A stretch of 64,000 bases of DNA, taken from Citrobacter gillenii (GTDB lineage: Bacteria > Pseudomonadota > Gammaproteobacteria > Enterobacterales > Enterobacteriaceae). Below, piece after piece: positions 1 through 64,000 of this stretch. The notes beneath the pieces are model-generated. The model searched no databases and had not been told where the DNA came from. It saw nothing but the letters and a program-made list of their open reading frames with translations. Position 1 is the first letter of the stretch; the number at the start of each line of letters is the position of its first letter. The translations under genes and the position numbers were made by a program. The stretch covers positions 310,001 to 374,000 of the forward strand of contig NZ_SUQN01000003.1 of assembly GCF_013337685.1 (NCBI RefSeq), given 5' to 3'.

Positions 1-278
1 TCGGCAGAGGTTTTGCCCAGCAGGGAGACCACAGTCTTAAACCCGCAGCGACGTGCCAGGGTCATATTGACCATCAAATAGCGAGCCTGCACATCTTTGA
101 TAAAAAAAACCACATTCGGAATGGCATTAAGCAGTGGCGCAATCAATGCCATCGCATGGAGCAACGTCTGGATATTGTCCGGACGCTGCCGCGCCAGCCC
201 TTCACATATCTGGCTAAGTTCAGCCACTTCCAGCACCGGCGACAGGGCCCGCACATCATCAATCACACAGGACATCAT
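1..278 (-). CDS. PAS-domain transcriptional regulator, N-terminal part
   Basis: An open frame runs leftwards from ATG at 278 and leaves the window after 92 codons, so only the N-terminus is seen. A GGGAGGAAG ribosome site lies just upstream; a second ATG at 275 is equally possible. After a short helical lead, about residues 47-90 look like a PAS sensor domain: they contain VVFFIKD, then RYLMVN, then LLGKTS. Regulators of this kind often end in a helix-turn-helix or AraC DNA-binding domain, which would lie outside the window. It is divergent from the hydroxyproline genes, so it is probably their activator, responding to hydroxyproline or a product. That role is inferred from position only. Confidence 0.6.
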   Translation of the reverse strand, partial: MMSCVIDDVRALSPVLEVAELSQICEGLARQRPDNIQTLLHAMALIAPLLNAIPNVVFFIKDVQARYLMVNMTLARRCGFKTVVSLLGKTSA

Positions 279-584
279 GCTTCCTCCCGATTAGTGACCT
301 GAATATTTATTAACTTTTTGTTAACTGAGCAAGTGTCCTTACCGCGTTTTGCGATCCTGCCGTAGGTTTATAATTTCCCCTTTTCCAACCACTGGCGCGG
401 TTGCCTTTTTTGGTTTACCACACCACTAACCAAATGATTAATAAAAAAATAAATATGACAAAGCCCTAACAATGATGCCGGCCATTATGCTGATTTCGTC
501 ATTTGGCGTGACGAAAGCGATCAAGCAAGAACGCAAGGCTTGCGTCAGCATTTAGCAACAAAGTATTAACCTTCTGGAGATCCT
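279..584. promoter_or_regulatory. Divergent control region of the hydroxyproline operon, with two inverted repeats
   Basis: These 306 bases separate the divergent regulator from the epimerase gene and are AT-rich. Two perfect inverted repeats lie close to the epimerase start. One has 8-bp arms at 494-501 and 509-516 (TTTCGTCA with TGACGAAA). The other has 7-bp arms around one base at 531-545 (ACGCAAG, G, CTTGCGT). They are good candidates for operators of the divergent regulator, but no known consensus was matched. No clear sigma-70 promoter pair was identified. Confidence 0.4.
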
Positions 585-1526
585 ATGACAGCGCAGTACA
601 GTGAACTGAGAGTGATTGATTCCCACACCGGCGGTGAACCTACTCGCCTGGTCATTGACGGTTTTCCGGATCTGGGTACGGGGAACATGGCCGAGCGTCG
701 GGCGCGTTTTTCCCGCGACTACGACGACTGGCGTAAAGCCATTATTCTTGAGCCACGCGGTAACGACGTCCTGGTCGGCGCATTACTCTGTGAACCTGTT
801 TCGCCACAAGCCACGGCAGGGGTCATCTTCTTTAACAACTGCGGCTTTCTGAATATGTGCGGCCACGGCACCATCGGGCTTATTGCCTCGCTGGCATGGC
901 TTGGCCGCATTCAACCCGGTAAACATCTGATTGAAACGCCGGTGGGCGATGTGACCGCCACGCTGCACGAAGATGGCAGTGTCTCGGTCGAAAACGTTCC
1001 GGCATACCGCTGGCGTAAGCAGGTACAAGTTGAAACCGTTCACGGTACGGTAACGGGTGACATCGCCTGGGGCGGCAACTGGTTCTTCCTCGTCAACGAT
1101 CATCCGTTCGCGGTCACGCCGGACAAGATCCCTGAATTGACGGCATACGCATGGGCAATCCGTGAAGGGTTAGATCGTGCAAGCATCCGTGGCGAACATG
1201 AGGGCATTATCGATCATATCGAACTGTTTGCGGAGGATGATCACGCGGACAGCCGCAACTTTGTACTCTGTCCAGGTAAAGCCTGGGATCGCTCCCCCTG
1301 CGGCACCGGCACCAGCGCCAAGCTGGCCTGCCTGGCAGAGGACGGTAAACTCAAATCCGGAGAGTCCTGGCGGCAGGCAAGCATCATCGGCAGTGAATTT
1401 ACGGCGCATTTCGTGCCGCATGGCGACAAGATCGTCCCGACGATCCGCGGAGAAGCATGGGTCTGCGGTGATAACCGGCTGATCCTCAATCCTGACGATC
1501 CGTTCTGCTGGGGGATCGTGCTGTGA
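585..1526 (+). CDS. 4-hydroxyproline 2-epimerase (proline racemase family)
   Basis: The product (313 aa) belongs to the proline racemase superfamily. Both catalytic cysteines are present: C92 in MCGHGTIG and C239 in SPCGTGTSA. The pair with cysteine on both sides is the pattern of proline racemases and 4-hydroxyproline 2-epimerases, not of the Ser/Thr dehydratase relatives. The enzyme would convert trans-4-hydroxy-L-proline to cis-4-hydroxy-D-proline in the cytoplasm. A CTGGAGATC ribosome site precedes the ATG. The stop overlaps the next start by four bases. Co-location with D-amino-acid dehydrogenase subunits supports the hydroxyproline rather than the proline reaction. Confidence 0.85.
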
Positions 1527-2626
1527 CCGAAAGTGACGTTATTGTCATCGGAGCCGGGATTATCGGTGCCGCCTGCGCCTGGCAGTTGGCCGCTCGCGGG
1601 CAGCGCGTCACGCTGGTCGATGACGGCAACCCGGGCGCGACGGCGGCAGGCATGGGCCACCTGGTGTGCATGGATGACGATCCTGCGGAGCTCGCCCTCT
1701 CCGCCAGGTCTCTGGCGAGCTGGCGCAAACTGACGCCCCGGATGCCGGAAAGCTGCGCCTGGCGCGGATGCGGCACGCTGTGGCTGGCAGAAACGCCGCA
1801 AGAGCTTGCGCTGGCAGAAGAAAAGAAACAACGGATGGCACAATACCAGGTTGTCAGCGAAATGCAGACCCGCGATCAGCTTGCCGCACGTGAACCGCTG
1901 CTCACCGCCGGGCTCACCGGCGGGCTGTGGGTCCCCGACGACGGGATAGTTTACGCCCCAAACGTCGCCCGCTGGTTCATTGACGATGCCGATTTAACCC
2001 ATCTTCGTGATAGCGCCCTCTCTGTTGATGCCCCCTACGTCACCCTACGCAGCGGCAAACGACTGCGCGCACGCGCCATCGTCATCGCCAATGGTCTGGG
2101 GGCCAACACGCTGTTGGATGAACACTGGCTCAGGGCAAAAAAAGGCCAGTTGGCGATCACCGACCGTTACGGCCCCTTGCTCAGCCACCAACTGGTAGAG
2201 TTGGGATACGGTGCCAGCGCCCATGCAGGCGGCACCTCTGTGGCATTTAACATTCAGCCGCGCCCCACCGGACAGCTGCTGATTGGCTCCTCCCGCCAGT
2301 TCGATAACACCGACCGCGAGGTTGATCTCCCCTTGCTGGCACAGATGCTGGCGCGAGCGCACCATTTTTTACCGTCTCTGGAGACGCTTAATATCATCCG
2401 CTGCTGGAGCGGTTTTCGGGCAGCATCCGCTGACGGCAACCCGCTGATTGGCCCACACCCCACTCGTCCGGGTATATGGCTGGCGCTGGGGCATGAAGGT
2501 CTGGGCGTCACGACCGCACCGGCAACCGCCGAGTTACTCTGCGCCCAGATCCTGGGTGAACGCCCGGCGATATCTCCGGATGCCTGGCTCCCCGCACGCC
2601 TGCACAAGCAGGAGGCCATCGCATGA
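1523..2626 (+). CDS. D-hydroxyproline dehydrogenase, FAD subunit (DadA-like)
   Basis: The protein (367 aa) opens with an FAD-binding Rossmann motif, [13 protein letters not shown], and carries the C-terminal glycine-rich pattern of the DAO/DadA family ([17 protein letters not shown]). It would oxidise cis-4-hydroxy-D-proline to pyrroline-4-hydroxy-2-carboxylate. Its start overlaps the epimerase stop (ATGA) and its stop overlaps the next start by four bases, so the genes are translationally coupled. The following small ferredoxin-like and FAD/NAD-type genes match the three-subunit layout of hydrogen-cyanide-synthase-like D-hydroxyproline dehydrogenases. The exact substrate is inferred from the cluster. 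Confidence 0.8.
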
Positions 2627-2877
2627 CAACTCTGAACGTGAAAATCGACGGCCAGACCTGTGAGGTTCCCGTCGGAATAAGTATTGCGGCAGCACTGGCC
2701 CTGATGGGCAACGGCGTGACCCGCCGTTCGGTCAGCGGCAAACTGCGCGCGCCCTTCTGCGGAATGGGTGTGTGTCAGGAGTGCCGCATCACGGTGAACG
2801 GGCGCCGGGTGCTGGCCTGTCAGACAGAATGCCAGCCCGAAATGGTGATTGAAAGGAGCCATCATGCAAAGCGTTGA
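2623..2877 (+). CDS. D-hydroxyproline dehydrogenase, small [2Fe-2S] subunit
   Basis: This 84-residue protein has the cysteine spacing of a plant-type [2Fe-2S] ferredoxin: C46, C51, C54 and C66, within FCGMGVCQEC and VLAC. Proteins of this size with this motif form the small subunit of HcnA-like oxidoreductases. It would pass electrons between the two FAD subunits encoded on either side. It overlaps the gene before it by four bases and the gene after it by fourteen, so the stoichiometry is probably set by coupling. Confidence 0.8.
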   Translation: MTTLNVKIDGQTCEVPVGISIAAALALMGNGVTRRSVSGKLRAPFCGMGVCQECRITVNGRRVLACQTECQPEMVIERSHHAKR

Positions 2878-4120
2878 CTGTGAGATCCTGATCCTTGGCG
2901 CAGGGCCAGCCGGATTGTCGGCGGCACTGGCTGCCGCACGTTGTGGAAAATCGGTGGTGATCCTCGATGACAACCCGCGCCCCGGCGGGCAAATCTGGCG
3001 CGACGGGCCGCAGGTTTCGCTCCCCCGGCACGCCCGGCAGCTTCGTCAGGCGGTGGCGGAACACCCCCGCGTTACGCTGCTGAACGGTGCCCGGCTCATT
3101 GCCCGTCCCACCCCACATTCCGTTGTCTTCGAAACCGCAGACGACTGCGGCGAAATCCGCTGGCAGCGACTGATTTTATGCTGCGGTGCCAGAGAGCTCT
3201 CGCTACCTTTTCCCGGCTGGACGCTACCCGGCGTGACGGGTGCCGGAGGCCTGCAGGCCCAGATAAAACACGGCCTGCAGGTCAAGGGGGAACGCGTGGT
3301 CATTGCAGGCAGCGGTCCACTTCTGCTGGCGGTCGCCAGTACGGTGAAACGCGCTGGCGGGAATATTGTGGCCATCATCGAACAGGCACCGATGACCACA
3401 CTGGCCCGTTTCGCGACAGGGCTTTGGCGTTGGCCGGAAAAATTGCGCCAGTTGGGCGAGCTCTTTCCGGCCCGCTATCACCCGGCAAGCCAGGTCATCC
3501 ATGCGCAGGGGGATTCCTGTCTTCAGTCTGTAACCGTACGTCACCAGGACAGAAACCGGGAGATCGTCTGCGACAGGCTGGCTATCGGCTACGGACTGGT
3601 ACCGAATATTGAACCCGGCGCAATCTTTGGCTGCAAAACAGAAAACCAGGCGATTTGGGTCGATGCAGAGCAATGCACCAGTGTGCAGAATATCTATGCG
3701 GCAGGGGAATGCACAGGTTTTGGCGGCAGCGAGCTGGCGTTAGCCGAGGGAGAAATTGCTGGCTACGTCGCAGCAGATTGTCCGGAAAAGGCCCAAACCG
3801 CCATAGCCGCGCGCGCGCGCTGGCAGCGTTTTGCACAGGCACTGCATGCGACATTTGCGCTGCCGGAGTCGCTCAAAGCCGCGATCACCGCGGATACGCT
3901 GCTGTGTCGTTGTGAGGATATTCGCTGTGGAGATGTACAAAATGCTGAAAACTGGCAAACAGCAAAGCTTGCGTCACGCTGTGGTATGGGTGCCTGTCAG
4001 GGAAAAGTCTGCGCCACCAGCGCCCACTGGCTGTACGGCTGGCCGCTACCGCAACCGCGCGAACCGCTCTCCCCCGCGCGAGTCGACACGCTTATCCATC
4101 TCGCAAAACCAGAGGGCTGA
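2864..4120 (+). CDS. D-hydroxyproline dehydrogenase, large FAD subunit with BFD-like iron-sulfur domain
   Basis: The protein has 418 residues from the ATG at 2864, which follows GAAAGGAGCC; a TTG 15 bases earlier is less likely. It has an N-terminal dinucleotide-binding motif (EILILGAGPAGLSAA), a second one near residue 145 (VVIAGSGPLLLA) and a C-terminal BFD-like cluster domain with four cysteines (LLCRCEDI, then SRCGMGACQGKVC). This is the HcnB-like subunit of D-amino-acid dehydrogenase complexes. The later pathway enzymes (hydroxy-pyrroline-carboxylate deaminase and ketoglutarate semialdehyde dehydrogenase) are not in the window. The gene ends about 250 bases before the island boundary. 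Confidence 0.8.
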   Translation: MQSVDCEILILGAGPAGLSAALAAARCGKSVVILDDNPRPGGQIWRDGPQVSLPRHARQLRQAVAEHPRVTLLNGARLIARPTPHSVVFETADDCGEIRWQRLILCCGARELSLPFPGWTLPGVTGAGGLQAQIKHGLQVKGERVVIAGSGPLLLAVASTVKRAGGNIVAIIEQAPMTTLARFATGLWRWPEKLRQLGELFPARYHPASQVIHAQGDSCLQSVTVRHQDRNREIVCDRLAIGYGLVPNIEPGAIFGCKTENQAIWVDAEQCTSVQNIYAAGECTGFGGSELALAEGEIAGYVAADCPEKAQTAIAARARWQRFAQALHATFALPESLKAAITADTLLCRCEDIRCGDVQNAENWQTAKLASRCGMGACQGKVCATSAHWLYGWPLPQPREPLSPARVDTLIHLAKPEG

Positions 4121-4330
4121 TTTATTTGTTCCCGCGCTTTGCAATATGGCGATTCACACTCAGAGCGATGATGAGTGTCCTTTCAACGATTCTGCGTGGG
4201 TACAAATATTATCGAACCGGGATATACCTGCAGATGTACCTACATCAGCAGGTTGATGTAAATTGAATCAGGTTGACTTAGGTTGAGTGAAAAAGCGTGG
4301 AAAGCCTTGCGGATACTGGATTTCAGGCAT

Positions 4331-4354
4331 AAAAAAAGACGTCTGTTGACGTCT
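4331..4354 (-). terminator. Terminator hairpin, left copy of the leuX terminator
   Basis: On the minus strand, arms AGACGTC and GACGTCT around a four-base loop are followed by seven T. The same hairpin with one changed pair lies after leuX at 33278-33302. Confidence 0.65.
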
Positions 4355-4367
4355 GATTTTTCGCTTT

Positions 4368-4387
4368 TGGTGCGAAGGCCGGACTCG
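4368..4387. other. Left attachment site (copy of the tRNA-leuX 3' end)
   Basis: Twenty bases repeat the last 21 bases of leuX as read on the plus strand (TGGTG, then GAAGGCCGGACTCG), with one C missing. The matching copy inside the tRNA is 33316-33336. Sequence to the right is unrelated to the tRNA. This is the usual result of site-specific integration into a tRNA 3' end by a P4-type integrase. Confidence 0.8.
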
Positions 4388-4584
4388 CATTTTCAACATA
4401 ACCATCTGAATAATATAAATATAAAAACAAAACGAATCGCTTTATATACTCACTTATATACTCAATAAATTTTAGTTTACAACCATTAAGAATCAATGAG
4501 TTAAGCCAAGTGGTATATTCCCAGCTTTAAGCCGTTTTTGCTAGTAAGAAACAGCGGCAAAAGACTAGTTTCAACGGGGCGTAA

Positions 4585-4839
4585 CTAACATCCCCGATAT
4601 CCTCTTTGGTGATATGTGCAGTATTGCACTGGCTCCCCCTTAATATTACCGTTGGGGGGCAACGGCGAAACGACATGAACATGCCCGGGTTCATCAGCAA
4701 TGTGAAAGGTTCCGTCGTTAGTATTTACGGCATCAATCAGCTCAGTCAGTTCCCCCCCCCACCAACGTCTACGGCTATTTCCATATTGAGCACCCAGAAC
4801 ACTGATATTGTCAGCGTTAACTCTCAGACCAATTTTCAT
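4585..4839 (-). CDS. DUF5983-like protein, third gene of the cbeA-cbtA cluster
   Basis: This 84-residue protein is read leftwards, and its ATG overlaps the cbtA stop in an ATGA junction. The opening residues (MKIGLRVNADNISVLG, then GGELTELIDAV) resemble what I remember of DUF5983 proteins, which often follow cbtA in enteric islands. No function is known to me. The end is cysteine- and glycine-rich (YCTYHQRGYRGC) and shorter than I would expect, so the C-terminus may be truncated by the island edge. Family membership is from memory and needs a profile search. Confidence 0.5.
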   Translation of the reverse strand: MKIGLRVNADNISVLGAQYGNSRRRWWGGELTELIDAVNTNDGTFHIADEPGHVHVVSPLPPNGNIKGEPVQYCTYHQRGYRGC

Positions 4840-5216
4840 CGTTTGGGCTCCAGCAGTTTGTTGCCACCAGTGATATCGGCCACCATTCTGTAACTGTTGC
4901 GGGTCATCAGGCCGCAGGCTTTACGGGCAAGTAGGATATCGATACGGGTAACAAGTGCTGACTGCTCAGTGAAACTGAATCCCGGGCAGTCGGTGCGCAC
5001 CAGTTCGTATTTTTCAACGATAAAATTGACGGCATCGCACAGCGATATACCAGCGTCAATGTGTGCCTGAATGATGCGCTTGTCGGCAAAGGGGGTGTCA
5101 TTCAGTGCCAGGCCATAGTGCTGCGCCAACAAATGGGTCAGTAACATCTGCCAGACTTCGGCTGGTGACGGGCAGGCGCGAGCCGCCCGTTCTGGTGAAA
5201 CAGGTAAGGTTTGCAT
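4836..5216 (-). CDS. cbtA: CbtA-family toxin (YeeV/YpjF type)
   Basis: The 126-residue product matches the CbtA/YkfI/YpjF family along its length: CPSPAEVWQMLLTHLLAQHY, LNDTPFAD, IDAGISLCDAVNFIVEKY, then GLMTRNSYR near the end. The family inhibits cell division and shape by binding FtsZ and MreB. An upstream extension to 5330 is open, but the family start matches ATG at 5216. The antitoxin gene cbeA lies 62 bases upstream on the same strand. As in CP4-44 and CP4-57, this is a type IV toxin-antitoxin pair, in which the antitoxin protects the toxin's target rather than binding the toxin. Confidence 0.9.
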   Translation of the reverse strand: MQTLPVSPERAARACPSPAEVWQMLLTHLLAQHYGLALNDTPFADKRIIQAHIDAGISLCDAVNFIVEKYELVRTDCPGFSFTEQSALVTRIDILLARKACGLMTRNSYRMVADITGGNKLLEPKR

Positions 5217-5278
5217 GCTAATACTCTCATTTGTAGATGAAGAAAAGGGGGAATAAGAGGGACAGTGGTAACGGTGTG

Positions 5279-5647
5279 TTATGCGTTTATCGTGGGGGTG
5301 GGATAAATCGAAATATACAGATAACCGCAACTACCCCTCGTGTCTGCGTCGCAGGTTAATCCTTTCGCATGCATCGTGACACAGTGCGGGTGGCGGGGAT
5401 TAAGCACCCCGCTGCTCAGCATTAGTTCTAACTGTTTCAGCAGCAGCGGGAAGGCCTGGTCGAGGTGACGCAAATCTTCATTACTGAATGTACCGGTGAT
5501 ACTGCCGCGGTCAGCCAGGTAGTGCAGACGGTTGCCTTCCTGCACCAGACGTGCGCCAAAGCACGGGGTGATATCGCGCTTCAGCCCCCACCAGGGCTCT
5601 GTGACGTCATGATTTACGGCGGGTGTAGCTGGTGTTGTTTGCGACAA
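5279..5647 (-). CDS. cbeA: CbeA-family antitoxin (YeeU/YfjZ type)
   Basis: This 122-residue protein carries the family hallmarks PWWGLKRDITPCFGARLVQE, GNRLHYLADRG and DQAFPLLLKQLELML. In E. coli the protein stabilises cytoskeletal polymers and so counters CbtA. The gene is 21 bases downstream of the DUF987 gene and upstream of cbtA, all leftward, the standard island order. The N-terminus (about 16 residues before PWWGL) is the variable part of the family. Confidence 0.9.
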   Translation of the reverse strand: MSQTTPATPAVNHDVTEPWWGLKRDITPCFGARLVQEGNRLHYLADRGSITGTFSNEDLRHLDQAFPLLLKQLELMLSSGVLNPRHPHCVTMHAKGLTCDADTRGSCGYLYISIYPTPTINA

Positions 5648-5668
5648 GGTAGTGCTCCTTAAATAAGG

Positions 5669-5890
5669 TTAATTGAGGGTGACGCTGCGCAGGACCACAT
5701 ACGGGCCATGGCGGTCCTGACGACGTTCAGCAAAGACCGCCAGCACCCCACGGATGTCCTGGACCTCACGACCGGCATAATGGCAGACGCTGCCGGACCA
5801 TTTGTATTTTCCAGTACAGAAGCGAAACAACCGGGATTCGGGATGCTGACGGTATATCGTCATCGCCTGGCGTTTACTGATAATTTTCAT
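5669..5890 (-). CDS. DUF987 protein (YeeT/YpjJ type)
   Basis: The 73-residue protein has the pattern of YeeT/YkfH/YpjJ: MKIISKRQAM, SRLFRFCTGKYKWSGS, then GREVQDIRGVLAVFAERR. Its function is unknown. It always sits between the radC-like gene and cbeA in CP4-type islands, as here, with gaps of 9 and 21 bases, so it is co-transcribed with the toxin-antitoxin pair. Confidence 0.85.
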   Translation of the reverse strand: MKIISKRQAMTIYRQHPESRLFRFCTGKYKWSGSVCHYAGREVQDIRGVLAVFAERRQDRHGPYVVLRSVTLN

Positions 5891-5899
5891 TCCCCCTCC

Positions 5900-6427
5900 C
5901 TACAGCCAGCCACGTTCGGCAAAGGAGACGATACCCATCCCGCCGATGACCAGGTGGTCCGGCAGGCGAACATCAACAAGGGTGAGTGCAGTTTTCAGGC
6001 GCGCCGTAACCTGGCGGTCGGCATCACTGGGTTCGGCATGCCCTGACGGATGATTGTGGGCAAGGATGACGGCAGCAGCGTTATATTTCAGCGCTGCCTT
6101 CACCACCTCACGGGGATGCACCTCTGTGTGGTTGATTGTACCGGTGAACAGTGTTTCGTGAGTAATGAGGCAGTTCTGATTGTCGAGGAACAGAACCATG
6201 AACACTTCGCGCTCTTCCCTTGCCAGCTGCAGGCGCAGCCAGTCCCGGACTGCACTGCTGGAGGTGAAGACCACACCGGGTTCACGTAGCTGGCGTTCCA
6301 GGATGTTCAGCGCGCTCCGCAGAGTTCGCTGTGCATGCGGGGACAGGACAGATGGTGGGTGAGGATGAATTAATGAAGGGAACATATCGGATTGTGACGG
6401 TGCGGGTAACAATGTGGTGTTCGTCAT
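5900..6427 (-). CDS. RadC-like JAB-domain protein (YeeS/YfjY type)
   Basis: The 175-residue product has the JAMM metal-binding motif [14 protein letters not shown] preceded by the conserved [10 protein letters not shown]. It matches the short RadC-like proteins of CP4 islands. RadC is not proven to act in DNA repair; the JAB fold suggests a metal-dependent hydrolase, and in mobile elements a role at branched or incoming DNA has been suggested. I prefer ATG at 6427, with AGGA ten bases upstream, over a TTG nine bases earlier. It lies 12 bases after the antirestriction gene. Confidence 0.85.
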
Positions 6428-6439
6428 AGGCAGCAATTC

Positions 6440-6895
6440 CTAATCAATGATGCGCATAATCGCGTGACATTCTGGGTGGCGGAGTGCGTAGTCGCGCAGA
6501 CGGTAATAATGCTCAGTCATGGTGTCGCATTCGGTACGACAGGCATGATGACTGTACTCAATGAGACAGACCGCAATACCAGCGGCTTCAGTGCTCATTC
6601 CTGCATCGTTACCGTTCATGTTGTTGAACAGTATCCATTTTTCTTCATTGCCGCTGCTGGCCTCCGGTGCCATAAAGGCTCCACCGTTGCTCAGCGTGTA
6701 AAAACTCCAGATACCGCCGCCGTAATCCTCACAGAAGCGGTCCATCCAGGTGAAGATGCGGGGTTCCAGCGTTATCCACTGCGGAATGGTGCCGAAGTGT
6801 TGCGGCCAGAAGCCGATGCGTTGTTCATCGGGTACTGGCGTGGCGGTGATAATTAGCTGTGGCTCGTTAGCCGGGGTGAGGGTGTGTTGTGTCAT
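6440..6895 (-). CDS. Antirestriction protein, ArdB/KlcA family (YfjX type)
   Basis: The 151-residue protein has the family blocks RIGFWPQHFG, WMDRFCEDYGGGIWSFYTLS, NGGAFMAP and GMSTEAAGIAVCL. ArdB/KlcA proteins relieve type I restriction when an element enters a new host. GGAGAG precedes the start at 6895. It is notable that an element carrying its own restriction-type system (DISARM) also carries an antirestriction gene; the two protect the element at different steps. Confidence 0.85.
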   Translation of the reverse strand: MTQHTLTPANEPQLIITATPVPDEQRIGFWPQHFGTIPQWITLEPRIFTWMDRFCEDYGGGIWSFYTLSNGGAFMAPEASSGNEEKWILFNNMNGNDAGMSTEAAGIAVCLIEYSHHACRTECDTMTEHYYRLRDYALRHPECHAIMRIID

Positions 6896-6911
6896 GGTGC
6901 TCTCCGGGAAT

Positions 6912-6937
6912 GAAAACGCCAGCGACTCAGGCTGGCG
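6912..6937 (-). terminator. Terminator after the YkfF-like gene
   Basis: Seven-base arms CGCCAGC and GCTGGCG (6917-6923, 6931-6937) are followed on the minus strand by TTTTCATTC, just before the antirestriction gene. Confidence 0.55.
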
Positions 6938-7002
6938 TGATGGCGAATAAATGATGTGGTGTGAAGAGTGTTGTTGTGCTATCGGGTTAAGTGCGCGAGG
7001 AA

Positions 7003-7242
7003 TTAGTGTGCTGATGGCTCCTTCAGAATACCGTACTGCCGGATATAAGGGTTAAGCCCGGCTCCGGCGTCAGACTCAAAACTCCATGCCCGCCAGGCCA
7101 TCCGGCCTTCGCGGTCACGAACGACCAGGCGGAAATGGCTGTGCTGGTCATCTTCAATGGTGATATTGCGGTACGTTGCCGTGACAGCTTCCGCCTGTGC
7201 CCGGGTGAAAGGACCCGGTGGCAGTAACACTGACTGGAACAT
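7003..7242 (-). CDS. YkfF/YubL-type protein (UPF0401)
   Basis: From ATG at 7242, preceded by AGGAG, the product has 79 residues and resembles Ykf[21 protein letters not shown], then [17 protein letters not shown]. The open frame extends 20 codons upstream, but that stretch overlaps a terminator hairpin and is not conserved as I remember the family. The function is unknown. In E. coli islands and F-type plasmids it sits close to antirestriction genes, as it does here. Confidence 0.75.
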
Positions 7243-7261
7243 TTCAGGCTCCTGATGAAAG

Positions 7262-7291
7262 AAAACCCCGGCAGCCTGGTGGCTGTCGGGG
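7262..7291 (-). terminator. Terminator after yfjT
   Basis: Arms at 7266-7276 and 7281-7291 (CCCCGGCAGCC with GGCTGTCGGGG, one wobble pair) and a four-base loop are followed on the minus strand by TTTTC. Confidence 0.65.
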
Positions 7292-7318
7292 TTGGATTGC
7301 ATGTCGAAAATGAATGTA

Positions 7319-7786
7319 TCAGTCGTTAGTGCAGTTCGCTAACGTTGGCAGGACCTTTTGTGCATTCTGCACATCAGATTTAAACGTTCCAACTTTCCTG
7401 TCATTGATGTAGACATCAAACTGCGAGGCCTTGCGAATATCCATGATGAAGCCGTACCAGGCGTTATCCCCGTTACGCCAGCCCAGGCTGGACGGAATGG
7501 GGTATTGCTGATGGTTCATCACCACCGTGATGTCGGTACCGTCATCATGCGAACTGACCGTTTTGTCTCCCGCGAGGGTAAGAAAAACCGAGTGCTGGTA
7601 GATACCGTTCTGGTCCGGATTTTCCGTACAGTTGATGGTAAACATCTTCCCACTGGCGTCCGTCACGCTGTATTCCGCATTGCCCTGGCCGTAACCCTGC
7701 TGCCAGAGTCCGGGAACCGCAGAAGCATTAAAGCTCGCGAGCAGTACGCCTGCCAGCACAAACCGGCTGAGTGAATGTGTTTTCAT
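7319..7786 (-). CDS. yfjT: YfjT-like secreted protein
   Basis: The 155-residue protein has a cleavable signal peptide ([20 protein letters not shown], then ASAVPG with likely cleavage after ASA) and two cysteines, one in [13 protein letters not shown] and one at the end (LANCTND), which could pair in the periplasm. It corresponds to YfjT of prophage CP4-57, whose function is unknown. It follows the lipoprotein gene by 23 bases and ends in a terminator. Confidence 0.8.
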
Positions 7787-7809
7787 TCCTGTTTCCTTTA
7801 TCTTTGTTT

Positions 7810-8253
7810 TTATTCCTGATTATCAGGATTTGACGGTATCAGCAGCCGCCCCATCAGTTTGCCGTCATGGGAGTATTCGAAGTATTTTTCCTTCGTATAC
7901 GGGTCCGTGATCTCGTGGTATTCCAGTTTGATGTTGTCGGCAATACACAGCGCATTCATCAGCGGCTGCACGGTTTTTTCCTCCATATCCACCAGGTAGT
8001 AATAACTGCCGCCCTCGCAACCTTCCGGCGACTGACGGGTACGTAAGACCTGCAGAGTGAGACCTGTGGAGAAGCCAATCTGTGCCCATTCCTCACTGAC
8101 ATCATCCTGGCGGCTGACCACGTCACTGAAGCGCGGAGGCGTGAGGTCCTTGAATTTGCTGATGGCTTTCAGGTCATCACTCCTGTCATCGCAGGCGCTC
8201 AGCAACAGGGTGGTGGCAACCAGTGTCAGCAGAGGGAGTGTTTTACGTTTCAT
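7810..8253 (-). CDS. yfjS: YfjS-like lipoprotein
   Basis: The 147-residue protein begins with a lipoprotein signal, and the lipobox LLSAC puts the lipidated cysteine at about residue 21, followed by DDRSDD. Aspartate at position +2 predicts retention at the inner membrane under the Lol rule. It corresponds to YfjS of CP4-57. Its start shares one base with the stop of the membrane-protein gene upstream. The function is unknown. Confidence 0.85.
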   Translation of the reverse strand: MKRKTLPLLTLVATTLLLSACDDRSDDLKAISKFKDLTPPRFSDVVSRQDDVSEEWAQIGFSTGLTLQVLRTRQSPEGCEGGSYYYLVDMEEKTVQPLMNALCIADNIKLEYHEITDPYTKEKYFEYSHDGKLMGRLLIPSNPDNQE

Positions 8254-8489
8254 TATTTTTTTCCTGAAATCAGACGAACGACTTTGGCAAAGACATAAAT
8301 CCCCACGAAAATGCCTACCGGAACACCGACGAACGGCGTCAGCGCAACACTGGCAGCACCGGCTGCGCCACCGCCTGTCAGCAGTGCGGCAACGGTGCCA
8401 AGTGTCAGGGCCGTGAGGCTGTCAGACACCCCGGTTTTGTTCAGAATGATGACGATGACAACAATGGCGATAATGGCAATAACGGGCAT
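8253..8489 (-). CDS. YpjK-like small membrane protein
   Basis: From ATG at 8489 (AGGGAGGA just upstream) the product has 78 residues and is almost wholly hydrophobic: an N-terminal segment (MPVIAIIAIVVIVIIL), a glycine/alanine-rich middle (TGGGAAGAAS) and a third segment (GIFVGIYVFAKVV), ending in a basic tail. A longer open frame reading to 8801 overlaps yfjR and lacks a ribosome site. Position between yfjR and yfjS matches ypjK of CP4-57. It is likely an inner-membrane protein; its role is unknown. Confidence 0.75.
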   Translation of the reverse strand: MPVIAIIAIVVIVIILNKTGVSDSLTALTLGTVAALLTGGGAAGAASVALTPFVGVPVGIFVGIYVFAKVVRLISGKK

Positions 8490-8529
8490 AGGGTTCCTCC
8501 CTGTTGCCGGGTTGATAACAAAGCCTGTG

Positions 8530-9231
8530 CTATTCCGGTGGGTTGTCAGCCGGAACAAACGCAAGCAGTGACTGCTGGATAAAACGAAAATGGGGCAAGG
8601 CCTGAATGAACACCGGTTCTTCAGCCAGGCGGCACAGACTGTCATTACGGCGGAACGTCTCCTGCAGGGGCTGAACCAGATGGATTTCATCCAGGGTGAA
8701 TACGGCGATATGTCCGCCGTGCTCACCCACCAGGTACCAGGCCTGCTGGTGGATGAGCAACCGACAGGGAGCCAGTCGCTCACAGCGCTGTCCATCCGCA
8801 ATCAGCATCACCCGCCTGCGCCCGGTAATAGCCTGAATCAACCGCCAGAAAGACAATGAGCCAGACGGTGAAGGGAGCGGACTGGCGGGCGATATCACGC
8901 AAGGAGACTCGTCACACATCAGCAGTGCGTTCACCAGGCGTCGGTCAAGGCCAGGGAAAAGCCCGGCCAGCCCGCTCCGGTGGGCAAAGATAAGCACATC
9001 TGGCACCATCTGCATCTCACTGCCAGCAGTACGTAAGCGGCAGTAGCCGGACTGATATTCCAGGTCCAGATACATCAGCCGCTCACGAAAATCCCGCCGC
9101 AGTGTGCGCACTGACACGCCAAACTCAGCGGCCAGTTTGCGTATGCTCAGCGTTTCCCCCGCCACCAGACGGCTGATTATCAGTGACAGCCTGACAGCCA
9201 GCCGGTCATGGCGGCGTTCTGCCTGTATCAT
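8530..9231 (-). CDS. yfjR: YfjR-like regulator (HTH plus WYL-type domain)
   Basis: From ATG at 9231, with GGAGA upstream, the product has 233 residues. The N-terminus holds a DeoR-like winged helix ([20 protein letters not shown], then [12 protein letters not shown]). The C-terminal half has the WYL-type stretch [21 protein letters not shown] regulators often bind nucleic-acid ligands and control defence or island genes. The match is to YfjR of CP4-57. It lies between yfjQ and the small membrane-protein gene. Confidence 0.8.
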
Positions 9232-9449
9232 GAATGGTTCTCCGTGAAAGTTAACTGACTGAAAATGATGTGAATATTTTAAAGAGGGGTGTGGACAGGG
9301 TATGGACACTGCAGAAACTATTTTTCATTTCTGCAAAAGTCAGATGTGGTGGGGGTTACAGGTCATCTTCGAGGGAGTGAGATCTGTCAGTACGTTGCAA
9401 TGCGGACAGGTGGTGTCCGATATTAACAACATGGCAACAATGGGAATGA

Positions 9450-10271
9450 CTACTGCAGTTGTGTAAGCAACGTTTCCGCCATCACCCACAGTGCCCGGTT
9501 AAGCTTCACATCCCCGTCAATGCCACGTACCGCACGGGTGTGCGTCCGCCCGCCTTTAACATTACGGCCACTGAGTCCGCCCTTAATCAGGTTTTCCTGC
9601 ACGCGCTGATAAGTGGTCCACAGGTCATTGCTCTCATCCTGCCAGCGGCGCGGGGAGAGTATCTGCGATTCGGTCACGGGCTGGTGGTCCTCGCCAAAGC
9701 GGTAGGTGAGCGCAGCCTTTGCCAGTGCCCGCTGCGCGGGAGGCGGCAACAGTAGTGACTGCATGGCATCGCGCTTTTCTTCCACCCGGTCAAAAATCCC
9801 CAGCACCTCATAGGCCCCTTCAATCACCTGACTCACCACGTCCCCTTTGTGTGGCACCCTTACTTCACCAAACGACTCGCCGCAGACAAGGCCGTTCTGA
9901 CACACGGCACGAAATAACCCCGGAAGCATCTGATACGAACTGGTGCCATCGTGAGAGTTGAGCAGGATAATTTCCGGTACCTGTTTACCGGTAATCTGTC
10001 CCTCCCGACGCAGGCGCAGCATATGCTTCGTATGCTCCCGACGACCCGGGTCACGCACCCGGGTCTGACAGGCAAAGAACGGCTGAAAACCTTCCCGCTG
10101 CAGACTGTCCAGCAGAGAGATGGTCGGTATGTACGTGTATCGCTCACTGCGGGATGCGTGTTTATCCTCGCTGAATACGCTGGGCACCACCCGAAACAAC
10201 TCTTCACGGGTTAACGGACGGTCACGACGGATAAGGTTTGCTGCGCCAAAGCGCGAAGCCAGACGGGTCAT
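9450..10271 (-). CDS. yfjQ: YfjQ-like DUF932 protein
   Basis: The 273-residue protein starts at ATG 10271, eight bases after GAGGAG; five further upstream codons are open but the family starts at MTRLASRFGA. It follows the YfjQ/YafZ pattern throughout (YTYIPTISLLDSLQREGFQP, EIILLNSHDGTSSYQMLPGL, RAVRGIDGDVKLNRALW). DUF932 proteins are common in phages and plasmids and their function is unresolved. A terminator separates it from yfjP-like upstream, so it probably has its own promoter. Confidence 0.85.
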   Translation of the reverse strand: MTRLASRFGAANLIRRDRPLTREELFRVVPSVFSEDKHASRSERYTYIPTISLLDSLQREGFQPFFACQTRVRDPGRREHTKHMLRLRREGQITGKQVPEIILLNSHDGTSSYQMLPGLFRAVCQNGLVCGESFGEVRVPHKGDVVSQVIEGAYEVLGIFDRVEEKRDAMQSLLLPPPAQRALAKAALTYRFGEDHQPVTESQILSPRRWQDESNDLWTTYQRVQENLIKGGLSGRNVKGGRTHTRAVRGIDGDVKLNRALWVMAETLLTQLQ

Positions 10272-10307
10272 AGCTAAACTCCTCATTACTGGAAAAATAG
10301 ATACAGG

Positions 10308-10333
10308 AAAACCCTGTCGCTTAAGCGACAGGG
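10308..10333 (-). terminator. Terminator after the yfjP-like gene
   Basis: A perfect palindrome with 10-bp arms (10312-10321 and 10324-10333, CCCTGTCGCT with AGCGACAGGG) is followed on the minus strand by TTTTCC. Confidence 0.7.
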
Positions 10334-10363
10334 CCTGGGGAATAACAGGAAAGGGTTAAATAC

Positions 10364-11227
10364 TCAGAAGAAGAAATCCCAGACGGCGCGGGCCACGGAC
10401 ACCACTGTGGTGCGCACGGCCTGAATGATGGCCCGCACCGGGGCAGGTATCAGGGGAAAGGCGCTGACTGAATCAAGTACTGTACCTATGGTTTCACCAA
10501 AATCATTCCGGGCCTGCTCCTGGACTACCGTTGTGTGAAAGGGGCGCTGCAGATGCACTACTACCGGGCTGCTGGCCTCGCGTGGCAGGCACTTAATCAT
10601 CTGCTCTGCCATCACCCGTACTCCCCACTGCAGACGGACCGATATGACACACACCGGATGCACGGGCTGGAACAGTTCGTGCAGCAGGCAGATTTTACGG
10701 CTGATATTTTGTTTCTGCTCTGTGGACAATTTATCTCCACCGCTGCCAGGCTCGGCCTTGTCCGTCTGACTGATTACGAACAGCACCTTATGCCGGTATG
10801 CTTCACCGATCACCTGCTGGTAAAAATGCTCATCTGTTACCAGTGCCCGGTCATCGGCCTTAATCAGCCACAGCACCAGGTCAAGCCGGGGAAGCTGGTC
10901 TCGATACAGCGCAGCATACTCGTTGTCACGTGCACCACTTTCGCCTACACCGGGCAGGTCCACCAGTGTCATAAACCGTTCGCCAACCTGCAGGCGAAAT
11001 CGCAAAGGTTCACGGGTACAGGCCGCCACATCGCTGACCGGCGATACTTCACCGGCAAACAAAGCATTACAGAGTGACGATTTCCCCGCTCCGGTTTTTC
11101 CCATAATGCCGATCGCTGGTTCATAATGGGTTAACTGATTAATCTGCTGCAATATACGTTCAGACACCCATTGCGGCAGGCCGGAAAGCGAATGGTTTAA
11201 TGACTGTAAACCTCGAGAGGTATTCAT
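10364..11227 (-). CDS. yfjP: YfjP/YeeP-like GTPase
   Basis: The 287-residue protein has a P-loop GKTGAGKSS at about residues 43-51, switch motif DLPGVG and an NKxD-like TDKA, so it is a TRAFAC-class GTPase of the YfjP/YeeP/YkfA family. The C-terminus (about 235-287) has hydrophobic stretches (FPLIPAPVRAIIQAV) that may touch membrane. The family is widespread in CP4-type islands and its role is not established. It is the first gene of the leftward island module. Confidence 0.85.
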   Translation of the reverse strand: MNTSRGLQSLNHSLSGLPQWVSERILQQINQLTHYEPAIGIMGKTGAGKSSLCNALFAGEVSPVSDVAACTREPLRFRLQVGERFMTLVDLPGVGESGARDNEYAALYRDQLPRLDLVLWLIKADDRALVTDEHFYQQVIGEAYRHKVLFVISQTDKAEPGSGGDKLSTEQKQNISRKICLLHELFQPVHPVCVISVRLQWGVRVMAEQMIKCLPREASSPVVVHLQRPFHTTVVQEQARNDFGETIGTVLDSVSAFPLIPAPVRAIIQAVRTTVVSVARAVWDFFF

Positions 11228-11250
11228 GGAAACTCCTGCAATTAATAAAA

Positions 11251-11281
11251 CTAAAACGGCAGAACCGTGAAGTTCTGCCGT
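11251..11281 (-). terminator. Terminator upstream of the yfjP-like gene
   Basis: Ten-base arms (11256-11265 and 11272-11281, ACGGCAGAAC with GTTCTGCCGT) are followed on the minus strand by TTTAGTTTTATT. It probably ends transcription of the gene at 11351-12112. Confidence 0.6.
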
Positions 11282-11350
11282 TATGCTGGTATGTTCATGA
11301 AGATGATATATATCTGAGATTTGTTTAAATTACGTAACGCTCACCAATAA

Positions 11351-12112
11351 TCAATCTAAATACTTCCAGTATTCATAAGGAAAGTTGATAGTGACATTGG
11401 GTGGGTAAAGTTGATGGGACAAAGCTTTATCAATGGGCATAGCAGCTATAAAAATAAAACCATCCCGAAAGGCAGTTACAGGAACCCATGAAATGTAAGC
11501 AGCGTTTAAATGTTTTTTATTTCTGCGCATGTAGTCATCAATCCCAAAATTACAAAAATCAATAGCGCGTACATAACAAATCGATTGAATATCAAACAAA
11601 TATTTATCAATAACAAATAATGGAATTTCCACCTCAATTAAATCAAATTCAAACCTCTCGACAACCTTACTTTTTATGCATAAATAAACATAATTAGATT
11701 TTTCATCCCCTTCTCTCCTGTGAGTTTTTATAATTCCCTCTATCTTTTCAATAAACCCCTCTCTGTAAGAATTCCATTCATCTAACACAGGAAGTGAAAA
11801 ATTAGTTATAGGTTCATGGCGGACGCAGAAAACAAGTTTTCCGGAGAGAGAGTGAAGATATTTAAGTGTGGAATTATCTTTATGCTGCTGTGTTTCGAAG
11901 TGACGAACCTCATGATAAAACATGCTAAAAAGTCTGTTTTCAACCTCCTGAGTAATTCTATTTTGATATGTCACAAAATCAAGAATAGGTGCAGTGGAAC
12001 GCAATAACTCACATATTACTTTAGAACGTGATGTGCCATTGGATTCGGCATACCTGTCGATTGAATCAATCGTTAAATTATCATCGGTATTAAATGTTAT
12101 TCTCTTTATCAT
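11351..12112 (-). CDS. Unknown protein with ribbon-helix-helix-like N-terminus
   Basis: I do not recognise this 253-residue protein. Residues 1-45 fit a ribbon-helix-helix DNA-binding fold: a short basic strand (KRITFNTDD), then two helices split by NGTSRSKV. The rest is an acidic/aromatic domain of unknown type ending INFPYEYWKYLD. Its base composition is clearly more AT-rich than the yfj module to its left. It is divergent from the Gp2-like gene at 12400, so it could be a regulator for that region. The start has no good ribosome site, which leaves the exact ATG uncertain. Confidence 0.6.
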   Translation of the reverse strand: MIKRITFNTDDNLTIDSIDRYAESNGTSRSKVICELLRSTAPILDFVTYQNRITQEVENRLFSMFYHEVRHFETQQHKDNSTLKYLHSLSGKLVFCVRHEPITNFSLPVLDEWNSYREGFIEKIEGIIKTHRREGDEKSNYVYLCIKSKVVERFEFDLIEVEIPLFVIDKYLFDIQSICYVRAIDFCNFGIDDYMRRNKKHLNAAYISWVPVTAFRDGFIFIAAMPIDKALSHQLYPPNVTINFPYEYWKYLD

Positions 12113-12399
12113 AATTGTTATGCATTTTATTGATTATGCATAACAACATATCACGAAGGACCGTAAAGCGCCAGATCGCACTGCAATACTTCAGATTTCG
12201 CGCACACATTTCTTCCTGTGTAAGGCCACCATGCGAACCTGCGATAGAATCCTTGAAACCATCAGTTCTTACTGATTTAAGGTTAATTAGTATTATCACC
12301 CGGAGTTAACCATCTTCCTCCTGTAATCAATACTCATCCCTGTATAAAAAATACATCACACATCTATCTATTGAACCCCGTTTAGTTTGAGGATAGATC

Positions 12400-12978
12400 A
12401 TGAAAGAACCCTACAATGCTAACCCTAATTACCCTATGCATCGTTTACTTCTCGAAGATATAAACCACCACCTGGATGAAATGTTTGAGCGTTATTCCCG
12501 CTTACTGGCTTTTCGTATGGATTTTGGCTGGAAACAAGGAAGTGAACGCTCGCAGCGTAATCTCATGGATGAGATGGAGGGCGAGATACAGCACCTGATG
12601 GACGTGGTAATTGGCCGAAAGATGGTTATTGGGTACTACTGGGTAATTGAATACAGACAACGTAAGGGGCTACATGTACATGCCATGATTTATCTTGATG
12701 GGCAGAAGCATCGGAAATGTTATCCGACCTCGCGTGCGATAGGTGAAGAATGGCGCAGCTTAACAGACGATGAAGGTCTCTTTCATCTGTGTTCCAAGAA
12801 AAAGCATTTCGTTGCAAGCTCCGGAACAATAGTGGATCACCGCAATAGGCAAGCAGTTGATGAACTACGTTACGTAATCAGTTATTTAGCCAAATCTGAG
12901 CAAAAGTCACGAGGGGTTATTGCAGGTATGAATGCTATACCTCCCCGCAGCCGTAGAGGCAGGCCCAGGAAGGAATAG
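12400..12978 (+). CDS. Inovirus Gp2-like/YagK-YfjJ C-terminal domain protein with HUH motif
   Basis: The 192-residue protein resembles the YagK/YfjJ C-terminal family, called inovirus-type Gp2 in many annotations. It contains an HVH motif in GLHVHAMIYLDG, preceded by VIEYRQRKG, and a downstream helix with two tyrosines and a lysine (LRYVISYLAKSE). This is the layout of HUH endonucleases, the rolling-circle Rep/relaxase fold. In P4-like islands such genes lie just before alpA, as here. GAGGAT precedes the ATG by about seven bases. The C-terminus is basic (PRSRRGRPRKE). A replication or nicking role is inferred. Confidence 0.75.
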   Translation: MKEPYNANPNYPMHRLLLEDINHHLDEMFERYSRLLAFRMDFGWKQGSERSQRNLMDEMEGEIQHLMDVVIGRKMVIGYYWVIEYRQRKGLHVHAMIYLDGQKHRKCYPTSRAIGEEWRSLTDDEGLFHLCSKKKHFVASSGTIVDHRNRQAVDELRYVISYLAKSEQKSRGVIAGMNAIPPRSRRGRPRKE

Positions 12979-13099
12979 CGACAAGTAAATATTGAGCCGA
13001 AGTTTTTTTACAACAGAAGCCATTGATGTGGAGGAGCTGACGGTAATGATTGGTTTACTAGCAGCTCCGGTTATTCATCTTTAACCGGAACACATCACC

Positions 13100-13306
13100 A
13101 TGTATACAAAACCTGCACTGCTTGAAGATCAATTCATTGATATGAAATTCATTACCCAGCTTACTGGCCTGAGCGATAAATGGTTTTATAAGCTGATACA
13201 GGATGGATTATTTCCTAAACCGATTAAGCTAGGCAGAACGTCCCGCTGGCTAAAGAGTGATCTGGAAGAATGGCTATATTACCGTATTTACGAATCTCGT
13301 AATTAA
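13100..13306 (+). CDS. AlpA-type regulator/excisionase
   Basis: The 68-residue protein is an AlpA-family helix-turn-helix (MerR-like fold): FITQLTGLSDKWFYKLIQDG, then FPKPIKLGRTSRWLKSDLEE. AlpA of CP4-57 activates the integrase gene and so promotes excision. This island has an integrase of the corresponding type at its other end, so the same role is likely. It follows the Gp2-like gene by 121 bases and precedes the DISARM operon by about 300. Confidence 0.9.
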   Translation: MYTKPALLEDQFIDMKFITQLTGLSDKWFYKLIQDGLFPKPIKLGRTSRWLKSDLEEWLYYRIYESRN

Positions 13307-13600
13307 ACCCTATGGCCCGGAGAAAATGCTTTCATCTGTAATCAAGATTAAGCGTCCCCTTCCCTCCTTGTCAAAGCCAAGACTAATCAATACACAAGCG
13401 TTTACGTGACTTACTGTTCGTGAGATCATACCTTCAAAATCTAAATCATGGGCAGCTTCAACAGATTAGCTTGGAAATCGTTATAAGTTAACACCTAAAC
13501 TCAGTGAAAACGCCGGCGAAGTTAAGCCGAAATGAGATAAGTACATGATTTCATTAACAGCTAGTCAGCTGATTTCCTTTAAGAACGAGAAGATTATTAG

Positions 13601-14644
13601 ATGAAGAAAGTATCTTGTGTTGATTTATTTTGTGGTGCAGGCGGGTTGACACATGGTCTTGTGCTTGAGGGAGTACCTGTTGTCGCAGGTATTGATATTG
13701 ATCCTGCCTGCAAGTTTCCCTATGAGACTAATAATCAAGCAAAATTTATTGAAAAAAGTGTAAGCGATTTTACATCTTCAGAATTAAATGAGCTTTACGC
13801 TGATTCAGATGTGAGGATTCTTGCAGGTTGTGCACCTTGCCAACCGTTCTCAAGCTACGCAAGACGCTATGAGCATGGTGGTAAGGATGGGAAATGGGGG
13901 CTATTGTACGAGTTTTCTCGCTTGGCTGAGGAAACGTGCCCAGATCTGATCACCATGGAGAATGTCCCTTCCGTTGCAAAACATGAAGTTTTCAACGACT
14001 TTGTCGATACCTTAAAACGCATTGGCTACCATGTGTGGTATAGCGTGATCGATTGTACGCATTATGGTGTTCCCCAAACGCGCAAACGCATGGTTCTACT
14101 CGCTTCACTACATGGCGAAATTAAGCTAACTGAGTCAACTTGCATTCAACCCATTACAGTACGGGAAGCAATTAGAAATTTACCTGCTATAAAAGCTGGT
14201 GAGTCAGACATTGGGGACAAGTTGCATGTTACTTCAACGTTGTCAGTGAAAAACCTACAACGTATCAAAGCTTCTAAACCCGGTGGGACGTGGCGTGATT
14301 GGCCAGAGCATCTAGTTGCTGACTGCCATCGCACCGATAGAGGCAAAACATACTCAAGTGTCTATGGCCGTATGGAATGGGATAAACCAGCTCCCACAAT
14401 GACCACGCAGTGCTATGGCTTTGGGAACGGCCGCTTTGGCCATCCAGAACAAGACCGGGCAATCTCTTTGAGGGAAGCCGCTATCCTACAAAGTTTTCCT
14501 CAAGACTATGTATTTGTTCCCAAAGAACAAAAAGTAAGTCTTAGAATTCTGGGGCGTATGATAGGTAATGCTGTTCCTGTGAAGCTTGGTCAGGCAATCG
14601 CTCGTAGTATCAATGCACACCTTAGTGATGTGAATTTAGCCTGA
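13601..14644 (+). CDS. drmMII: C5-cytosine DNA methyltransferase (DISARM DrmMII type)
   Basis: The 347-residue enzyme has all main C5-methyltransferase motifs in order: motif I DLFCGAGGLTHG, motif IV with catalytic C80 in GCAPCQPF, motif VI ENVPS, motif VIII QTRKRM, and motif X GNAVPV near the end. It would methylate a cytosine in a specific target and mark host DNA as self. It is 58 bases upstream of drmD and points the same way, so it is probably the first gene of the DISARM operon. In the published scheme this methylase belongs to class 2 DISARM, whereas the genes after it are class 1. The recognition sequence cannot be read from the protein. Confidence 0.85.
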   Translation: MKKVSCVDLFCGAGGLTHGLVLEGVPVVAGIDIDPACKFPYETNNQAKFIEKSVSDFTSSELNELYADSDVRILAGCAPCQPFSSYARRYEHGGKDGKWGLLYEFSRLAEETCPDLITMENVPSVAKHEVFNDFVDTLKRIGYHVWYSVIDCTHYGVPQTRKRMVLLASLHGEIKLTESTCIQPITVREAIRNLPAIKAGESDIGDKLHVTSTLSVKNLQRIKASKPGGTWRDWPEHLVADCHRTDRGKTYSSVYGRMEWDKPAPTMTTQCYGFGNGRFGHPEQDRAISLREAAILQSFPQDYVFVPKEQKVSLRILGRMIGNAVPVKLGQAIARSINAHLSDVNLA

Positions 14645-14702
14645 ACGAAGTGAGAACGTTTAACCAGCTACTGGGCATAGTGAACCGGAATCTGAATAAT
14701 GT

Positions 14703-17700
14703 ATGGATATTTCGAATAAAATAAACCAGGTCCAAAGAAGTACTCCTGAGCCAGGACAGCTCGTTGAAGTTCGCCGACGCCAATGGATCGTTGTAGAAGT
14801 CGCATCCTCTCAATTACCAACTGCTTCATCTCAGCAGCATGCAGTGACTCTTTCTTCTATTGATGAAGATGGTTTAGGGGAATTACTTGAGGTCATCTGG
14901 GAAATTGAACCAGGGGCTCAAGTAATTGAACGCGCTGGTTTGCCATCAATTACTGGCCTTGATGACTCTGACACCCTGGAAGCCTTTCTTGATGCTGTGC
15001 GCTGGGGGGCAGTGACCAAAGCAGACCACCGTAATTTCTTACAAGCACCATTTCGTAGTGGAGTCAGCATTGAGGACTTCCAACTGGATCCTTTGGTTCG
15101 TGCAATTGACATGGCTCGTGTCAATTTACTCATCGCCGATGACGTAGGCCTTGGTAAAACCATTGAGGCTGGGTTAATCATTCAAGAGATGTTACTTCGA
15201 CATCGTGCTCGTACGGTTTTGATTGTCTGTCCTGCATCGTTGCAGGAGAAGTGGCGTATGGAAATGCTGGAAAAATTCGGTCTAGAATTTCATATCGTCG
15301 ATACCAGTTATATCAAGAGATTAAGGCGTGAACGAGGAATTCATGCCAACCCGTGGACATCGCATCCACGGTTAATCACTTCGATGGACTGGGCCAAGAG
15401 CGGCGAAGGCCTACGCGCCATGCGTGATGTTCTCCCCCTAAAGACCAGCTATCCACGCAAATTTGACATGCTGGTCATTGACGAAGCACACAACATCGCA
15501 CCAGTAGGTGGAGCAAGCTACGCCATGGAAAGTCAGAGGACTCGATTCATCCGCTCGATCAGCCCTCACTTCCAGCATCGTTTGTTTCTAACCGCTACAC
15601 CACATAATGGCTATACCGAATCTTTCACTTCTTTGTTAGAACTGCTGGACGATCAACGCTTTGCCAGGAACGTACTTCCAGACGAGAAACAGCTGAATCA
15701 GGTGATGATACGTAGACTCAAAAGTGATTTGGTCGATTCAGAGGGTAAGCTGCTCTACGCTCAACGCAAACTCGAAGCCTTATCCGTCGCATACTCAGCA
15801 CAAGAGCGCTCTATCCACGATAAACTAAATGAATACTGCAAAAGCAGAGAACAAGATGCAGAGAAATCTAATAAAATCTTTGGGACTGCCTTTGTCAATC
15901 AGCTGCTGAAGAAACGACTATTTTCCTCACCTGCAGCCTTCGCATCCACGCTTGAAAAACACATAGCAACTTTAACACATGGCAAGCAAACCAGTGACAA
16001 GAACGCTATGGCAGAGCGTATTCTGCGCAAAGCAATTCTTCGGGCTGAAGAGGATTACGCCAACGATCAAGAGGTAGAAAATGCCCAAGCAGAGGCCGTT
16101 GAAGAAGCCTCTCGTCACACCCTACCGCTCACGCCCGACCAGAAAGAATTATTGAATGATCTGCGCCAATGGGCACAAATAGCCAAGTACCAAGTAGATG
16201 CTAAAGCTAAGGGTGTTCTTGATTGGATTGACACAAATTTAAAAACACATGGTCATTGGAATGAACACCGGGTGATTCTGTTCTCCGAATATCGAACCAC
16301 TCATCAATGGATGCACGAGATTCTTGCCAGCCATGGACTTGGTGGCGAGCGCTTGGCTATTCTTCATGGAAGCATGGCGCAGGATGAACGCGAGAAAGTC
16401 AAAGCAGCATTCCAGACATCACCTAAAACATCTGCCGTTCGCATCCTACTTGCTACTGATGCTGCTTCAGAAGGTATCGATCTGCAGAATTACTGTAATT
16501 ACCTGATACATCTAGAGATTCCTTACAATCCCAATGTAATGGAACAACGCAATGGACGTATCGATCGCCACGGACAGCGCCAGAAAGAAGTCGTGATCTG
16601 GCATCCCGTGGATGGAAGTGAAAACGGTGATCTTCGTATCGGTGGTCACGGTGACGACATCCTTCGAGCTCTACGGAAACTCGAATCAATGCGAGCAGAC
16701 ATGGGCAGTGTCAATCCAGTCATCGCACCACAAATGTCAGGTTTGATTGAAGGCTCTATCAAAGAAATTGATACTCGTCTAGCAGAATCCAGAATCGCAA
16801 AAACCAGACGCTTCATTACTGCTGAGCGCGAACTTAAAGAACGAATTGCTAAGCTACATGATCGACTCTTGTCTGCTAAGCATGATTTTCATCTTACTCC
16901 TGAACATATCCACATGGCCGTTAATACCGGTCTCACACTTGCAGGCCGTCCAAATCTAGAGCCTTTTGAGCTACCGGATTTGCCTGCTGGCTCTATATTC
17001 AAGATGCCTGCACTGTCAGGTACATGGGCACGCTGTCTTGAAGGATTGCGACACCCCTACACCCAGCAGATTCGCCCCATAACATTTGATCACTCAGTGG
17101 CTAAAGGTCGCGATGATGTCGTATTGGTCCACTTGAATCACCGTTTGGTGCAGATGTGCCTGCGTTTACTACGAGCCGAGGTGTGGGCACATGATGATGT
17201 AAAGAACTTGCATCGAGTTACAGTACGCTCAGTACCAGACACATTACTTAATAGTCCTGCTGTGGCCGTCGTCTCACGATTGGTCATCACTGGGGGTAAT
17301 CACCATCGACTTCATGAAGAGTTGACAGTAGCGGGGGGCTATCTTGGTGACAAAGCCTTTCGACGTGAAGAAGGCGTCAACAAAATTCAACAATGGTTCG
17401 AACAAGCTAAATCATTGACCACTGAATTTGCGCTATTTGATGCCTTCCGCGTTCGTTTTAATCGTGCACAAAACAGCATTCTTCAGTCTGTTGAGGCAAG
17501 ATCAAAAGACCGTCTGCAAAACCTAACTAATACCCTTCAGACCCGTAAAGATCGTGAATTGGCTGATATCAGTAATGTTCTCAACGAACTTGAAAGAACT
17601 ATTACTGCTGAGTTGGCGAAAGATCAACAACCTATGCAGTTTTCACTGTTCTCAGAAGATGAACGAATACAACTCAGACGTGATAATGCTGCCTTGGAAG

Positions 17701-17843
17701 CTCGTCTTGCACGCATACCGACAGAGCGCGAACAGGAAATACAAGCAATTGAAACTCGCTACACCAAAATTGATGACCGCACTTTCCCAGTTGCAGTCAT
17801 TTTTCTCGTTCCTGAATCTACTATTCAGAGGGGTGTAGCATGA
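14703..17843 (+). CDS. drmD: DISARM SNF2-like helicase DrmD
   Basis: The 1046-residue protein is a SNF2-type superfamily 2 ATPase: Walker A DDVGLGKT with GLGKT at residues 149-153, Walker B DEAH at 260-263, motif III TATPHNG, and the C-terminal helicase lobe with QRNGRIDRHGQRQ near residue 615. A long charged region follows (about 650-1046), helical and probably coiled coil near the end. DrmD defines class 1 DISARM, a multi-gene anti-phage restriction system. Its ribosome site is weak. The stop overlaps drmMI by four bases (ATGA), so the two are coupled. Confidence 0.85.
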   Translation: MDISNKINQVQRSTPEPGQLVEVRRRQWIVVEVASSQLPTASSQQHAVTLSSIDEDGLGELLEVIWEIEPGAQVIERAGLPSITGLDDSDTLEAFLDAVRWGAVTKADHRNFLQAPFRSGVSIEDFQLDPLVRAIDMARVNLLIADDVGLGKTIEAGLIIQEMLLRHRARTVLIVCPASLQEKWRMEMLEKFGLEFHIVDTSYIKRLRRERGIHANPWTSHPRLITSMDWAKSGEGLRAMRDVLPLKTSYPRKFDMLVIDEAHNIAPVGGASYAMESQRTRFIRSISPHFQHRLFLTATPHNGYTESFTSLLELLDDQRFARNVLPDEKQLNQVMIRRLKSDLVDSEGKLLYAQRKLEALSVAYSAQERSIHDKLNEYCKSREQDAEKSNKIFGTAFVNQLLKKRLFSSPAAFASTLEKHIATLTHGKQTSDKNAMAERILRKAILRAEEDYANDQEVENAQAEAVEEASRHTLPLTPDQKELLNDLRQWAQIAKYQVDAKAKGVLDWIDTNLKTHGHWNEHRVILFSEYRTTHQWMHEILASHGLGGERLAILHGSMAQDEREKVKAAFQTSPKTSAVRILLATDAASEGIDLQNYCNYLIHLEIPYNPNVMEQRNGRIDRHGQRQKEVVIWHPVDGSENGDLRIGGHGDDILRALRKLESMRADMGSVNPVIAPQMSGLIEGSIKEIDTRLAESRIAKTRRFITAERELKERIAKLHDRLLSAKHDFHLTPEHIHMAVNTGLTLAGRPNLEPFELPDLPAGSIFKMPALSGTWARCLEGLRHPYTQQIRPITFDHSVAKGRDDVVLVHLNHRLVQMCLRLLRAEVWAHDDVKNLHRVTVRSVPDTLLNSPAVAVVSRLVITGGNHHRLHEELTVAGGYLGDKAFRREEGVNKIQQWFEQAKSLTTEFALFDAFRVRFNRAQNSILQSVEARSKDRLQNLTNTLQTRKDRELADISNVLNELERTITAELAKDQQPMQFSLFSEDERIQLRRDNAALEARLARIPTEREQEIQAIETRYTKIDDRTFPVAVIFLVPESTIQRGVA

Positions 17844-20800
17844 GTTTGACTAATTTACACGCCGATTGGCTATCACTGATCGACATTTCAGGACCCTTTC
17901 TCGCAATTCCCGTACTGATGGAAGCCTTCCCTCAGGGGCTAGAAGAACTCAACGGAATCAAACGCAAACGGGTACGCCAGGCCTATGATGAATGGCGTGA
18001 AGCGCTGGAACAGGAAGATCCTCTGTTAATTGAATTGCACTATGCATGGCTTGATGAGGTCCTATCTCGAGTCCTTGATCTTGATGAAGATGGTAAAAGT
18101 GATGTACTAAAACGCGTTGAATGGTGCGCAAACCATCTGGAATCTGTGCTACCGGATCATGGTGTAGCCCAGTACCCAGATTTAGCCGTTGTTGATGAGC
18201 AACGTGCAAACAAGCCATTGATGCTCATACACACCTATACACCGGACGTGGATCTTGAGGCCACGATGAAACAGGATGGATGGCTAACTACCCCGGCAGA
18301 CCGCATGGTCCAGTTATGCCGCTCTCTTGATTGTCGTCTCGGGTTAGTGACTAACGGTGAACGCTGGATGTTAGTAGATGCGCCAGTTGGTGCGGTTACC
18401 TCCTTCGCCAGCTGGTATGCACGCCTATGGAACCAAGAGCCAATTACATTGCAAGCTTTTGTGCACCTGCTCGGAATCCGTCGTTTCTTCGTTAATGAAT
18501 CCGAACAATTACCAGCATTGTTCGACTGTTCGCTGAAATACCAAGACGAAGTGACCGACGCTTTAGGTGAACAAGTCCGCCGCGCCGTAGAAGTATTAAT
18601 ACAGTCCCTCGACAAAGCTGATCAAGATCGTAATCGCGAACTACTGCACAACGTTATAGAGACCGAGCTTTATGAAGCCGCACTGACTGTCATGATGCGT
18701 CTAGTATTCCTTCTCTCGGCTGAGGAGCGCGGACTACTACTCTTGGGCGACGAACGCTACGAGACCAACTATGCGATTTCCACTCTACGCATGCAGTTAC
18801 GTAAAGAGTCTTCAGAAATCCTCGAACGACGTTGGGATGCCTGGTCACGCCTGCTGGCAATCTTCCGTGCAGTTTACTGCGGCGTAGAGCACGAGAACTT
18901 GCGTCTACCCGCATTGGGTAGCTCACTGTTCGATCCCGACCACTTCCCTTTCCTTGAGGGAAGGGCCAAAGGTTCTAATTGGCGAACAGATACAGCTAAA
19001 CCATTGCCAATTGATAACCGTACTGTTCTGCTCCTACTGGAAGCTATTCAACAGTTCCAGGGACGCACACTTTCCTATCGCGCATTGGATGTGGAACAGA
19101 TCGGTTATGTCTACGAAGGTCTGCTTGAACGCACAGTCAGGCGCATCGGTGAAGTCACGCTAGAACTAGATGCAACAAAAAAAGCGCAATCACCTTGGGT
19201 CAAATTGGCTGAGCTGGATTCTGCAAACATGGATGGTATCGAGTGCTTGGTCGAATTGCTGCAAGAACGCTCTGGTAGTTCTGTCAGTAGGGTGCGAAAA
19301 GATCTGACTAAAACAGTCGATGACACCTTAGCCGATCGCCTCTTAACAACTTGCCAAGGCGACATACAACTACGCGACCGAATCAAACCCTACGTTCACC
19401 TACTTCGAACCGATCCTTGGGGTTATCCTTTGGTCTATCCTGCCGGGGCTTTCATCGTCACCAGCGGTTCTAATCGACGCGAGACTGGCACTCACTACAC
19501 ACCGAAATCGCTTACCGAAACCATCGTTACTGAAACGCTAACACCGATGGTCTATATCGGGCCAGTGGAAGGTACTCCACGTGAAGCGTGGAAACTTAAA
19601 TCCCCCGTCGAACTTCTTGATATTAAGATCTGTGACCCTGCAATGGGCTCGGGTGCTTTTCTTGTACAAGCCTGCCGCTGGCTGGCCGATCGTCTCGTTG
19701 AGGCTTGGTCGCTGGCTGAAGAAGCAGGAAAAATGGTGAGTGAGGACGGCTACGTACTGGAGATGCCTGACACAAAAGAGCTACTGCCACGCGATACCGA
19801 TGCTCGCATCGTCATCGCCCGCCGCCTTATCGCCGAACGCTGCCTTTATGGTGTTGACTTGAATCCACTGGCAGTTGAGCTTGCTAAGCTTTCCATCTGG
19901 CTAGTAACGTTAGCTAAGGGTCGACCATTTGGGTTTCTTGACCACAATTTACGCTGTGGTGACAGTTTGCTTGGTATCCATCGGATTGATCAGCTTACCC
20001 AGCTTTCGATGAGTCCTACAACTCAAGGACAGCTGCGTCTGTTCGGCAAAGATATTAAGCAGGCTGTACACGAAGCCATTGCGCTGCGCCAGCAATTACG
20101 TGAGACATCTATTCGCGATGTGCACGACGTGGAGTCTATGGCACAACTGAACACCAATGCTCAATTCAGACTAGATGTGCCGCGACGTATTGCAGATGCG
20201 TTTATCGGGGAAGTATTTGCAGCAAACGGCAATGCCGTAGCATTGGAAACCGCTTTAGTATCTCTTGCCATCCAAGCCGAGCAAGCGATGGAAGGTGATA
20301 ACGAACAACTTGTGTTAATACAACAAAGGACAATCACTGCTTTTTCTACTGATTTGCTCACCGACAAGCTATCTCGTAAGCCTTTCCATTGGCCATTAGA
20401 GTTTCCAGAGGTGTTTGAGCGTTGCGGAGGATTTGACTGTATAGTCGGTAATCCACCATTTTTAGGTGGACAAAAAATTACTGGTACCATGGGTGATTGT
20501 TATCGAGAGTATTTGGTAAACGCAATCGCTGGCGGAAAACGGGGTTCTGCTGATTTGGTTGCCTATTTCTTTATTAAAGCTAATTCTTTACTTGCTCCTC
20601 ATGGATTCTTTGGGTTGATCGCGGTGAATACCATATCAGAAGGAAATACCAGAGAAGTTGGGCTTGATTCAATACTTAATTTAGGCTCAGTAATTTATAG
20701 CGCAATCCCAAATTTAGTGTGGCCAGGTAAAGCTAATGTTGTTACTAGTAGTGTGTTTATTTCAAAATCAAAATGGAACGGCCCTTTATACATTTCAGAT

Positions 20801-21892
20801 CATCAAGTTTCAGTCATTAGTGCAGCATTAACGCAGCGAGAAAACTGGCGACCTGTCAAGTTGAAGGATAGTTGTGGTCTAGTATTTCAGGGAGTTATAA
20901 CTCTTGGCGAAGGATTTTTAATTGACAACGAAACTTATACAAATTGGGTTGATGAAAGGGACAAATCCTGTGAGATAGTTTTTGACTATCTGATAGGGAA
21001 AGAGGTGAATCAATCACCAACACATGCACCAAGTCGAAGAGTGATTAATTTCTTTGATCTTGATGAAAGTGCTGCTACGCAATATTCATCTGCATTCAAT
21101 TTAATTGAAAAATTTGTCAAACCGGAAAGACAGCGTCAGAAAGATGGTGAGTATGTGCTTAGAAGCCCTCTACCACAGCGGTGGTGGCAATATGGAGAAA
21201 AAAGACCAGCTTTATTTCATAAAATTGGAAGAGGTTCAAACTTCATTAGCCATCCTAAGGGCTGGAGTAATGATATTAAACCGCTTAAGCGAGTTATTGT
21301 TTTTGCAACAGGTGCAACAAAATATCCCTGTTTTACACTAGTACCGAATACATATATCTATGCTAATACACTCTGTGTAATTGCTAGCGATAGCTATTCA
21401 CTATTTGCTTGCCTGTCATCCGATATTCACGCGGTTTGGGCTTGGGAACATGGTTCTCGAATGAAGCAAGACTTACGTTATACGCACGGAGATATCTTCG
21501 AAACATTTCCTTTTCCTCCAGATGTTATAGATCAAAACGATCAATTACTATCTTCTTTGGGAGCAAAATTTTTCGAAGAAAGAGCGACATATATGGTGAA
21601 TGAAAATCAAGGGATGACCAAGTTCTACAATGCCTTCCACAATCCAGAAAGATCATCTCCATCTCTCAGCGAATTACGCAAACTGCAAGTAAAAATAAAT
21701 CTAGCTGTGTTACATGCCTATGGTTTCGATGACTTGGACTTAAGCCATGATTTTCATGAAGTGGCGTACTTACCAGAAGGAAAAAATATTCGCTATACCA
21801 TCAGTGAGTTTGCCAGAGAAGAATTGCTCTATCGCTTGGCTAACCTGAACAGAATCCGGCATGAGGAAGAACAAAGAAAAGGATCAAAGTAA
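17840..21892 (+). CDS. drmMI: DISARM adenine methyltransferase DrmMI
   Basis: At 1350 residues this is a large N6-adenine methyltransferase of the type IIG/PglX kind. AdoMet motif I is DPAMGSG at 599-605 and the catalytic NPPF is at 871-874. An N-terminal part of nearly 600 residues precedes the methylase core, and about 450 residues after it probably hold target recognition. GAGGGG precedes the ATG. The sequence near residues 110-135 has an Asp followed by a strand but no E-x-K, so no active nuclease is apparent. In DISARM this enzyme modifies host DNA and is needed for self/non-self discrimination. The last third is more AT-rich than the core, as specificity domains often are. Confidence 0.85.
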   Translation: MSLTNLHADWLSLIDISGPFLAIPVLMEAFPQGLEELNGIKRKRVRQAYDEWREALEQEDPLLIELHYAWLDEVLSRVLDLDEDGKSDVLKRVEWCANHLESVLPDHGVAQYPDLAVVDEQRANKPLMLIHTYTPDVDLEATMKQDGWLTTPADRMVQLCRSLDCRLGLVTNGERWMLVDAPVGAVTSFASWYARLWNQEPITLQAFVHLLGIRRFFVNESEQLPALFDCSLKYQDEVTDALGEQVRRAVEVLIQSLDKADQDRNRELLHNVIETELYEAALTVMMRLVFLLSAEERGLLLLGDERYETNYAISTLRMQLRKESSEILERRWDAWSRLLAIFRAVYCGVEHENLRLPALGSSLFDPDHFPFLEGRAKGSNWRTDTAKPLPIDNRTVLLLLEAIQQFQGRTLSYRALDVEQIGYVYEGLLERTVRRIGEVTLELDATKKAQSPWVKLAELDSANMDGIECLVELLQERSGSSVSRVRKDLTKTVDDTLADRLLTTCQGDIQLRDRIKPYVHLLRTDPWGYPLVYPAGAFIVTSGSNRRETGTHYTPKSLTETIVTETLTPMVYIGPVEGTPREAWKLKSPVELLDIKICDPAMGSGAFLVQACRWLADRLVEAWSLAEEAGKMVSEDGYVLEMPDTKELLPRDTDARIVIARRLIAERCLYGVDLNPLAVELAKLSIWLVTLAKGRPFGFLDHNLRCGDSLLGIHRIDQLTQLSMSPTTQGQLRLFGKDIKQAVHEAIALRQQLRETSIRDVHDVESMAQLNTNAQFRLDVPRRIADAFIGEVFAANGNAVALETALVSLAIQAEQAMEGDNEQLVLIQQRTITAFSTDLLTDKLSRKPFHWPLEFPEVFERCGGFDCIVGNPPFLGGQKITGTMGDCYREYLVNAIAGGKRGSADLVAYFFIKANSLLAPHGFFGLIAVNTISEGNTREVGLDSILNLGSVIYSAIPNLVWPGKANVVTSSVFISKSKWNGPLYISDHQVSVISAALTQRENWRPVKLKDSCGLVFQGVITLGEGFLIDNETYTNWVDERDKSCEIVFDYLIGKEVNQSPTHAPSRRVINFFDLDESAATQYSSAFNLIEKFVKPERQRQKDGEYVLRSPLPQRWWQYGEKRPALFHKIGRGSNFISHPKGWSNDIKPLKRVIVFATGATKYPCFTLVPNTYIYANTLCVIASDSYSLFACLSSDIHAVWAWEHGSRMKQDLRYTHGDIFETFPFPPDVIDQNDQLLSSLGAKFFEERATYMVNENQGMTKFYNAFHNPERSSPSLSELRKLQVKINLAVLHAYGFDDLDLSHDFHEVAYLPEGKNIRYTISEFAREELLYRLANLNRIRHEEEQRKGSK

Positions 21893-21967
21893 TAAGAGAA
21901 AATAGGTCCCCAAACCAATAGACCATCGGAACCGTGTATAAGGCAGTATTTTGGGTAAGGAGCCCGT

Positions 21968-24900
21968 ATGACAGAGAAAAGCAAATCAACTATATCGCCT
22001 AATGCATGGTTCGCTATTGACCGTGACCGAGTGAAAGATCCCGCCTTAGCCTCCTTTGCACTGCTATTAAAAGGTGGACGTCCCCTTAATCAAGGTATAT
22101 CCAATGACGATTGGGTATTGATCCTGGACAAAACAGGTCATATCACCCGAGTGGGGCGTATTCTGCGTATTCGTTCTGATCTCGAAACCACCACACTCTT
22201 TTTCGATCGAATGTTGCAGGTTGAGCCATCGGTTTCAATTGGTATGACCTCCATCAAATTACCTGCTAAAGGAAGCTCTGGTCGCATTCAATGGAAAGAT
22301 TTCATTGAAATGCTCCCCGAGGTACTGCACACGAGCATTGCTGAAATACCAACGATCGAAGATCAGACATACATCCGTGAATTACTGCAGTTGGCTGTGA
22401 TGGATGACTTGCTCGGTCCGGCAGCCGGTCCTAATGAACTTATAGTCGATATGGGAGTGAGAGACCGCTATTTGGTTGGTAAGCTTGCGCCACGTGAAGC
22501 AGCCGAACGCGGCTCAGAGTTTCCAGTAGATCCAGAAAATGCAGACGATGATGCTGGAGACCAGATTGTTAAAGCTCAGACGACAAAAGTTAATTCTCCA
22601 ACAGTAGCTGGTCGTGGAGAACCTGACGCACCGGAAGAAATTGATGCCGCTAGCAACCAATCATTGATACCAAGTAGCCTCGGAATGACTTTCTGTGTAG
22701 ACGGCGATGTTGCTCAAATCGAAATCGAAGCTCGTTGGGGACGTTACGAACGCAGCGAAGATCATGAGATCTACAGAACTCGCAAAAACAAGGAAACAGG
22801 AGTCGAAGAGCAGACAAAAGCCAAAGTCTGGCAGCGCATCCCTTGTGGTGGGAAAAGAGTATTATCGCTTACCGAAGGGGTTATTTCACCAGAACCGCTA
22901 GACTGCACCACTCCAGAAGTCCTGATACAAGGTACCATCCGTCCCAAAAATGAGAATGGCGATCGGCTAGTCACACTATTCCTTGTCAATAATCAGGAAG
23001 AACCGCCTTCTAACCGTGACTCGGCATGGGTTTTCCAACCTGAATTGATTGCTCGACCAATACAAGATGCTGTCGACCCATTTGTTTTTAGGCGTAAACC
23101 TGTTCTGAATGCTGACGGTGTGGATCCTGAACGCGAAGCATTAGAAATGATTTACCAGAACCGCGTAGAATTTGCAGTAGGGCATGGTGTTGCGGTACAT
23201 GCTGAAACTGCGGATAACGTAGAACTAGCGACAGAAATTCGTACGACTGTGATGCCTCAGTACGAGGTACAAAGAACTGAGACGCCTGGTCTTGATATAT
23301 CTGATCGGCCAGCGCTGCAGAAAATGGTAAGTAGTGGTTTCCTTGATATGCAGACACTGGCGACTTTGGATATAGATTCGCTCGTTAATGCATTGAGTAT
23401 GCTGACCAAGGACTACGATGCGTGGATAAGTGAGCAGTACTCAAGCATGGGAACCAAGGCTACAAGATTTGACGCTCAAGCCCAAGCAGCCATGGATAGA
23501 TGCAAAGAAATTCTTATCCGCCTGCAACAAGGTATTGACACACTTAAACATAATGAAAAAGCGTTGCTGGCTTTCCGTTTCGCTAACCGGGCAATGGCAG
23601 CACAGCGCATACGCAGTTTATACGCACTGGATAAACGTCGTGGAAAAGATGTTACGGTCGAAAAATATAATAAAGAAAAAAACCGTACCTGGCGCCCTTT
23701 TCAGTTGGCATTCCTGTTGCTTTCCATCCCATCGTTGGCAGACCCGTGCCATCCCGATCGAGTACAACCTGTAAATGCTTATGCTGACCTACTGTGGTTT
23801 CCTACTGGTGGCGGCAAGACTGAAGCCTATTTAGGTGTAGCGGCCTTCACTATGGCCATACGGCGTCTACAGGGTAATTTAGGCGGGTATGATAGCTCAC
23901 GCGGCTTAGCCGTTATCATGCGATACACACTTCGCCTGCTAACACTGCAGCAGTTTCAGCGTGCGACAGCTTTGATTTGCGCAATGGAAGTATTGCGCCG
24001 CGAAGCACAAGATAATGGAGATAAATCCCTTGGTATAGAACCTTTCACTATAGGTCTTTGGGTCGGAAATAAGGTGACTCCGGGTTCTACCGATGACAGT
24101 CATCGAGCCGTTGAAGATGCCCGCAATCCAGGTAAGTACAATGCAGGTGCAGCTTCACCCGCCCAACTAACCAGTTGTCCTTGGTGTGGTACCGAAATAG
24201 CACCAGGACAGGACGTAGAGGTTCACAAGGACAAATCGGGTGGCCGAACTTTCGTTTACTGCGGTGACAAAAAGGGGCGTTGTGACTTTTCAAAGGGCAA
24301 ATCAAGCAATCAATCACATCCCGGTATTCCAGTATTGGTAGTGGATGAAGAGATCTATCACCGCCCTCCAACGATGATGATTGCCACAGTGGACAAGTTC
24401 GCCATGATGGCGTGGCGCGGTCAGGTACGGACACTCTTTGGCCGGGGGGGACAGGAATGTACGCGGCATGGTTTGCTCTGGCCAGGAGCCAACTGCAACG
24501 GCAATCACCCAGCCTCCAAGGGGCAACCTTCCACTAAGGCGAAAACTATCGGCCCTATCCGACCACCAGACCTTATTATCCAAGATGAGTTCCATCTCAT
24601 CAGCGGGCCTCTGGGCACGATGGTAGGGTTATATGAAACCGCTGTTGATGAGTTGTGTAGTTGGACACTTGATGACAAGACCGTCAAACCGAAAGTCATC
24701 GCTTCTACAGCAACCGTCCGCAAAGCTAAAGAACAAGTAAACAGCGTCTTCATGCGCAAAGTAGCAGTGTTTCCGCCGCATGGATTGGATGTTGAAGATA
24801 ACTTTTTCTCGGTTCAACGTGCAATAAAAGAGAAGTATGGTCGTCGTTATCTCGGCGTATGTTCACCCGGTAGCTCAAGACCTGCAATGTTAATTCGCGT

Positions 24901-25966
24901 TTACACCGCTTTCCTGACCGCGGCACAAGAATTATTTAACCACTTTGGTGAACCAGCCGATCCCTACATGACTATGGTCGGTTATTTCAACTCGCTACGT
25001 GAATTAGGTGGGATGAAACGACTGGCAGAGGATGATGTGCAGACACGTTCTTATCGGGTCCAAATGAGTATGGTTGAGCGGCCCGCATTGGCACAACGCA
25101 GTATAAGCAACATTCGCGAACTAACTTCCCGCGTATCTAGCCAAGACATTCCTAAATACCTTGATAACTTAGAGGTTAAATTCAAGTCTGAATTTGATAC
25201 AACTACCGGTAAATATGTTACCAGATGGCAGGAAGGTGATACTCGAGCCATTGATATCGTACTCGCCACCAACATGTTGTCAGTAGGTGTTGATATCAAT
25301 CGACTTGGTCTCATGGCAGTGAATGGTCAACCCAAAGGAACAGCGGAATATATTCAGGCTACCAGTCGCGTGGGGCGCTCATTTCCTGGTTTGGTTTGTA
25401 CCGTACTCACATGGGCTCGTCCGCGAGACTTATCTCACTATGAAACATTTGAACATTATCACGCCACTTTCTACAAACATGTAGAGGCTCAATCGGTCAC
25501 CCCATTCTCTCCTCGAGCTATGGATCGCGGTTTAACAGGGACTCTGTTAAGCCTTGTACGTCTGGAGAATGACGCATTCAACCCGAATGAAGGCGCAGGC
25601 CAATTGAGTACGTCTAATCAATTCGAGATCAGCAATGCCATCAAAGTGCTGGCAACAAGAGCAGGTAATGTTGCGGAAGACAACTCGCGTAAAAAATTAG
25701 CAGAGAATGAATTGAAAGAGCGTGCCGACGAATGGGCAAAAAAAGCATCTATGGGCGGAAGAATTCTCGGATATGAAAAGCGTGGGCCTGAAAAGGATAA
25801 GACAGTTAATTTAATTGAATCTCCAGGCCTGAAGCCGTGGGATAACTGGACGGTTCCAATGTCAATGCGAGAAGTCGAACCGGGCGTACGACTGATAATG
25901 AACAAAAACCATATCACTGATGATAAAGATTGGAAGCCACGTCCCGCAACGAAGGGTGAGGATTGA
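21968..25966 (+). CDS. drmA: DISARM helicase DrmA
   Basis: The 1332-residue protein carries a helicase-type P-loop TGGGKT at 613-618 and a DEFH box at 873-876 in place of the more usual DEAH, then helicase-C motifs (LATNMLSVGVD, and ATSRVGRSFPG). Between the lobes four cysteines (C737, C740, C765, C772) form a likely zinc site. The N-terminal 550 residues include an acidic linker. DrmA with DrmB forms the core DISARM complex that loads on phage DNA. AAGGAG lies before the ATG; the gap from drmMI is 75 bases and drmB follows at once. Confidence 0.9.
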   Translation: MTEKSKSTISPNAWFAIDRDRVKDPALASFALLLKGGRPLNQGISNDDWVLILDKTGHITRVGRILRIRSDLETTTLFFDRMLQVEPSVSIGMTSIKLPAKGSSGRIQWKDFIEMLPEVLHTSIAEIPTIEDQTYIRELLQLAVMDDLLGPAAGPNELIVDMGVRDRYLVGKLAPREAAERGSEFPVDPENADDDAGDQIVKAQTTKVNSPTVAGRGEPDAPEEIDAASNQSLIPSSLGMTFCVDGDVAQIEIEARWGRYERSEDHEIYRTRKNKETGVEEQTKAKVWQRIPCGGKRVLSLTEGVISPEPLDCTTPEVLIQGTIRPKNENGDRLVTLFLVNNQEEPPSNRDSAWVFQPELIARPIQDAVDPFVFRRKPVLNADGVDPEREALEMIYQNRVEFAVGHGVAVHAETADNVELATEIRTTVMPQYEVQRTETPGLDISDRPALQKMVSSGFLDMQTLATLDIDSLVNALSMLTKDYDAWISEQYSSMGTKATRFDAQAQAAMDRCKEILIRLQQGIDTLKHNEKALLAFRFANRAMAAQRIRSLYALDKRRGKDVTVEKYNKEKNRTWRPFQLAFLLLSIPSLADPCHPDRVQPVNAYADLLWFPTGGGKTEAYLGVAAFTMAIRRLQGNLGGYDSSRGLAVIMRYTLRLLTLQQFQRATALICAMEVLRREAQDNGDKSLGIEPFTIGLWVGNKVTPGSTDDSHRAVEDARNPGKYNAGAASPAQLTSCPWCGTEIAPGQDVEVHKDKSGGRTFVYCGDKKGRCDFSKGKSSNQSHPGIPVLVVDEEIYHRPPTMMIATVDKFAMMAWRGQVRTLFGRGGQECTRHGLLWPGANCNGNHPASKGQPSTKAKTIGPIRPPDLIIQDEFHLISGPLGTMVGLYETAVDELCSWTLDDKTVKPKVIASTATVRKAKEQVNSVFMRKVAVFPPHGLDVEDNFFSVQRAIKEKYGRRYLGVCSPGSSRPAMLIRVYTAFLTAAQELFNHFGEPADPYMTMVGYFNSLRELGGMKRLAEDDVQTRSYRVQMSMVERPALAQRSISNIRELTSRVSSQDIPKYLDNLEVKFKSEFDTTTGKYVTRWQEGDTRAIDIVLATNMLSVGVDINRLGLMAVNGQPKGTAEYIQATSRVGRSFPGLVCTVLTWARPRDLSHYETFEHYHATFYKHVEAQSVTPFSPRAMDRGLTGTLLSLVRLENDAFNPNEGAGQLSTSNQFEISNAIKVLATRAGNVAEDNSRKKLAENELKERADEWAKKASMGGRILGYEKRGPEKDKTVNLIESPGLKPWDNWTVPMSMREVEPGVRLIMNKNHITDDKDWKPRPATKGED

Positions 25967-25968
25967 AT

Positions 25969-27840
25969 ATGAATAGTGATGAGAAAACACCTGTGGGTGA
26001 AGTACGCCCCAGCCAATTACTTTGGACCTATGGGCCTGGAGCGCTAATTGATCTTCCAAATCTATCTGTCGTAACGCTTGGAATAGACCGGTGGGAAAAG
26101 AACCGTTGCCAGCCAATCCAGGAAATCCGGCTGCTTGAAGCAGTTCGGAAGAAATTGGGAGATCAAGTTGAAAGTTTGCGTATGCCACCATTTCAGAAAG
26201 GTGAAGTGGTCGATATGTGGTCTGCTGAAGCAAATATAGGAGTTCCCGTTCGTCCTTTCCCACGGTGGCTACGTTGCGTAAAGTGCGGGCTTCTTTCACC
26301 TTATGATGCTGGATTATTTGAGATCAAAGAAAATCGGTATAGACCCGAACGCACTCGCTTTCTCCATAAAGGCTGCCGAGGTTCTAAAGGAGATCAGCCT
26401 GCCAGGGACGCGGATGCCGTACCTGCCCGTTTCCTGTTGGCCTGCCGTGATGGTCATCTTGATGATTTTCCTTGGCATTACTTTGTTCACGGCGGCAACA
26501 GCTCGTGCAAAGGGACGCTGCGATTCTTTGAAAGTGGAGCCTCGCTACAAACCGAAAATTTATGGGTAAAATGCGATGAATGCGAAGCCTCAAGGAGTAT
26601 GGCACATGCGTTTGGTAAGGCAGGCAAAGAGAATCTTCCTGCATGCAGGGGACGTCATCCTCACTTGGATTACTTCGACACCGAATGCGATGTGGAACCA
26701 CGTGCAGTATTGTTAGGAGCCACTAATAGTTGGTTTCCGATGACGCTGTCTGCACTCGCGATCCCTCTGTTGCATGTATCACCATTACATCAGATTATTA
26801 TTGATTATTGGGATGATCTCGCTGATGTGGAGGATCGTTCTGAGCTGAAGGGGATACTCAAAGCGCTCAAGAAAAGGGGTGAGGCTCAAGGCATTGAGAA
26901 ACACGACCCAGAGACAATTTGGTTAGCTATTGAAGCACATCGGTCGGATAATTGTGAAGAATCTGTCGGTGAGATCGATATCAAAGGGCCAGAGTGGGAT
27001 GTTCTAATAGAACCAAATCCCCCTGCAGACTACCCACATTTCATGAGTAAGAAGACCTGTACTCCTCCACGATTTTCACCATTTATCGAACGAGTATTAC
27101 TCCTAGAACGGCTACGTGAGGTCAATGCATTAGTCGGATTTACTCGAGTTGAAGCGCCTGAAGAATCTGACGATCCGAGTGAACGTGTTCAAATGGCTAA
27201 TCTATCGCGAAACAGACCTGACTGGGTGCCAGCCAGCCAAGTACATGGCGAAGGTATTTTCCTCCAATTTAATGAAGAAGTCTTAGTTGCTTGGGAGTCG
27301 CTGGATGCGGTCAAAAAAGTGGACAAAATGCTTCGTGATGGGCATACCGGATGGCGAAATTCACGTCATCTAGATCCCAATGAGGGCTATCCAGGTATTC
27401 GCTTTGCCATGCTTCACACACTTTCACACGTGCTGATTCGTGAGCTGGCACTGGAATGTGGATACAATGCCGCAAGTATTCGTGAACGCATCTATGCCAA
27501 TACAACCTATGATAGTCCGCAGGCTGGTATCCTTATCTACACAGCTGCCGCCGATTCAGACGGTACTCTGGGAGGTCTAGTCGATCTTGGTAAACCGGAA
27601 AATCTAGGTCGGTTACTAGTACAAGCGCTGAATCGCTCAACGGTTTGCTCCTCTGACCCTCTATGTTCTGAACATGATCCAGCGAAGGATCGCTCGTTGC
27701 ATGGTGCCGCATGCCATGCATGCAGTTTAGTAGCCGAAACCTCTTGCGAGAAGGGAAACCGCTACTTGGATCGAGCTCTGCTTGTGCCAACACTTGAGTA
27801 CGCTGATGCAGCTTTCTTCAAGGATTTATTAAATGGATGA
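25969..27840 (+). CDS. drmB: DISARM DUF1998 protein DrmB
   Basis: From ATG at 25969 the product has 623 residues; a TTG two codons earlier, overlapping the drmA stop, is an alternative. It is the DUF1998-type partner of DrmA. Cysteine pairs that could hold zinc are seen in LRCVKCGLL, VKCDECEAS and in the C-terminal group CSSDPLCSEH, then ACHACSL and SCEKGN. DrmA and DrmB form the central complex of all DISARM classes. The stop overlaps the drmC start by eight bases, so the last three genes are tightly coupled. Confidence 0.88.
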   Translation: MNSDEKTPVGEVRPSQLLWTYGPGALIDLPNLSVVTLGIDRWEKNRCQPIQEIRLLEAVRKKLGDQVESLRMPPFQKGEVVDMWSAEANIGVPVRPFPRWLRCVKCGLLSPYDAGLFEIKENRYRPERTRFLHKGCRGSKGDQPARDADAVPARFLLACRDGHLDDFPWHYFVHGGNSSCKGTLRFFESGASLQTENLWVKCDECEASRSMAHAFGKAGKENLPACRGRHPHLDYFDTECDVEPRAVLLGATNSWFPMTLSALAIPLLHVSPLHQIIIDYWDDLADVEDRSELKGILKALKKRGEAQGIEKHDPETIWLAIEAHRSDNCEESVGEIDIKGPEWDVLIEPNPPADYPHFMSKKTCTPPRFSPFIERVLLLERLREVNALVGFTRVEAPEESDDPSERVQMANLSRNRPDWVPASQVHGEGIFLQFNEEVLVAWESLDAVKKVDKMLRDGHTGWRNSRHLDPNEGYPGIRFAMLHTLSHVLIRELALECGYNAASIRERIYANTTYDSPQAGILIYTAAADSDGTLGGLVDLGKPENLGRLLVQALNRSTVCSSDPLCSEHDPAKDRSLHGAACHACSLVAETSCEKGNRYLDRALLVPTLEYADAAFFKDLLNG

Positions 27841-28594
27841 ACTTCTGGAAGCCATTTCAGCATTGATCTCTCTTGTCTCATCCGAGAAGGTAAGATCCAT
27901 CGCTGAGCACATGCGTCGCATTAACGCCAACAAATCTATGACCACACTAGACAGTGTGGTCAGTACCCCGATAGCTGCGACAGTGGTCAAACAACTCGCG
28001 ATCGCTTGGCAGAAGACTTCCATCAGTCCAAATGAGTTAGCAGCTATGCTTCTTGCTGCCAGCCACATATATTCCAAAGTTACTTCAGAGCAATCTACTG
28101 AATTAGTGTGGACCGGGCCAACTACACCATTTGTTTCAGCGCGCCGCACCGAGCAGGCATTACTGCAGGTTATTAGCGCAGCAGAGCGAACTCTGTTCAT
28201 TACTAGTTTTGTCGCTTATAACGTTCCGACTATAGCGAAAGCACTAAACGCAGCAAATGAGCGTGGAGTTATGATCTCAATTTTACTTGAATTATCCCAA
28301 GACCAAGGTGGTAGTGTAACTTTCGATACGATCGCAAAGATGAGGATACAAGTGCCGTCTGCCAAGCTTTATACATGGCAAGATAAGGACAATGAATATT
28401 ATGGCGGATGTGTCCACGCAAAAGTTGCAGTTGCTGATGCCAAGGAGTGTTTTATTACCAGTGCAAACCTAACCGAACATGCTATGGAAAAGAACATAGA
28501 AGCAGGCGTGCTTATTTCAGGTGGAAGCATTCCAAAGCAACTTAATGAGCATCTTTTTTCACTTGTTAAAACAAAAATAATTAGTTTAGTGTGA
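27833..28594 (+). CDS. drmC: DISARM phospholipase-D-like protein DrmC
   Basis: The 253-residue protein has one HKD motif: H195, K197 and D202 in VHAKVAVADAKECF, followed by ITSANLTEHAMEKN. A single HKD per chain suggests a dimer, as in PLD-type nucleases such as Nuc. About 90 N-terminal residues are helical and unlike other PLD enzymes. DrmC is the third conserved DISARM gene, and the family's experimental record suggests it is less essential than DrmA and DrmB. It ends the operon; a strong hairpin lies 218 bases later. Confidence 0.88.
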   Translation: MDELLEAISALISLVSSEKVRSIAEHMRRINANKSMTTLDSVVSTPIAATVVKQLAIAWQKTSISPNELAAMLLAASHIYSKVTSEQSTELVWTGPTTPFVSARRTEQALLQVISAAERTLFITSFVAYNVPTIAKALNAANERGVMISILLELSQDQGGSVTFDTIAKMRIQVPSAKLYTWQDKDNEYYGGCVHAKVAVADAKECFITSANLTEHAMEKNIEAGVLISGGSIPKQLNEHLFSLVKTKIISLV

Positions 28595-29105
28595 CCAAAT
28601 TATATGCATTGCTCAGGTTTGAGATTAGATATATTAGTCGCAACCAGATCTAACTACGTGCTATACAATCGGGGAAAAGTGGACATAGTACCTGAAAATA
28701 GCATTCGTAGCAGCGCCCTGGATACTCCTAAATTGTTTGTGGCGATTCATTGTAATGATATCAAAGCAACTATACTTAAATCACGATATGAGTCACATAC
28801 AATCATTCCCCCACAATAAACCAACAATGCTTTAATATTGTTGATTTATTGTGATTTTTAATAATTCAGATGTTTTATATTACAATTGAATAGTGCAATT
28901 TATCTCTGAACAGGACCTCAAAATGTCAATTAACACTCAAGCAACTGAGATAAATTTTCAGCTTCTAGTACAACGCCATCTACAGCAACGACTTCTGGCG
29001 GCGCCAAGCGAGAAATGAACTTGACACAGCCCCCCAGATCTTACCGATGAAAATAACATACCAATGAGATAAAGAGAATCACGCAACGAGTTATTTTCAA
29101 AAACC
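28595..29105. other. Non-coding, AT-rich stretch after the DISARM operon
   Basis: Between two convergent genes, this region has only short unsupported open frames. A 71-codon frame from about 28604 has no ribosome site and runs into the hairpin. A 31-codon frame at 28923-29018 has only a weak site. Both could be decayed gene fragments. The one clear structure is the hairpin at 28812-28853. Confidence 0.55.
28812..28853. terminator. Long AT-rich hairpin, likely terminator between convergent genes
   Basis: Seventeen-base arms at 28812-28828 and 28837-28853 pair at 16 of 17 positions around an eight-base loop. Rightwards it is followed by ATTTTTAATAATT, which suits a terminator for the DISARM operon. 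The stem is mostly A/T with few G-C pairs, unusual for an intrinsic terminator, so another role is possible. Confidence 0.5.
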
Positions 29106-29972
29106 TTATTTAATAATCTCTTGGTAACTACTTAGAGCTCTTTTATATATTAAATCGCTTCTATTACCTAAATTATCAATCACATATTCATATCCAAATT
29201 TTAAATCTAAATCTCTAACGAAATTTTCAGTTTCAGACGAGATGATATCAATTGTACTAGCTAACTGAACTCGCCCCAAAGTAGACGACGAATTCCATGC
29301 ATATTTTGGAGAATGTTTCAGCATGGCTATAAGTTTTATTACTTCTTCCACAATGAAATTTTCATCTAATTTATCATATGATGATTTAATAAAACTAGGG
29401 TATCGATACCACTGAAACTCATCTATTATAGAAAAATCAATTAGACTTTTTCTTGGAATAAATGCAGCAAAGGGTATTTTTTTTAACTCAGAGACTAGCT
29501 CTTGTTTGATAAATATTCTTGCGCCTTTACCTGCTCCCTCGAGTTTCACCGCATCTGTTACTGCACCACCACAAATAAACATTCCGAGCTTAGTATTTAT
29601 TTTTTCGGGTTCAACAATCTGTCCATTTGCGAGCCCCCCCCTACAAAGGAGTCCGCCCAGAACAGACCTCCACATTATATCACGAGCTACATTAACAACC
29701 ACATTCGGGTCTTCTGACCAAATAAAAGCACAATCAGATAGTTGTGCCACCTTGACGTTTTTTAGGTCTTTTGTAGCAGATACTAATATTCTTCTGAATT
29801 TTAATAATAATTTTGCACAAAACTGATGTTCTGAAAAACCACTATTATAACTAAAGTTATGCGCCAGAAAATCCTTTTCACTAATGTCTACTTTTCCTTG
29901 AGTCAAAGCGCCAACGCCAAGAATATCTACAAAAAAAACCGCTCCAGTGTATTCTTTCAAAGAATCCCCCAA
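29106..29972 (-). CDS. Nucleotide-cyclase-fold-like protein of unknown function
   Basis: This 288-residue protein starts at TTG 29972, six bases after AAGGA; no ATG is available nearby. I do not know the gene. Its N-terminal 160 residues follow the order of a class III nucleotide cyclase domain: FFVDILGVGALT with D16, then AQLSDCAFIWS with D80, where the two metal-binding aspartates of cyclases sit, then RGGLANGQ and GGAVTDAVKLEGAGKGARIF. The Asn and Arg that cyclases use after the second block appear replaced (T/D and K). It could be a divergent signalling cyclase or an inactive relative. It faces the DISARM operon from the other strand, in an AT-rich region. Confidence 0.5.
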   Translation of the reverse strand: MGDSLKEYTGAVFFVDILGVGALTQGKVDISEKDFLAHNFSYNSGFSEHQFCAKLLLKFRRILVSATKDLKNVKVAQLSDCAFIWSEDPNVVVNVARDIMWRSVLGGLLCRGGLANGQIVEPEKINTKLGMFICGGAVTDAVKLEGAGKGARIFIKQELVSELKKIPFAAFIPRKSLIDFSIIDEFQWYRYPSFIKSSYDKLDENFIVEEVIKLIAMLKHSPKYAWNSSSTLGRVQLASTIDIISSETENFVRDLDLKFGYEYVIDNLGNRSDLIYKRALSSYQEIIK

Positions 29973-30542
29973 TAGTATCCTTAATCACAATCCGACATAG
30001 GCTTAGGAAGAAGCAATTCTTCTTATCATGCCAGTGATTCTGCCTAATTTAAGTTCAGTCGAAACTGAAATCAATAGCAGTACTAAATTAGCAATATCCG
30101 ATTCTTGCACAGGCTGTGTGAAAATTCAGACTAAGAACTGAAATGCGTGAAGCTATGCAAAATCTGAAACTGAACGACTGGACAACTACGCAGAGACACA
30201 GTTTTCAGCTCTGCTTTTTGCCGCATCGTTTTCACACTGCCTGTGCACAAAGAGAACGTAATGCGTATGTAATGCTTTGCCATCTACTATAACTTACTAA
30301 CTCAAATGAGATGACACGTGCTTAATGGGTTAGGCGTTTCTTTGGCACGTACATCATGACCAAGGATATCGCGGCGCAAAAGATAAGTAGGGAATCAGGT
30401 GCGACGTTGCGGTACTACCGCCCTTTCTGAGCGCTGGTAAGAGCAAATCTGCCGGAAAAGTGTATACTTTAAACATAAACAGGCAAAAATGGTTTGAAGC
30501 AATTAGTAGTTATATTCTTTATTATTTTCACAGGTGGGTAGT
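29973..30542. other. Non-coding region with a MITE-like inverted repeat
   Basis: No gene is supported in these 570 bases, which separate the divergent cyclase-like and HNH genes. The only clear structure is a pair of inverted repeats at 30105-30124 and 30229-30248. Promoters for both genes must lie here, but I could not pick any with confidence. Confidence 0.55.
30105..30248. repeat. MITE-like element with imperfect terminal inverted repeats
   Basis: Twenty-base arms at 30105-30124 (TTGCACAGGCTGTGTGAAAA) and 30229-30248 match as inverted repeats at 18 of 20 positions. They enclose about 104 bases without an open frame. The size and arms suggest a non-autonomous insertion element or an IS remnant. 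No flanking target duplication is obvious, and I cannot assign it to an IS family. Confidence 0.5.
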
Positions 30543-31400
30543 ATGAGTTTTTCGCAAAAAGAAATCGAAGAACATGAACATTATGAATCATATTATTTCT
30601 GTAATGTTGTCAAAAATGTATTGAGCAATCAAAGTGCTTATATGAGAGGTCTAAATGATTATTATGGCGATGGTCGATCTCTTGTATTCAACAAGGCTTT
30701 TCCAAAATGGTCGCACTTTCATTACTTCATTGAATTTATTATTGATTGTGTGTATCTTGAGAGTTTAAACTATAATGAGCTTGAGACGCGTCTGAAAGCA
30801 TTCAAAAACCACGCAAAAGATTTTGGCGCAAACTCTAGTGATGCAGTTGTTTCTTTCAATAATATGCGACAATCATACTTGCTGTATCTTAATAAGATAA
30901 ATGTATCTTTGAGTGTAAGTACCGCAACTGAATTAGATGGTTTTTTAAACGATTTTTATGAGAGCTTGGAGTTTGAAGAATATAAAGAAAGAACGATTAA
31001 AGAGGTGTTTTATATTTTATTTGGGGATCGTTTTGTTTTACAGTTATATAATGAGATGATCGCTGAGGTTAGAGAGGGAGATTGGGATTCTATAAATTGT
31101 AAGGAAAGTGTCACTACAAAAAAGGGATATCTCAAAAGATCAGCGATCCCAAAATGGGTACAAAAAGCTGTATATCATCGAGATAAAGGTCGCTGTGTGC
31201 TATGTAAAAAAGATTTGACTGGATTGATAAATATTTATAACAAATCTAATTACGATCACATCGTTCCATTAGCTAGGTTTGGAATCAACGATGTTTCTAA
31301 TATCCAATTACTCTGTGAAGCATGCAATCAGAAAAAAAATGCAAATAACAATCAATCTTCAAAAGACTACTTCCCTTGGTATGTCATTGGAAAGAATTAG
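30543..31400 (+). CDS. HNH endonuclease with unknown N-terminal domain
   Basis: From ATG at 30543, with AGGTGG five bases upstream, the product has 285 residues; a GTG nine bases earlier is possible. The last 80 residues are an HNH nuclease: GRCVLCKKDL with C218 and C221, YDHIVPLARFG with D238-H239, then NIQLLCEACNQKKNA. The first 200 residues are acidic, aromatic and of no recognised family. Such fusions are common among defence nucleases and mobile-element genes. It is alone on its strand between the MITE-like repeat and the integrase, so no partner gene is evident. Confidence 0.75.
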   Translation: MSFSQKEIEEHEHYESYYFCNVVKNVLSNQSAYMRGLNDYYGDGRSLVFNKAFPKWSHFHYFIEFIIDCVYLESLNYNELETRLKAFKNHAKDFGANSSDAVVSFNNMRQSYLLYLNKINVSLSVSTATELDGFLNDFYESLEFEEYKERTIKEVFYILFGDRFVLQLYNEMIAEVREGDWDSINCKESVTTKKGYLKRSAIPKWVQKAVYHRDKGRCVLCKKDLTGLINIYNKSNYDHIVPLARFGINDVSNIQLLCEACNQKKNANNNQSSKDYFPWYVIGKN

Positions 31401-31853
31401 CATTTAGACTCATGGGTAAATATTAATGGCATATCGAAAATAATCACCTAAATTATCAGCATTAGCCACATTACGCTACAGTGCCTATATCGCGGTATAA
31501 TGATCGGAATTTTACCTTGATATTTTTCAGATAAAAGAGAAACCGTATCGTATACCTCCACCTAACAAATGCAGCTTTTATTTCTGAGTAAGACATAGTG
31601 GTAAAACGAAAGACGCTTATGACAAGACGAACGTAGACCTTGCTTCATCAAGCGATTCTTACCAAAGAGGAGCAGGTTACCACAAAAGATTAAGTATGAG
31701 CCAATGCAGATAATTGTTGCTGGATATTAAATCAGCATTCACCATCCAACCATAGGTGAAAAAGACATCTGACTATTGATACTGCCAAATGCCTTTATGA
31801 CGAATACTATGCATTAGCCGCGAAATCTCATGCAACCAATTTATTATTTTTAT
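31401..31853. other. Non-coding stretch between the HNH gene and the integrase gene end
   Basis: I see no open frame with a ribosome site, no repeat and no clear terminator here. Confidence 0.5.
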
Positions 31854-33116
31854 CTATTTTCCAACATTGATTTTCGCAAAATCAAACGGGCTAACCCCCT
31901 TCTCCCGATTCGCATCCAAATAATCCGCCCACCACTGCACCATCAGCCTCCGCTCCCCTAAGTGTTCAGCCTTATGAATATAAGCCGCACGCACAGAGTT
32001 ACGCTCTTGATGACTCATCTGCCGTTCTACAGCATCCTTCGACCACAATCCCGACTCAATCAATGAACTACAAGCCATGGTTCTAAAACCATGTCCGCAA
32101 ACTTCAACTTTCGTATCGTAGCCCATCACACGCAAAGCCTTGTTAACCGTGTTCTCACTCATCGGCTTACGAGGATCATGATCGCCAACGAAAATTAGCT
32201 CGCGATTCCCACTCATACTTTTGATCTTTTCCAAAATCAATAGAGCTTGCCGCGATAAAGGAACAAGATGAGGAGTCCGCATTTTTGATCCTCGATGTGA
32301 ATGCTTCACACCTTCCAGTGGCTCACGCTCCCCCGGAATCGTCCACATTGCGTTTTCAAAATCGACTTCTGACCAGCGAGCAAAACGCAACTCACTAGAT
32401 CGAATGAAGACTAACAACGTCAGCTCGACAGCTAAGCTTGTTAATGGTCTGCCGGTATATGTGTCGATACGATGAAGTAGTTCAGGAATGCGATTAAGTT
32501 CTAGCGCAGCACGATGCTGTCGTTTAGCTGTGGCAACTGCTCCAGCGATCTCTTGTGCGGGGTTGTAATCAATTAAACCGCTTTGCACGGCAAATCGCAT
32601 AATTGCTGTTGTTCGTTGCTGTAGACGCGCCGCCACTTCAAGACGTCCAGACATCTCTACGGCTTTGATGGGAATAAGTAAATCTCTGGTTTTTAACTCA
32701 GCGATATTCCGCTTACCAATCGCATCGAACAGATTATCTTCCAGACTTTTAAGGACACGGGCACTATGGGACTCAGACCACTTTTGATTGCTAGCGTGCC
32801 AGTCTCTGGCAACAGATTCAAAAGTGATGACCTCTTTAGCCTGTTCTTCTTTTACTGCACGCTTATGCTCACGAGGATCGACACCGGCAGCAACAAGCCT
32901 CCTGGCCTCTTCCCTCTTTTGACGAGCATCAGCCAGTGAGGTTTCGGGGTAAACACCAAAAGCCATCAGGTGTTGTTTACCGCCAAAGCGAAAACGAAAC
33001 CGCCAATACTTTGAGCCATTTGGGTGAACAAGCAAAAACATGCCGTCGCCATCGACGAGCGAGTATTCCTTTGCCTCAGGTTTTGCCGAACGCACCTTGG
33101 TATCAGTCAGGGCCAT
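31854..33116 (-). CDS. P4-type tyrosine integrase
   Basis: The 420-residue protein has the N-terminal domain of P4/CP4 integrases (MALTDTKVRSAKP, then DGDGMFLLVHPNGSKYWRFR) and the tyrosine-recombinase catalytic residues R239 (FIRSSELR), H342 and R345 (HGFRTM), H369 (MSHQERN) and Y379 (RAAYIH). It begins 200 bases from the leuX 3' end and reads away from it, the standard arrangement for these islands. It would catalyse insertion into and excision from leuX with the AlpA-type protein at the other end as likely partner. It appears intact. Confidence 0.93.
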   Translation of the reverse strand: MALTDTKVRSAKPEAKEYSLVDGDGMFLLVHPNGSKYWRFRFRFGGKQHLMAFGVYPETSLADARQKREEARRLVAAGVDPREHKRAVKEEQAKEVITFESVARDWHASNQKWSESHSARVLKSLEDNLFDAIGKRNIAELKTRDLLIPIKAVEMSGRLEVAARLQQRTTAIMRFAVQSGLIDYNPAQEIAGAVATAKRQHRAALELNRIPELLHRIDTYTGRPLTSLAVELTLLVFIRSSELRFARWSEVDFENAMWTIPGEREPLEGVKHSHRGSKMRTPHLVPLSRQALLILEKIKSMSGNRELIFVGDHDPRKPMSENTVNKALRVMGYDTKVEVCGHGFRTMACSSLIESGLWSKDAVERQMSHQERNSVRAAYIHKAEHLGERRLMVQWWADYLDANREKGVSPFDFAKINVGK

Positions 33117-33277
33117 GATGGTATTCCTTCCATATGCTGCCGTGAGTATATAAGCATTATCGAACCAGCATATATACTCGGTTCTATACTCACAAGCATG
33201 TTGATGTGGGGTAACTCAGATTGACGTCAGTTGACTGAAAAGCGGGGCAAAGCCTTGCGGGGACTGGATTTTAGCCA

Positions 33278-33302
33278 TAAAAAAAGACGTCCGTGGACGT
33301 CT
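33278..33302 (-). terminator. leuX terminator
   Basis: On the minus strand AGACGTCCACGGACGTCT forms a short stem followed by seven T, 14 bases after the CCA end of the tRNA. Confidence 0.8.
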
Positions 33303-33315
33303 ATTTACATACATA

Positions 33316-33336
33316 TGGTGCCGAAGGCCGGACTCG
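33316..33336. other. Right attachment site within leuX
   Basis: The 21 bases at the tRNA 3' end (T-stem to CCA) match the left copy at 4368-4387 except for one extra C. The island insertion leaves a complete tRNA gene on this side. Confidence 0.8.
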
Positions 33337-33400
33337 AACCGGCACGTATTTCTACGGTTGATTTTGAATCAACTGCGTCTACCGATTTCGCCACTCCGGC
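33316..33400 (-). tRNA. leuX: tRNA-Leu, anticodon CAA
   Basis: The 85-base gene is read leftwards from GCCGGAGTGG to an encoded CCA. Acceptor stem (GCCGGAG with CTTCGGC, one G-U pair), anticodon stem-loop (GTTGA, TTCAAAA, TCAAC) and T-arm GGTTCGAGTCC are all visible. The anticodon CAA (complement of 33364-33366) reads UUG. Its 3' end is the island's integration site. Confidence 0.97.
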
Positions 33401-33427
33401 ACGGAAGGGATGCGGAAAACGTTGTGG

Positions 33428-33455
33428 ATTATACCTGTCGCACGCCACCATGCAA
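33428..33455 (-). promoter_or_regulatory. leuX promoter
   Basis: On the minus strand, TTGCAT (33450-33455) and a perfect TATAAT (33428-33433) are 16 bases apart, and the tRNA starts 27 bases beyond the TATAAT. Confidence 0.65.
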
Positions 33456-33689
33456 GCGGCAGCGCACGATAGTCGCGCTAAGTGTTGAAAAAAACAGCGC
33501 CATTGCGGTTCGATCGCCCACGCGCCCTTCTTCCTCCCGCTATTCTCATCTCTAACCTGAATTTTTCCGGAATTTACCTCGCAAAAAAATGCAACGTGAC
33601 CCGCTCGGTTTACATTTGCTGCTGTTTACTATGAGATATCGTTACTGAATCCAGTAATAGCAGTTACCAACCGTTCTCAGGACACCGTT

Positions 33690-34703
33690 ATGCGTTTCTA
33701 TCAGGTTGAACCCACGCTGGAAAACTACTGGCGCGGGATTATCCTCTTTGGCAAGAATGTGGCTTCCTACAAGTTTGCGCTCGCCCATGCCTTGCACGAA
33801 CTCAAACCTGATGGCAGCGATCTCATCACACTTGAAGATCTGGCTGTACCGTTCAGCAGCCATTTGTGCCGCCATCTCAGACATGCGCCAAAGCAGATAA
33901 CCTCACGCAGCAGCCAGTTTATTACCGCCTGTACGCAATTTAATAACGGCGAGATCACGCGTGATGAACTCACCGCCATCACGGTCCGGCAAGGGTTTAA
34001 TAACGTGATTGATGCCTTTCATAATGTGAATCAGGGCGAAATTGAAAAACGCTTTTTTATTGATGAGCGTAAAACGCATAAAGGCATCCGGATGACGGAT
34101 AATTTCTACAATCTGGGTGAACGTCTGCAATACCGAAACCTTATTTTTGAAACAGATGCGCGCTGGAACCTCGTCGAACAAGCCTGGGCAATGAATATCT
34201 CCAGCCACCTGATAAATGTCGAGTATGACAACGATGACCAAATGCTGTTTAGCAGGAACAGTGACCGGCGGGTGACGATCTCCAGCTGTCGTGACAGCCT
34301 TAACGGTTATCAGAAGGGGCGCTGCTTCTACTGTTTTGCGCCTATTAGTTTGCTCCCTGGCGACGACACCTTTGCCGATGTTGATCATTTTATCCCGTGG
34401 AAAGCTCGGGGACAGGTCGCAAATATCGATGGCGTCTGGAATCTGGTACTCGCCTGCAAAGAATGTAACCGGGGTGGGAAAGGCAAATTTGCCCAACTTC
34501 CCTCACCCAGGCTACTTCAGCGTCTTCGGGACAGAAATGAATATTTCATAAACAGCCATCTTCCACTGCGTGAAACATTGATTCGCCAGACGGGCGCGAC
34601 CCCGACGCTGAGAAACACATTTTTGAACGACAGCTGGAACGAGGCGCTTAAAATACTCTTTCACCAATGGGAACCCCTTGCACAAGGAACGGATACATTC
34701 TGA
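33690..34703 (+). CDS. HNH endonuclease domain protein
   Basis: The 337-residue protein has a C-terminal HNH domain: GRCFYCFAPI near residue 212, DVDHFIPWKA near 230, then NLVLACKECNRGGKGK. The N-terminal 200 residues are of unknown type. Unlike the island HNH protein, it is on the chromosomal side of leuX and its stop shares one base with the start of a methyltransferase gene, so they form a two-gene unit. A nuclease with a methylase suggests restriction-modification-like behaviour, but the methylase type does not clearly target DNA. In E. coli K-12 ahr lies directly next to leuX, so this pair is extra. Confidence 0.75.
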   Translation: MRFYQVEPTLENYWRGIILFGKNVASYKFALAHALHELKPDGSDLITLEDLAVPFSSHLCRHLRHAPKQITSRSSQFITACTQFNNGEITRDELTAITVRQGFNNVIDAFHNVNQGEIEKRFFIDERKTHKGIRMTDNFYNLGERLQYRNLIFETDARWNLVEQAWAMNISSHLINVEYDNDDQMLFSRNSDRRVTISSCRDSLNGYQKGRCFYCFAPISLLPGDDTFADVDHFIPWKARGQVANIDGVWNLVLACKECNRGGKGKFAQLPSPRLLQRLRDRNEYFINSHLPLRETLIRQTGATPTLRNTFLNDSWNEALKILFHQWEPLAQGTDTF

Positions 34704-35284
34704 TGACTCTCGAATATTACCAGCGCCACGCGCAGGATTTTTTTAGCTCTACGGTTAATGTCGATATGGAATCGCTTTATCTCCCCTTCCTGCGACACCT
34801 CCCGCAGAGCGGACGTATTCTGGATGCAGGCTGCGGCTCCGGCCGTGACAGTAAGGCCTTCCTGGAAAAAGGTTATCAAGTCGAAGCATTCGATGCCTCT
34901 GCAGAAATGGTTAACCTTGCCAGCCAGCATACCGGACTGTGCGTCAAACAGATGACATTTAACGATATCGCCGACACCGAACGCTATGATGGTATCTGGT
35001 GCTGTGCATCGTTGCTGCATGTGAGCGCCGAAGCGTTACCCGGTGTAATGAGCAAACTCGCTCACGCGCTTAAAACCGGGGGGATATGGTATGTCTCGTT
35101 CAAATACGGCGAAACAGAAAGAGTGAAAGACGGCCGTCACTTTACCGATCTCACCGAGCAGGGACTGGAAAAGCTGATCGCACCGCTGAGCGATATCACG
35201 CTAATCAGCAGTTGGACGACGCTCGATAAGCGTCCTGACCGCGACGAAATGTGGCTCAACGCATTGCTGCAGAAAAGGCCCTAA
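34703..35284 (+). CDS. Class I SAM-dependent methyltransferase
   Basis: From ATG at 34703, which overlaps the HNH stop by one base (TGATG), the product has 193 residues. It has AdoMet motif [16 protein letters not shown], followed by an acidic loop (VEAFDAS), and a motif IV-like stretch [12 protein letters not shown]. This resembles small-molecule, TehB or UbiE-type methylases. No NPPY or PCQ motif of DNA methylases is present. Its substrate is unknown. It may modify something related to the HNH partner, or simply be carried with it. Confidence 0.75.
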
Positions 35285-35358
35285 TCCCCCCTTCTGCGAA
35301 GCACCCTATTTCCCCATGCTCTACACTTCCTGTTCAACACCACACTGAGGGAAACACG

Positions 35359-36378
35359 ATGTCGATGATAAAAAGCTACGCCGCAAAAGAGGCGGGCAGC
35401 GAACTCGAACTCTATGAATATGATGCGGGCGAGCTAAAGCCGGAAGATGTCGAAGTACAGGTCGAATACTGCGGTATCTGCCATTCCGATTTGTCGATGA
35501 TCGACAACGAATGGGGGTTCTCTCAGTATCCGCTGGTTGCCGGGCATGAGGTGATTGGTCGCGTGGCGGCGCTCGGCAGTGCGGCGCAGGATAAAGGTCT
35601 GAAAGTGGGCCAGCGCGTTGGGATTGGCTGGACGGCGCGCAGCTGCGGGCACTGCGATGCCTGTATCAGCGGTAATCAGATTAACTGTCTGGAAGGCTCC
35701 GTTCCCACGATCCTCAATCGCGGCGGCTTTGCCGAGAAGCTGCGCGCAGACTGGCAGTGGGTGATCCCGCTGCCGGAGAGCATCGATCATGCGGCTGCCG
35801 GTCCATTGCTGTGCGGCGGCATAACGGTGTTCAAACCGCTGCTGATGCACCACATCACCGCCACCAGCCGCGTCGGGGTGATTGGTATCGGCGGCCTGGG
35901 GCATATCGCCATTAAGCTGTTACACGCGATGGGGTGCGAAGTCACCGCGTTCAGCTCCAACCCAGCGAAAGAACAGGAAGTGCTGGCGATGGGGGCCGAT
36001 AAAGTGGTTAACAGTCGCGATCCGGAGGCGCTGAAAGCGCTGGCGGGCCAGTTCGATCTCATCATTAATACGGTTAACGTCGATCTCGACTGGCAGCCCT
36101 ATTTTGAAGCGCTGGCCTACGGCGGTAATTTCCACACCGTCGGCGCGGTGCTGAAGCCGCTGCCGGTGCCGGCGTTTACCTTAATTGCCGGCGATCGCAG
36201 CGTCTCTGGTTCGGCAACCGGCACGCCGTTCGAACTGCGCAAGCTGATGAAGTTTGCCGGGCGCAGCAAGGTATCGCCAATCACCGAGCAGTACCCGATG
36301 TCGAAAATCAATGAAGCTATCCAGCACGTGCGCGACGGCAAAGCCCGTTACCGCGTGGTGCTGAAAGCCGATTTCTGA
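35359..36378 (+). CDS. ahr: NADPH-dependent aldehyde reductase Ahr
   Basis: From ATG at 35359 (GAGGG upstream) the product has 339 residues and is a zinc-dependent medium-chain dehydrogenase. It has the catalytic zinc site CGICHSDL and GHEVIG, the structural zinc cysteines CGHCDAC and NQINC, and the nucleotide-binding GIGGLGHIA. It matches E. coli Ahr (YjgB), which reduces a broad range of aldehydes using NADPH. An in-frame extension to 35251 overlaps the methyltransferase gene and has no support. It ends in a convergent terminator with idnK. Confidence 0.92.
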
Positions 36379-36385
36379 TGCGGTG

Positions 36386-36414
36386 GCTCAGTCCCGTAAG
36401 GGGCTGAGCTTATT
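36386..36414. terminator. Convergent terminator between ahr and idnK
   Basis: Arms at 36386-36395 and 36400-36409 pair with one wobble (GCTCAGTCCC with GGGGCTGAGC) and are followed rightwards by TTATT. Confidence 0.6.
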
Positions 36415-36931
36415 GCCCATGACGAAATGCGAGCACAGCCTGGCGGCACTGTTCCGTCACATGCTCGATGTCATGGTTCACGTCGATGCGGGCAATATCG
36501 CGTTCATCTTCCTGCGGGCACTCCAGCGCGTCGAACTGGCTTTTTAGTAATCCCACCGGCATAAAATGCCCTGCCCGACGCTGCATGCGCGCCAAAATAG
36601 TCTCGTAATCGCCATCCAGCCACAAAAAATGCACATTCGGGCTGCCCTGGCGCAATATATCGCGATACTGTTTTTTTAATGACGAGCAGACAATAAATCC
36701 GGTTTCATTCTTTTTATACAGGCTGTATGACGCGTCATTTAACCGTTCTAACCACGGCAGCCGGTCTTCATCAGTTAATGGAATACCTTCCGACATTTTA
36801 TCAATATTTTTGGCGGGATGGAGATCGTCACCATCTATGAATTTAGCGGATAATACGGCGGCAACTTTGCTGCCAATGAGTGATTTACCGCTACCAGAAA
36901 CGCCCATCAAAATATAACTTTCCCCAGCCAT
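36410..36931 (-). CDS. idnK: D-gluconate kinase IdnK
   Basis: The 173-residue kinase has a P-loop (GVSGSGKSLIG), DGDDLHPAKN and GIPLTDEDRLPWL, all typical of GntK/IdnK gluconokinases. It phosphorylates gluconate, the end product of idonate oxidation, to 6-phosphogluconate. It is divergent from idnD and shares the control region at 36932-37148. It is somewhat shorter at the C-terminus than E. coli IdnK as I remember it. Confidence 0.9.
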   Translation of the reverse strand: MAGESYILMGVSGSGKSLIGSKVAAVLSAKFIDGDDLHPAKNIDKMSEGIPLTDEDRLPWLERLNDASYSLYKKNETGFIVCSSLKKQYRDILRQGSPNVHFLWLDGDYETILARMQRRAGHFMPVGLLKSQFDALECPQEDERDIARIDVNHDIEHVTEQCRQAVLAFRHGQ

Positions 36932-37033
36932 CTAAAAAACTCCAGATTCATATTCCATGGCGCGATATTACGCCTTGCTGATGAGGGAATTCACGCTTTT
37001 TCAGTACCACTGAGCAGATTTATAAGGCGCATC

Positions 37034-37050
37034 ACGTTATGCGTAACATT
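37034..37050. promoter_or_regulatory. GntR/IdnR-type operator
   Basis: The minus-strand sequence AATGTTACGCATAACGT is a near-palindrome of the GntR/IdnR operator type and lies between divergent idnK and idnD. Confidence 0.6.
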
Positions 37051-37070
37051 GTAGTGTAACAATTTTCCAG

Positions 37071-37086
37071 CGTGATCCTCATCACA
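37071..37086. promoter_or_regulatory. CRP-type site upstream of idnD
   Basis: CGTGA, six bases, TCACA matches the CRP consensus TGTGA-N6-TCACA at nine of ten positions. Catabolite control of the idonate genes is known in E. coli. Confidence 0.6.
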
Positions 37087-37148
37087 AATAATAACAATTA
37101 AAACCGTTTAAATGCTGCCGAGGTTACTACCTGACCAGTGAGGAATTT

Positions 37149-38192
37149 ATGCAAGTCAAAACCCAATCCTGCGTTGTCGCGGGTAAGAAAGCTGTTGCCA
37201 TTACCGACCAAAATATTGAATGGAATAATAAAGGAACGTTAGTGCAAATTACCCGCGGGGGAATTTGTGGTTCCGATTTACATTATTATCAGGAAGGCAA
37301 AGTCGGTAATTTTACCGTTAAAGCACCAATGATTTTAGGCCATGAAGTTATTGGTAAAGTGGTCCAGAGTGATTCACCTGAATTACATGAAGGTCAGTCG
37401 GTGGCGATTAACCCGTCGAAGCCCTGCGGCCACTGCAAATACTGTCTGCAGCATGAAGAAAATCAGTGTACGGAAATGCGATTTTTTGGCAGCGCCATGT
37501 ATTTTCCCCATGTTGACGGCGGCTTTACCCGGTTTAAAACCGTCGATACCGCACAGTGCATCCCCTACCCGCAGCAGGCCGATGAAAAAGTCATGGCCTT
37601 TGCCGAACCGCTGGCGGTAGCAATCCATGCAGCGCATGAAGCGGGCGACCTGCAGGGTAAACGCGTGTTTATCTCCGGCGTTGGGCCAATTGGCTGCCTG
37701 ATCGTCAGCGCAGTGAAAACGCTCGGCGCAGCAGAAATCGTCTGTGCAGACGTCAGCCCGCGTTCGCTTTCGCTGGCGCAACAGATGGGCGCAGACACGC
37801 TGATTAATCCGCAACAAGACTCGCTCGACGCGTGGAAAAAAGAGAAAGGCTATTTTGACGTCAGCTTCGAAGTCTCCGGCCATCCTTCCTCAATCACCAC
37901 CTGTCTGGAAGTCACCCGCGCGAAAGGCGTGATGGTGCAGGTCGGCATGGGCGGCGCGGTACCAGAGTTCCCGATGATGATGCTGATCGGCAAAGAGATC
38001 GCGCTTAAAGGCTCGTTCCGCTTTACCACCGAATTCAATACCGCGGTGTCGTGGCTAGCAAATAACGTTATCGATCCGCTGCCGTTACTCAGCGCCGAAT
38101 ATCCGTTTACCGACCTTGAACAGGCGCTGATCTTCGCCGGGGATAAAACCCAGGCGGCGAAAGTCCAGCTCGTTTTTGAAGACATAAAATAA
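37149..38192 (+). CDS. idnD: L-idonate 5-dehydrogenase
   Basis: The 347-residue zinc-dependent dehydrogenase has CGSDLHYY, GHEVIGK, structural cysteines CGHCKYC and the nucleotide-binding GVGPIGCL. It oxidises L-idonate to 5-ketogluconate in the cytoplasm. It is the first gene of the rightward idnDOT operon, with idnO 11 bases downstream. Confidence 0.93.
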   Translation: MQVKTQSCVVAGKKAVAITDQNIEWNNKGTLVQITRGGICGSDLHYYQEGKVGNFTVKAPMILGHEVIGKVVQSDSPELHEGQSVAINPSKPCGHCKYCLQHEENQCTEMRFFGSAMYFPHVDGGFTRFKTVDTAQCIPYPQQADEKVMAFAEPLAVAIHAAHEAGDLQGKRVFISGVGPIGCLIVSAVKTLGAAEIVCADVSPRSLSLAQQMGADTLINPQQDSLDAWKKEKGYFDVSFEVSGHPSSITTCLEVTRAKGVMVQVGMGGAVPEFPMMMLIGKEIALKGSFRFTTEFNTAVSWLANNVIDPLPLLSAEYPFTDLEQALIFAGDKTQAAKVQLVFEDIK

Positions 38193-38203
38193 GGAATAGC
38201 ATG

Positions 38204-38968
38204 ATGAACGATCTTTTTTCACTGGATGGCAAAAATATTCTGATCACCGGTTCGGCGCAGGGTATTGGTTATTTACTGGCGACCGGGCTGGGCAAATATG
38301 GCGCGCAGATCATCGTCAATGATATTACGCCGGAACGCGCAGAAGCCGCCGTGGCAAAACTGCAGCAGGAAGGGATCCGCGCCGTTGCCGCGCCTTTCAA
38401 TGTTACGCATAAACAGGATATCGACGCCGCCATTGACCATATCGAAAAAGATATTGGCCCGATTGATGTGTTGGTGAATAACGCCGGTATCCAGCGCCGT
38501 CATCCGTTCACCGAGTTCCCGGAACAGGACTGGAACGACGTGATTGCGGTGAACCAGACGGCAGTATTCCTGGTGTCGCAGGCGGTCACTCGTCGCATGG
38601 TGGAACGCCAGGCCGGGAAAGTCATCAACATCTGCTCCATGCAGAGCGAACTGGGCCGCGACACCATCACGCCATATGCCGCCTCAAAAGGGGCGGTAAA
38701 AATGCTCACCCGTGGGATGTGCGTTGAGCTGGCGCGCCACAATATCCAGGTCAACGGCATCGCGCCGGGCTACTTCAAAACCGAGATGACCAAAGCGCTG
38801 GTCGAAGACGAAGCCTTCACCGCCTGGCTGTGCAAACGGACGCCGGCCGCGCGCTGGGGCGATCCGCAGGAGTTGATCGGCGCGGCGGTCTTCCTCTCGT
38901 CCAAAGCATCCGATTTTGTTAACGGACACCTGCTGTTTGTCGATGGCGGCATGCTGGTCGCCGTCTGA
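38204..38968 (+). CDS. idnO: 5-keto-D-gluconate 5-reductase
   Basis: The 254-residue short-chain dehydrogenase has the NAD(P) motif TGSAQGIG, NNAG, and the catalytic YAASK tetrad segment. It reduces 5-ketogluconate to gluconate. Two adjacent ATG codons (38201, 38204) follow AAGGA; the second matches the E. coli start. A terminator-like hairpin lies between this gene and idnT. Confidence 0.92.
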   Translation: MNDLFSLDGKNILITGSAQGIGYLLATGLGKYGAQIIVNDITPERAEAAVAKLQQEGIRAVAAPFNVTHKQDIDAAIDHIEKDIGPIDVLVNNAGIQRRHPFTEFPEQDWNDVIAVNQTAVFLVSQAVTRRMVERQAGKVINICSMQSELGRDTITPYAASKGAVKMLTRGMCVELARHNIQVNGIAPGYFKTEMTKALVEDEAFTAWLCKRTPAARWGDPQELIGAAVFLSSKASDFVNGHLLFVDGGMLVAV

Positions 38969-38989
38969 TACAACACAACGCAACATCAC

Positions 38990-39013
38990 GCAGCGCCCTG
39001 GCGCTGCATTTTT
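38990..39013 (+). terminator. Intra-operon terminator-like hairpin between idnO and idnT
   Basis: GCAGCGC and GCGCTGC arms around CCTG are followed by ATTTTT. It may reduce transcription into idnT. Confidence 0.55.
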
Positions 39014-39050
39014 GGCACACCACTCTACATAATTTATAAGAGAAAAGATT

Positions 39051-40370
39051 ATGCCATTAATTATTATTGCGGCAGGCGTCGCGCTGCTCCTGGTCCTGAT
39101 GATTGGCTTTAAAGTTAACGGCTTTATTGCTCTGGTCCTGGTAGCGGCGGTCGTCGGTTTTGCCGAAGGGATGGATGCCCAGGCCGTTCTGCACTCAATA
39201 CAAAATGGGATCGGCGGTACGCTTGGCGGGCTGGCGATGATCCTCGGGTTCGGCGCCATGCTCGGAAAGCTAATCTCCGATACCGGCGCAGCCCAGCGCA
39301 TCGCCACTACGCTGATTGGCACGTTCGGTAAAAAACGCGTGCAGTGGGCGCTGGTCATTACCGGGCTGGTCGTCGGTCTGGCGATGTTCTTCGAAGTCGG
39401 TTTTGTTCTGCTGCTGCCGCTGGTGTTTACGGTGGTGGCCTCATCCGGACTGCCGCTGCTGTACGTCGGCGTGCCGATGGTGGCGGCGCTGTCCGTGACC
39501 CACTGTTTTCTGCCGCCTCATCCGGGACCAACGGCGATTGCCACGATCTTCGAGGCCAACCTTGGCACCACGCTGCTGTACGGCTTTATCATTACTATCC
39601 CGACGGTGATTGTCGCCGGGCCGCTGTTCTCCAAGCTGCTGACCCGCTTTGAGAAAGCGCCGCCGGAAGGCTTATTTAACCCTCACTTGTTCACCGAAGA
39701 AGAGATGCCGTCGTTCTGGAACAGTATCTTTGCCGCGGTTATCCCGGTCATACTGATGGCGGTCGCCGCAGTGTGCGAAATTACGCTACCGAAGACCAAC
39801 AGCGTGCGGGTGTTCTTTGAGTTTATCGGTAACCCTGCTGTCGCCTTGTTTATTGCCATCGTCCTCGCCATTTTCACCCTTGGCCGTCGTAACGGACGTA
39901 CGATCGAGCAAATAATGGATATCATTGGCGACTCTATCGGCGCCATCGCCATGATTGTGTTTATCATCGCCGGCGGTGGGGCGTTTAAGCAGGTGTTGGT
40001 CGACAGCGGCGTGGGCCAGTATATCTCGCACCTGATGACCGGTACCTCACTCTCTCCGCTGCTGATGTGCTGGACGGTCGCGGCGTTGCTGCGCATCGCG
40101 CTCGGTTCAGCCACCGTGGCGGCGATTACTACCGCGGGCGTGGTGCTGCCGATTATTAACGTCACCCATGCCGATCCGGCGCTGATGGTGCTGGCAACCG
40201 GTGCGGGCAGCGTGATTGCTTCCCACGTTAACGATCCGGGATTCTGGCTGTTTAAAGGCTATTTTAATCTCAGCGTCGGCGAAACGTTGCGCACCTGGAC
40301 AGTCATGGAAACGTTGATTTCCATTATGGGACTCCTTGGGGTTCTGGCGCTTAACGCCATTCTGCATTAG
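39051..40370 (+). CDS. idnT: L-idonate/gluconate permease
   Basis: The 439-residue protein is a GntP-family H+ symporter with about 12 hydrophobic segments and the family blocks HCFLPPHPGPTA and ASHVNDPGFWLFK. It imports L-idonate, 5-ketogluconate and gluconate. It follows idnO and precedes idnR. Confidence 0.92.
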   Translation: MPLIIIAAGVALLLVLMIGFKVNGFIALVLVAAVVGFAEGMDAQAVLHSIQNGIGGTLGGLAMILGFGAMLGKLISDTGAAQRIATTLIGTFGKKRVQWALVITGLVVGLAMFFEVGFVLLLPLVFTVVASSGLPLLYVGVPMVAALSVTHCFLPPHPGPTAIATIFEANLGTTLLYGFIITIPTVIVAGPLFSKLLTRFEKAPPEGLFNPHLFTEEEMPSFWNSIFAAVIPVILMAVAAVCEITLPKTNSVRVFFEFIGNPAVALFIAIVLAIFTLGRRNGRTIEQIMDIIGDSIGAIAMIVFIIAGGGAFKQVLVDSGVGQYISHLMTGTSLSPLLMCWTVAALLRIALGSATVAAITTAGVVLPIINVTHADPALMVLATGAGSVIASHVNDPGFWLFKGYFNLSVGETLRTWTVMETLISIMGLLGVLALNAILH

Positions 40371-40380
40371 TTCGGCATTA

Positions 40381-40408
40381 CCGGGGAGCACAAGCCAGCG
40401 CTCCCCGG
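40381..40408. repeat. Intercistronic hairpin between idnT and idnR
   Basis: Nine-base arms CCGGGGAGC and GCTCCCCGG (40381-40389, 40400-40408) have no T tract after them, so this is more likely an mRNA-stabilising hairpin than a terminator. Confidence 0.5.
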
Positions 40409-40421
40409 CTCAGGAGAGAAG

Positions 40422-41420
40422 ATGAGGAACCACAGAATTTCTTTGCAAGATATCGCCACCCTGGCGGGTGTGACCAAAATGACGGTGAGTCGCTACATCC
40501 GCTCGCCGAAAAAAGTCGCAAAGGAAACCGGCGAGCGCATCGCGCAGATAATGGAGGAGATTAACTACATCCCCAACCGCGCGCCGGCAATGCTGTTGAA
40601 CGCGCAAAGCTATACGCTCGGCGTGCTGATCCCCTCGTTTCAAAACCAGCTGTTTGCCGACATTCTGGCGGGGATTGAATCCGTGACCTCGGACCATAAC
40701 TATCAAACGCTGATCGCCAACTACAATTACGATCGGGAGTCCGAGGAAGAATCGGTTATCAACCTGCTGTCGTACAACATCGACGGCATTATTCTTTCCG
40801 AGAAATATCACACTTTACGTACCGTGAAGTTTCTGCGTTCAGCGACTATTCCGGTGGTTGAGCTGATGGATATCCAGGGCGATCGTCTGGATATGGAGGT
40901 GGGATTCGATAACCGCCAGGCGGCGTTTGATATGGTCAGCACCATGCTGGATAAACGCCCGCGCCACAAAATCCTGTATCTGGGTTCGAAAGACGACGTC
41001 CGTGACGAGCAGCGCTATCGCGGCTATTGCGATGCCATGACTCGCCGGGGTCTGGAACCACTGCGCGTGAATCCGCGCGCCATCTCCTCCATCCATCTCG
41101 GTACCCAGATGATGCGTGACGCGCTGGCTGCGCACCCGGATGTAGACGGCGTGTTCTGTACCAACGACGATATTGCGATGGGCGCGCTGCTGCTGTGCCG
41201 CGAGCGCGATCTGGCTGTGCCGGAGCAGATCTCGATTGCCGGATTCCACGGGCTGGAAATGGGCAGGCAGATGATCCCAAGCCTCGCGAGCGTGATCACC
41301 CCACGTTTCGACATTGGTCGCATGGCGGCGCAGATGTTGCTCAGTAAAATCAAGAACAACGACCATAACCACAACACCGTAGATTTGGGATATCAGATTT
41401 ATCACGGCAATACGCTTTAA
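40422..41420 (+). CDS. idnR: Idonate regulator IdnR (LacI family)
   Basis: The 332-residue protein has a LacI-type helix-turn-helix (SLQDIATLAGVTKMTVSRYI) and a periplasmic-binding-like effector domain. In E. coli it activates the idn genes with idonate or 5-ketogluconate and also influences the gnt genes. It is the last gene in line with idnDOT. Confidence 0.92.
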   Translation: MRNHRISLQDIATLAGVTKMTVSRYIRSPKKVAKETGERIAQIMEEINYIPNRAPAMLLNAQSYTLGVLIPSFQNQLFADILAGIESVTSDHNYQTLIANYNYDRESEEESVINLLSYNIDGIILSEKYHTLRTVKFLRSATIPVVELMDIQGDRLDMEVGFDNRQAAFDMVSTMLDKRPRHKILYLGSKDDVRDEQRYRGYCDAMTRRGLEPLRVNPRAISSIHLGTQMMRDALAAHPDVDGVFCTNDDIAMGALLLCRERDLAVPEQISIAGFHGLEMGRQMIPSLASVITPRFDIGRMAAQMLLSKIKNNDHNHNTVDLGYQIYHGNTL

Positions 41421-41499
41421 GTCATTTTCTCTCCCCTGCGCATATTCTCTTTCATCGACATTGCCTATACTCCAGGCAGGATAAATGGAGGAAATCTCA

Positions 41500-43002
41500 A
41501 TGAGCGCACCCCTGTTAATTGCCCGCACGCCGGACACCGAACTGTTTTTACTGCCTGGCATGGCCAACCGCCACGGGCTGATTACCGGCGCGACCGGGAC
41601 CGGTAAAACCGTCACCTTGCAGAAGCTGGCCGAATCGCTGTCGGAGATCGGCGTGCCGGTGTTTATGGCCGATGTTAAAGGCGACTTAACCGGCGTGGCG
41701 CAGGCAGGACAGGCGTCTGAAAAGCTGCTGACCCGTCTGAACAACATCGGTATTACCGACTGGCAGCCGCATGATAATCCGGTCACGGTGTGGGATATCT
41801 TCGGTGAGAAAGGTCACCCGGTGCGCGCCACGGTATCGGACCTCGGCCCGCTGCTGCTGGCCCGCCTGCTGAACCTGAACGATGTGCAGTCCGGCGTGCT
41901 GGATATTATCTTCCGCATTGCCGATGACCAGGGGCTGTTGCTGCTCGATTTCAAAGACCTGCGAGCCATTACCCAGTACATCGGTGATAACGCCAAATCC
42001 TTCCAGAATCAGTACGGCAACATCAGCAGCGCCTCGGTCGGGGCTATCCAGCGCGGGCTGCTGTCGCTGGAGCAACAGGGCGCGGCGCACTTCTTTGGCG
42101 AGCCGATGCTGGATATCAAAGACTGGATGCGCACCGACGCCAGCGGCAAGGGGATAATCAATATCCTTAGCGCAGAAAAACTGTACCAGATGCCCAAACT
42201 GTACGCCGCCAGCCTGCTATGGATGCTCTCCGAGCTGTACGAGCAGTTGCCGGAAGCGGGCGATCTGGAAAAACCCAAGCTGGTGTTCTTCTTCGACGAA
42301 GCCCATCTGTTGTTCAACGATGCCCCGCAGGTATTGCTGGATAAAATCGAACAGGTGATCCGCCTTATCCGCTCGAAAGGCGTCGGCGTGTGGTTCGTGT
42401 CGCAAAACCCCGCCGATATTCCGGACAACGTGCTCGGTCAGTTGGGTAACCGCGTGCAGCACGCCCTGCGCGCGTTCACGCCCAAAGACCAGAAGGCGGT
42501 GAAAACCGCGGCACAAACCATGCGCGCCAATCCGGCATTTGATACCGAAAAAGCCATTCAGGAACTGGGGACCGGCGAGGCGCTAATCTCGTTCCTCGAT
42601 GCCAAAGGCAGTCCGTCGGTGGTGGAGCGGGCGATGGTCATTGCGCCGTGCTCACGCATGGGACCGGTAACCGACGATGAGCGCAATGGGCTGATTAATC
42701 ACTCCGCGCTGTACGGTAAATATGAAGAAGAGGTTGACCGTGAGTCGGCCTATGAGCGCTTACAGCAAGGCGTGCAGGCCAGTACTGAGCAGCAAAACAC
42801 ACCTCCCGCCAACGGCAAAGCAGTCGCAGTGGACGACGGTATTCTCGGCGGGCTGAAGGATATCTTGTTTGGCAGCACCGGGCCGCGCGGCGGCAAGCGT
42901 GATGGTGTGGTGCAGAGCGTGGCGAAAAGCGCGGCGCGTCAGGTCACCAATCAGATTATTCGTGGCATGTTGGGAAGTTTGATGGGCGGAAGAAAACGCT
43001 AG
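41500..43002 (+). CDS. yjgR: YjgR, DUF853 HerA-like ATPase
   Basis: From ATG at 41500, eight bases after GGAGG, the product has 500 residues, the same length as E. coli YjgR. It has a P-loop GATGTGKT, Walker [13 protein letters not shown] and the DUF853 pattern throughout. It is related to HerA/FtsK translocases. The biological role is not established. It stands alone between idnR and REP repeats. Confidence 0.9.
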
Positions 43003-43017
43003 TGCCTGTGTTACTTT

Positions 43018-43118
43018 GCCAGATAAGGCGTTAACGCCTTATCTGGCCTACGGGTCCTGAGTAGGCTGGATAAGCGCAGCGCCATCCGGCACTGCGTGTG
43101 ACGTTGCCGGATGGCGGG
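43018..43118. repeat. REP/BIME repeats between yjgR and lptG
   Basis: Inverted GCCGGATGGCG-type units (GCGCCATCCGGCA and TTGCCGGATGGCG) and a long AAGGCGTTAACGCCTT palindrome sit between two convergent genes. Confidence 0.75.
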
Positions 43119-43124
43119 CTGTAA

Positions 43125-44207
43125 TTACGATTTACGCAGCATCAGCCACAGGCTTATCAGGAAGAAGCTGGCACTTGGCAGCAGCGCCCCGATAATCGGT
43201 GGAATACCGTATACCAGCGTCAGCGGACCAAAGATCTGGTCCAGCACGTAGAACACGAAACCGAAGCTAATCCCCGTCACTACACGCACGCCCATCGGCA
43301 CACTACGCAGCGGGCCAAAGATGAACGACAGCGCCATCAGCATCATCACCGCCACGGACAGCGGCTGGAAGACTTTGCTCCACATGTTGAGCTGGTAGCG
43401 TCCGGCGTCCTGGCCGCTGGACTTCAGGTACTTCACGTAATTATGCAGACCGCTGATCGACAGCGCATCCGGATCCAGCGCCACGACACCGAGTTTGTCT
43501 GGCGTGAGGTTGGTCTTCCAGGTGCCGCTCACGGTTTGTGAACCGGTAACCTGCTTCGGATCCTGCAGGTTGGACTCATCCACCTGCGACAGACGCCAGA
43601 CCTTATTGTCTTTATCAAATTTGGCAGACGCCGCATAGCGCACGGACTGCAAACGACGCTGGTCGTTAAAGGTATAAATACTGATACCCCCTAACTCTTC
43701 GTCGCCTTTCACCCGCTCAATGTAGACAAAGCTGTCGCCGTCTTTCGCCCACAGCCCTTGCTGGGTAGACAGCAGCGAGCCACCGTACATCTGCTGTGCG
43801 CGGTAGTTACGCGCCATCTGTTCACCCTGCGGCGCAACCCATTCCCCGATGGCCATCGTCAACAGCACCAGCGGAATAGCGGTTTTCATCACCGACAGCG
43901 CAACCTGCATGCGGGTAAAACCAGACGCCTGCATCACCACCAGTTCACTGCGCTGGGCCAGCATGCCCAATCCCAGCAGCGCGCCGAGCAGCGCCGCCAT
44001 CGGGAAGAAGATCTGAATGTCTTTAGGGGCACTGAGCAGCGTATACAGCCCGGCCCCCATCGCGTCGTAGCTCCCCTGCCCGGCCTTTTTCAACTGGTCA
44101 ACAAACTTGATGATGCCGGAGAGCGACACCAGCATGAACAACGTCATCATGATGGTGGTGAAAATGGTTTTACCGATATAGCGGTCAAGTACACCAAAGG
44201 GCTGCAT
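43125..44207 (-). CDS. lptG: LPS export permease LptG
   Basis: The 360-residue inner-membrane protein has the LptF/LptG permease layout: N-terminal hydrophobic segments, a central periplasmic beta-rich domain and C-terminal hydrophobic segments. With LptF and the ATPase LptB it extracts lipopolysaccharide from the inner membrane and feeds it to LptC. Its ATG overlaps the lptF stop by one base. Confidence 0.95.
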   Translation of the reverse strand: MQPFGVLDRYIGKTIFTTIMMTLFMLVSLSGIIKFVDQLKKAGQGSYDAMGAGLYTLLSAPKDIQIFFPMAALLGALLGLGMLAQRSELVVMQASGFTRMQVALSVMKTAIPLVLLTMAIGEWVAPQGEQMARNYRAQQMYGGSLLSTQQGLWAKDGDSFVYIERVKGDEELGGISIYTFNDQRRLQSVRYAASAKFDKDNKVWRLSQVDESNLQDPKQVTGSQTVSGTWKTNLTPDKLGVVALDPDALSISGLHNYVKYLKSSGQDAGRYQLNMWSKVFQPLSVAVMMLMALSFIFGPLRSVPMGVRVVTGISFGFVFYVLDQIFGPLTLVYGIPPIIGALLPSASFFLISLWLMLRKS

Positions 44208-45307
44208 TATACCGCTCCTTTACGCAGAAAACGGGCACGCAAGCGGCGCACAGGCACCGTATCCCACAGGTTAAGCGCAATCGCCAGAGCCAGATAACTC
44301 AGGTTAACCGTCCACATCCAGAACACTGGATCCAGTTTCCCTTTGCCGCCGTTCGACTTCAGTGAGGTCTGGATCAGGAAGAACATCAGATACAGCAGCA
44401 TGGCGGGCAGCATCGACAGTACGCGTCCCTGACGTGGATTCACCACACTCAGCGGTACCACCATCAGCGCCATCATCGCCACCGTGAATACTAACGTGAT
44501 ACGCCAGTGCAGCTCCGCACGGGCGCGATCGGTGTCGGTCGTCCACAGCGTGTGCATGTCCATCTGGTCGGTATCGTTCGGATCCAGCGCCACGGCCTGA
44601 TGGCCAATAATTGCCTGATAGTCCTTGAAGTCGGTAATGCGGAAGTCACGCAGCAGCGCGGTCCCTTCAAAGCGCGTACCTTCGTTCAGCGACACCACCT
44701 GGGAGCCATCGCGCAGTTGCGTCAGATGTCCGGAATCGGCCACGACCACGGAAGGACGGGCGTTACCTTTTGGGCGGATCTGCGCGAGGAACACATCTTT
44801 GAAATTACTGCCATCGACGCTTTCGATAAACAGCACCGAGCTGCCGTTAGTGGCCTGCTGGAACTGTCCCTGCGCGAGTGCCGCCATGCCGGGGTTCGCT
44901 TTCGCTTCCGCCAGCACTTCGTCCTGATGCTTTGAAGACCAGGGCCCCGCCCACATCACGTTGATCGCCGCAAAGATACTGGTAAACAGCGCCAGCACCA
45001 TCGCCGCTTTCACCAGTACGGCCTTACTCAGCCCGCAGGCGTGCATCACCGTAATTTCACTTTCGGTATACAGTTTGCCCAGCGTCATGAGCAGCCCGAG
45101 GAACAGGCTTAATGGCAAGATAAGTTGCGCCATTTCTGGCACGCCCAGCCCCAGCAGCGAGAGCACCAGATTTGCCGGGATGTCACCGTCAACCGCCGCA
45201 CCGAGGATCCTGACCAGCTTTTGACAAAAGAAGATCAACAGCAGGATGAATAGGATCGCAAGTTGGCTTTTGAGCGTTTCCCGTACCAGATATCTTATGA
45301 TTATCAC
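44207..45307 (-). CDS. lptF: LPS export permease LptF
   Basis: The 366-residue inner-membrane permease starts MIIIRYLVRETLKSQ and has the same arrangement as LptG, with which it forms the LptB2FG transporter. It is divergent from pepA with 266 bases between them, as in E. coli. The gene is essential in E. coli. Confidence 0.95.
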   Translation of the reverse strand: MIIIRYLVRETLKSQLAILFILLLIFFCQKLVRILGAAVDGDIPANLVLSLLGLGVPEMAQLILPLSLFLGLLMTLGKLYTESEITVMHACGLSKAVLVKAAMVLALFTSIFAAINVMWAGPWSSKHQDEVLAEAKANPGMAALAQGQFQQATNGSSVLFIESVDGSNFKDVFLAQIRPKGNARPSVVVADSGHLTQLRDGSQVVSLNEGTRFEGTALLRDFRITDFKDYQAIIGHQAVALDPNDTDQMDMHTLWTTDTDRARAELHWRITLVFTVAMMALMVVPLSVVNPRQGRVLSMLPAMLLYLMFFLIQTSLKSNGGKGKLDPVFWMWTVNLSYLALAIALNLWDTVPVRRLRARFLRKGAV

Positions 45308-45570
45308 TTTAAATACGCCCGTAAAAACCCGTCTTTTGCAGGAAAATAGCTTGTTTCATGGCTTAAACGTCATTTATTCTCTTGAGTCGTCGAAATCGTC
45401 GCTAAGATCATTATACTCAACGGATCCACCTCTCAGAAATTGTTCTGACGTGCCAATGCCGTAATAACGTTAAGATTAACACGAAGTCACCGCAACAGCG
45501 GGTATGAGTTACGAAAGCTTGCAATTCTATCCGTAGCCACCGCCGTTGTCTTTAAGATTCAGGAGCGTAG

Positions 45571-47085
<1,515 letters not shown>

Positions 47086-47094
47086 GTTTGCTTG

Positions 47095-47182
47095 ATTGCC
47101 GGATGGCGCCGCATACGCGTCTTATCCGGCCTACAGTGAGTATTTAACCGTAGGCCGGATAAGCGTAGCGCCATCCGGCTTT
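47095..47182. repeat. REP/BIME repeats between pepA and holC
   Basis: Two inverted REP units (TTGCCGGATGGCG and GCGCCATCCGGC) flank CTTATCCGGCC and GGCCGGATAAG blocks. Confidence 0.85.
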
Positions 47183-47214
47183 GCATTTAAATCCACAACA
47201 AGAAGCCCCATATT

Positions 47215-47658
47215 ATGAGAAACGCAACGTTCTATCTTCTGGATAACGACACACAACAAGATGGCTTAAGCGCCGTTGAACAACTGGTGTGTGAAATTGC
47301 CGCAGAACGTTGGCGCGCGGGCAAGCGCGTACTGATCGCCTGTGAAGACGAAAAACAGGCTATTCGGCTGGATGAAGCGCTGTGGGCAAGACCGGCAGAA
47401 AGCTTCGTGCCGCATAATCTGGCGGGGGAAGGTCCGCGTGGCGGTGCTCCGGTCGAAATTGCCTGGCCAGAAAAACGCAACAGCAGCCCACGCGATCTGC
47501 TGATCAGTTTGCGCGTCGGCTTTGTAGATTTTGCCACCGCTTTCACAGAAGTGGTAGACTTCGTCCCTTATGAAGATTCTTTGAAACAATCGGCACGCGA
47601 GCGCTACAAAGCTTACCGCGTGGCTGGTTTTAACCTGAATACGGCAACCTGGAAATAA
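47215..47658 (+). CDS. holC: DNA polymerase III chi subunit
   Basis: The 147-residue protein matches HolC ([17 protein letters not shown], then [18 protein letters not shown]). Chi links the clamp loader, through psi, to single-stranded DNA-binding protein. Its stop TAATG overlaps the valS start by one base, as in E. coli. Confidence 0.95.
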
Positions 47659-50513
47659 TGGAAAAGACATACAACCCACAAGATATCGAACAGCCGCTTT
47701 ACGAGCACTGGGAAAAGCAGGGCTATTTCAAACCTAACGGCGATGAAAGCAAAGAGTCCTTCTGCATCATGATCCCGCCGCCGAACGTCACCGGCAGTTT
47801 GCATATGGGTCATGCTTTCCAGCAAACCATCATGGACACCATGATTCGCTACCAGCGCATGCAGGGTAAAAACACCCTGTGGCAGGCCGGTACTGACCAC
47901 GCGGGTATCGCCACCCAAATGGTGGTTGAGCGTAAGATTGCCGCTGAAGAAGGTAAAACCCGTCACGACTACGGTCGCGATGCGTTTATCGATAAAATCT
48001 GGCAGTGGAAAGCGGAATCCGGCGGCACCATTACCCGTCAGATGCGCCGTCTGGGCAACTCCGTGGACTGGGAGCGCGAGCGCTTCACCATGGACGAAGG
48101 TCTTTCCAATGCCGTGAAAGAAGTCTTTGTTCGCCTGTACAAAGAAGACCTGATTTACCGTGGCAAGCGCCTGGTAAACTGGGACCCGAAACTGCGCACC
48201 GCCATCTCCGATCTGGAAGTAGAAAACCGCGAGTCAAAAGGCTCAATGTGGCACATCCGCTATCCGCTGGCTGACGGCGCAAAAACCGCAGACGGGAAAG
48301 ATTATCTGGTGGTCGCCACCACGCGTCCGGAAACCGTGCTGGGCGATACCGGTGTGGCCGTCAACCCGGAAGATCCGCGTTATAAAGATCTGATCGGCAA
48401 ATTCGTTATCCTGCCGCTGGTTAACCGCCGTATTCCGATTGTTGGTGATGAACACGCCGATATGGAAAAAGGCACCGGCTGCGTGAAGATCACCCCGGCG
48501 CACGACTTTAACGACTATGAAGTCGGTAAACGTCACGGCCTGCCGATGATCAACATCCTGACCTTTGACGGCGACATCCGCGAAACCGCGGAGGTGTACG
48601 ACACCAAAGGCGAAGAATCTGACGTCTATTCCAACGCGATCCCGGCTGAGTTCCAGAAGCTGGAGCGCTTTGCCGCACGTAAAGCGGTGGTTGCCGCTAT
48701 CGACGCGCTGGGCCTGCTGGAAGAGATTAAACCGCACGACCTGACCGTGCCTTACGGCGACCGTGGCGGCGTGGTTATCGAACCGATGCTAACCGACCAG
48801 TGGTACGTCCGTGCCGACGTGCTGGCAAAACCGGCGGTAGAAGCGGTTGAGAACGGCGACATTCAGTTCGTGCCGAAGCAGTACGAAAACATGTACTTCT
48901 CCTGGATGCGTGATATCCAGGACTGGTGTATCTCCCGTCAGCTGTGGTGGGGTCACCGCATCCCGGCCTGGTATGACAACGACGGCAACGTCTATGTCGG
49001 CCGTACCGAAGACGAAGTGCGTCAGGAAAACAACCTCGGCGCCGACGTTGCGCTGCGTCAGGACGAAGACGTTCTCGACACCTGGTTCTCCTCCGCGCTG
49101 TGGACCTTCTCTACGCTGGGTTGGCCGGAAAACACCGACGCGCTGCGTCAGTTCCACCCAACCAGCGTGATGGTTTCTGGCTTCGACATCATCTTCTTCT
49201 GGATTGCCCGCATGATCATGATGACCATGCACTTCATCAAAGATGAAAACGGCAAGCCGCAGGTTCCGTTTAAGACGGTCTACATGACCGGTCTGATTCG
49301 TGACGACGAAGGCCAGAAGATGTCCAAGTCCAAGGGTAACGTTATCGACCCGCTGGATATGGTTGATGGTATTTCCCTGCCGGACCTGCTGGAGAAACGT
49401 ACCGGCAACATGATGCAGCCGCAGCTGGCTGAGAAAATTGCTAAACGTACCGAGAAGCAGTTCCCGGACGGCATCGAGCCGCACGGTACCGACGCCCTGC
49501 GTTTCACCCTGGCGGCACTGGCCTCAACCGGTCGCGATATCAACTGGGATATGAAGCGTCTGGAAGGTTACCGTAACTTCTGTAACAAGCTGTGGAACGC
49601 CAGCCGCTTTGTGCTGATGAACACTGAAGATCAGGATTGCGGCTTCAACGGCGGCGAAATGGCCCTGTCACTGGCGGACCGTTGGATTCTGGCGGAATTC
49701 AACCAGACCATCAAAGCGTACCGCGAGGCACTGGATAACTTCCGCTTCGATATCGCCGCGGGCATTCTGTACGAGTTCACCTGGAACCAGTTCTGCGACT
49801 GGTACCTGGAGCTGACCAAGCCGGTCATGACCGGTGGTTCTGAGTCTGAGCTGCGCGGCACCCGCCATACGCTGGTAACCGTGCTGGAAGGTTTGCTGCG
49901 TCTGGCGCACCCAATCATCCCATTCATCACCGAAACCATCTGGCAGCGTGTGAAGGTTATTTGCGGTAACACTGCCGACACCATCATGCTGCAGCCGTTC
50001 CCGGAATACGATACGGCACAGGTTGATGAAGCCGCGTTGGCCGATACCGAATGGCTGAAGCAGGCAATCGTGGCCATCCGTAACATCCGTGCGGAAATGA
50101 ACATCGCGCCGGGCAAACCGCTGGAGCTGCTGCTGCGTGGTTGCAGCGAAGCCGCGATGCGTCGTGTGAACGACAACCGTAGCTTCTTGCTGAACCTGGC
50201 ACGTCTGGAAAGCATCACCGTGCTGCCTGCTGATGATAAAGGTCCGGTTTCCGTGACTAAAATTATCGACGGCGCCGAGCTGCTGATCCCGATGGCTGGC
50301 CTGATCAATAAAGAAGATGAGCTGGCACGTCTGGCGAAAGAAGTGACCAAAATCGACGGTGAGATTGGCCGCATTGAAGCCAAACTGTCCAACGAAGGCT
50401 TTGTCGCACGCGCGCCGGAGGCGGTTATCGCTAAAGAGCGTGAGAAGCTGGAAGGTTACGCGGAAGCGAAAGCGAAGCTGATTGAACAGCAGGCGGTTAT
50501 TGCCGCGCTGTAA
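47658..50513 (+). CDS. valS: Valyl-tRNA synthetase
   Basis: The 951-residue class I synthetase has the HIGH-type motif in [13 protein letters not shown] and the KMSKS motif in [11 protein letters not shown], an editing domain between them, and a C-terminal coiled coil (residues about 880-951). The length equals the E. coli enzyme. It is coupled to holC and followed by REP units and a terminator. Confidence 0.97.
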
Positions 50514-50519
50514 AGCTGT

Positions 50520-50602
50520 TTGCCGGATGGCGCTACGCTTATCCGGCAAACAGGCACCGTCATCGTAGGTCGGATAAGCGTAGCGCATCCGACACCGCAG
50601 AC
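50520..50602. repeat. REP/BIME repeats after valS
   Basis: GCCGGATGGCGCTACGCTTA and its inverted partner GGATAAGCGTAGCGCATCC form a BIME. Confidence 0.8.
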
Positions 50603-50606
50603 GATA

Positions 50607-50639
50607 AAAGCCTCTGACGCACTCGCCCAGAGGCTTTTT
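50607..50639 (+). terminator. valS terminator
   Basis: Ten-base arms (50607-50616 AAAGCCTCTG, 50628-50637 CAGAGGCTTT) around an 11-base loop end in a T run. Confidence 0.75.
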
Positions 50640-50720
50640 ATTGAATTATCCTCGCTTGCGCTTTCCCTCTCCGCAGTGGTATTAACTGCATATGTCCCAC
50701 TTTTACGTCATGAGTTCGCT

Positions 50721-51224
50721 ATGAGTGTCATTACACCTGTCTCGGCGACGCTGCGTCGCATTGCTGCCGACGATAACACCGCCATTGCCCACGTGATCCG
50801 CCAGGTCTCCGCCGAATACGGTTTGACCGCTGATAAAGGTTACACGGTGGCTGACCCTAATCTCGATGAGTTATTCCAGGTATACAGCCAGCCGGGTGCG
50901 GCCTATTGGGTGGTTGAACAAAATGGGCAGGTCGTCGGTGGCGGTGGCGTTGCGCCATTAGGCTGTAGCGAGCCGGATATTTGCGAATTACAGAAGATGT
51001 ACTTTCTGCCGAGCGTGCGTGGTCAGGGACTGGCGAAAAAGCTGGCGTTGATGGCTCTCGATCACGCCCGTGAGCAGGGATTTAAACAGTGCTATCTGGA
51101 AACCACCGAATTTCTGACCGAGGCGATTCACCTCTATGAACGTCTGGGCTTTGCGCATATTGCCGAGCCGCTGGGCTGCACGGGGCATGTAGATTGCGAA
51201 GTGCGGATGCTAAAACCCCTCTGA
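50721..51224 (+). CDS. yjgM: GNAT acetyltransferase YjgM
   Basis: From ATG at 50721 the product has 167 residues and a GNAT fold with the acetyl-CoA motif [11 protein letters not shown]. It matches E. coli YjgM (also called AatA in some annotations), an acetyltransferase of uncertain substrate. The longer frame reading through the terminator and REP region to 50520 is not credible. Confidence 0.88.
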
Positions 51225-51249
51225 CGTTAGGCAAAGGGGCAATACTGCG

Positions 51250-52080
51250 TTATTGCATTTCGGCTGAGAGCATCAGACGAATCACGCCGGCGGCGCGAGC
51301 GGTCGGCAATTTGAGAACCTGCGTCCACAGATCCTGAACCATATCGCAAGCCAGTTGCTCTTTACCCACGCCTTTATTCGGGTCGGCCATGATTTGAATA
51401 TCCGGCCCATAGCGCTGCACCAGTCCCGGACTCATGGCTTGCAGATCCTGAAGCGCCAGCTCTTTTTCTTCCGCCGTAACTGTATGTTTTCCCGGGCCAT
51501 AAGCCGCCTGCAGCATCGTCATGTCATTCGCCATACGGCGACTCATAATTTCACGTGGAATAAGCTGTACCGGGTTGATACCGCCCTTTACCGCCGGGAA
51601 CAGGAAGCGAAAGCATTCGTCACCGCCTACTTTCGCTATCGCGTCAATTTGCGCGAGGTTCACCTGCATATAGGCAATCACGTTGGCATCGGGTGCCTGC
51701 TGTAAGCGCGCCATCTGGAACGTCAGGATCTGCGGCTGTATGGTGTCAATAATCTGCTGCTCGCTTTTCCCCGCCGTTTTCATCTCCACCGCCTGGTTGA
51801 GAATCGTCTGCCATAGCGCGGGTTCCTGCTCCTTAATGACCTCATAGACGGGCATTGTCAGCATTGCTTTCTCGAATTTCTGCGTTTCAGTCAGCCCATA
51901 GTCCGGACTTTCGCGCGGGATGAGATAGTGCGTATCAAACAGATTCCAGCCGATAATCGCCACGACAAAAATCACCGCACCGGAAACCTTACCTACCCAG
52001 CCCTTTTTACGACAGACGCCCACCACGGTTGCAATCACCGCCCCGATATAGCCTGCCAACAATACGTGTGCCCAGTTCAT
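51250..52080 (-). CDS. Membrane-anchored protein of unknown function
   Basis: I do not recognise this 276-residue protein. Two hydrophobic segments lie in residues 4-22 (VLLAGYIGAVIATVVGVC) and 31-46 (VSGAVIFVVAIIGWNLF), separated by a basic loop. The other 220 residues are soluble, largely helical, with TETQKFEKAMLTMPVYEVIK near 64 and a pair of cysteines (GGDECFRF, then LACDMVQDL). E. coli K-12 has the unrelated multi-pass yjgN near here. The organisation suggests a single domain held at the inner membrane. It lies between yjgM (convergent) and miaE (same strand). Confidence 0.65.
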   Translation of the reverse strand: MNWAHVLLAGYIGAVIATVVGVCRKKGWVGKVSGAVIFVVAIIGWNLFDTHYLIPRESPDYGLTETQKFEKAMLTMPVYEVIKEQEPALWQTILNQAVEMKTAGKSEQQIIDTIQPQILTFQMARLQQAPDANVIAYMQVNLAQIDAIAKVGGDECFRFLFPAVKGGINPVQLIPREIMSRRMANDMTMLQAAYGPGKHTVTAEEKELALQDLQAMSPGLVQRYGPDIQIMADPNKGVGKEQLACDMVQDLWTQVLKLPTARAAGVIRLMLSAEMQ

Positions 52081-52228
52081 TCACCATCCTTTTTCATATC
52101 AATGCATATGGCGGGGATATATTCCCCCTTCAAGTGGTTTGATTATTGCGGCAGGCGCGATCGATTTCTAGCCACCAGATTTTAGCTACCGGGAAGGAGG
52201 AAGAGAGACACCGTACCAGAGAGTGGAG

Positions 52229-52987
52229 CTAGGCTGGCACGCCGCTATGAAAACGAAACTCATCGTCCGGTGATAAGATCAGGGATGCTTCCACCTCACC
52301 AAAAAACCGTACCCGGTCACTGATGTCATGGTCGGCCGCCTGCTGTGCCAACGCCAGATAATCCTGATAATGGCGCGCCTCTGAGCGCAGCAGCGACAGA
52401 TAAAACGCCTGTAATTCATCATCCAGATACGGTGCCAGCGCGGCAAAACGCTCGCAGGATCGCGCCTCAATGTAGGCGCCGCAGATCAGCTTATCAATCA
52501 GCGTTAACGGCTCATGGGTACGGACTTCTTTAAGCATACCCTTGGCGTAACGACTGGCGGTCATTTTGATATACGGAATTTGGCGGCTTAGCATCGCTTC
52601 ACGCACTTGCCAGAAGTGGTGTAGCTCTTCTTTGATCAGCAGCACCATGCTGTCGATAAGCTGTCGCCCCCACGGGTCGTCAGTCTGGGGCATGATGCTT
52701 TTGCTGATTTGCTTGTTCAGCAAGGTGAAATCCGGCTCTTCCCCTTCTCGGAAGGCAAAGGCTTCATAGGGTTTCAGCCACTCCAGCATCGCCTGCGATC
52801 CCTGCTTATCCGCAACATATTTACGCACCAGCAGCATCGCGGTTTGCGCCGCTTTCAGCTCGCAGACCAGATGGTCAGTCAGCAGCAGGGGAAGATTTGC
52901 CGGGTCGCGCGCTTTATCAAGCCAGGCCTCGGGCGTTTTGCAGTGCAGGAAATCCAGAATCGGGGAGAGTATTTGCGGGTAATCCAT
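52229..52987 (-). CDS. miaE: tRNA 2-methylthio-N6-isopentenyladenosine-37 hydroxylase
   Basis: The 252-residue protein matches MiaE, a di-iron monooxygenase. Its ligand segments EELHHF, IEARSCERF and EARHYQ give the expected carboxylate/histidine pattern. It hydroxylates the isopentenyl group of ms2i6A37 in tRNAs reading codons that start with U. It occurs in Salmonella and many other genera but not in E. coli K-12, which helps place the organism. Confidence 0.92.
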   Translation of the reverse strand: MDYPQILSPILDFLHCKTPEAWLDKARDPANLPLLLTDHLVCELKAAQTAMLLVRKYVADKQGSQAMLEWLKPYEAFAFREGEEPDFTLLNKQISKSIMPQTDDPWGRQLIDSMVLLIKEELHHFWQVREAMLSRQIPYIKMTASRYAKGMLKEVRTHEPLTLIDKLICGAYIEARSCERFAALAPYLDDELQAFYLSLLRSEARHYQDYLALAQQAADHDISDRVRFFGEVEASLILSPDDEFRFHSGVPA

Positions 52988-53038
52988 ACGTTGTCCTTGC
53001 CCTACGGCAGCATGCGCCGCCGTAGGTCAGCAGATGAC

Positions 53039-53464
53039 TTAGTGACGCACGCCGTCATCATCTTCGTCGACGAGATCGTCATCGTCGCCGTCTTCACCTT
53101 CTTCGCCGTTAGGGTCTTCAAAATAAGTGCCCCATCCGTCGTATTCCACGTCAAATTTTTCAGCCAGGTTCATCAGTTGTTCAACCTGAGTGTCAATCAG
53201 CTCGGCGTTCAGCGCACATTCACTGAGGATGTCACAGCAAATGACCGTGTCGCCTTCTTCCACTTCCAGCTCTTCCGGCTCGGTGACTTCATAACCCAGC
53301 TTGAAGGCTTCTACCGCTGCTTTTTCCAGGGTTTCAAAGTCATCCGCGGAAAGGTGATGCTCAATGGTATACAGCGCGTCAGGATCGCTACCATCTTCAA
53401 GTAACTCTTCAATAATCAAGCGTGTTTCTTCACGCTGTTCTTCCAGGTGTTCCGGGTTTGCCAT
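53039..53464 (-). CDS. rraB: RNase E regulator RraB
   Basis: The 141-residue acidic protein matches RraB ([20 protein letters not shown], ending in a run of aspartates and glutamates). It binds RNase E and changes which RNAs are cleaved. It is divergent from argI with the ARG boxes between, as in E. coli. Confidence 0.95.
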
Positions 53465-53561
53465 GGCTCATATCCTCATAATGTCCTGCCGATACTCTTA
53501 TTGTCACATACCGCTGACATTGCCTCCACCTTTCCAGGAAAGATTTGTTAAACAAGGTTGC

Positions 53562-53601
53562 AAATGAATAAACATACATATAAATTGAATTTTAATTCAA
53601 T
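53562..53601. promoter_or_regulatory. Tandem ARG boxes (ArgR operator) before argI
   Basis: Two 18-bp ARG boxes lie about three bases apart. The second (53583-53600) contains a perfect TGAATTTTAATTCA; the first (53562-53579) has TGAATAAACATACA with a less exact right half. ArgR with arginine would repress argI here. Confidence 0.85.
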
Positions 53602-53628
53602 AAATGGCCTAAGCCATGTGAGGGAACC

Positions 53629-54633
53629 ATGTCTGCATTTTATCAGAAGCACTTCTTGAAACTGCTCGATTTTACCTCTGCTGAACTCACGTCACTGCTG
53701 CAGCTCGCCGCCCAGCTCAAGGCGGACAAGAAAAACGGCACAGAGGTCGCTATGCTGACCGGTAAAAATATTGCGCTCATCTTCGAAAAAGACTCGACCC
53801 GTACTCGTTGCTCTTTCGAAGTTGCCGCTTACGATCAGGGCGCGCGTGTGACCTATCTGGGGCCAAGCGGCAGCCAGATTGGCCATAAAGAGTCGATAAA
53901 AGACACCGCCCGCGTACTGGGCCGCATGTATGACGGTGTCCAGTATCGCGGCCACGGCCAGGAGGTGGTGGAGACGCTGGCCGAATATGCCGGGGTTCCG
54001 GTATGGAACGGATTGACCAACGAATTCCACCCCACCCAGTTACTGGCCGATCTGCTAACCATGCAGGAACACCTGCCGGGCAAAGCGTTTAATGAGATGA
54101 CGCTGGTGTACACCGGCGATGCCCGTAACAACATGGGCAATTCAATGCTGGAAGCCGCCGCGTTAACTGGGCTGGATCTGCGCCTGGTGGCACCACCGGC
54201 TTGCTGGCCAGAAGAGAGCCTGGTAGCCGAATGCAAAGCGCTGGCACAGAAAAACGGCGGTAATATCACCCTGACCGACGATATTGCGACAGGCGTGAAA
54301 GGTGCGGACTTCATTTATACCGACGTCTGGGTATCCATGGGTGAAGCCAAAGAGAAGTGGGCCGAACGAATTGCCCTGCTGCGTAACTATCAGGTCAACA
54401 GCGCGATGATGGCACTAACCGGCAATCCGCAGGTGAAATTCCTGCACTGCCTGCCAGCATTTCATGATGACCAAACCACGCTGGGTAAACAAATGGCGCA
54501 AGAATACGGTTTGCACGGTGGGATGGAAGTAACCGATGAGGTCTTTGAGTCACCAGCCAGTATTGTCTTTGATCAGGCAGAAAACCGCATGCACACCATT
54601 AAAGCGGTGATGGTGGCGACATTAGCGAAGTGA
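53629..54633 (+). CDS. argI: Ornithine carbamoyltransferase
   Basis: The 334-residue enzyme has the carbamoyl-phosphate site [18 protein letters not shown], and the ornithine loop HCLPAFHD. It makes citrulline in arginine synthesis and acts as a trimer. Position between rraB and yjgK identifies it as argI rather than argF. Confidence 0.96.
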
Positions 54634-54649
54634 GTACGTCGGTAAAAAG

Positions 54650-54743
54650 AATGCCGGATGGCGATGCTACGCATCTTATCCGGCCTACAACCGTGCTCCC
54701 GTAGGCCGGATAAGACGCTATTGCGTCGCCATCCGGCATCATA
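54650..54743. repeat. REP/BIME repeats between argI and yjgK
   Basis: Inverted units (ATGCCGGATGGCG and CGCCATCCGGCAT) flank paired TTATCCGGCCTAC and GTAGGCCGGATAA blocks between convergent genes. Confidence 0.85.
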
Positions 54744-54750
54744 AAATCAC

Positions 54751-55230
<480 letters not shown>

Positions 55231-55389
55231 TCATTTTAGTTGTTATACGAAAAATCCGTCTGCCATACCACTGCTATTTACCGATATTTTGCGTCAACGC
55301 ATGTTTATCGCCTGCGGCGGTTCCCGCGGGCTTGGGTGAATGAATATTCATGAGAATCGTTTGCGATGAATAATTTGTGCATTATTCGC

Positions 55390-55430
55390 TTGATCCTATA
55401 ACGTAGCTGAGTATAATCGCCGACAATTTG
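55390..55430 (+). promoter_or_regulatory. pyrLBI promoter with UTP-sensitive start
   Basis: TTGATC (55390-55395) and a perfect TATAAT (55412-55417) are 16 bases apart. The expected start at 55425 reads AATTTG, the sequence at which E. coli pyrBI undergoes reiterative transcription when UTP is high. Confidence 0.8.
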
Positions 55431-55442
55431 CCGGGAGGATCT

Positions 55443-55577
55443 ATGGTTCAGTGTGTACGACATTTTGTCTTACCGCGTCTGAAAAAAGACGCTGGCCTGC
55501 CGTTTTTCTTCCCGTTGCTCATCATTCTAAGCCCCTCAATTGAGGGGCTTTTTTTTTGCCCAGGCGTCAGGAGATAA
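55443..55577 (+). CDS. pyrL: pyrBI leader peptide PyrL
   Basis: The 44-codon leader reads through the attenuator and ends two bases before pyrB ([20 protein letters not shown] at its start). When UTP is low, RNA polymerase pauses in the U-rich tract and the translating ribosome prevents terminator formation. GGGAGG precedes the ATG. Confidence 0.93.
55529..55558 (+). terminator. pyrBI attenuator
   Basis: AAGCCCCTCAATTGAGGGGC with eight or more T follows the U-rich leader and lies inside pyrL. Confidence 0.92.
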
Positions 55578-55579
55578 AC

Positions 55580-56515
55580 ATGGCTAACCCGCTCTATCAA
55601 AAACACATCATTTCCATAAACGACCTCAGCCGCGATGACCTCAATCTGGTACTCGCGACGGCGGCGAAACTAAAAGCCCACCCGCAGCCGGAGCTGTTGA
55701 AGCATAAGGTGATCGCCAGCTGTTTCTTCGAAGCCTCAACCCGCACCCGTTTATCTTTTGAAACCTCAATGCACCGTCTGGGCGCCAGCGTGGTGGGATT
55801 CTCTGACAGCAGCAACACCTCACTGGGCAAAAAAGGTGAAACGCTGGCTGACACCATTTCCGTAATCAGCACCTACGTAGACGCCATTGTAATGCGTCAT
55901 CCGCAGGAAGGCGCCGCGCGTCTGGCCACGGAGTTCTCCGGCAATGTGCCGGTACTGAACGCGGGAGACGGCTCTAACCAGCATCCGACCCAGACGCTAC
56001 TGGACCTGTTCACCATTCAGGAAACGCAGGGTCGCCTGGACAATCTGCAAATTGCGATGGTAGGCGATCTGAAATATGGCCGTACCGTTCACTCTCTGAC
56101 TCAGGCGCTGGCGAAGTTCGAAGGCAACCGCTTCTACTTTATCGCCCCGGATGCGCTGGCAATGCCGCAGTACATTCTGGACATGCTGAATGAAAAAGGT
56201 ATCGCCTGGAGCCTGCACGGCACGATTGAAGAAGTGATGGCGGACGTAGACATCCTCTACATGACCCGCGTGCAAAAAGAACGCCTGGACCCGTCCGAAT
56301 ACGCCAACGTGAAAGCACAGTTCGTTCTGCGCGCCAGTGACCTGGAAGGTGCCAGAGAGAACATGAAGGTGCTGCACCCGCTGCCGCGCATCGATGAGAT
56401 CACTCCCGACGTCGATAAGACGCCACACGCCTGGTATTTCCAGCAGGCAGGCAACGGCATCTTCGCCCGCCAGGCGTTACTGGCACTGGTACTGAATAGC
56501 GAACTGGCACTGTAA
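55580..56515 (+). CDS. pyrB: Aspartate carbamoyltransferase catalytic subunit
   Basis: From ATG at 55580 the product has 311 residues, equal to E. coli PyrB; the open frame begins 24 bases earlier but that part overlaps pyrL. It has the carbamoyl-phosphate site STRTRLSFE and [10 protein letters not shown]. It makes carbamoyl aspartate, the committed step of pyrimidine synthesis, in a complex with PyrI. Confidence 0.97.
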
Positions 56516-56527
56516 GAGGACATGACG

Positions 56528-56989
56528 ATGACACACGATAACAAACTGCAGGTTGAAGCCATCAAACGTGGCACCGTGATTGACCATATTCCCGCACAGG
56601 TGGGTTTTAAGCTGCTGACACTATTCAAACTGACAGAGACCGATCAGCGTATCACCATCGGCCTGAACCTGCCGTCCGGTGAGATGGGGCGTAAAGACCT
56701 GATCAAAATTGAAAATACCTTCCTGACCGACGAGCAGGTCAACCAGCTCTCGCTGTACGCCCCGCAGGCCACGGTAAACCGCATTGATGACTATGACGTG
56801 GTGGGTAAATCACGTCCCAGCCTGCCTGAGCGTATCGATAACGTGCTGGTGTGCCCGAACAGTAACTGTATCAGTCATGCCGAGCCGGTTTCCTCCAGTT
56901 TTGCAGTGAAAAAGCGTGCCGATGACATCGCACTCAAATGCAAATACTGTGAAAAAGAGTTTTCCCATTATGTGGTGCTGGCCAACTAA
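56528..56989 (+). CDS. pyrI: Aspartate carbamoyltransferase regulatory subunit
   Basis: From ATG at 56528 the product has 153 residues. The four zinc cysteines are in CPNSNC and CKYCEKEF near the C-terminus; the N-terminal domain binds CTP and ATP. The ribosome site is GAGGA seven bases before this ATG. It follows pyrB by 12 bases. Confidence 0.97.
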
Positions 56990-57065
56990 TTGGGGTTGGT
57001 TATGAGATCCCGGCTCCCTATAATGAGCGGGAACATTCTATTACCGCTGTAATTCAGGAGAAATC

Positions 57066-57452
57066 ATGAGCAAGACTATCGCGACGGAAAATGCACCAGC
57101 AGCAATCGGCCCATACGTTCAGGGTGTTGATCTGGGTAGCATGGTAATCACTTCCGGTCAGATCCCGGTTGACCCAAAAACCGGTGCCGTATCGGAAGAC
57201 GTGTCCGCTCAGGCGCGTCAGTCGCTGGAAAACGTTAAAGCTATCGTAGAAGCAGCAGGCCTGAAAGTAGGCGACATCGTAAAAACTACGGTCTTCGTTA
57301 AAGACCTGAACGATTTCGCCACCGTCAACGCCACCTACGAAGCGTTCTTCACCGAGCACAACGCAACCTTCCCGGCACGCTCTTGCGTGGAAGTGGCCCG
57401 TCTGCCAAAAGACGTGAAAATCGAGATTGAAGCGATCGCCGTTCGTCGCTAA
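57066..57452 (+). CDS. ridA: 2-iminobutanoate/2-iminopropanoate deaminase RidA
   Basis: The 128-residue protein matches RidA (YjgF), with the conserved arginine in FPARSCVEVARLP and the YjgF signature. It hydrolyses reactive enamines and imines made by PLP enzymes such as threonine dehydratase. CAGGAG precedes the ATG. Confidence 0.96.
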   Translation: MSKTIATENAPAAIGPYVQGVDLGSMVITSGQIPVDPKTGAVSEDVSAQARQSLENVKAIVEAAGLKVGDIVKTTVFVKDLNDFATVNATYEAFFTEHNATFPARSCVEVARLPKDVKIEIEAIAVRR

Positions 57453-57460
57453 ACCTTCTT

Positions 57461-57540
57461 GTGCCGGATGGCGGCTTAGCCTTATCCGACTTGGGGAAGC
57501 GTAGTTTGCAGGCCCGGTAAGCGCGAGCGCCACCGGGCAT
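57461..57540. repeat. REP-type repeats between ridA and the TRAP operon
   Basis: GTGCCGGATGGCGGC and AGCGCCACCGGGCAT units lie between convergent genes; the units are more diverged than the other REPs of the window. Confidence 0.6.
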
Positions 57541-57543
57541 TTA

Positions 57544-58830
57544 TCACATTACACCAAACAGTTTCGGCAGGAACAACGAAATCGCCGGAATATACGTCAC
57601 CAACATCAGCACCAGGAACAGCACCGCATAGAACGGCAGCATCGCCTTCACCACCTGCTCAATCTTCTGCTTACTCACCGCACTGGCGACAAACAGCACC
57701 GATCCTACCGGCGGCGTAATCAGGCCAATCCCTAAGTTCACCAGCATGATCATGCCAAAATGCACCGGATCGATACCCAACGCGTTGGTCACCGGCAGCA
57801 GGACCGGAGTCAGGATCAGGATCAGCGGCGCCATGTCCATTAGCGTACCGATCAGCAGCAGCATGATGTTAATGCACATCAGAATGACGTATTTGTTATC
57901 CGAGATGCTGGTAAAGGCTTCGGTGATACGCATCGGCAGCTGCATATAGGTCATTACCGCGCCGAAGGCGGCGGCAAAGCCGATCAGGATCATCACGATA
58001 GTGACCGTTTTCACCGTGCGGAACATCAGCTTCGGCAGCTCAGACCATTTGTAGTCACGATAGATAAACATGGTGACAAAGAAGGCCCACAGACAGGCGA
58101 TCGCCGCGGATTCCGTCGCGGTGAAGATACCCGAGAGGATCCCTCCCATAATGATCACTACCGTCATCAGGCCCCACAGCGTGTCGACAAAAATCTTCAA
58201 CGCCTGGCGAAACGGTACGCGCTCCCCTTTTGGATAACCGCGTTTGTGCGCAAACGCTACGCACATCACCATCAGGCTAAAGCTCAACAGCAGACCCGGT
58301 AAGATGCCGGCAATGAACAGCGCGGCAATAGACACCGTACCGCCGGTCGCCAGCGAGTAAATCACCGAGTTATGGCTGGGGGGCGTCAGGATCGCCTGTA
58401 CCGATCCGCTGGCGGTCACCGCCGCCGCAAAGTCACGCGGGTAGCCTTTTTTGTCCATCTCCGGGATCATCACCGAACCAATAGAGGCGGTGTCGGCTAC
58501 GGACGATCCGGAAATCGCACCAAAAAAGGTGGAGGCCACAATATTCACCAGCGACAGTCCGCCGCGAATAAAGCCCACGAATATGTAGGCAAAATTCACC
58601 AGCCGACGCGCAATCCCGCCTTCGGCCATAATCGCTCCGGCCAGAATAAAGAACGGGATCGCCAGCAATGAAAATTTATTCACCCCGCTGGTCAGTTGGA
58701 TCATTACCGCTTCCAGTGGAATATCAATGTACCAGGCGCCAATGATCGCGCTAATACCCACCGCGTACGCTACCGGTACCCCAATCGCCAGCATAATGCC
58801 GAGCGTAAAGACGAGAATAAATGCATCCAT
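57544..58830 (-). CDS. TRAP transporter large permease (DctM/SiaM-like)
   Basis: The 428-residue protein has about 12 hydrophobic segments and family patterns such as VASTFFGAISGSSVADTASI and PPSHNSVIYSLATGG. It is the ion-coupled channel of a tripartite periplasmic transporter for a carboxylic or sugar acid; the substrate is unknown. It is the last gene of a leftward operon with the small permease and binding protein. This operon is not at this place in E. coli K-12. Confidence 0.88.
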   Translation of the reverse strand: MDAFILVFTLGIMLAIGVPVAYAVGISAIIGAWYIDIPLEAVMIQLTSGVNKFSLLAIPFFILAGAIMAEGGIARRLVNFAYIFVGFIRGGLSLVNIVASTFFGAISGSSVADTASIGSVMIPEMDKKGYPRDFAAAVTASGSVQAILTPPSHNSVIYSLATGGTVSIAALFIAGILPGLLLSFSLMVMCVAFAHKRGYPKGERVPFRQALKIFVDTLWGLMTVVIIMGGILSGIFTATESAAIACLWAFFVTMFIYRDYKWSELPKLMFRTVKTVTIVMILIGFAAAFGAVMTYMQLPMRITEAFTSISDNKYVILMCINIMLLLIGTLMDMAPLILILTPVLLPVTNALGIDPVHFGMIMLVNLGIGLITPPVGSVLFVASAVSKQKIEQVVKAMLPFYAVLFLVLMLVTYIPAISLFLPKLFGVM

Positions 58831-58860
58831 CTGCTTTCCTTTCTGAAATGGGGGCGGTAA

Positions 58861-59370
58861 CTAGCTGGTCGAACCCAGCATGACAACAGGACGTTGGTAC
58901 TGCGGACCACGGCAGATCTTCTCAACAATAAAAAGCAGCGTGATGGCAGAGCCAATCGGTAACGGCAGGTAGTTTTGCCCGGCGCTTAACAGCGGGAATT
59001 CCGCAACGGGTTGTTCCCACAGTTCAAGACACAGCGTGGTGCCGTACCAGAGAATAAACAGGCTAATCGCCGTCAGCATAATATCGGCGATAAGAGAGCA
59101 GTAACGGCGGGCGGTTTCACCCAAACGATCGGTCACCATGCTTACCGCGATATGCGAACCTGCGCGATAACTCACCGCGGCGCCAATAAAGGTGAATGTC
59201 ACCATACAGAGAATAGCGACAGGCTCAGGCCATGACAGGGCATTGTTCAGAACATATCGTGCAAATATCCCAATTGGTATGATGGCGACCATCACTAATA
59301 ATGCCATCCCGGCAATCCACATTGAGACCCGGTAAAAAAAATCCATTACCGATGAATAGCATTCACCCAT
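58861..59370 (-). CDS. TRAP transporter small permease (DctQ-like)
   Basis: From ATG at 59370, eight bases after GAGG, the product has 169 residues; upstream GTG and ATG codons (59379, 59376) are alternatives. It has four hydrophobic segments and the DctQ pattern (ARYVLNNALSWPEPVA). It pairs with the large permease, 30 bases downstream. Confidence 0.85.
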   Translation of the reverse strand: MGECYSSVMDFFYRVSMWIAGMALLVMVAIIPIGIFARYVLNNALSWPEPVAILCMVTFTFIGAAVSYRAGSHIAVSMVTDRLGETARRYCSLIADIMLTAISLFILWYGTTLCLELWEQPVAEFPLLSAGQNYLPLPIGSAITLLFIVEKICRGPQYQRPVVMLGSTS

Positions 59371-59432
59371 AATCATCACCTCGAATTAATCAAAAGACTC
59401 AGGCAGATGGTGGATGCCATCCGCCTGATGAA

Positions 59433-60410
59433 CTACTTCACATCCTGAATACGTTTGATCAAATCTTGGTGATCTTTACCGTAATTATCCCTTACCGACT
59501 GCGTGGCTTTATAGAAAACATCAGTATCAATATCATGGAACTGAACACCATTGGCTTTCATAGTTTCCAGTGATTTCGCATTATAGGCTTCCCACAATTT
59601 ACGCTGTTCTACCTGCGCTTCTTTCGCGAGCTTAATAATGAGATCCTGATCTTCTTTTTTCAATTTATCCCATTTCGTTTTCGAGAACAGGAATAGCTCA
59701 GGAATAATAAAATGTTTGCTCCAGGTGTAGTTTTTAACCACCGGTAAATAGTTGTGCGCCACAAACGTTGGTGGGTTATTTTCCGTGCCATCAATTACGC
59801 CGGTCTGCATGCCGCTAAACACTTCGCTGACCCCCATCACAATGGAGTTCGCGCCCATCGCTTTTAAGGTATCCAGCGCGATTGGGCTGGCCTGCACGCG
59901 GATTTTCATCCCGTGTAAATCTTCTGGCTTGATAACCGGATTTTTAGTGATCAGGTTGCGCGTACCTGCATCCATCCAACCAAGGAATACCAGTCGTGAT
60001 TTACTGTTTGCGGTCAGACGGTCGCCAATCTCCTGGCCAATCATCCCGTCCAGCACCTTATGCATATGGTCTTCATCGCGGAAAATATACGGCAGGGTAA
60101 AGACGTTAATTTCAGGGAGTATGGCGGCAACTGGGGTCATTGAGACGCGAATAATATCGATGGCGCCTAATTGCGCCTGCTCAATCATCTGTTTCTCATC
60201 GCCTAATACGCCACCGGGAAAGGTTTTAATCTCCAGACGCCCGTCGGTCGCTGCACTGAGTTTTTCCCCCATGTGCTTCACGGCAACAACGTTCGGGTAA
60301 TCAGCCGGATGCACATCGGCGGCACGGAAGGTTTGGGCTAACGTGGTATGACTGGCCAGCAAGACTGACGCGCCAATACACAGGCTTAACAGGTTTTTTG
60401 TCAGTTTCAT
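59433..60410 (-). CDS. TRAP transporter substrate-binding protein (DctP-like)
   Basis: The 325-residue protein has a signal peptide (MKLTKNLLSLCIGASVLLAS, cleavage near TLAQ) and the DctP pattern: GGVLGDEKQMIEQAQLGAID and, near the binding arginine, MKIRVQASPIALDTLKAMGA. The periplasmic protein delivers a carboxylate to the permease. It is the first gene of the operon. Sugar-acid binding proteins such as those for uronates are the closest in feel, but the substrate cannot be read from the sequence. Confidence 0.85.
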   Translation of the reverse strand: MKLTKNLLSLCIGASVLLASHTTLAQTFRAADVHPADYPNVVAVKHMGEKLSAATDGRLEIKTFPGGVLGDEKQMIEQAQLGAIDIIRVSMTPVAAILPEINVFTLPYIFRDEDHMHKVLDGMIGQEIGDRLTANSKSRLVFLGWMDAGTRNLITKNPVIKPEDLHGMKIRVQASPIALDTLKAMGANSIVMGVSEVFSGMQTGVIDGTENNPPTFVAHNYLPVVKNYTWSKHFIIPELFLFSKTKWDKLKKEDQDLIIKLAKEAQVEQRKLWEAYNAKSLETMKANGVQFHDIDTDVFYKATQSVRDNYGKDHQDLIKRIQDVK

Positions 60411-60788
60411 TTGTCCTTCTCCAGAAGTTCATAATTTCCATTAATAGAAATGGTATGCAGAGCAAATGACTGCCGGAATTAAAAATGGGCAGCGAGAAAC
60501 TTTTTTAACGACGTTACCTGCGCAGACTAGCTGGTGTAACAATTTATTTCGATGACTGCCTTCACAAAAAAACGTCAATGATAATAATTTTTAGCACACT
60601 GTTTCATTTTTGCAACGGAGATCGTTTTATTGAGAAAAAACAAAAGGCGAGAACGGGATATGTTAATACTTTACCCCGTTAGTATTTCAATAAAATTAAA
60701 ACACAAATATTGCGAGGGAATATCTTCGAATGAAAAAGAAAAATGCCGAATGGCTGTACCCGCACCATTCGGCAGAGAAACGAAACGG
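60411..60788. other. Intergenic region between the TRAP operon and mgtA
   Basis: These 378 AT-rich bases hold the mgtA terminator at their right end and must hold the TRAP operon promoter, which I cannot place. No gene is supported. Confidence 0.55.
60730..60774 (-). terminator. mgtA terminator
   Basis: Ten-base arms (60744-60753 TGCCGAATGG, 60765-60774 CCATTCGGCA) are followed on the minus strand by a T-rich tract. Confidence 0.75.
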
Positions 60789-63497
60789 TTATTGCCAGCC
60801 GTAACGGCGGCTATAAAAACCTTTCACTAATTGGGTCAACGTCATGTAACCCGCCAGAATCGCAATCAGCCACGGGAAGTAGCTCAGCGGCAATGCCTGC
60901 AATTGCAGGTAGCTCGCCAGCGGGGAGAATGGCAGCGCAATCCCCACCACCATCACCACCAGCGTCATCAGCATCAGCGGCCATGCGGCGCGGCTCTGGA
61001 TAAACGGTACGCGGCGGGTACGGATCATATGCACAATCAGCGTTTGTGACAGCAGACCCACCACAAACCAGCCCGACTGGAATAACGTCTGATGCTCTGG
61101 CGTATTGGCATGGAAGACAAACCACATCAGGCAAAAGGTCAGAATGTCGAAGATCGAGCTAATCGGTCCAAAGAACAGCATAAAGCGCCCCAGTTCGGCG
61201 GGATTCCAGCGCTGTGGTTTTTTGATCTGCTCTTCATCGACGTTATCAAACGGAATTGCCACCTGGGATACATCGTACAGCAGGTTCTGGATCAGTAAGT
61301 GCAACGGCAGCATTGGCAGGAACGGCAGAAATGCGCTCGCCACCAGCACGCTAAAGACGTTACCAAAGTTGGAGCTGGCCGTCATTTTGATGTACTTCAG
61401 CATGTTCGAGAAGGTTCGACGCCCTTCGATCACCCCTTCTTCCAGCACCATCAGGCTCTTTTCCAGCAGGATGATATCCGCCGCTTCACGGGCAATATCA
61501 ACCGCACCATCGACGGAGATACCAATGTCCGCCGCGCGCAGCGCCGGGGCATCGTTGATGCCATCGCCCATAAAGCCGACCACGTGGCCTTCGCGTTTGA
61601 GCAGGGTCACTATGCGTTCTTTGTGCATTGGCGTCAGGCGGGCAAACAGCGTGGTGCGCTGGGCAAGCCGGGCCAGCTCGTCGTCGCTCAACCCTTCAAT
61701 GTGGCTACCAATCACCACCTCACCCGCGTCCAGACCGACTTCATGACACACTTTTGCCGCCACCAGTTCGCTGTCGCCGGTGAGGATTTTTACCGTAATG
61801 CCGCTGGCCTTCAGCGCCTTCAGCGCCGGGGCGGTGGTCTCTTTCGGTGGATCGAGGAATGCGATGTACCCTTCGAGGATCAGATCGGACTCATCAATAC
61901 GCTGGTAGTCCCCTTCACGCGCGGGCAGGTATTTGGTTGCCACTGCCACCACGCGTAGCCCCTGACGGTTCAGCGTGTCGGTCACGCGCTTCACCCGACG
62001 CAGCATGTTGTCGTCCAGCGGAACAATTTCACCGTTGTGGCGCACCTGGGTACAGACGTTGAGGATCTCCTGCAGCGCGCCTTTGCACACTAACTGGTGA
62101 ACATCGCCCACTTCTGCCACCACCACCGACATGCGGCGGCGTTCGAAATCAAACGGGATCTCATCGATTTTCTGCCAGCGGGTCGAGAGTTGACGCGCCG
62201 ATTCTTCATCCACACCGTCCAGCACCGCCGTATCCAGCAGGTTCTTCAGCCCGGTCTGATAATGGCTGTTCAGCCACGCAGAATGCAGAACGTGCTCGCT
62301 GGGTTTACCGGAGATATCGGTATGATTCTCCAGCACAATTTTATCCTGGGTCAGCGTACCGGTTTTATCGGTACACAGAATATCCATCGCACCAAAGTTC
62401 TGGATGGCGTCGAGGTGCTTAACGATAACTTTTTGTTTTGACAGCTTCACCGCCCCGCGCGCCAGCGTTGAGGTGACGATCATCGGCAGCATTTCTGGCG
62501 TTAAGCCTACTGCCACGGACAGGGCAAACAGCGCCGCTTCCCACCAGTCGCCTTTGGTGTAACCGTTGATAATCAGCACAATCGGCGCCATCACCAGCAT
62601 AAAGCGGATCAGCAGCATGCTGACGCGGCTGATCCCTTTCTGGAATGCATTCTGCTCGCTATCCTGCTCGGTCACGCGACCCGCCAGCTGTCCAAACCAG
62701 GTGTTCGCCCCGGTAGAAATGACGATCGCCTGCGCCGTACCGCTCACCACGTTGGTGCCCATAAAGCACAGGGTATCGCACTCCAGCGGGTTGCTTTGCT
62801 GCGGGTCACGGCTGGTCGCCACCTTCTCGACCGGCAGTGACTCACCGGTCAGCGAGGCCTGCGCGACAAACAGATCGCGCGCCTGAACGATGCGTAAATC
62901 CGCCGGGATCATATCCCCCGCCGCCAGCTTGATAATGTCACCGGGCACGAGCTGATCGATAGGCAGCTCAACCCAACCGTTTTCGCCGGTCTCATTAATC
63001 ACCCGCAGGACCGTGGCGGTGTTGCTGACCATCGCTTTTAGCGCATCCGCCGCTTTGGTGGAGCGCGCCTCCTGCACAAAGTTCAGCAGCGTCGAGATAA
63101 TCACCATCAGGGCAATCACGCCTGCGGCAAACAGATCCTCGGTGGCATAGGAAATCCCGCCCAGAATGGTGAGCAGAATATTAAACGGGTTGCGGTAACA
63201 GACCCACAGATGTACCCACCACGGCGACGGTTTCTGCGCCGGCAGCTGGTTTTCGCCATGCTGCTCACGGGCGCTTTCCACTTCCGCGGCGTTCAAGCCT
63301 TCAGGGTGGGTATTAAAGGTTTTCCACAGCGTCTCTTCGTTCATCAGCGCCATCTTCAGGCAATGTTCACTCAGAGAAGGCGGAATAGGCGTGCTGGCAA
63401 CGGTCTGGGCGTTCGGCAGCGGATCACGATGCACCAGACGATGCGGTAAATGGCGGTTCAGCCGGGCAAACAGCTGGCGGGTGATATTTTTAAACAT
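60789..63497 (-). CDS. mgtA: Magnesium-transporting P-type ATPase MgtA
   Basis: From ATG at 63497 the product has 902 residues and is a P3B-type ATPase. The phosphorylated aspartate is in CTDKTGTLTQDK, the actuator motif TGES is in ASLTGESLPVE, and MGDGINDAPAL is the hinge motif. About ten membrane segments bring Mg2+ into the cytoplasm. The open frame extends 26 codons upstream into the leader, but the family start is MFKNITRQLF. It is controlled by the PhoP box and leader described below. Confidence 0.96.
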   Translation of the reverse strand: MFKNITRQLFARLNRHLPHRLVHRDPLPNAQTVASTPIPPSLSEHCLKMALMNEETLWKTFNTHPEGLNAAEVESAREQHGENQLPAQKPSPWWVHLWVCYRNPFNILLTILGGISYATEDLFAAGVIALMVIISTLLNFVQEARSTKAADALKAMVSNTATVLRVINETGENGWVELPIDQLVPGDIIKLAAGDMIPADLRIVQARDLFVAQASLTGESLPVEKVATSRDPQQSNPLECDTLCFMGTNVVSGTAQAIVISTGANTWFGQLAGRVTEQDSEQNAFQKGISRVSMLLIRFMLVMAPIVLIINGYTKGDWWEAALFALSVAVGLTPEMLPMIVTSTLARGAVKLSKQKVIVKHLDAIQNFGAMDILCTDKTGTLTQDKIVLENHTDISGKPSEHVLHSAWLNSHYQTGLKNLLDTAVLDGVDEESARQLSTRWQKIDEIPFDFERRRMSVVVAEVGDVHQLVCKGALQEILNVCTQVRHNGEIVPLDDNMLRRVKRVTDTLNRQGLRVVAVATKYLPAREGDYQRIDESDLILEGYIAFLDPPKETTAPALKALKASGITVKILTGDSELVAAKVCHEVGLDAGEVVIGSHIEGLSDDELARLAQRTTLFARLTPMHKERIVTLLKREGHVVGFMGDGINDAPALRAADIGISVDGAVDIAREAADIILLEKSLMVLEEGVIEGRRTFSNMLKYIKMTASSNFGNVFSVLVASAFLPFLPMLPLHLLIQNLLYDVSQVAIPFDNVDEEQIKKPQRWNPAELGRFMLFFGPISSIFDILTFCLMWFVFHANTPEHQTLFQSGWFVVGLLSQTLIVHMIRTRRVPFIQSRAAWPLMLMTLVVMVVGIALPFSPLASYLQLQALPLSYFPWLIAILAGYMTLTQLVKGFYSRRYGWQ

Positions 63498-63771
63498 AGG
63501 CAGTCCCTCTGCGCCGGTATCAACAGGCGCAGTAAATCCTTCAGGCGTGGCAAAGCCTTGCCTGATGGCAATCATAAAATCACAACAGGGACGTCAGAAC
63601 GTCACTGTCTTACGTTTCCGGTAAGACAGTGAATGCAGGCTTACCGGAAAGGGGTTTTTCTCCGTTTCGGGAGAGGGGTGGGATCGGGATCCATACAGCC
63701 TCCGGTAAGTGAATGATTTGCCCCGCGCATTATAGGGATAAATCTATAAGGTTCGTGGCAATTATGGCGGT
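63498..63771 (-). promoter_or_regulatory. mgtA 5' leader (Mg2+-sensing riboswitch region)
   Basis: The transcript from the PhoP-dependent promoter would carry a leader of roughly 260 bases before mgtA with the mgtL leader ORF within it. In Salmonella this leader switches between structures according to Mg2+ and proline. A hairpin arms pair around 63601-63645 (CTGTCTTACGTTTCCGGTAA, then its partner) is seen; I have not folded the whole RNA. Confidence 0.7.
63641..63694 (-). CDS. mgtL: mgtA leader peptide MgtL
   Basis: The 17-codon ORF reads MDPDPTPLPKRRKTPFR and stops at 63641. It has the four prolines and the basic end of Salmonella MgtL. Slow translation when proline or Mg2+ is low is known to favour read-through into mgtA. 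It lies 143 bases before the mgtA start. Confidence 0.88.
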   Translation of the reverse strand: MDPDPTPLPKRRKTPFR

Positions 63772-63806
63772 ATGATAAAGCACAGAAACTAAACCAAACG
63801 TATACC
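63772..63806 (-). promoter_or_regulatory. PhoP box and -10 of the mgtA promoter
   Basis: On the minus strand GGTATA, five bases, GGTTTA (63790-63806) is a PhoP direct repeat with one mismatch, and TATCAT (63772-63777) lies 12 bases further on, the usual spacing of PhoP-dependent promoters. Confidence 0.75.
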
Positions 63807-63884
63807 AGACTTTGCCCATTGCGCTGAGCATGAGTAAAGTTATTCTCTTTTGGCATAACTTCACACGCGACACGGGAATACAGG

Positions 63885-64000
63885 ATGCAAAATCGGCTGA
63901 CCATTAAAGACATCGCCCGCTTAAGCGGTGTGGGAAAATCAACCGTTTCCCGCGTCCTCAACAATGAAAGCGGCGTCAGTGAGCGCACCCGTGAACGCGT
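63885..64000 (+). CDS. treR: Trehalose repressor TreR, N-terminal part
   Basis: The 39 visible codons start MQNRLTIKDIARLSGVGKST and hold the LacI-type helix-turn-helix (DIARLSGVGKSTVSRVLNN). TreR represses the trehalose genes and responds to trehalose 6-phosphate. The gene runs off the right edge, divergent from mgtA as in E. coli. CAGG just before the ATG is a weak ribosome site. Confidence 0.93.
   Translation, partial: MQNRLTIKDIARLSGVGKSTVSRVLNNESGVSERTRER

Follow-up and report, generated by a model that had tools for sequence, protein, structure and literature searches.

A 64,000-nucleotide stretch of Citrobacter gillenii DNA, hereafter the window, carries a complete class 1 DISARM set of the two-methylase kind at positions 13601 to 28594 on the plus strand. 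What is new here is the contrasting evolution of its two methylases: among related operons, the target domain of the cytosine enzyme follows the operon, whereas that of the adenine enzyme is exchanged. From the gene content, the recurrent linkage and the constant C5 and shuffled DrmMI target domains, we propose, with a probability of roughly 0.6, that this tRNA-Leu island encodes a DISARM system in which a constant 5mC mark and a lineage-specific 6mA mark would damp DrmAB differently.

A class 1 DISARM operon with two methylases

Six ORFs, none with an internal stop, make up the operon: a DrmMII-like C5-cytosine DNA methyltransferase (13601 to 14644; 347 aa); DrmD, an SNF2-like helicase (14703 to 17843; 1046 aa); DrmMI, an MmeI/type IIL-like N6-adenine methyltransferase (17840 to 21892; 1350 aa); the helicase DrmA in its short form, DrmAS (21968 to 25966; 1332 aa); DrmB, a DUF1998/MZB protein (25963 to 27840; 625 aa, TTG start); and DrmC, a phospholipase D-like nuclease (27833 to 28594; 253 aa). 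PADLOC and NCBIfam profiles bear out this set and order on one strand, as proposed in the initial annotation. DrmA, DrmB and DrmC match their NCBIfam families (NF038325, 1495 bits; NF038324, 769 bits; and NF038319, 262 bits, with PLDc_2, respectively). For the second ORF, PADLOC places a model labelled DrmA on top (1713 bits) and DrmD second (1516 bits); we assign it to DrmD because the NCBIfam DISARM_DrmD model (NF038317) scores 1392 bits against a cut-off of 610.

Both methylases were identified by profile matches and motifs, and both are complete. The C5 enzyme has DrmMII as its best PADLOC model (PDLC02651; 1.8e-89), with the generic MTase_II near-equal (2.3e-88), and contains DLFCGAGG at residue 8, PCQ at 79 to 81 (P79, C80, Q81), ENV at 120, VPQTRKR at 157 and GNAVP at 322; its target domain spans approximately residues 170 to 285, of which 170 to 264 were used for comparisons. 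DrmMI scores 1879 bits with its own profile and 1859 bits with a type IIG model; it has the SAM motif DPAMGSG at 599, NPPF at 871 to 874 and a hypervariable target domain at about 950 to 1250. The catalytic C80 and NPPF871-874 are thus intact and were placed correctly from the start. The DrmA motor motifs FPTGGGKTE and DEFH are also intact.

All five genes of the PADLOC type I definition (drmA, drmB, drmC, drmD and drmMI) are present (PMC9252829). Like class 2 DISARM, the operon includes a C5 methylase labelled DrmMII by PADLOC, at nearly the same score as MTase_II, but it differs from that class in having DrmD and DrmMI; DrmE does not figure in the families listed for its six proteins (up to 25 per protein) or for eight neighboring proteins. 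PADLOC definitions name one methylase per type (PMC9252829), a 2023 review still has "either" methylase (PMC10273834), and the literature includes DISARM with drmMI (PMC7365801) and drmMII with drmD outside a complete system (PMC9716671). The initial view that each published class uses a single methylase is nevertheless out of date, because the Serratia sp. SCBI operon, the source of the only matching solved DrmAB (PDB 7s9v; also 7s9w), is reported to carry both types, under the wording "DrmMI and/or DrmMII" (PMC9142583). The window likewise has a C5 and an N6-adenine methylase beside a Serratia-type DrmAB: its DrmA and DrmB match 7s9v_A (2464.6 bits) and 7s9v_B (1141.6 bits) along their full lengths, and the Serratia operon is known to us from that paper's description. 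The window is therefore a further instance of an arrangement already described. Three other papers were set aside: one on a Methylomonas cytosine methylase (TGGCCA; PMC7720504), which does not mention DISARM, and PMC12409345 and PMC13390346.

The gap between the C5 gene and drmD (14645 to 14702, plus strand) measures 58 bp and contains no plus-strand terminator-like site, confirming the original description. A plus-strand promoter-like site (9/12 match) lies within it at 14672 to 14700; positions 13000 to 15000 hold 2 such sites versus 3.7 ± 2.1 in shuffles. From order, strand and spacing, we infer that the six genes share one transcript. The operon lies on an island with a tyrosine integrase (31854 to 33116, minus strand; Pfam) and, as its insertion site, a tRNA-Leu (CAA) gene called at 33316 to 33400 on the minus strand. 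A repeat of the integrase-tRNA junction at 4157 to 4387 (75% over 239 columns), whose terminal part reproduces the 3' end of the tRNA, is probably the left boundary.

The C5 gene is a regular partner of drmD

We compared the best 80 of at least 539 DrmD relatives, that is, the closest ones. In 72 of these 80 loci, a C5 gene lies on the same strand no more than 600 bp upstream of drmD, so the pairing recurs where the initial annotation had suggested looking for it. A Vsr repair gene sits between the two in 49 of the 72 adjacent loci and is missing from 23; in the window, the gap that corresponds to the vsr site of 49/80 relatives is too short for a Vsr gene. The remaining eight genomes all encode a C5 relative. 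It lies upstream in two (at 2.3 kb and 6.2 kb), adjoins drmC at the 3' end on the opposite, convergent strand in four (with Vsr between in three), and is found five kb past drmC in one and on another 5.7-kb contig in the last. The end of a contig truncates one of the C5 sequences (L109), which has a low core score. The base rate is much lower: a C5 relative at E ≤ 1e-30 occurs in 16 of the 274 genomes sampled from the class, a count that includes the window's genome. In the C5 tree, DISARM-linked enzymes cluster, with 6 changes of linkage versus 14.9 in shuffles, and the window's branch is DISARM-linked.

C5 relatives do occur in many other contexts, as would be expected if the methylase of an unrelated restriction-modification system had landed beside drmD by chance. 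The recurrence of one gene order in 72/80 of these closest loci argues against chance, as do the base rate of 16/274 and the clustering in the tree, and this explanation, which we consider very improbable, is refuted for practical purposes by the recurrence. The association of the C5 gene with DISARM claimed in the initial annotation is thus supported, and we conclude that the pairing is the rule in the window's DISARM branch, as represented by the best 80 of at least 539 loci. The 3'-end C5 genes of Pseudomonas loci form a separate clade (support 99), so the link does not reflect one unbroken inheritance.

Beyond this branch, no C5 relative was found at 1e-20 in the class 1 sets of three plasmid records, searched as plasmids alone (Planktothrix, Pseudanabaena and Nocardia), or in the whole genome (G166) that bears a more distant class 1 set. 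An order-level DrmD search matched 387 of 394 genomes, and only the window's genome and G166 exceeded the family cut-off; the other matches had much weaker scores, similar to those of helicases from different families. Neither the operon nor its first 4.2 kb had a near-identical match in the E. coli genomes searched.

The initial annotation would have given up the DISARM link had the C5 enzyme occurred beside unrelated genes elsewhere with no tie to drmD. Relatives do adjoin unrelated restriction genes, but the window's own branch is tied to DISARM. The same C5 family pairs with HEPN_MAE_28990 and DUF262 (GmrSD_N) genes, with GHKL ATPase genes (paraMORC3 in phage PhiR44_1) and with NERD-helicase genes; C5 methylases near GHKL/paraMORC genes have been described (PMC8011034). 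In the HEPN/DUF262 and GHKL/paraMORC3 systems, the C5 enzyme is 54 to 58% identical to the window's (L041, L146, L151 and PhiR44_1) and its target domain is conserved, but the effector genes are unrelated and no adjoining drm genes were recognized. These contexts fit a C5 gene, often with Vsr, that travels with DISARM as a portable stabilizing or repair-coupled module and is not a self mark. The equal conservation of the target domain in those systems and the different C5 lineage at the 3' end of Pseudomonas loci point the same way, as does the report that, in Caulobacter, a Vsr-like protein imposes a cost on losing a solitary C5 methylase (PMC12907096). We nonetheless consider such a module quite unlikely, since the C5 gene is kept without Vsr in the window and in 23 of the 72 loci that have it next to drmD (from the best 80 of at least 539), and DrmAB ATPase activity is reported to be reduced on 5mC DNA (PMC9142583). 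If DISARM regained a C5 gene of the same family after upstream loss, that would likewise suggest need. We saw no footprint of 5mC deamination at MTCGAK: its observed/expected ratios from drmD onward were 0.82 with Vsr (49 loci), 0.82 without (24 sequences, the window included) and 0.86 with no adjacent C5 (8 loci), but those of the mirrored control KTCGAM were 0.83, 0.84 and 0.87, so the figures carry no information on the motif.

The two target domains evolve differently

For the target-domain comparison, 67 of 82 rows (the 80 loci, L036 and the window) were kept, the window among them, and DrmMI proteins that were short or in pieces were excluded. Across 62 loci, DrmD distance correlates with that of the C5 core (rho 0.65) and of the C5 target domain (0.58), with 0 of 500 permutations as high, whereas its correlation with the DrmMI target domain is absent (rho −0.02; 293/500 permutations as high). 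Among 169 close pairs, the DrmMI target domain is less than 40% identical in 136 and the C5 target domain in none. Conversely, 51 of 1,331 far pairs (DrmD below 70%) have a DrmMI target domain in common at ≥60%, as module exchange predicts. Single linkage at 45% identity gave 15 classes of DrmMI target domains but chained 33 of the 67 into one, and we therefore rely on the pairwise figures.

Raoultella sp. BIGb0138 (L042) illustrates the pattern. The window's nearest relative among the loci listed (DrmD 96%, C5 91%), it has the same C5-drmD-drmMI-drmA-drmB order in the sequence compared, which ends at drmB, and lacks Vsr. In 50-aa blocks, its DrmMI is 94 to 100% identical to that of the window at residues 1 to 750 and 90 to 100% from residue 1151, but 40 to 52% at 1051 to 1150, where the target domain has been partly replaced.

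These sequence comparisons suggest that the 5mC mark is constant and the 6mA mark is shuffled between operons. Relatives serving other systems conserve the C5 target domain to the same degree, so its constancy may be a trait of the family and not a product of DISARM selection. Because the DrmMI target domain is uncoupled from operon relatedness and the C5 domain tracks it, the marks look nonequivalent. Two equivalent, independent marks with identical protective roles in the host, either or both needed for viability, would be in keeping with the catalytic motifs retained by both enzymes, and the Serratia paper reports both a YMT(mC)GAKR and an ACAC(mA)G motif and relates DISARM activity to methylation (PMC9142583). 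The opposite evolution of the target domains does not suggest equal roles. In addition, loss of either methylase in Serratia is reportedly not autoimmune, according to a 2021 preprint, which weakens a simple self-protection role, and we regard equivalent marks as unlikely. The two self marks first proposed remain plausible from the sequences, but they do not appear equal in kind, since only the adenine target domain is shuffled.

An EVE-like, modified-base-reading domain has been predicted at the N terminus of class 1 DrmA (2025 preprint, PMC12458937). This region (residues 1 to 130) has a median identity of 0.31. Over 32 loci, its correlation is 0.54 with DrmD and 0.47 with the target domain of the C5 enzyme (0/500 permutations as high for each), and it does not covary with that of DrmMI (rho −0.11; 480/500 permutations as high); we thus detected no reader tuned to a private 6mA mark.

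Discussion

In the mechanism that we favor, DrmAB, the helicase and its DUF1998 partner, would form the core, as both sensor and effector; DNA with 5' overhangs is reported to activate it. Both methylases would mark host DNA and damp DrmAB in different ways. The C5 enzyme would lay the constant mark, predicted by analogy with Serratia to be YMT(mC)GAKR, and DrmMI a lineage-specific 6mA mark set by a recognition domain exchanged between operons. The adenine motif of the window need not agree with that of Serratia and is unsafe to copy from it, because DrmMI target domains are shuffled.

Class definitions naming a single methylase overlook a C5 partner that is nearly constant in the window's DISARM branch and often accompanied by Vsr. 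The differing evolution of the target domains makes it possible to ask directly by which mark DISARM distinguishes self from nonself, and the window strain and Raoultella sp. BIGb0138, with near-identical operons that differ in a segment of the adenine target domain, form a natural test pair. In a more tentative reading, less likely than not, class 1 systems in Proteobacteria and some other phyla may combine a common, fixed-target 5mC with a private 6mA whose specificity is exchanged as a cassette, the common C5 methylase being shared also with the unrelated HEPN/DUF262, GHKL and NERD-helicase restriction systems. If so, a carrier of any such system would bear the common 5mC, easing the entry of another's island, and the private 6mA would separate DISARM lineages from each other.

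A Class 1 Operon with Two Methylases

Six ORFs lie on the plus strand between 13601 and 28594, and their translations contain no inner stops. PADLOC and NCBIfam together (Pfam was also run) name drmD, drmMI, drmA, drmB and drmC. For the gene at the head of the series, the C5-cytosine methylase gene (C5, 13601 to 14644), the top PADLOC model is DrmMII, with a generic type II methylase model close behind. Catalytic motifs are intact in both methylases: PCQ at residues 79 to 81 of the C5 enzyme, placing the catalytic cysteine at C80 as claimed, and NPPF at residues 871 to 874 of the N6-adenine methylase DrmMI (17840 to 21892). The C5-to-drmD gap is indeed 58 bp; it holds no terminator-like site on the plus strand and one promoter-like match at chance level. 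The G+C content of C5 (0.448; third position, 0.371) resembles that of the drm genes (0.44 to 0.48; third position, 0.39 to 0.42). The six-gene arrangement described in the initial annotation is confirmed.

The accompanying statement that each published class uses a single methylase is out of date. One study describes DISARM operons as containing "DrmMI and/or DrmMII" and places both methylases, with motifs ACAC(mA)G and YMT(mC)GAKR, in the Serratia sp. SCBI operon (PMC9142583). The published PADLOC type I definition does not list a C5 methylase (PMC9252829), and a 2023 review gives DISARM either an adenine or a cytosine methylase (PMC10273834); the one-methylase premise is therefore a common summary, but an outdated one. 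Novelty of the two-methylase pairing is not confirmed. A 2021 preprint on class 1 DISARM is reported to describe drmMI together with drmMII and to see no autoimmunity when they are missing.

DrmA and DrmB of the window match the Serratia proteins of structure 7s9v along their length, the sole PDB matches at 0.001. By published account, 5mC DNA lowers DrmAB ATPase activity and DrmA V1296 is proposed as a methylation sensor in Serratia (PMC9142583); allowing for a 7-residue length difference, its counterpart in the window would be V1303, in MREVEPGV. An EVE-like modified-base domain is predicted at the class 1 DrmA N terminus in a 2025 preprint (PMC12458937).

The Island Carrying the Operon

An island of ∼29 kb carries the operon. 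On the right is tRNA-Leu(CAA) (33316 to 33400), with a tyrosine integrase beside it (31854 to 33116); the probable left boundary is a diverged repeat of the integrase-tRNA junction (4157 to 4387) whose final bases duplicate the 3′ end of the tRNA. Because both repeats (4157 to 4387 and 33105 to 33337) hold integrase-proximal sequence besides the tRNA 3′ end, the left-hand copy could be what is left of another element that was inserted in tandem. Among 17 genomes of the genus, the right flank found a near-full match in 6 (own included) and a match confined to the tRNA and its closest surroundings in 11, a pattern as for an insertion hotspot. The left part of the island (4800 to 12112) has the appearance of a CP4-type module, with a WYL-domain protein (8530 to 9309), what we take from its sequence to be a GTPase (10364 to 11227), a presumed RadC-like protein (5900 to 6436) and, presumably, a CbtA/CbeA-like pair (∼4836 to 5647). 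Just 5′ of C5 are satellite-type genes for a Rep/YagK-YfjJ-like protein (Pfam; 12400 to 12978) and a small regulator (13100 to 13306; PADLOC mad1, 3.4e-5) that we assume to be AlpA-like. Between drmC and the integrase, ORF 30534 to 31400 encodes an HNH endonuclease, and the product of ORF 29106 to 29972 matched neither Pfam nor PADLOC models.

The C5 Methylase Recurs Beside drmD

Scanning for DrmD with a six-protein alignment gave at least 539 stretches encoding a relative; the best 80 loci were kept, and C5, Vsr and drm genes in them were identified with HMMs. The pairing recurs: C5 lies ≤600 bp upstream of drmD on the same strand in 72 of these best 80 of at least 539 loci, and in 49 of those 72 a Vsr gene stands between the two. 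Where Vsr is lacking, the gap is 17 to 228 bp by HMM match ends.

All eight genomes behind the remaining loci encode a C5 relative (54 to 58% identity). In two, it precedes drmD at distances of 2.3 and 6.2 kb. In the others, it lies at the 3′ end, adjoining drmC on the opposite strand, in four of Pseudomonas type (Vsr between in three); 5 kb beyond drmC, with other genes intervening, in one; and, in one from the Pseudomonas clade, on a separate 5,666-bp contig that does not give its position relative to the operon. The five Pseudomonas C5 genes group together (support, 99), separately from those that precede drmD, and Vsr and C5 are likewise downstream of drmC on Deinococcus plasmid p96k. A C5 gene convergent with the operon is unreadable from the operon promoter; therefore, the linkage is not mere read-through. 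In contrast, no C5 match at 1e-20 was found in three distant class 1 plasmid records (Planktothrix, Pseudanabaena and Nocardia) or in one genome (G166) with drmD and drmMI. The base rate of C5 relatives at 1e-30 is 16/274 sampled genomes of the class, own included. On the DrmD tree, C5 adjacency takes 5 changes and Vsr 11.

The intervening Vsr endonuclease gene (14547 to 14996 in locus L036, for example) overlaps both neighbors in some loci; it is absent from the window and from its nearest relative, Raoultella sp. BIGb0138. Elsewhere in the window's own genome (contig C20, 57773 to 59135), a further C5 gene is followed at once by Vsr, in a Dcm/Vsr-like pair whose methylase has a target-recognition domain (target domain) unlike that of the DISARM enzyme.

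Relatives of C5 in Other Contexts

Relatives of the C5 methylase do occur beside unrelated genes, but in the C5 tree the window's enzyme falls within a DISARM-linked branch. In the 274-genome sample and on plasmids (seven regions inspected, one without annotation), partners of the family are HEPN_MAE_28990 with DUF262 (GmrSD_N), GHKL ATPases, and Vsr with a NERD-helicase. Viral contigs gave 193 loci, of which the best 80 were examined for neighbors ≤5 kb away on each side: HEPN plus DUF262 accompanied C5 in 42, GHKL in 20, DrmD (by itself or together with Vsr or DrmMI) in 8, NERD plus Vsr and a weak DrmA-like ORF in 2, Vsr alone in 2 and none of these partners in 6. A tree of 94 C5 proteins, 78 of them DISARM-linked, came from a short search and has many weak forks and long branches; on it, the DISARM label needs 6 changes versus 14.9 in shuffles. 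One group of 70 rows holds 67 DISARM, 2 NERD and 1 HEPN, and another of 11 holds 9 DISARM and 2 GHKL; two other DISARM-linked rows are loose, one joined to an HEPN-linked enzyme.

The trio of C5, Vsr and NERD-helicase occurs in L173 and L174 (viral contigs), L124 and L125. In L173 and L174, where a weak DrmA-like ORF lies nearby on the other strand, it is possibly another defense system. Temperate phages PhiR44_1, Moraxella phage Mcat32 and Peduovirus P24B2 (L246 to L248) carry the same C5 family at 54 to 57% identity; C5 adjoins a gene annotated paraMORC3 in PhiR44_1, and the annotated methylase gene of P24B2 spans only part of the C5 match.

One Target Domain Is Constant and the Other Apparently Exchanged

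The comparison covered 62 loci, drawn from the best 80 of at least 539, in which C5, DrmD and a full-length DrmMI are all present. Median identity of the DrmMI target domain is 0.27 to 0.29 whichever bin of DrmD identity is taken, from 0.55 to >0.9, whereas for two further regions of DrmMI and for the two C5 regions identity broadly rises with that of DrmD. Rank correlations with DrmD are 0.89 and 0.68 for DrmMI residues 150 to 450 and 530 to 740, 0.65 for the C5 core and 0.58 for the C5 target domain (0/500 permutations as high for each), versus −0.02 for the DrmMI target domain (293/500 as high). In the 24 loci nearest the window, the DrmMI and C5 target domains correlate with DrmD at −0.14 and 0.63, respectively. 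Among 486 pairs with DrmD ≥0.75, the DrmMI target domain is <0.35 in 349 and >0.6 in 35; the C5 target domain is <0.5 in none.

The difference holds when pairwise global alignments replace the multiple alignment. In 169 close pairs (DrmD ≥0.85, 43 loci), which are nonindependent, as each locus enters many pairs, the DrmMI target domain has a median identity of 0.30 (136 pairs <0.4, 13 ≥0.6), the DrmMI core one of 0.89 (none <0.4) and the C5 target domain one of 0.81 (none <0.4, 164 ≥0.6); the value for shuffled target domains is 0.19. In a sliding-window comparison of 186 close pairs, DrmMI varies at ∼800 to 1350 and is least conserved at 1000 to 1250, and the Pfam MmeI target domain match (1160 to 1226, the profile's end) falls within this part. 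Between the window and Raoultella sp. BIGb0138, DrmMI identity is 94 to 100% up to residue 750, 84 to 98% at 751 to 950, 78 to 80% at 951 to 1050, 40 to 52% at 1051 to 1150 and 90 to 100% beyond. Conversely, 51 of 1,331 far pairs (DrmD <70%) have DrmMI target domains that are ≥60% identical, up to 0.80 at DrmD 0.64. As judged from these alignments, the pattern is that of cassette exchange, which is familiar for target domains of type I and type IIL enzymes. Among titles, abstract openings and passages of the open-licence literature, which includes few subscription papers or bioRxiv preprints, searches showed the Serratia work and no report of this contrast between target domains or of the recurrent C5-Vsr-drmD order.

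Fourteen close C5 relatives with other or unknown partners keep the target domain (0.42 to 0.60) as well as the core (0.44 to 0.62). The constancy is therefore a property of the C5 family and would not be proof of selection by DISARM. Identity drops in two remoter relatives (cores, 0.32 and 0.34; target domains, 0.34 and 0.27) and in two further C5 enzymes that the same genome as the window encodes (cores, 0.21 and 0.30; target domains, 0.12 and 0.19). By analogy with Serratia, the shared C5 target may be YMTCGAKR. The DrmA N terminus, a predicted modified-base reader, showed no covariation with the DrmMI target domain, and any mechanism beyond the published DrmAB biochemistry we can only infer. 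The initial annotation proposed two independent self marks. Two methylases with intact motifs are present, but their marks appear to be nonequivalent. Host DNA would carry one mark whose target domain stays constant and another whose target domain is exchanged.
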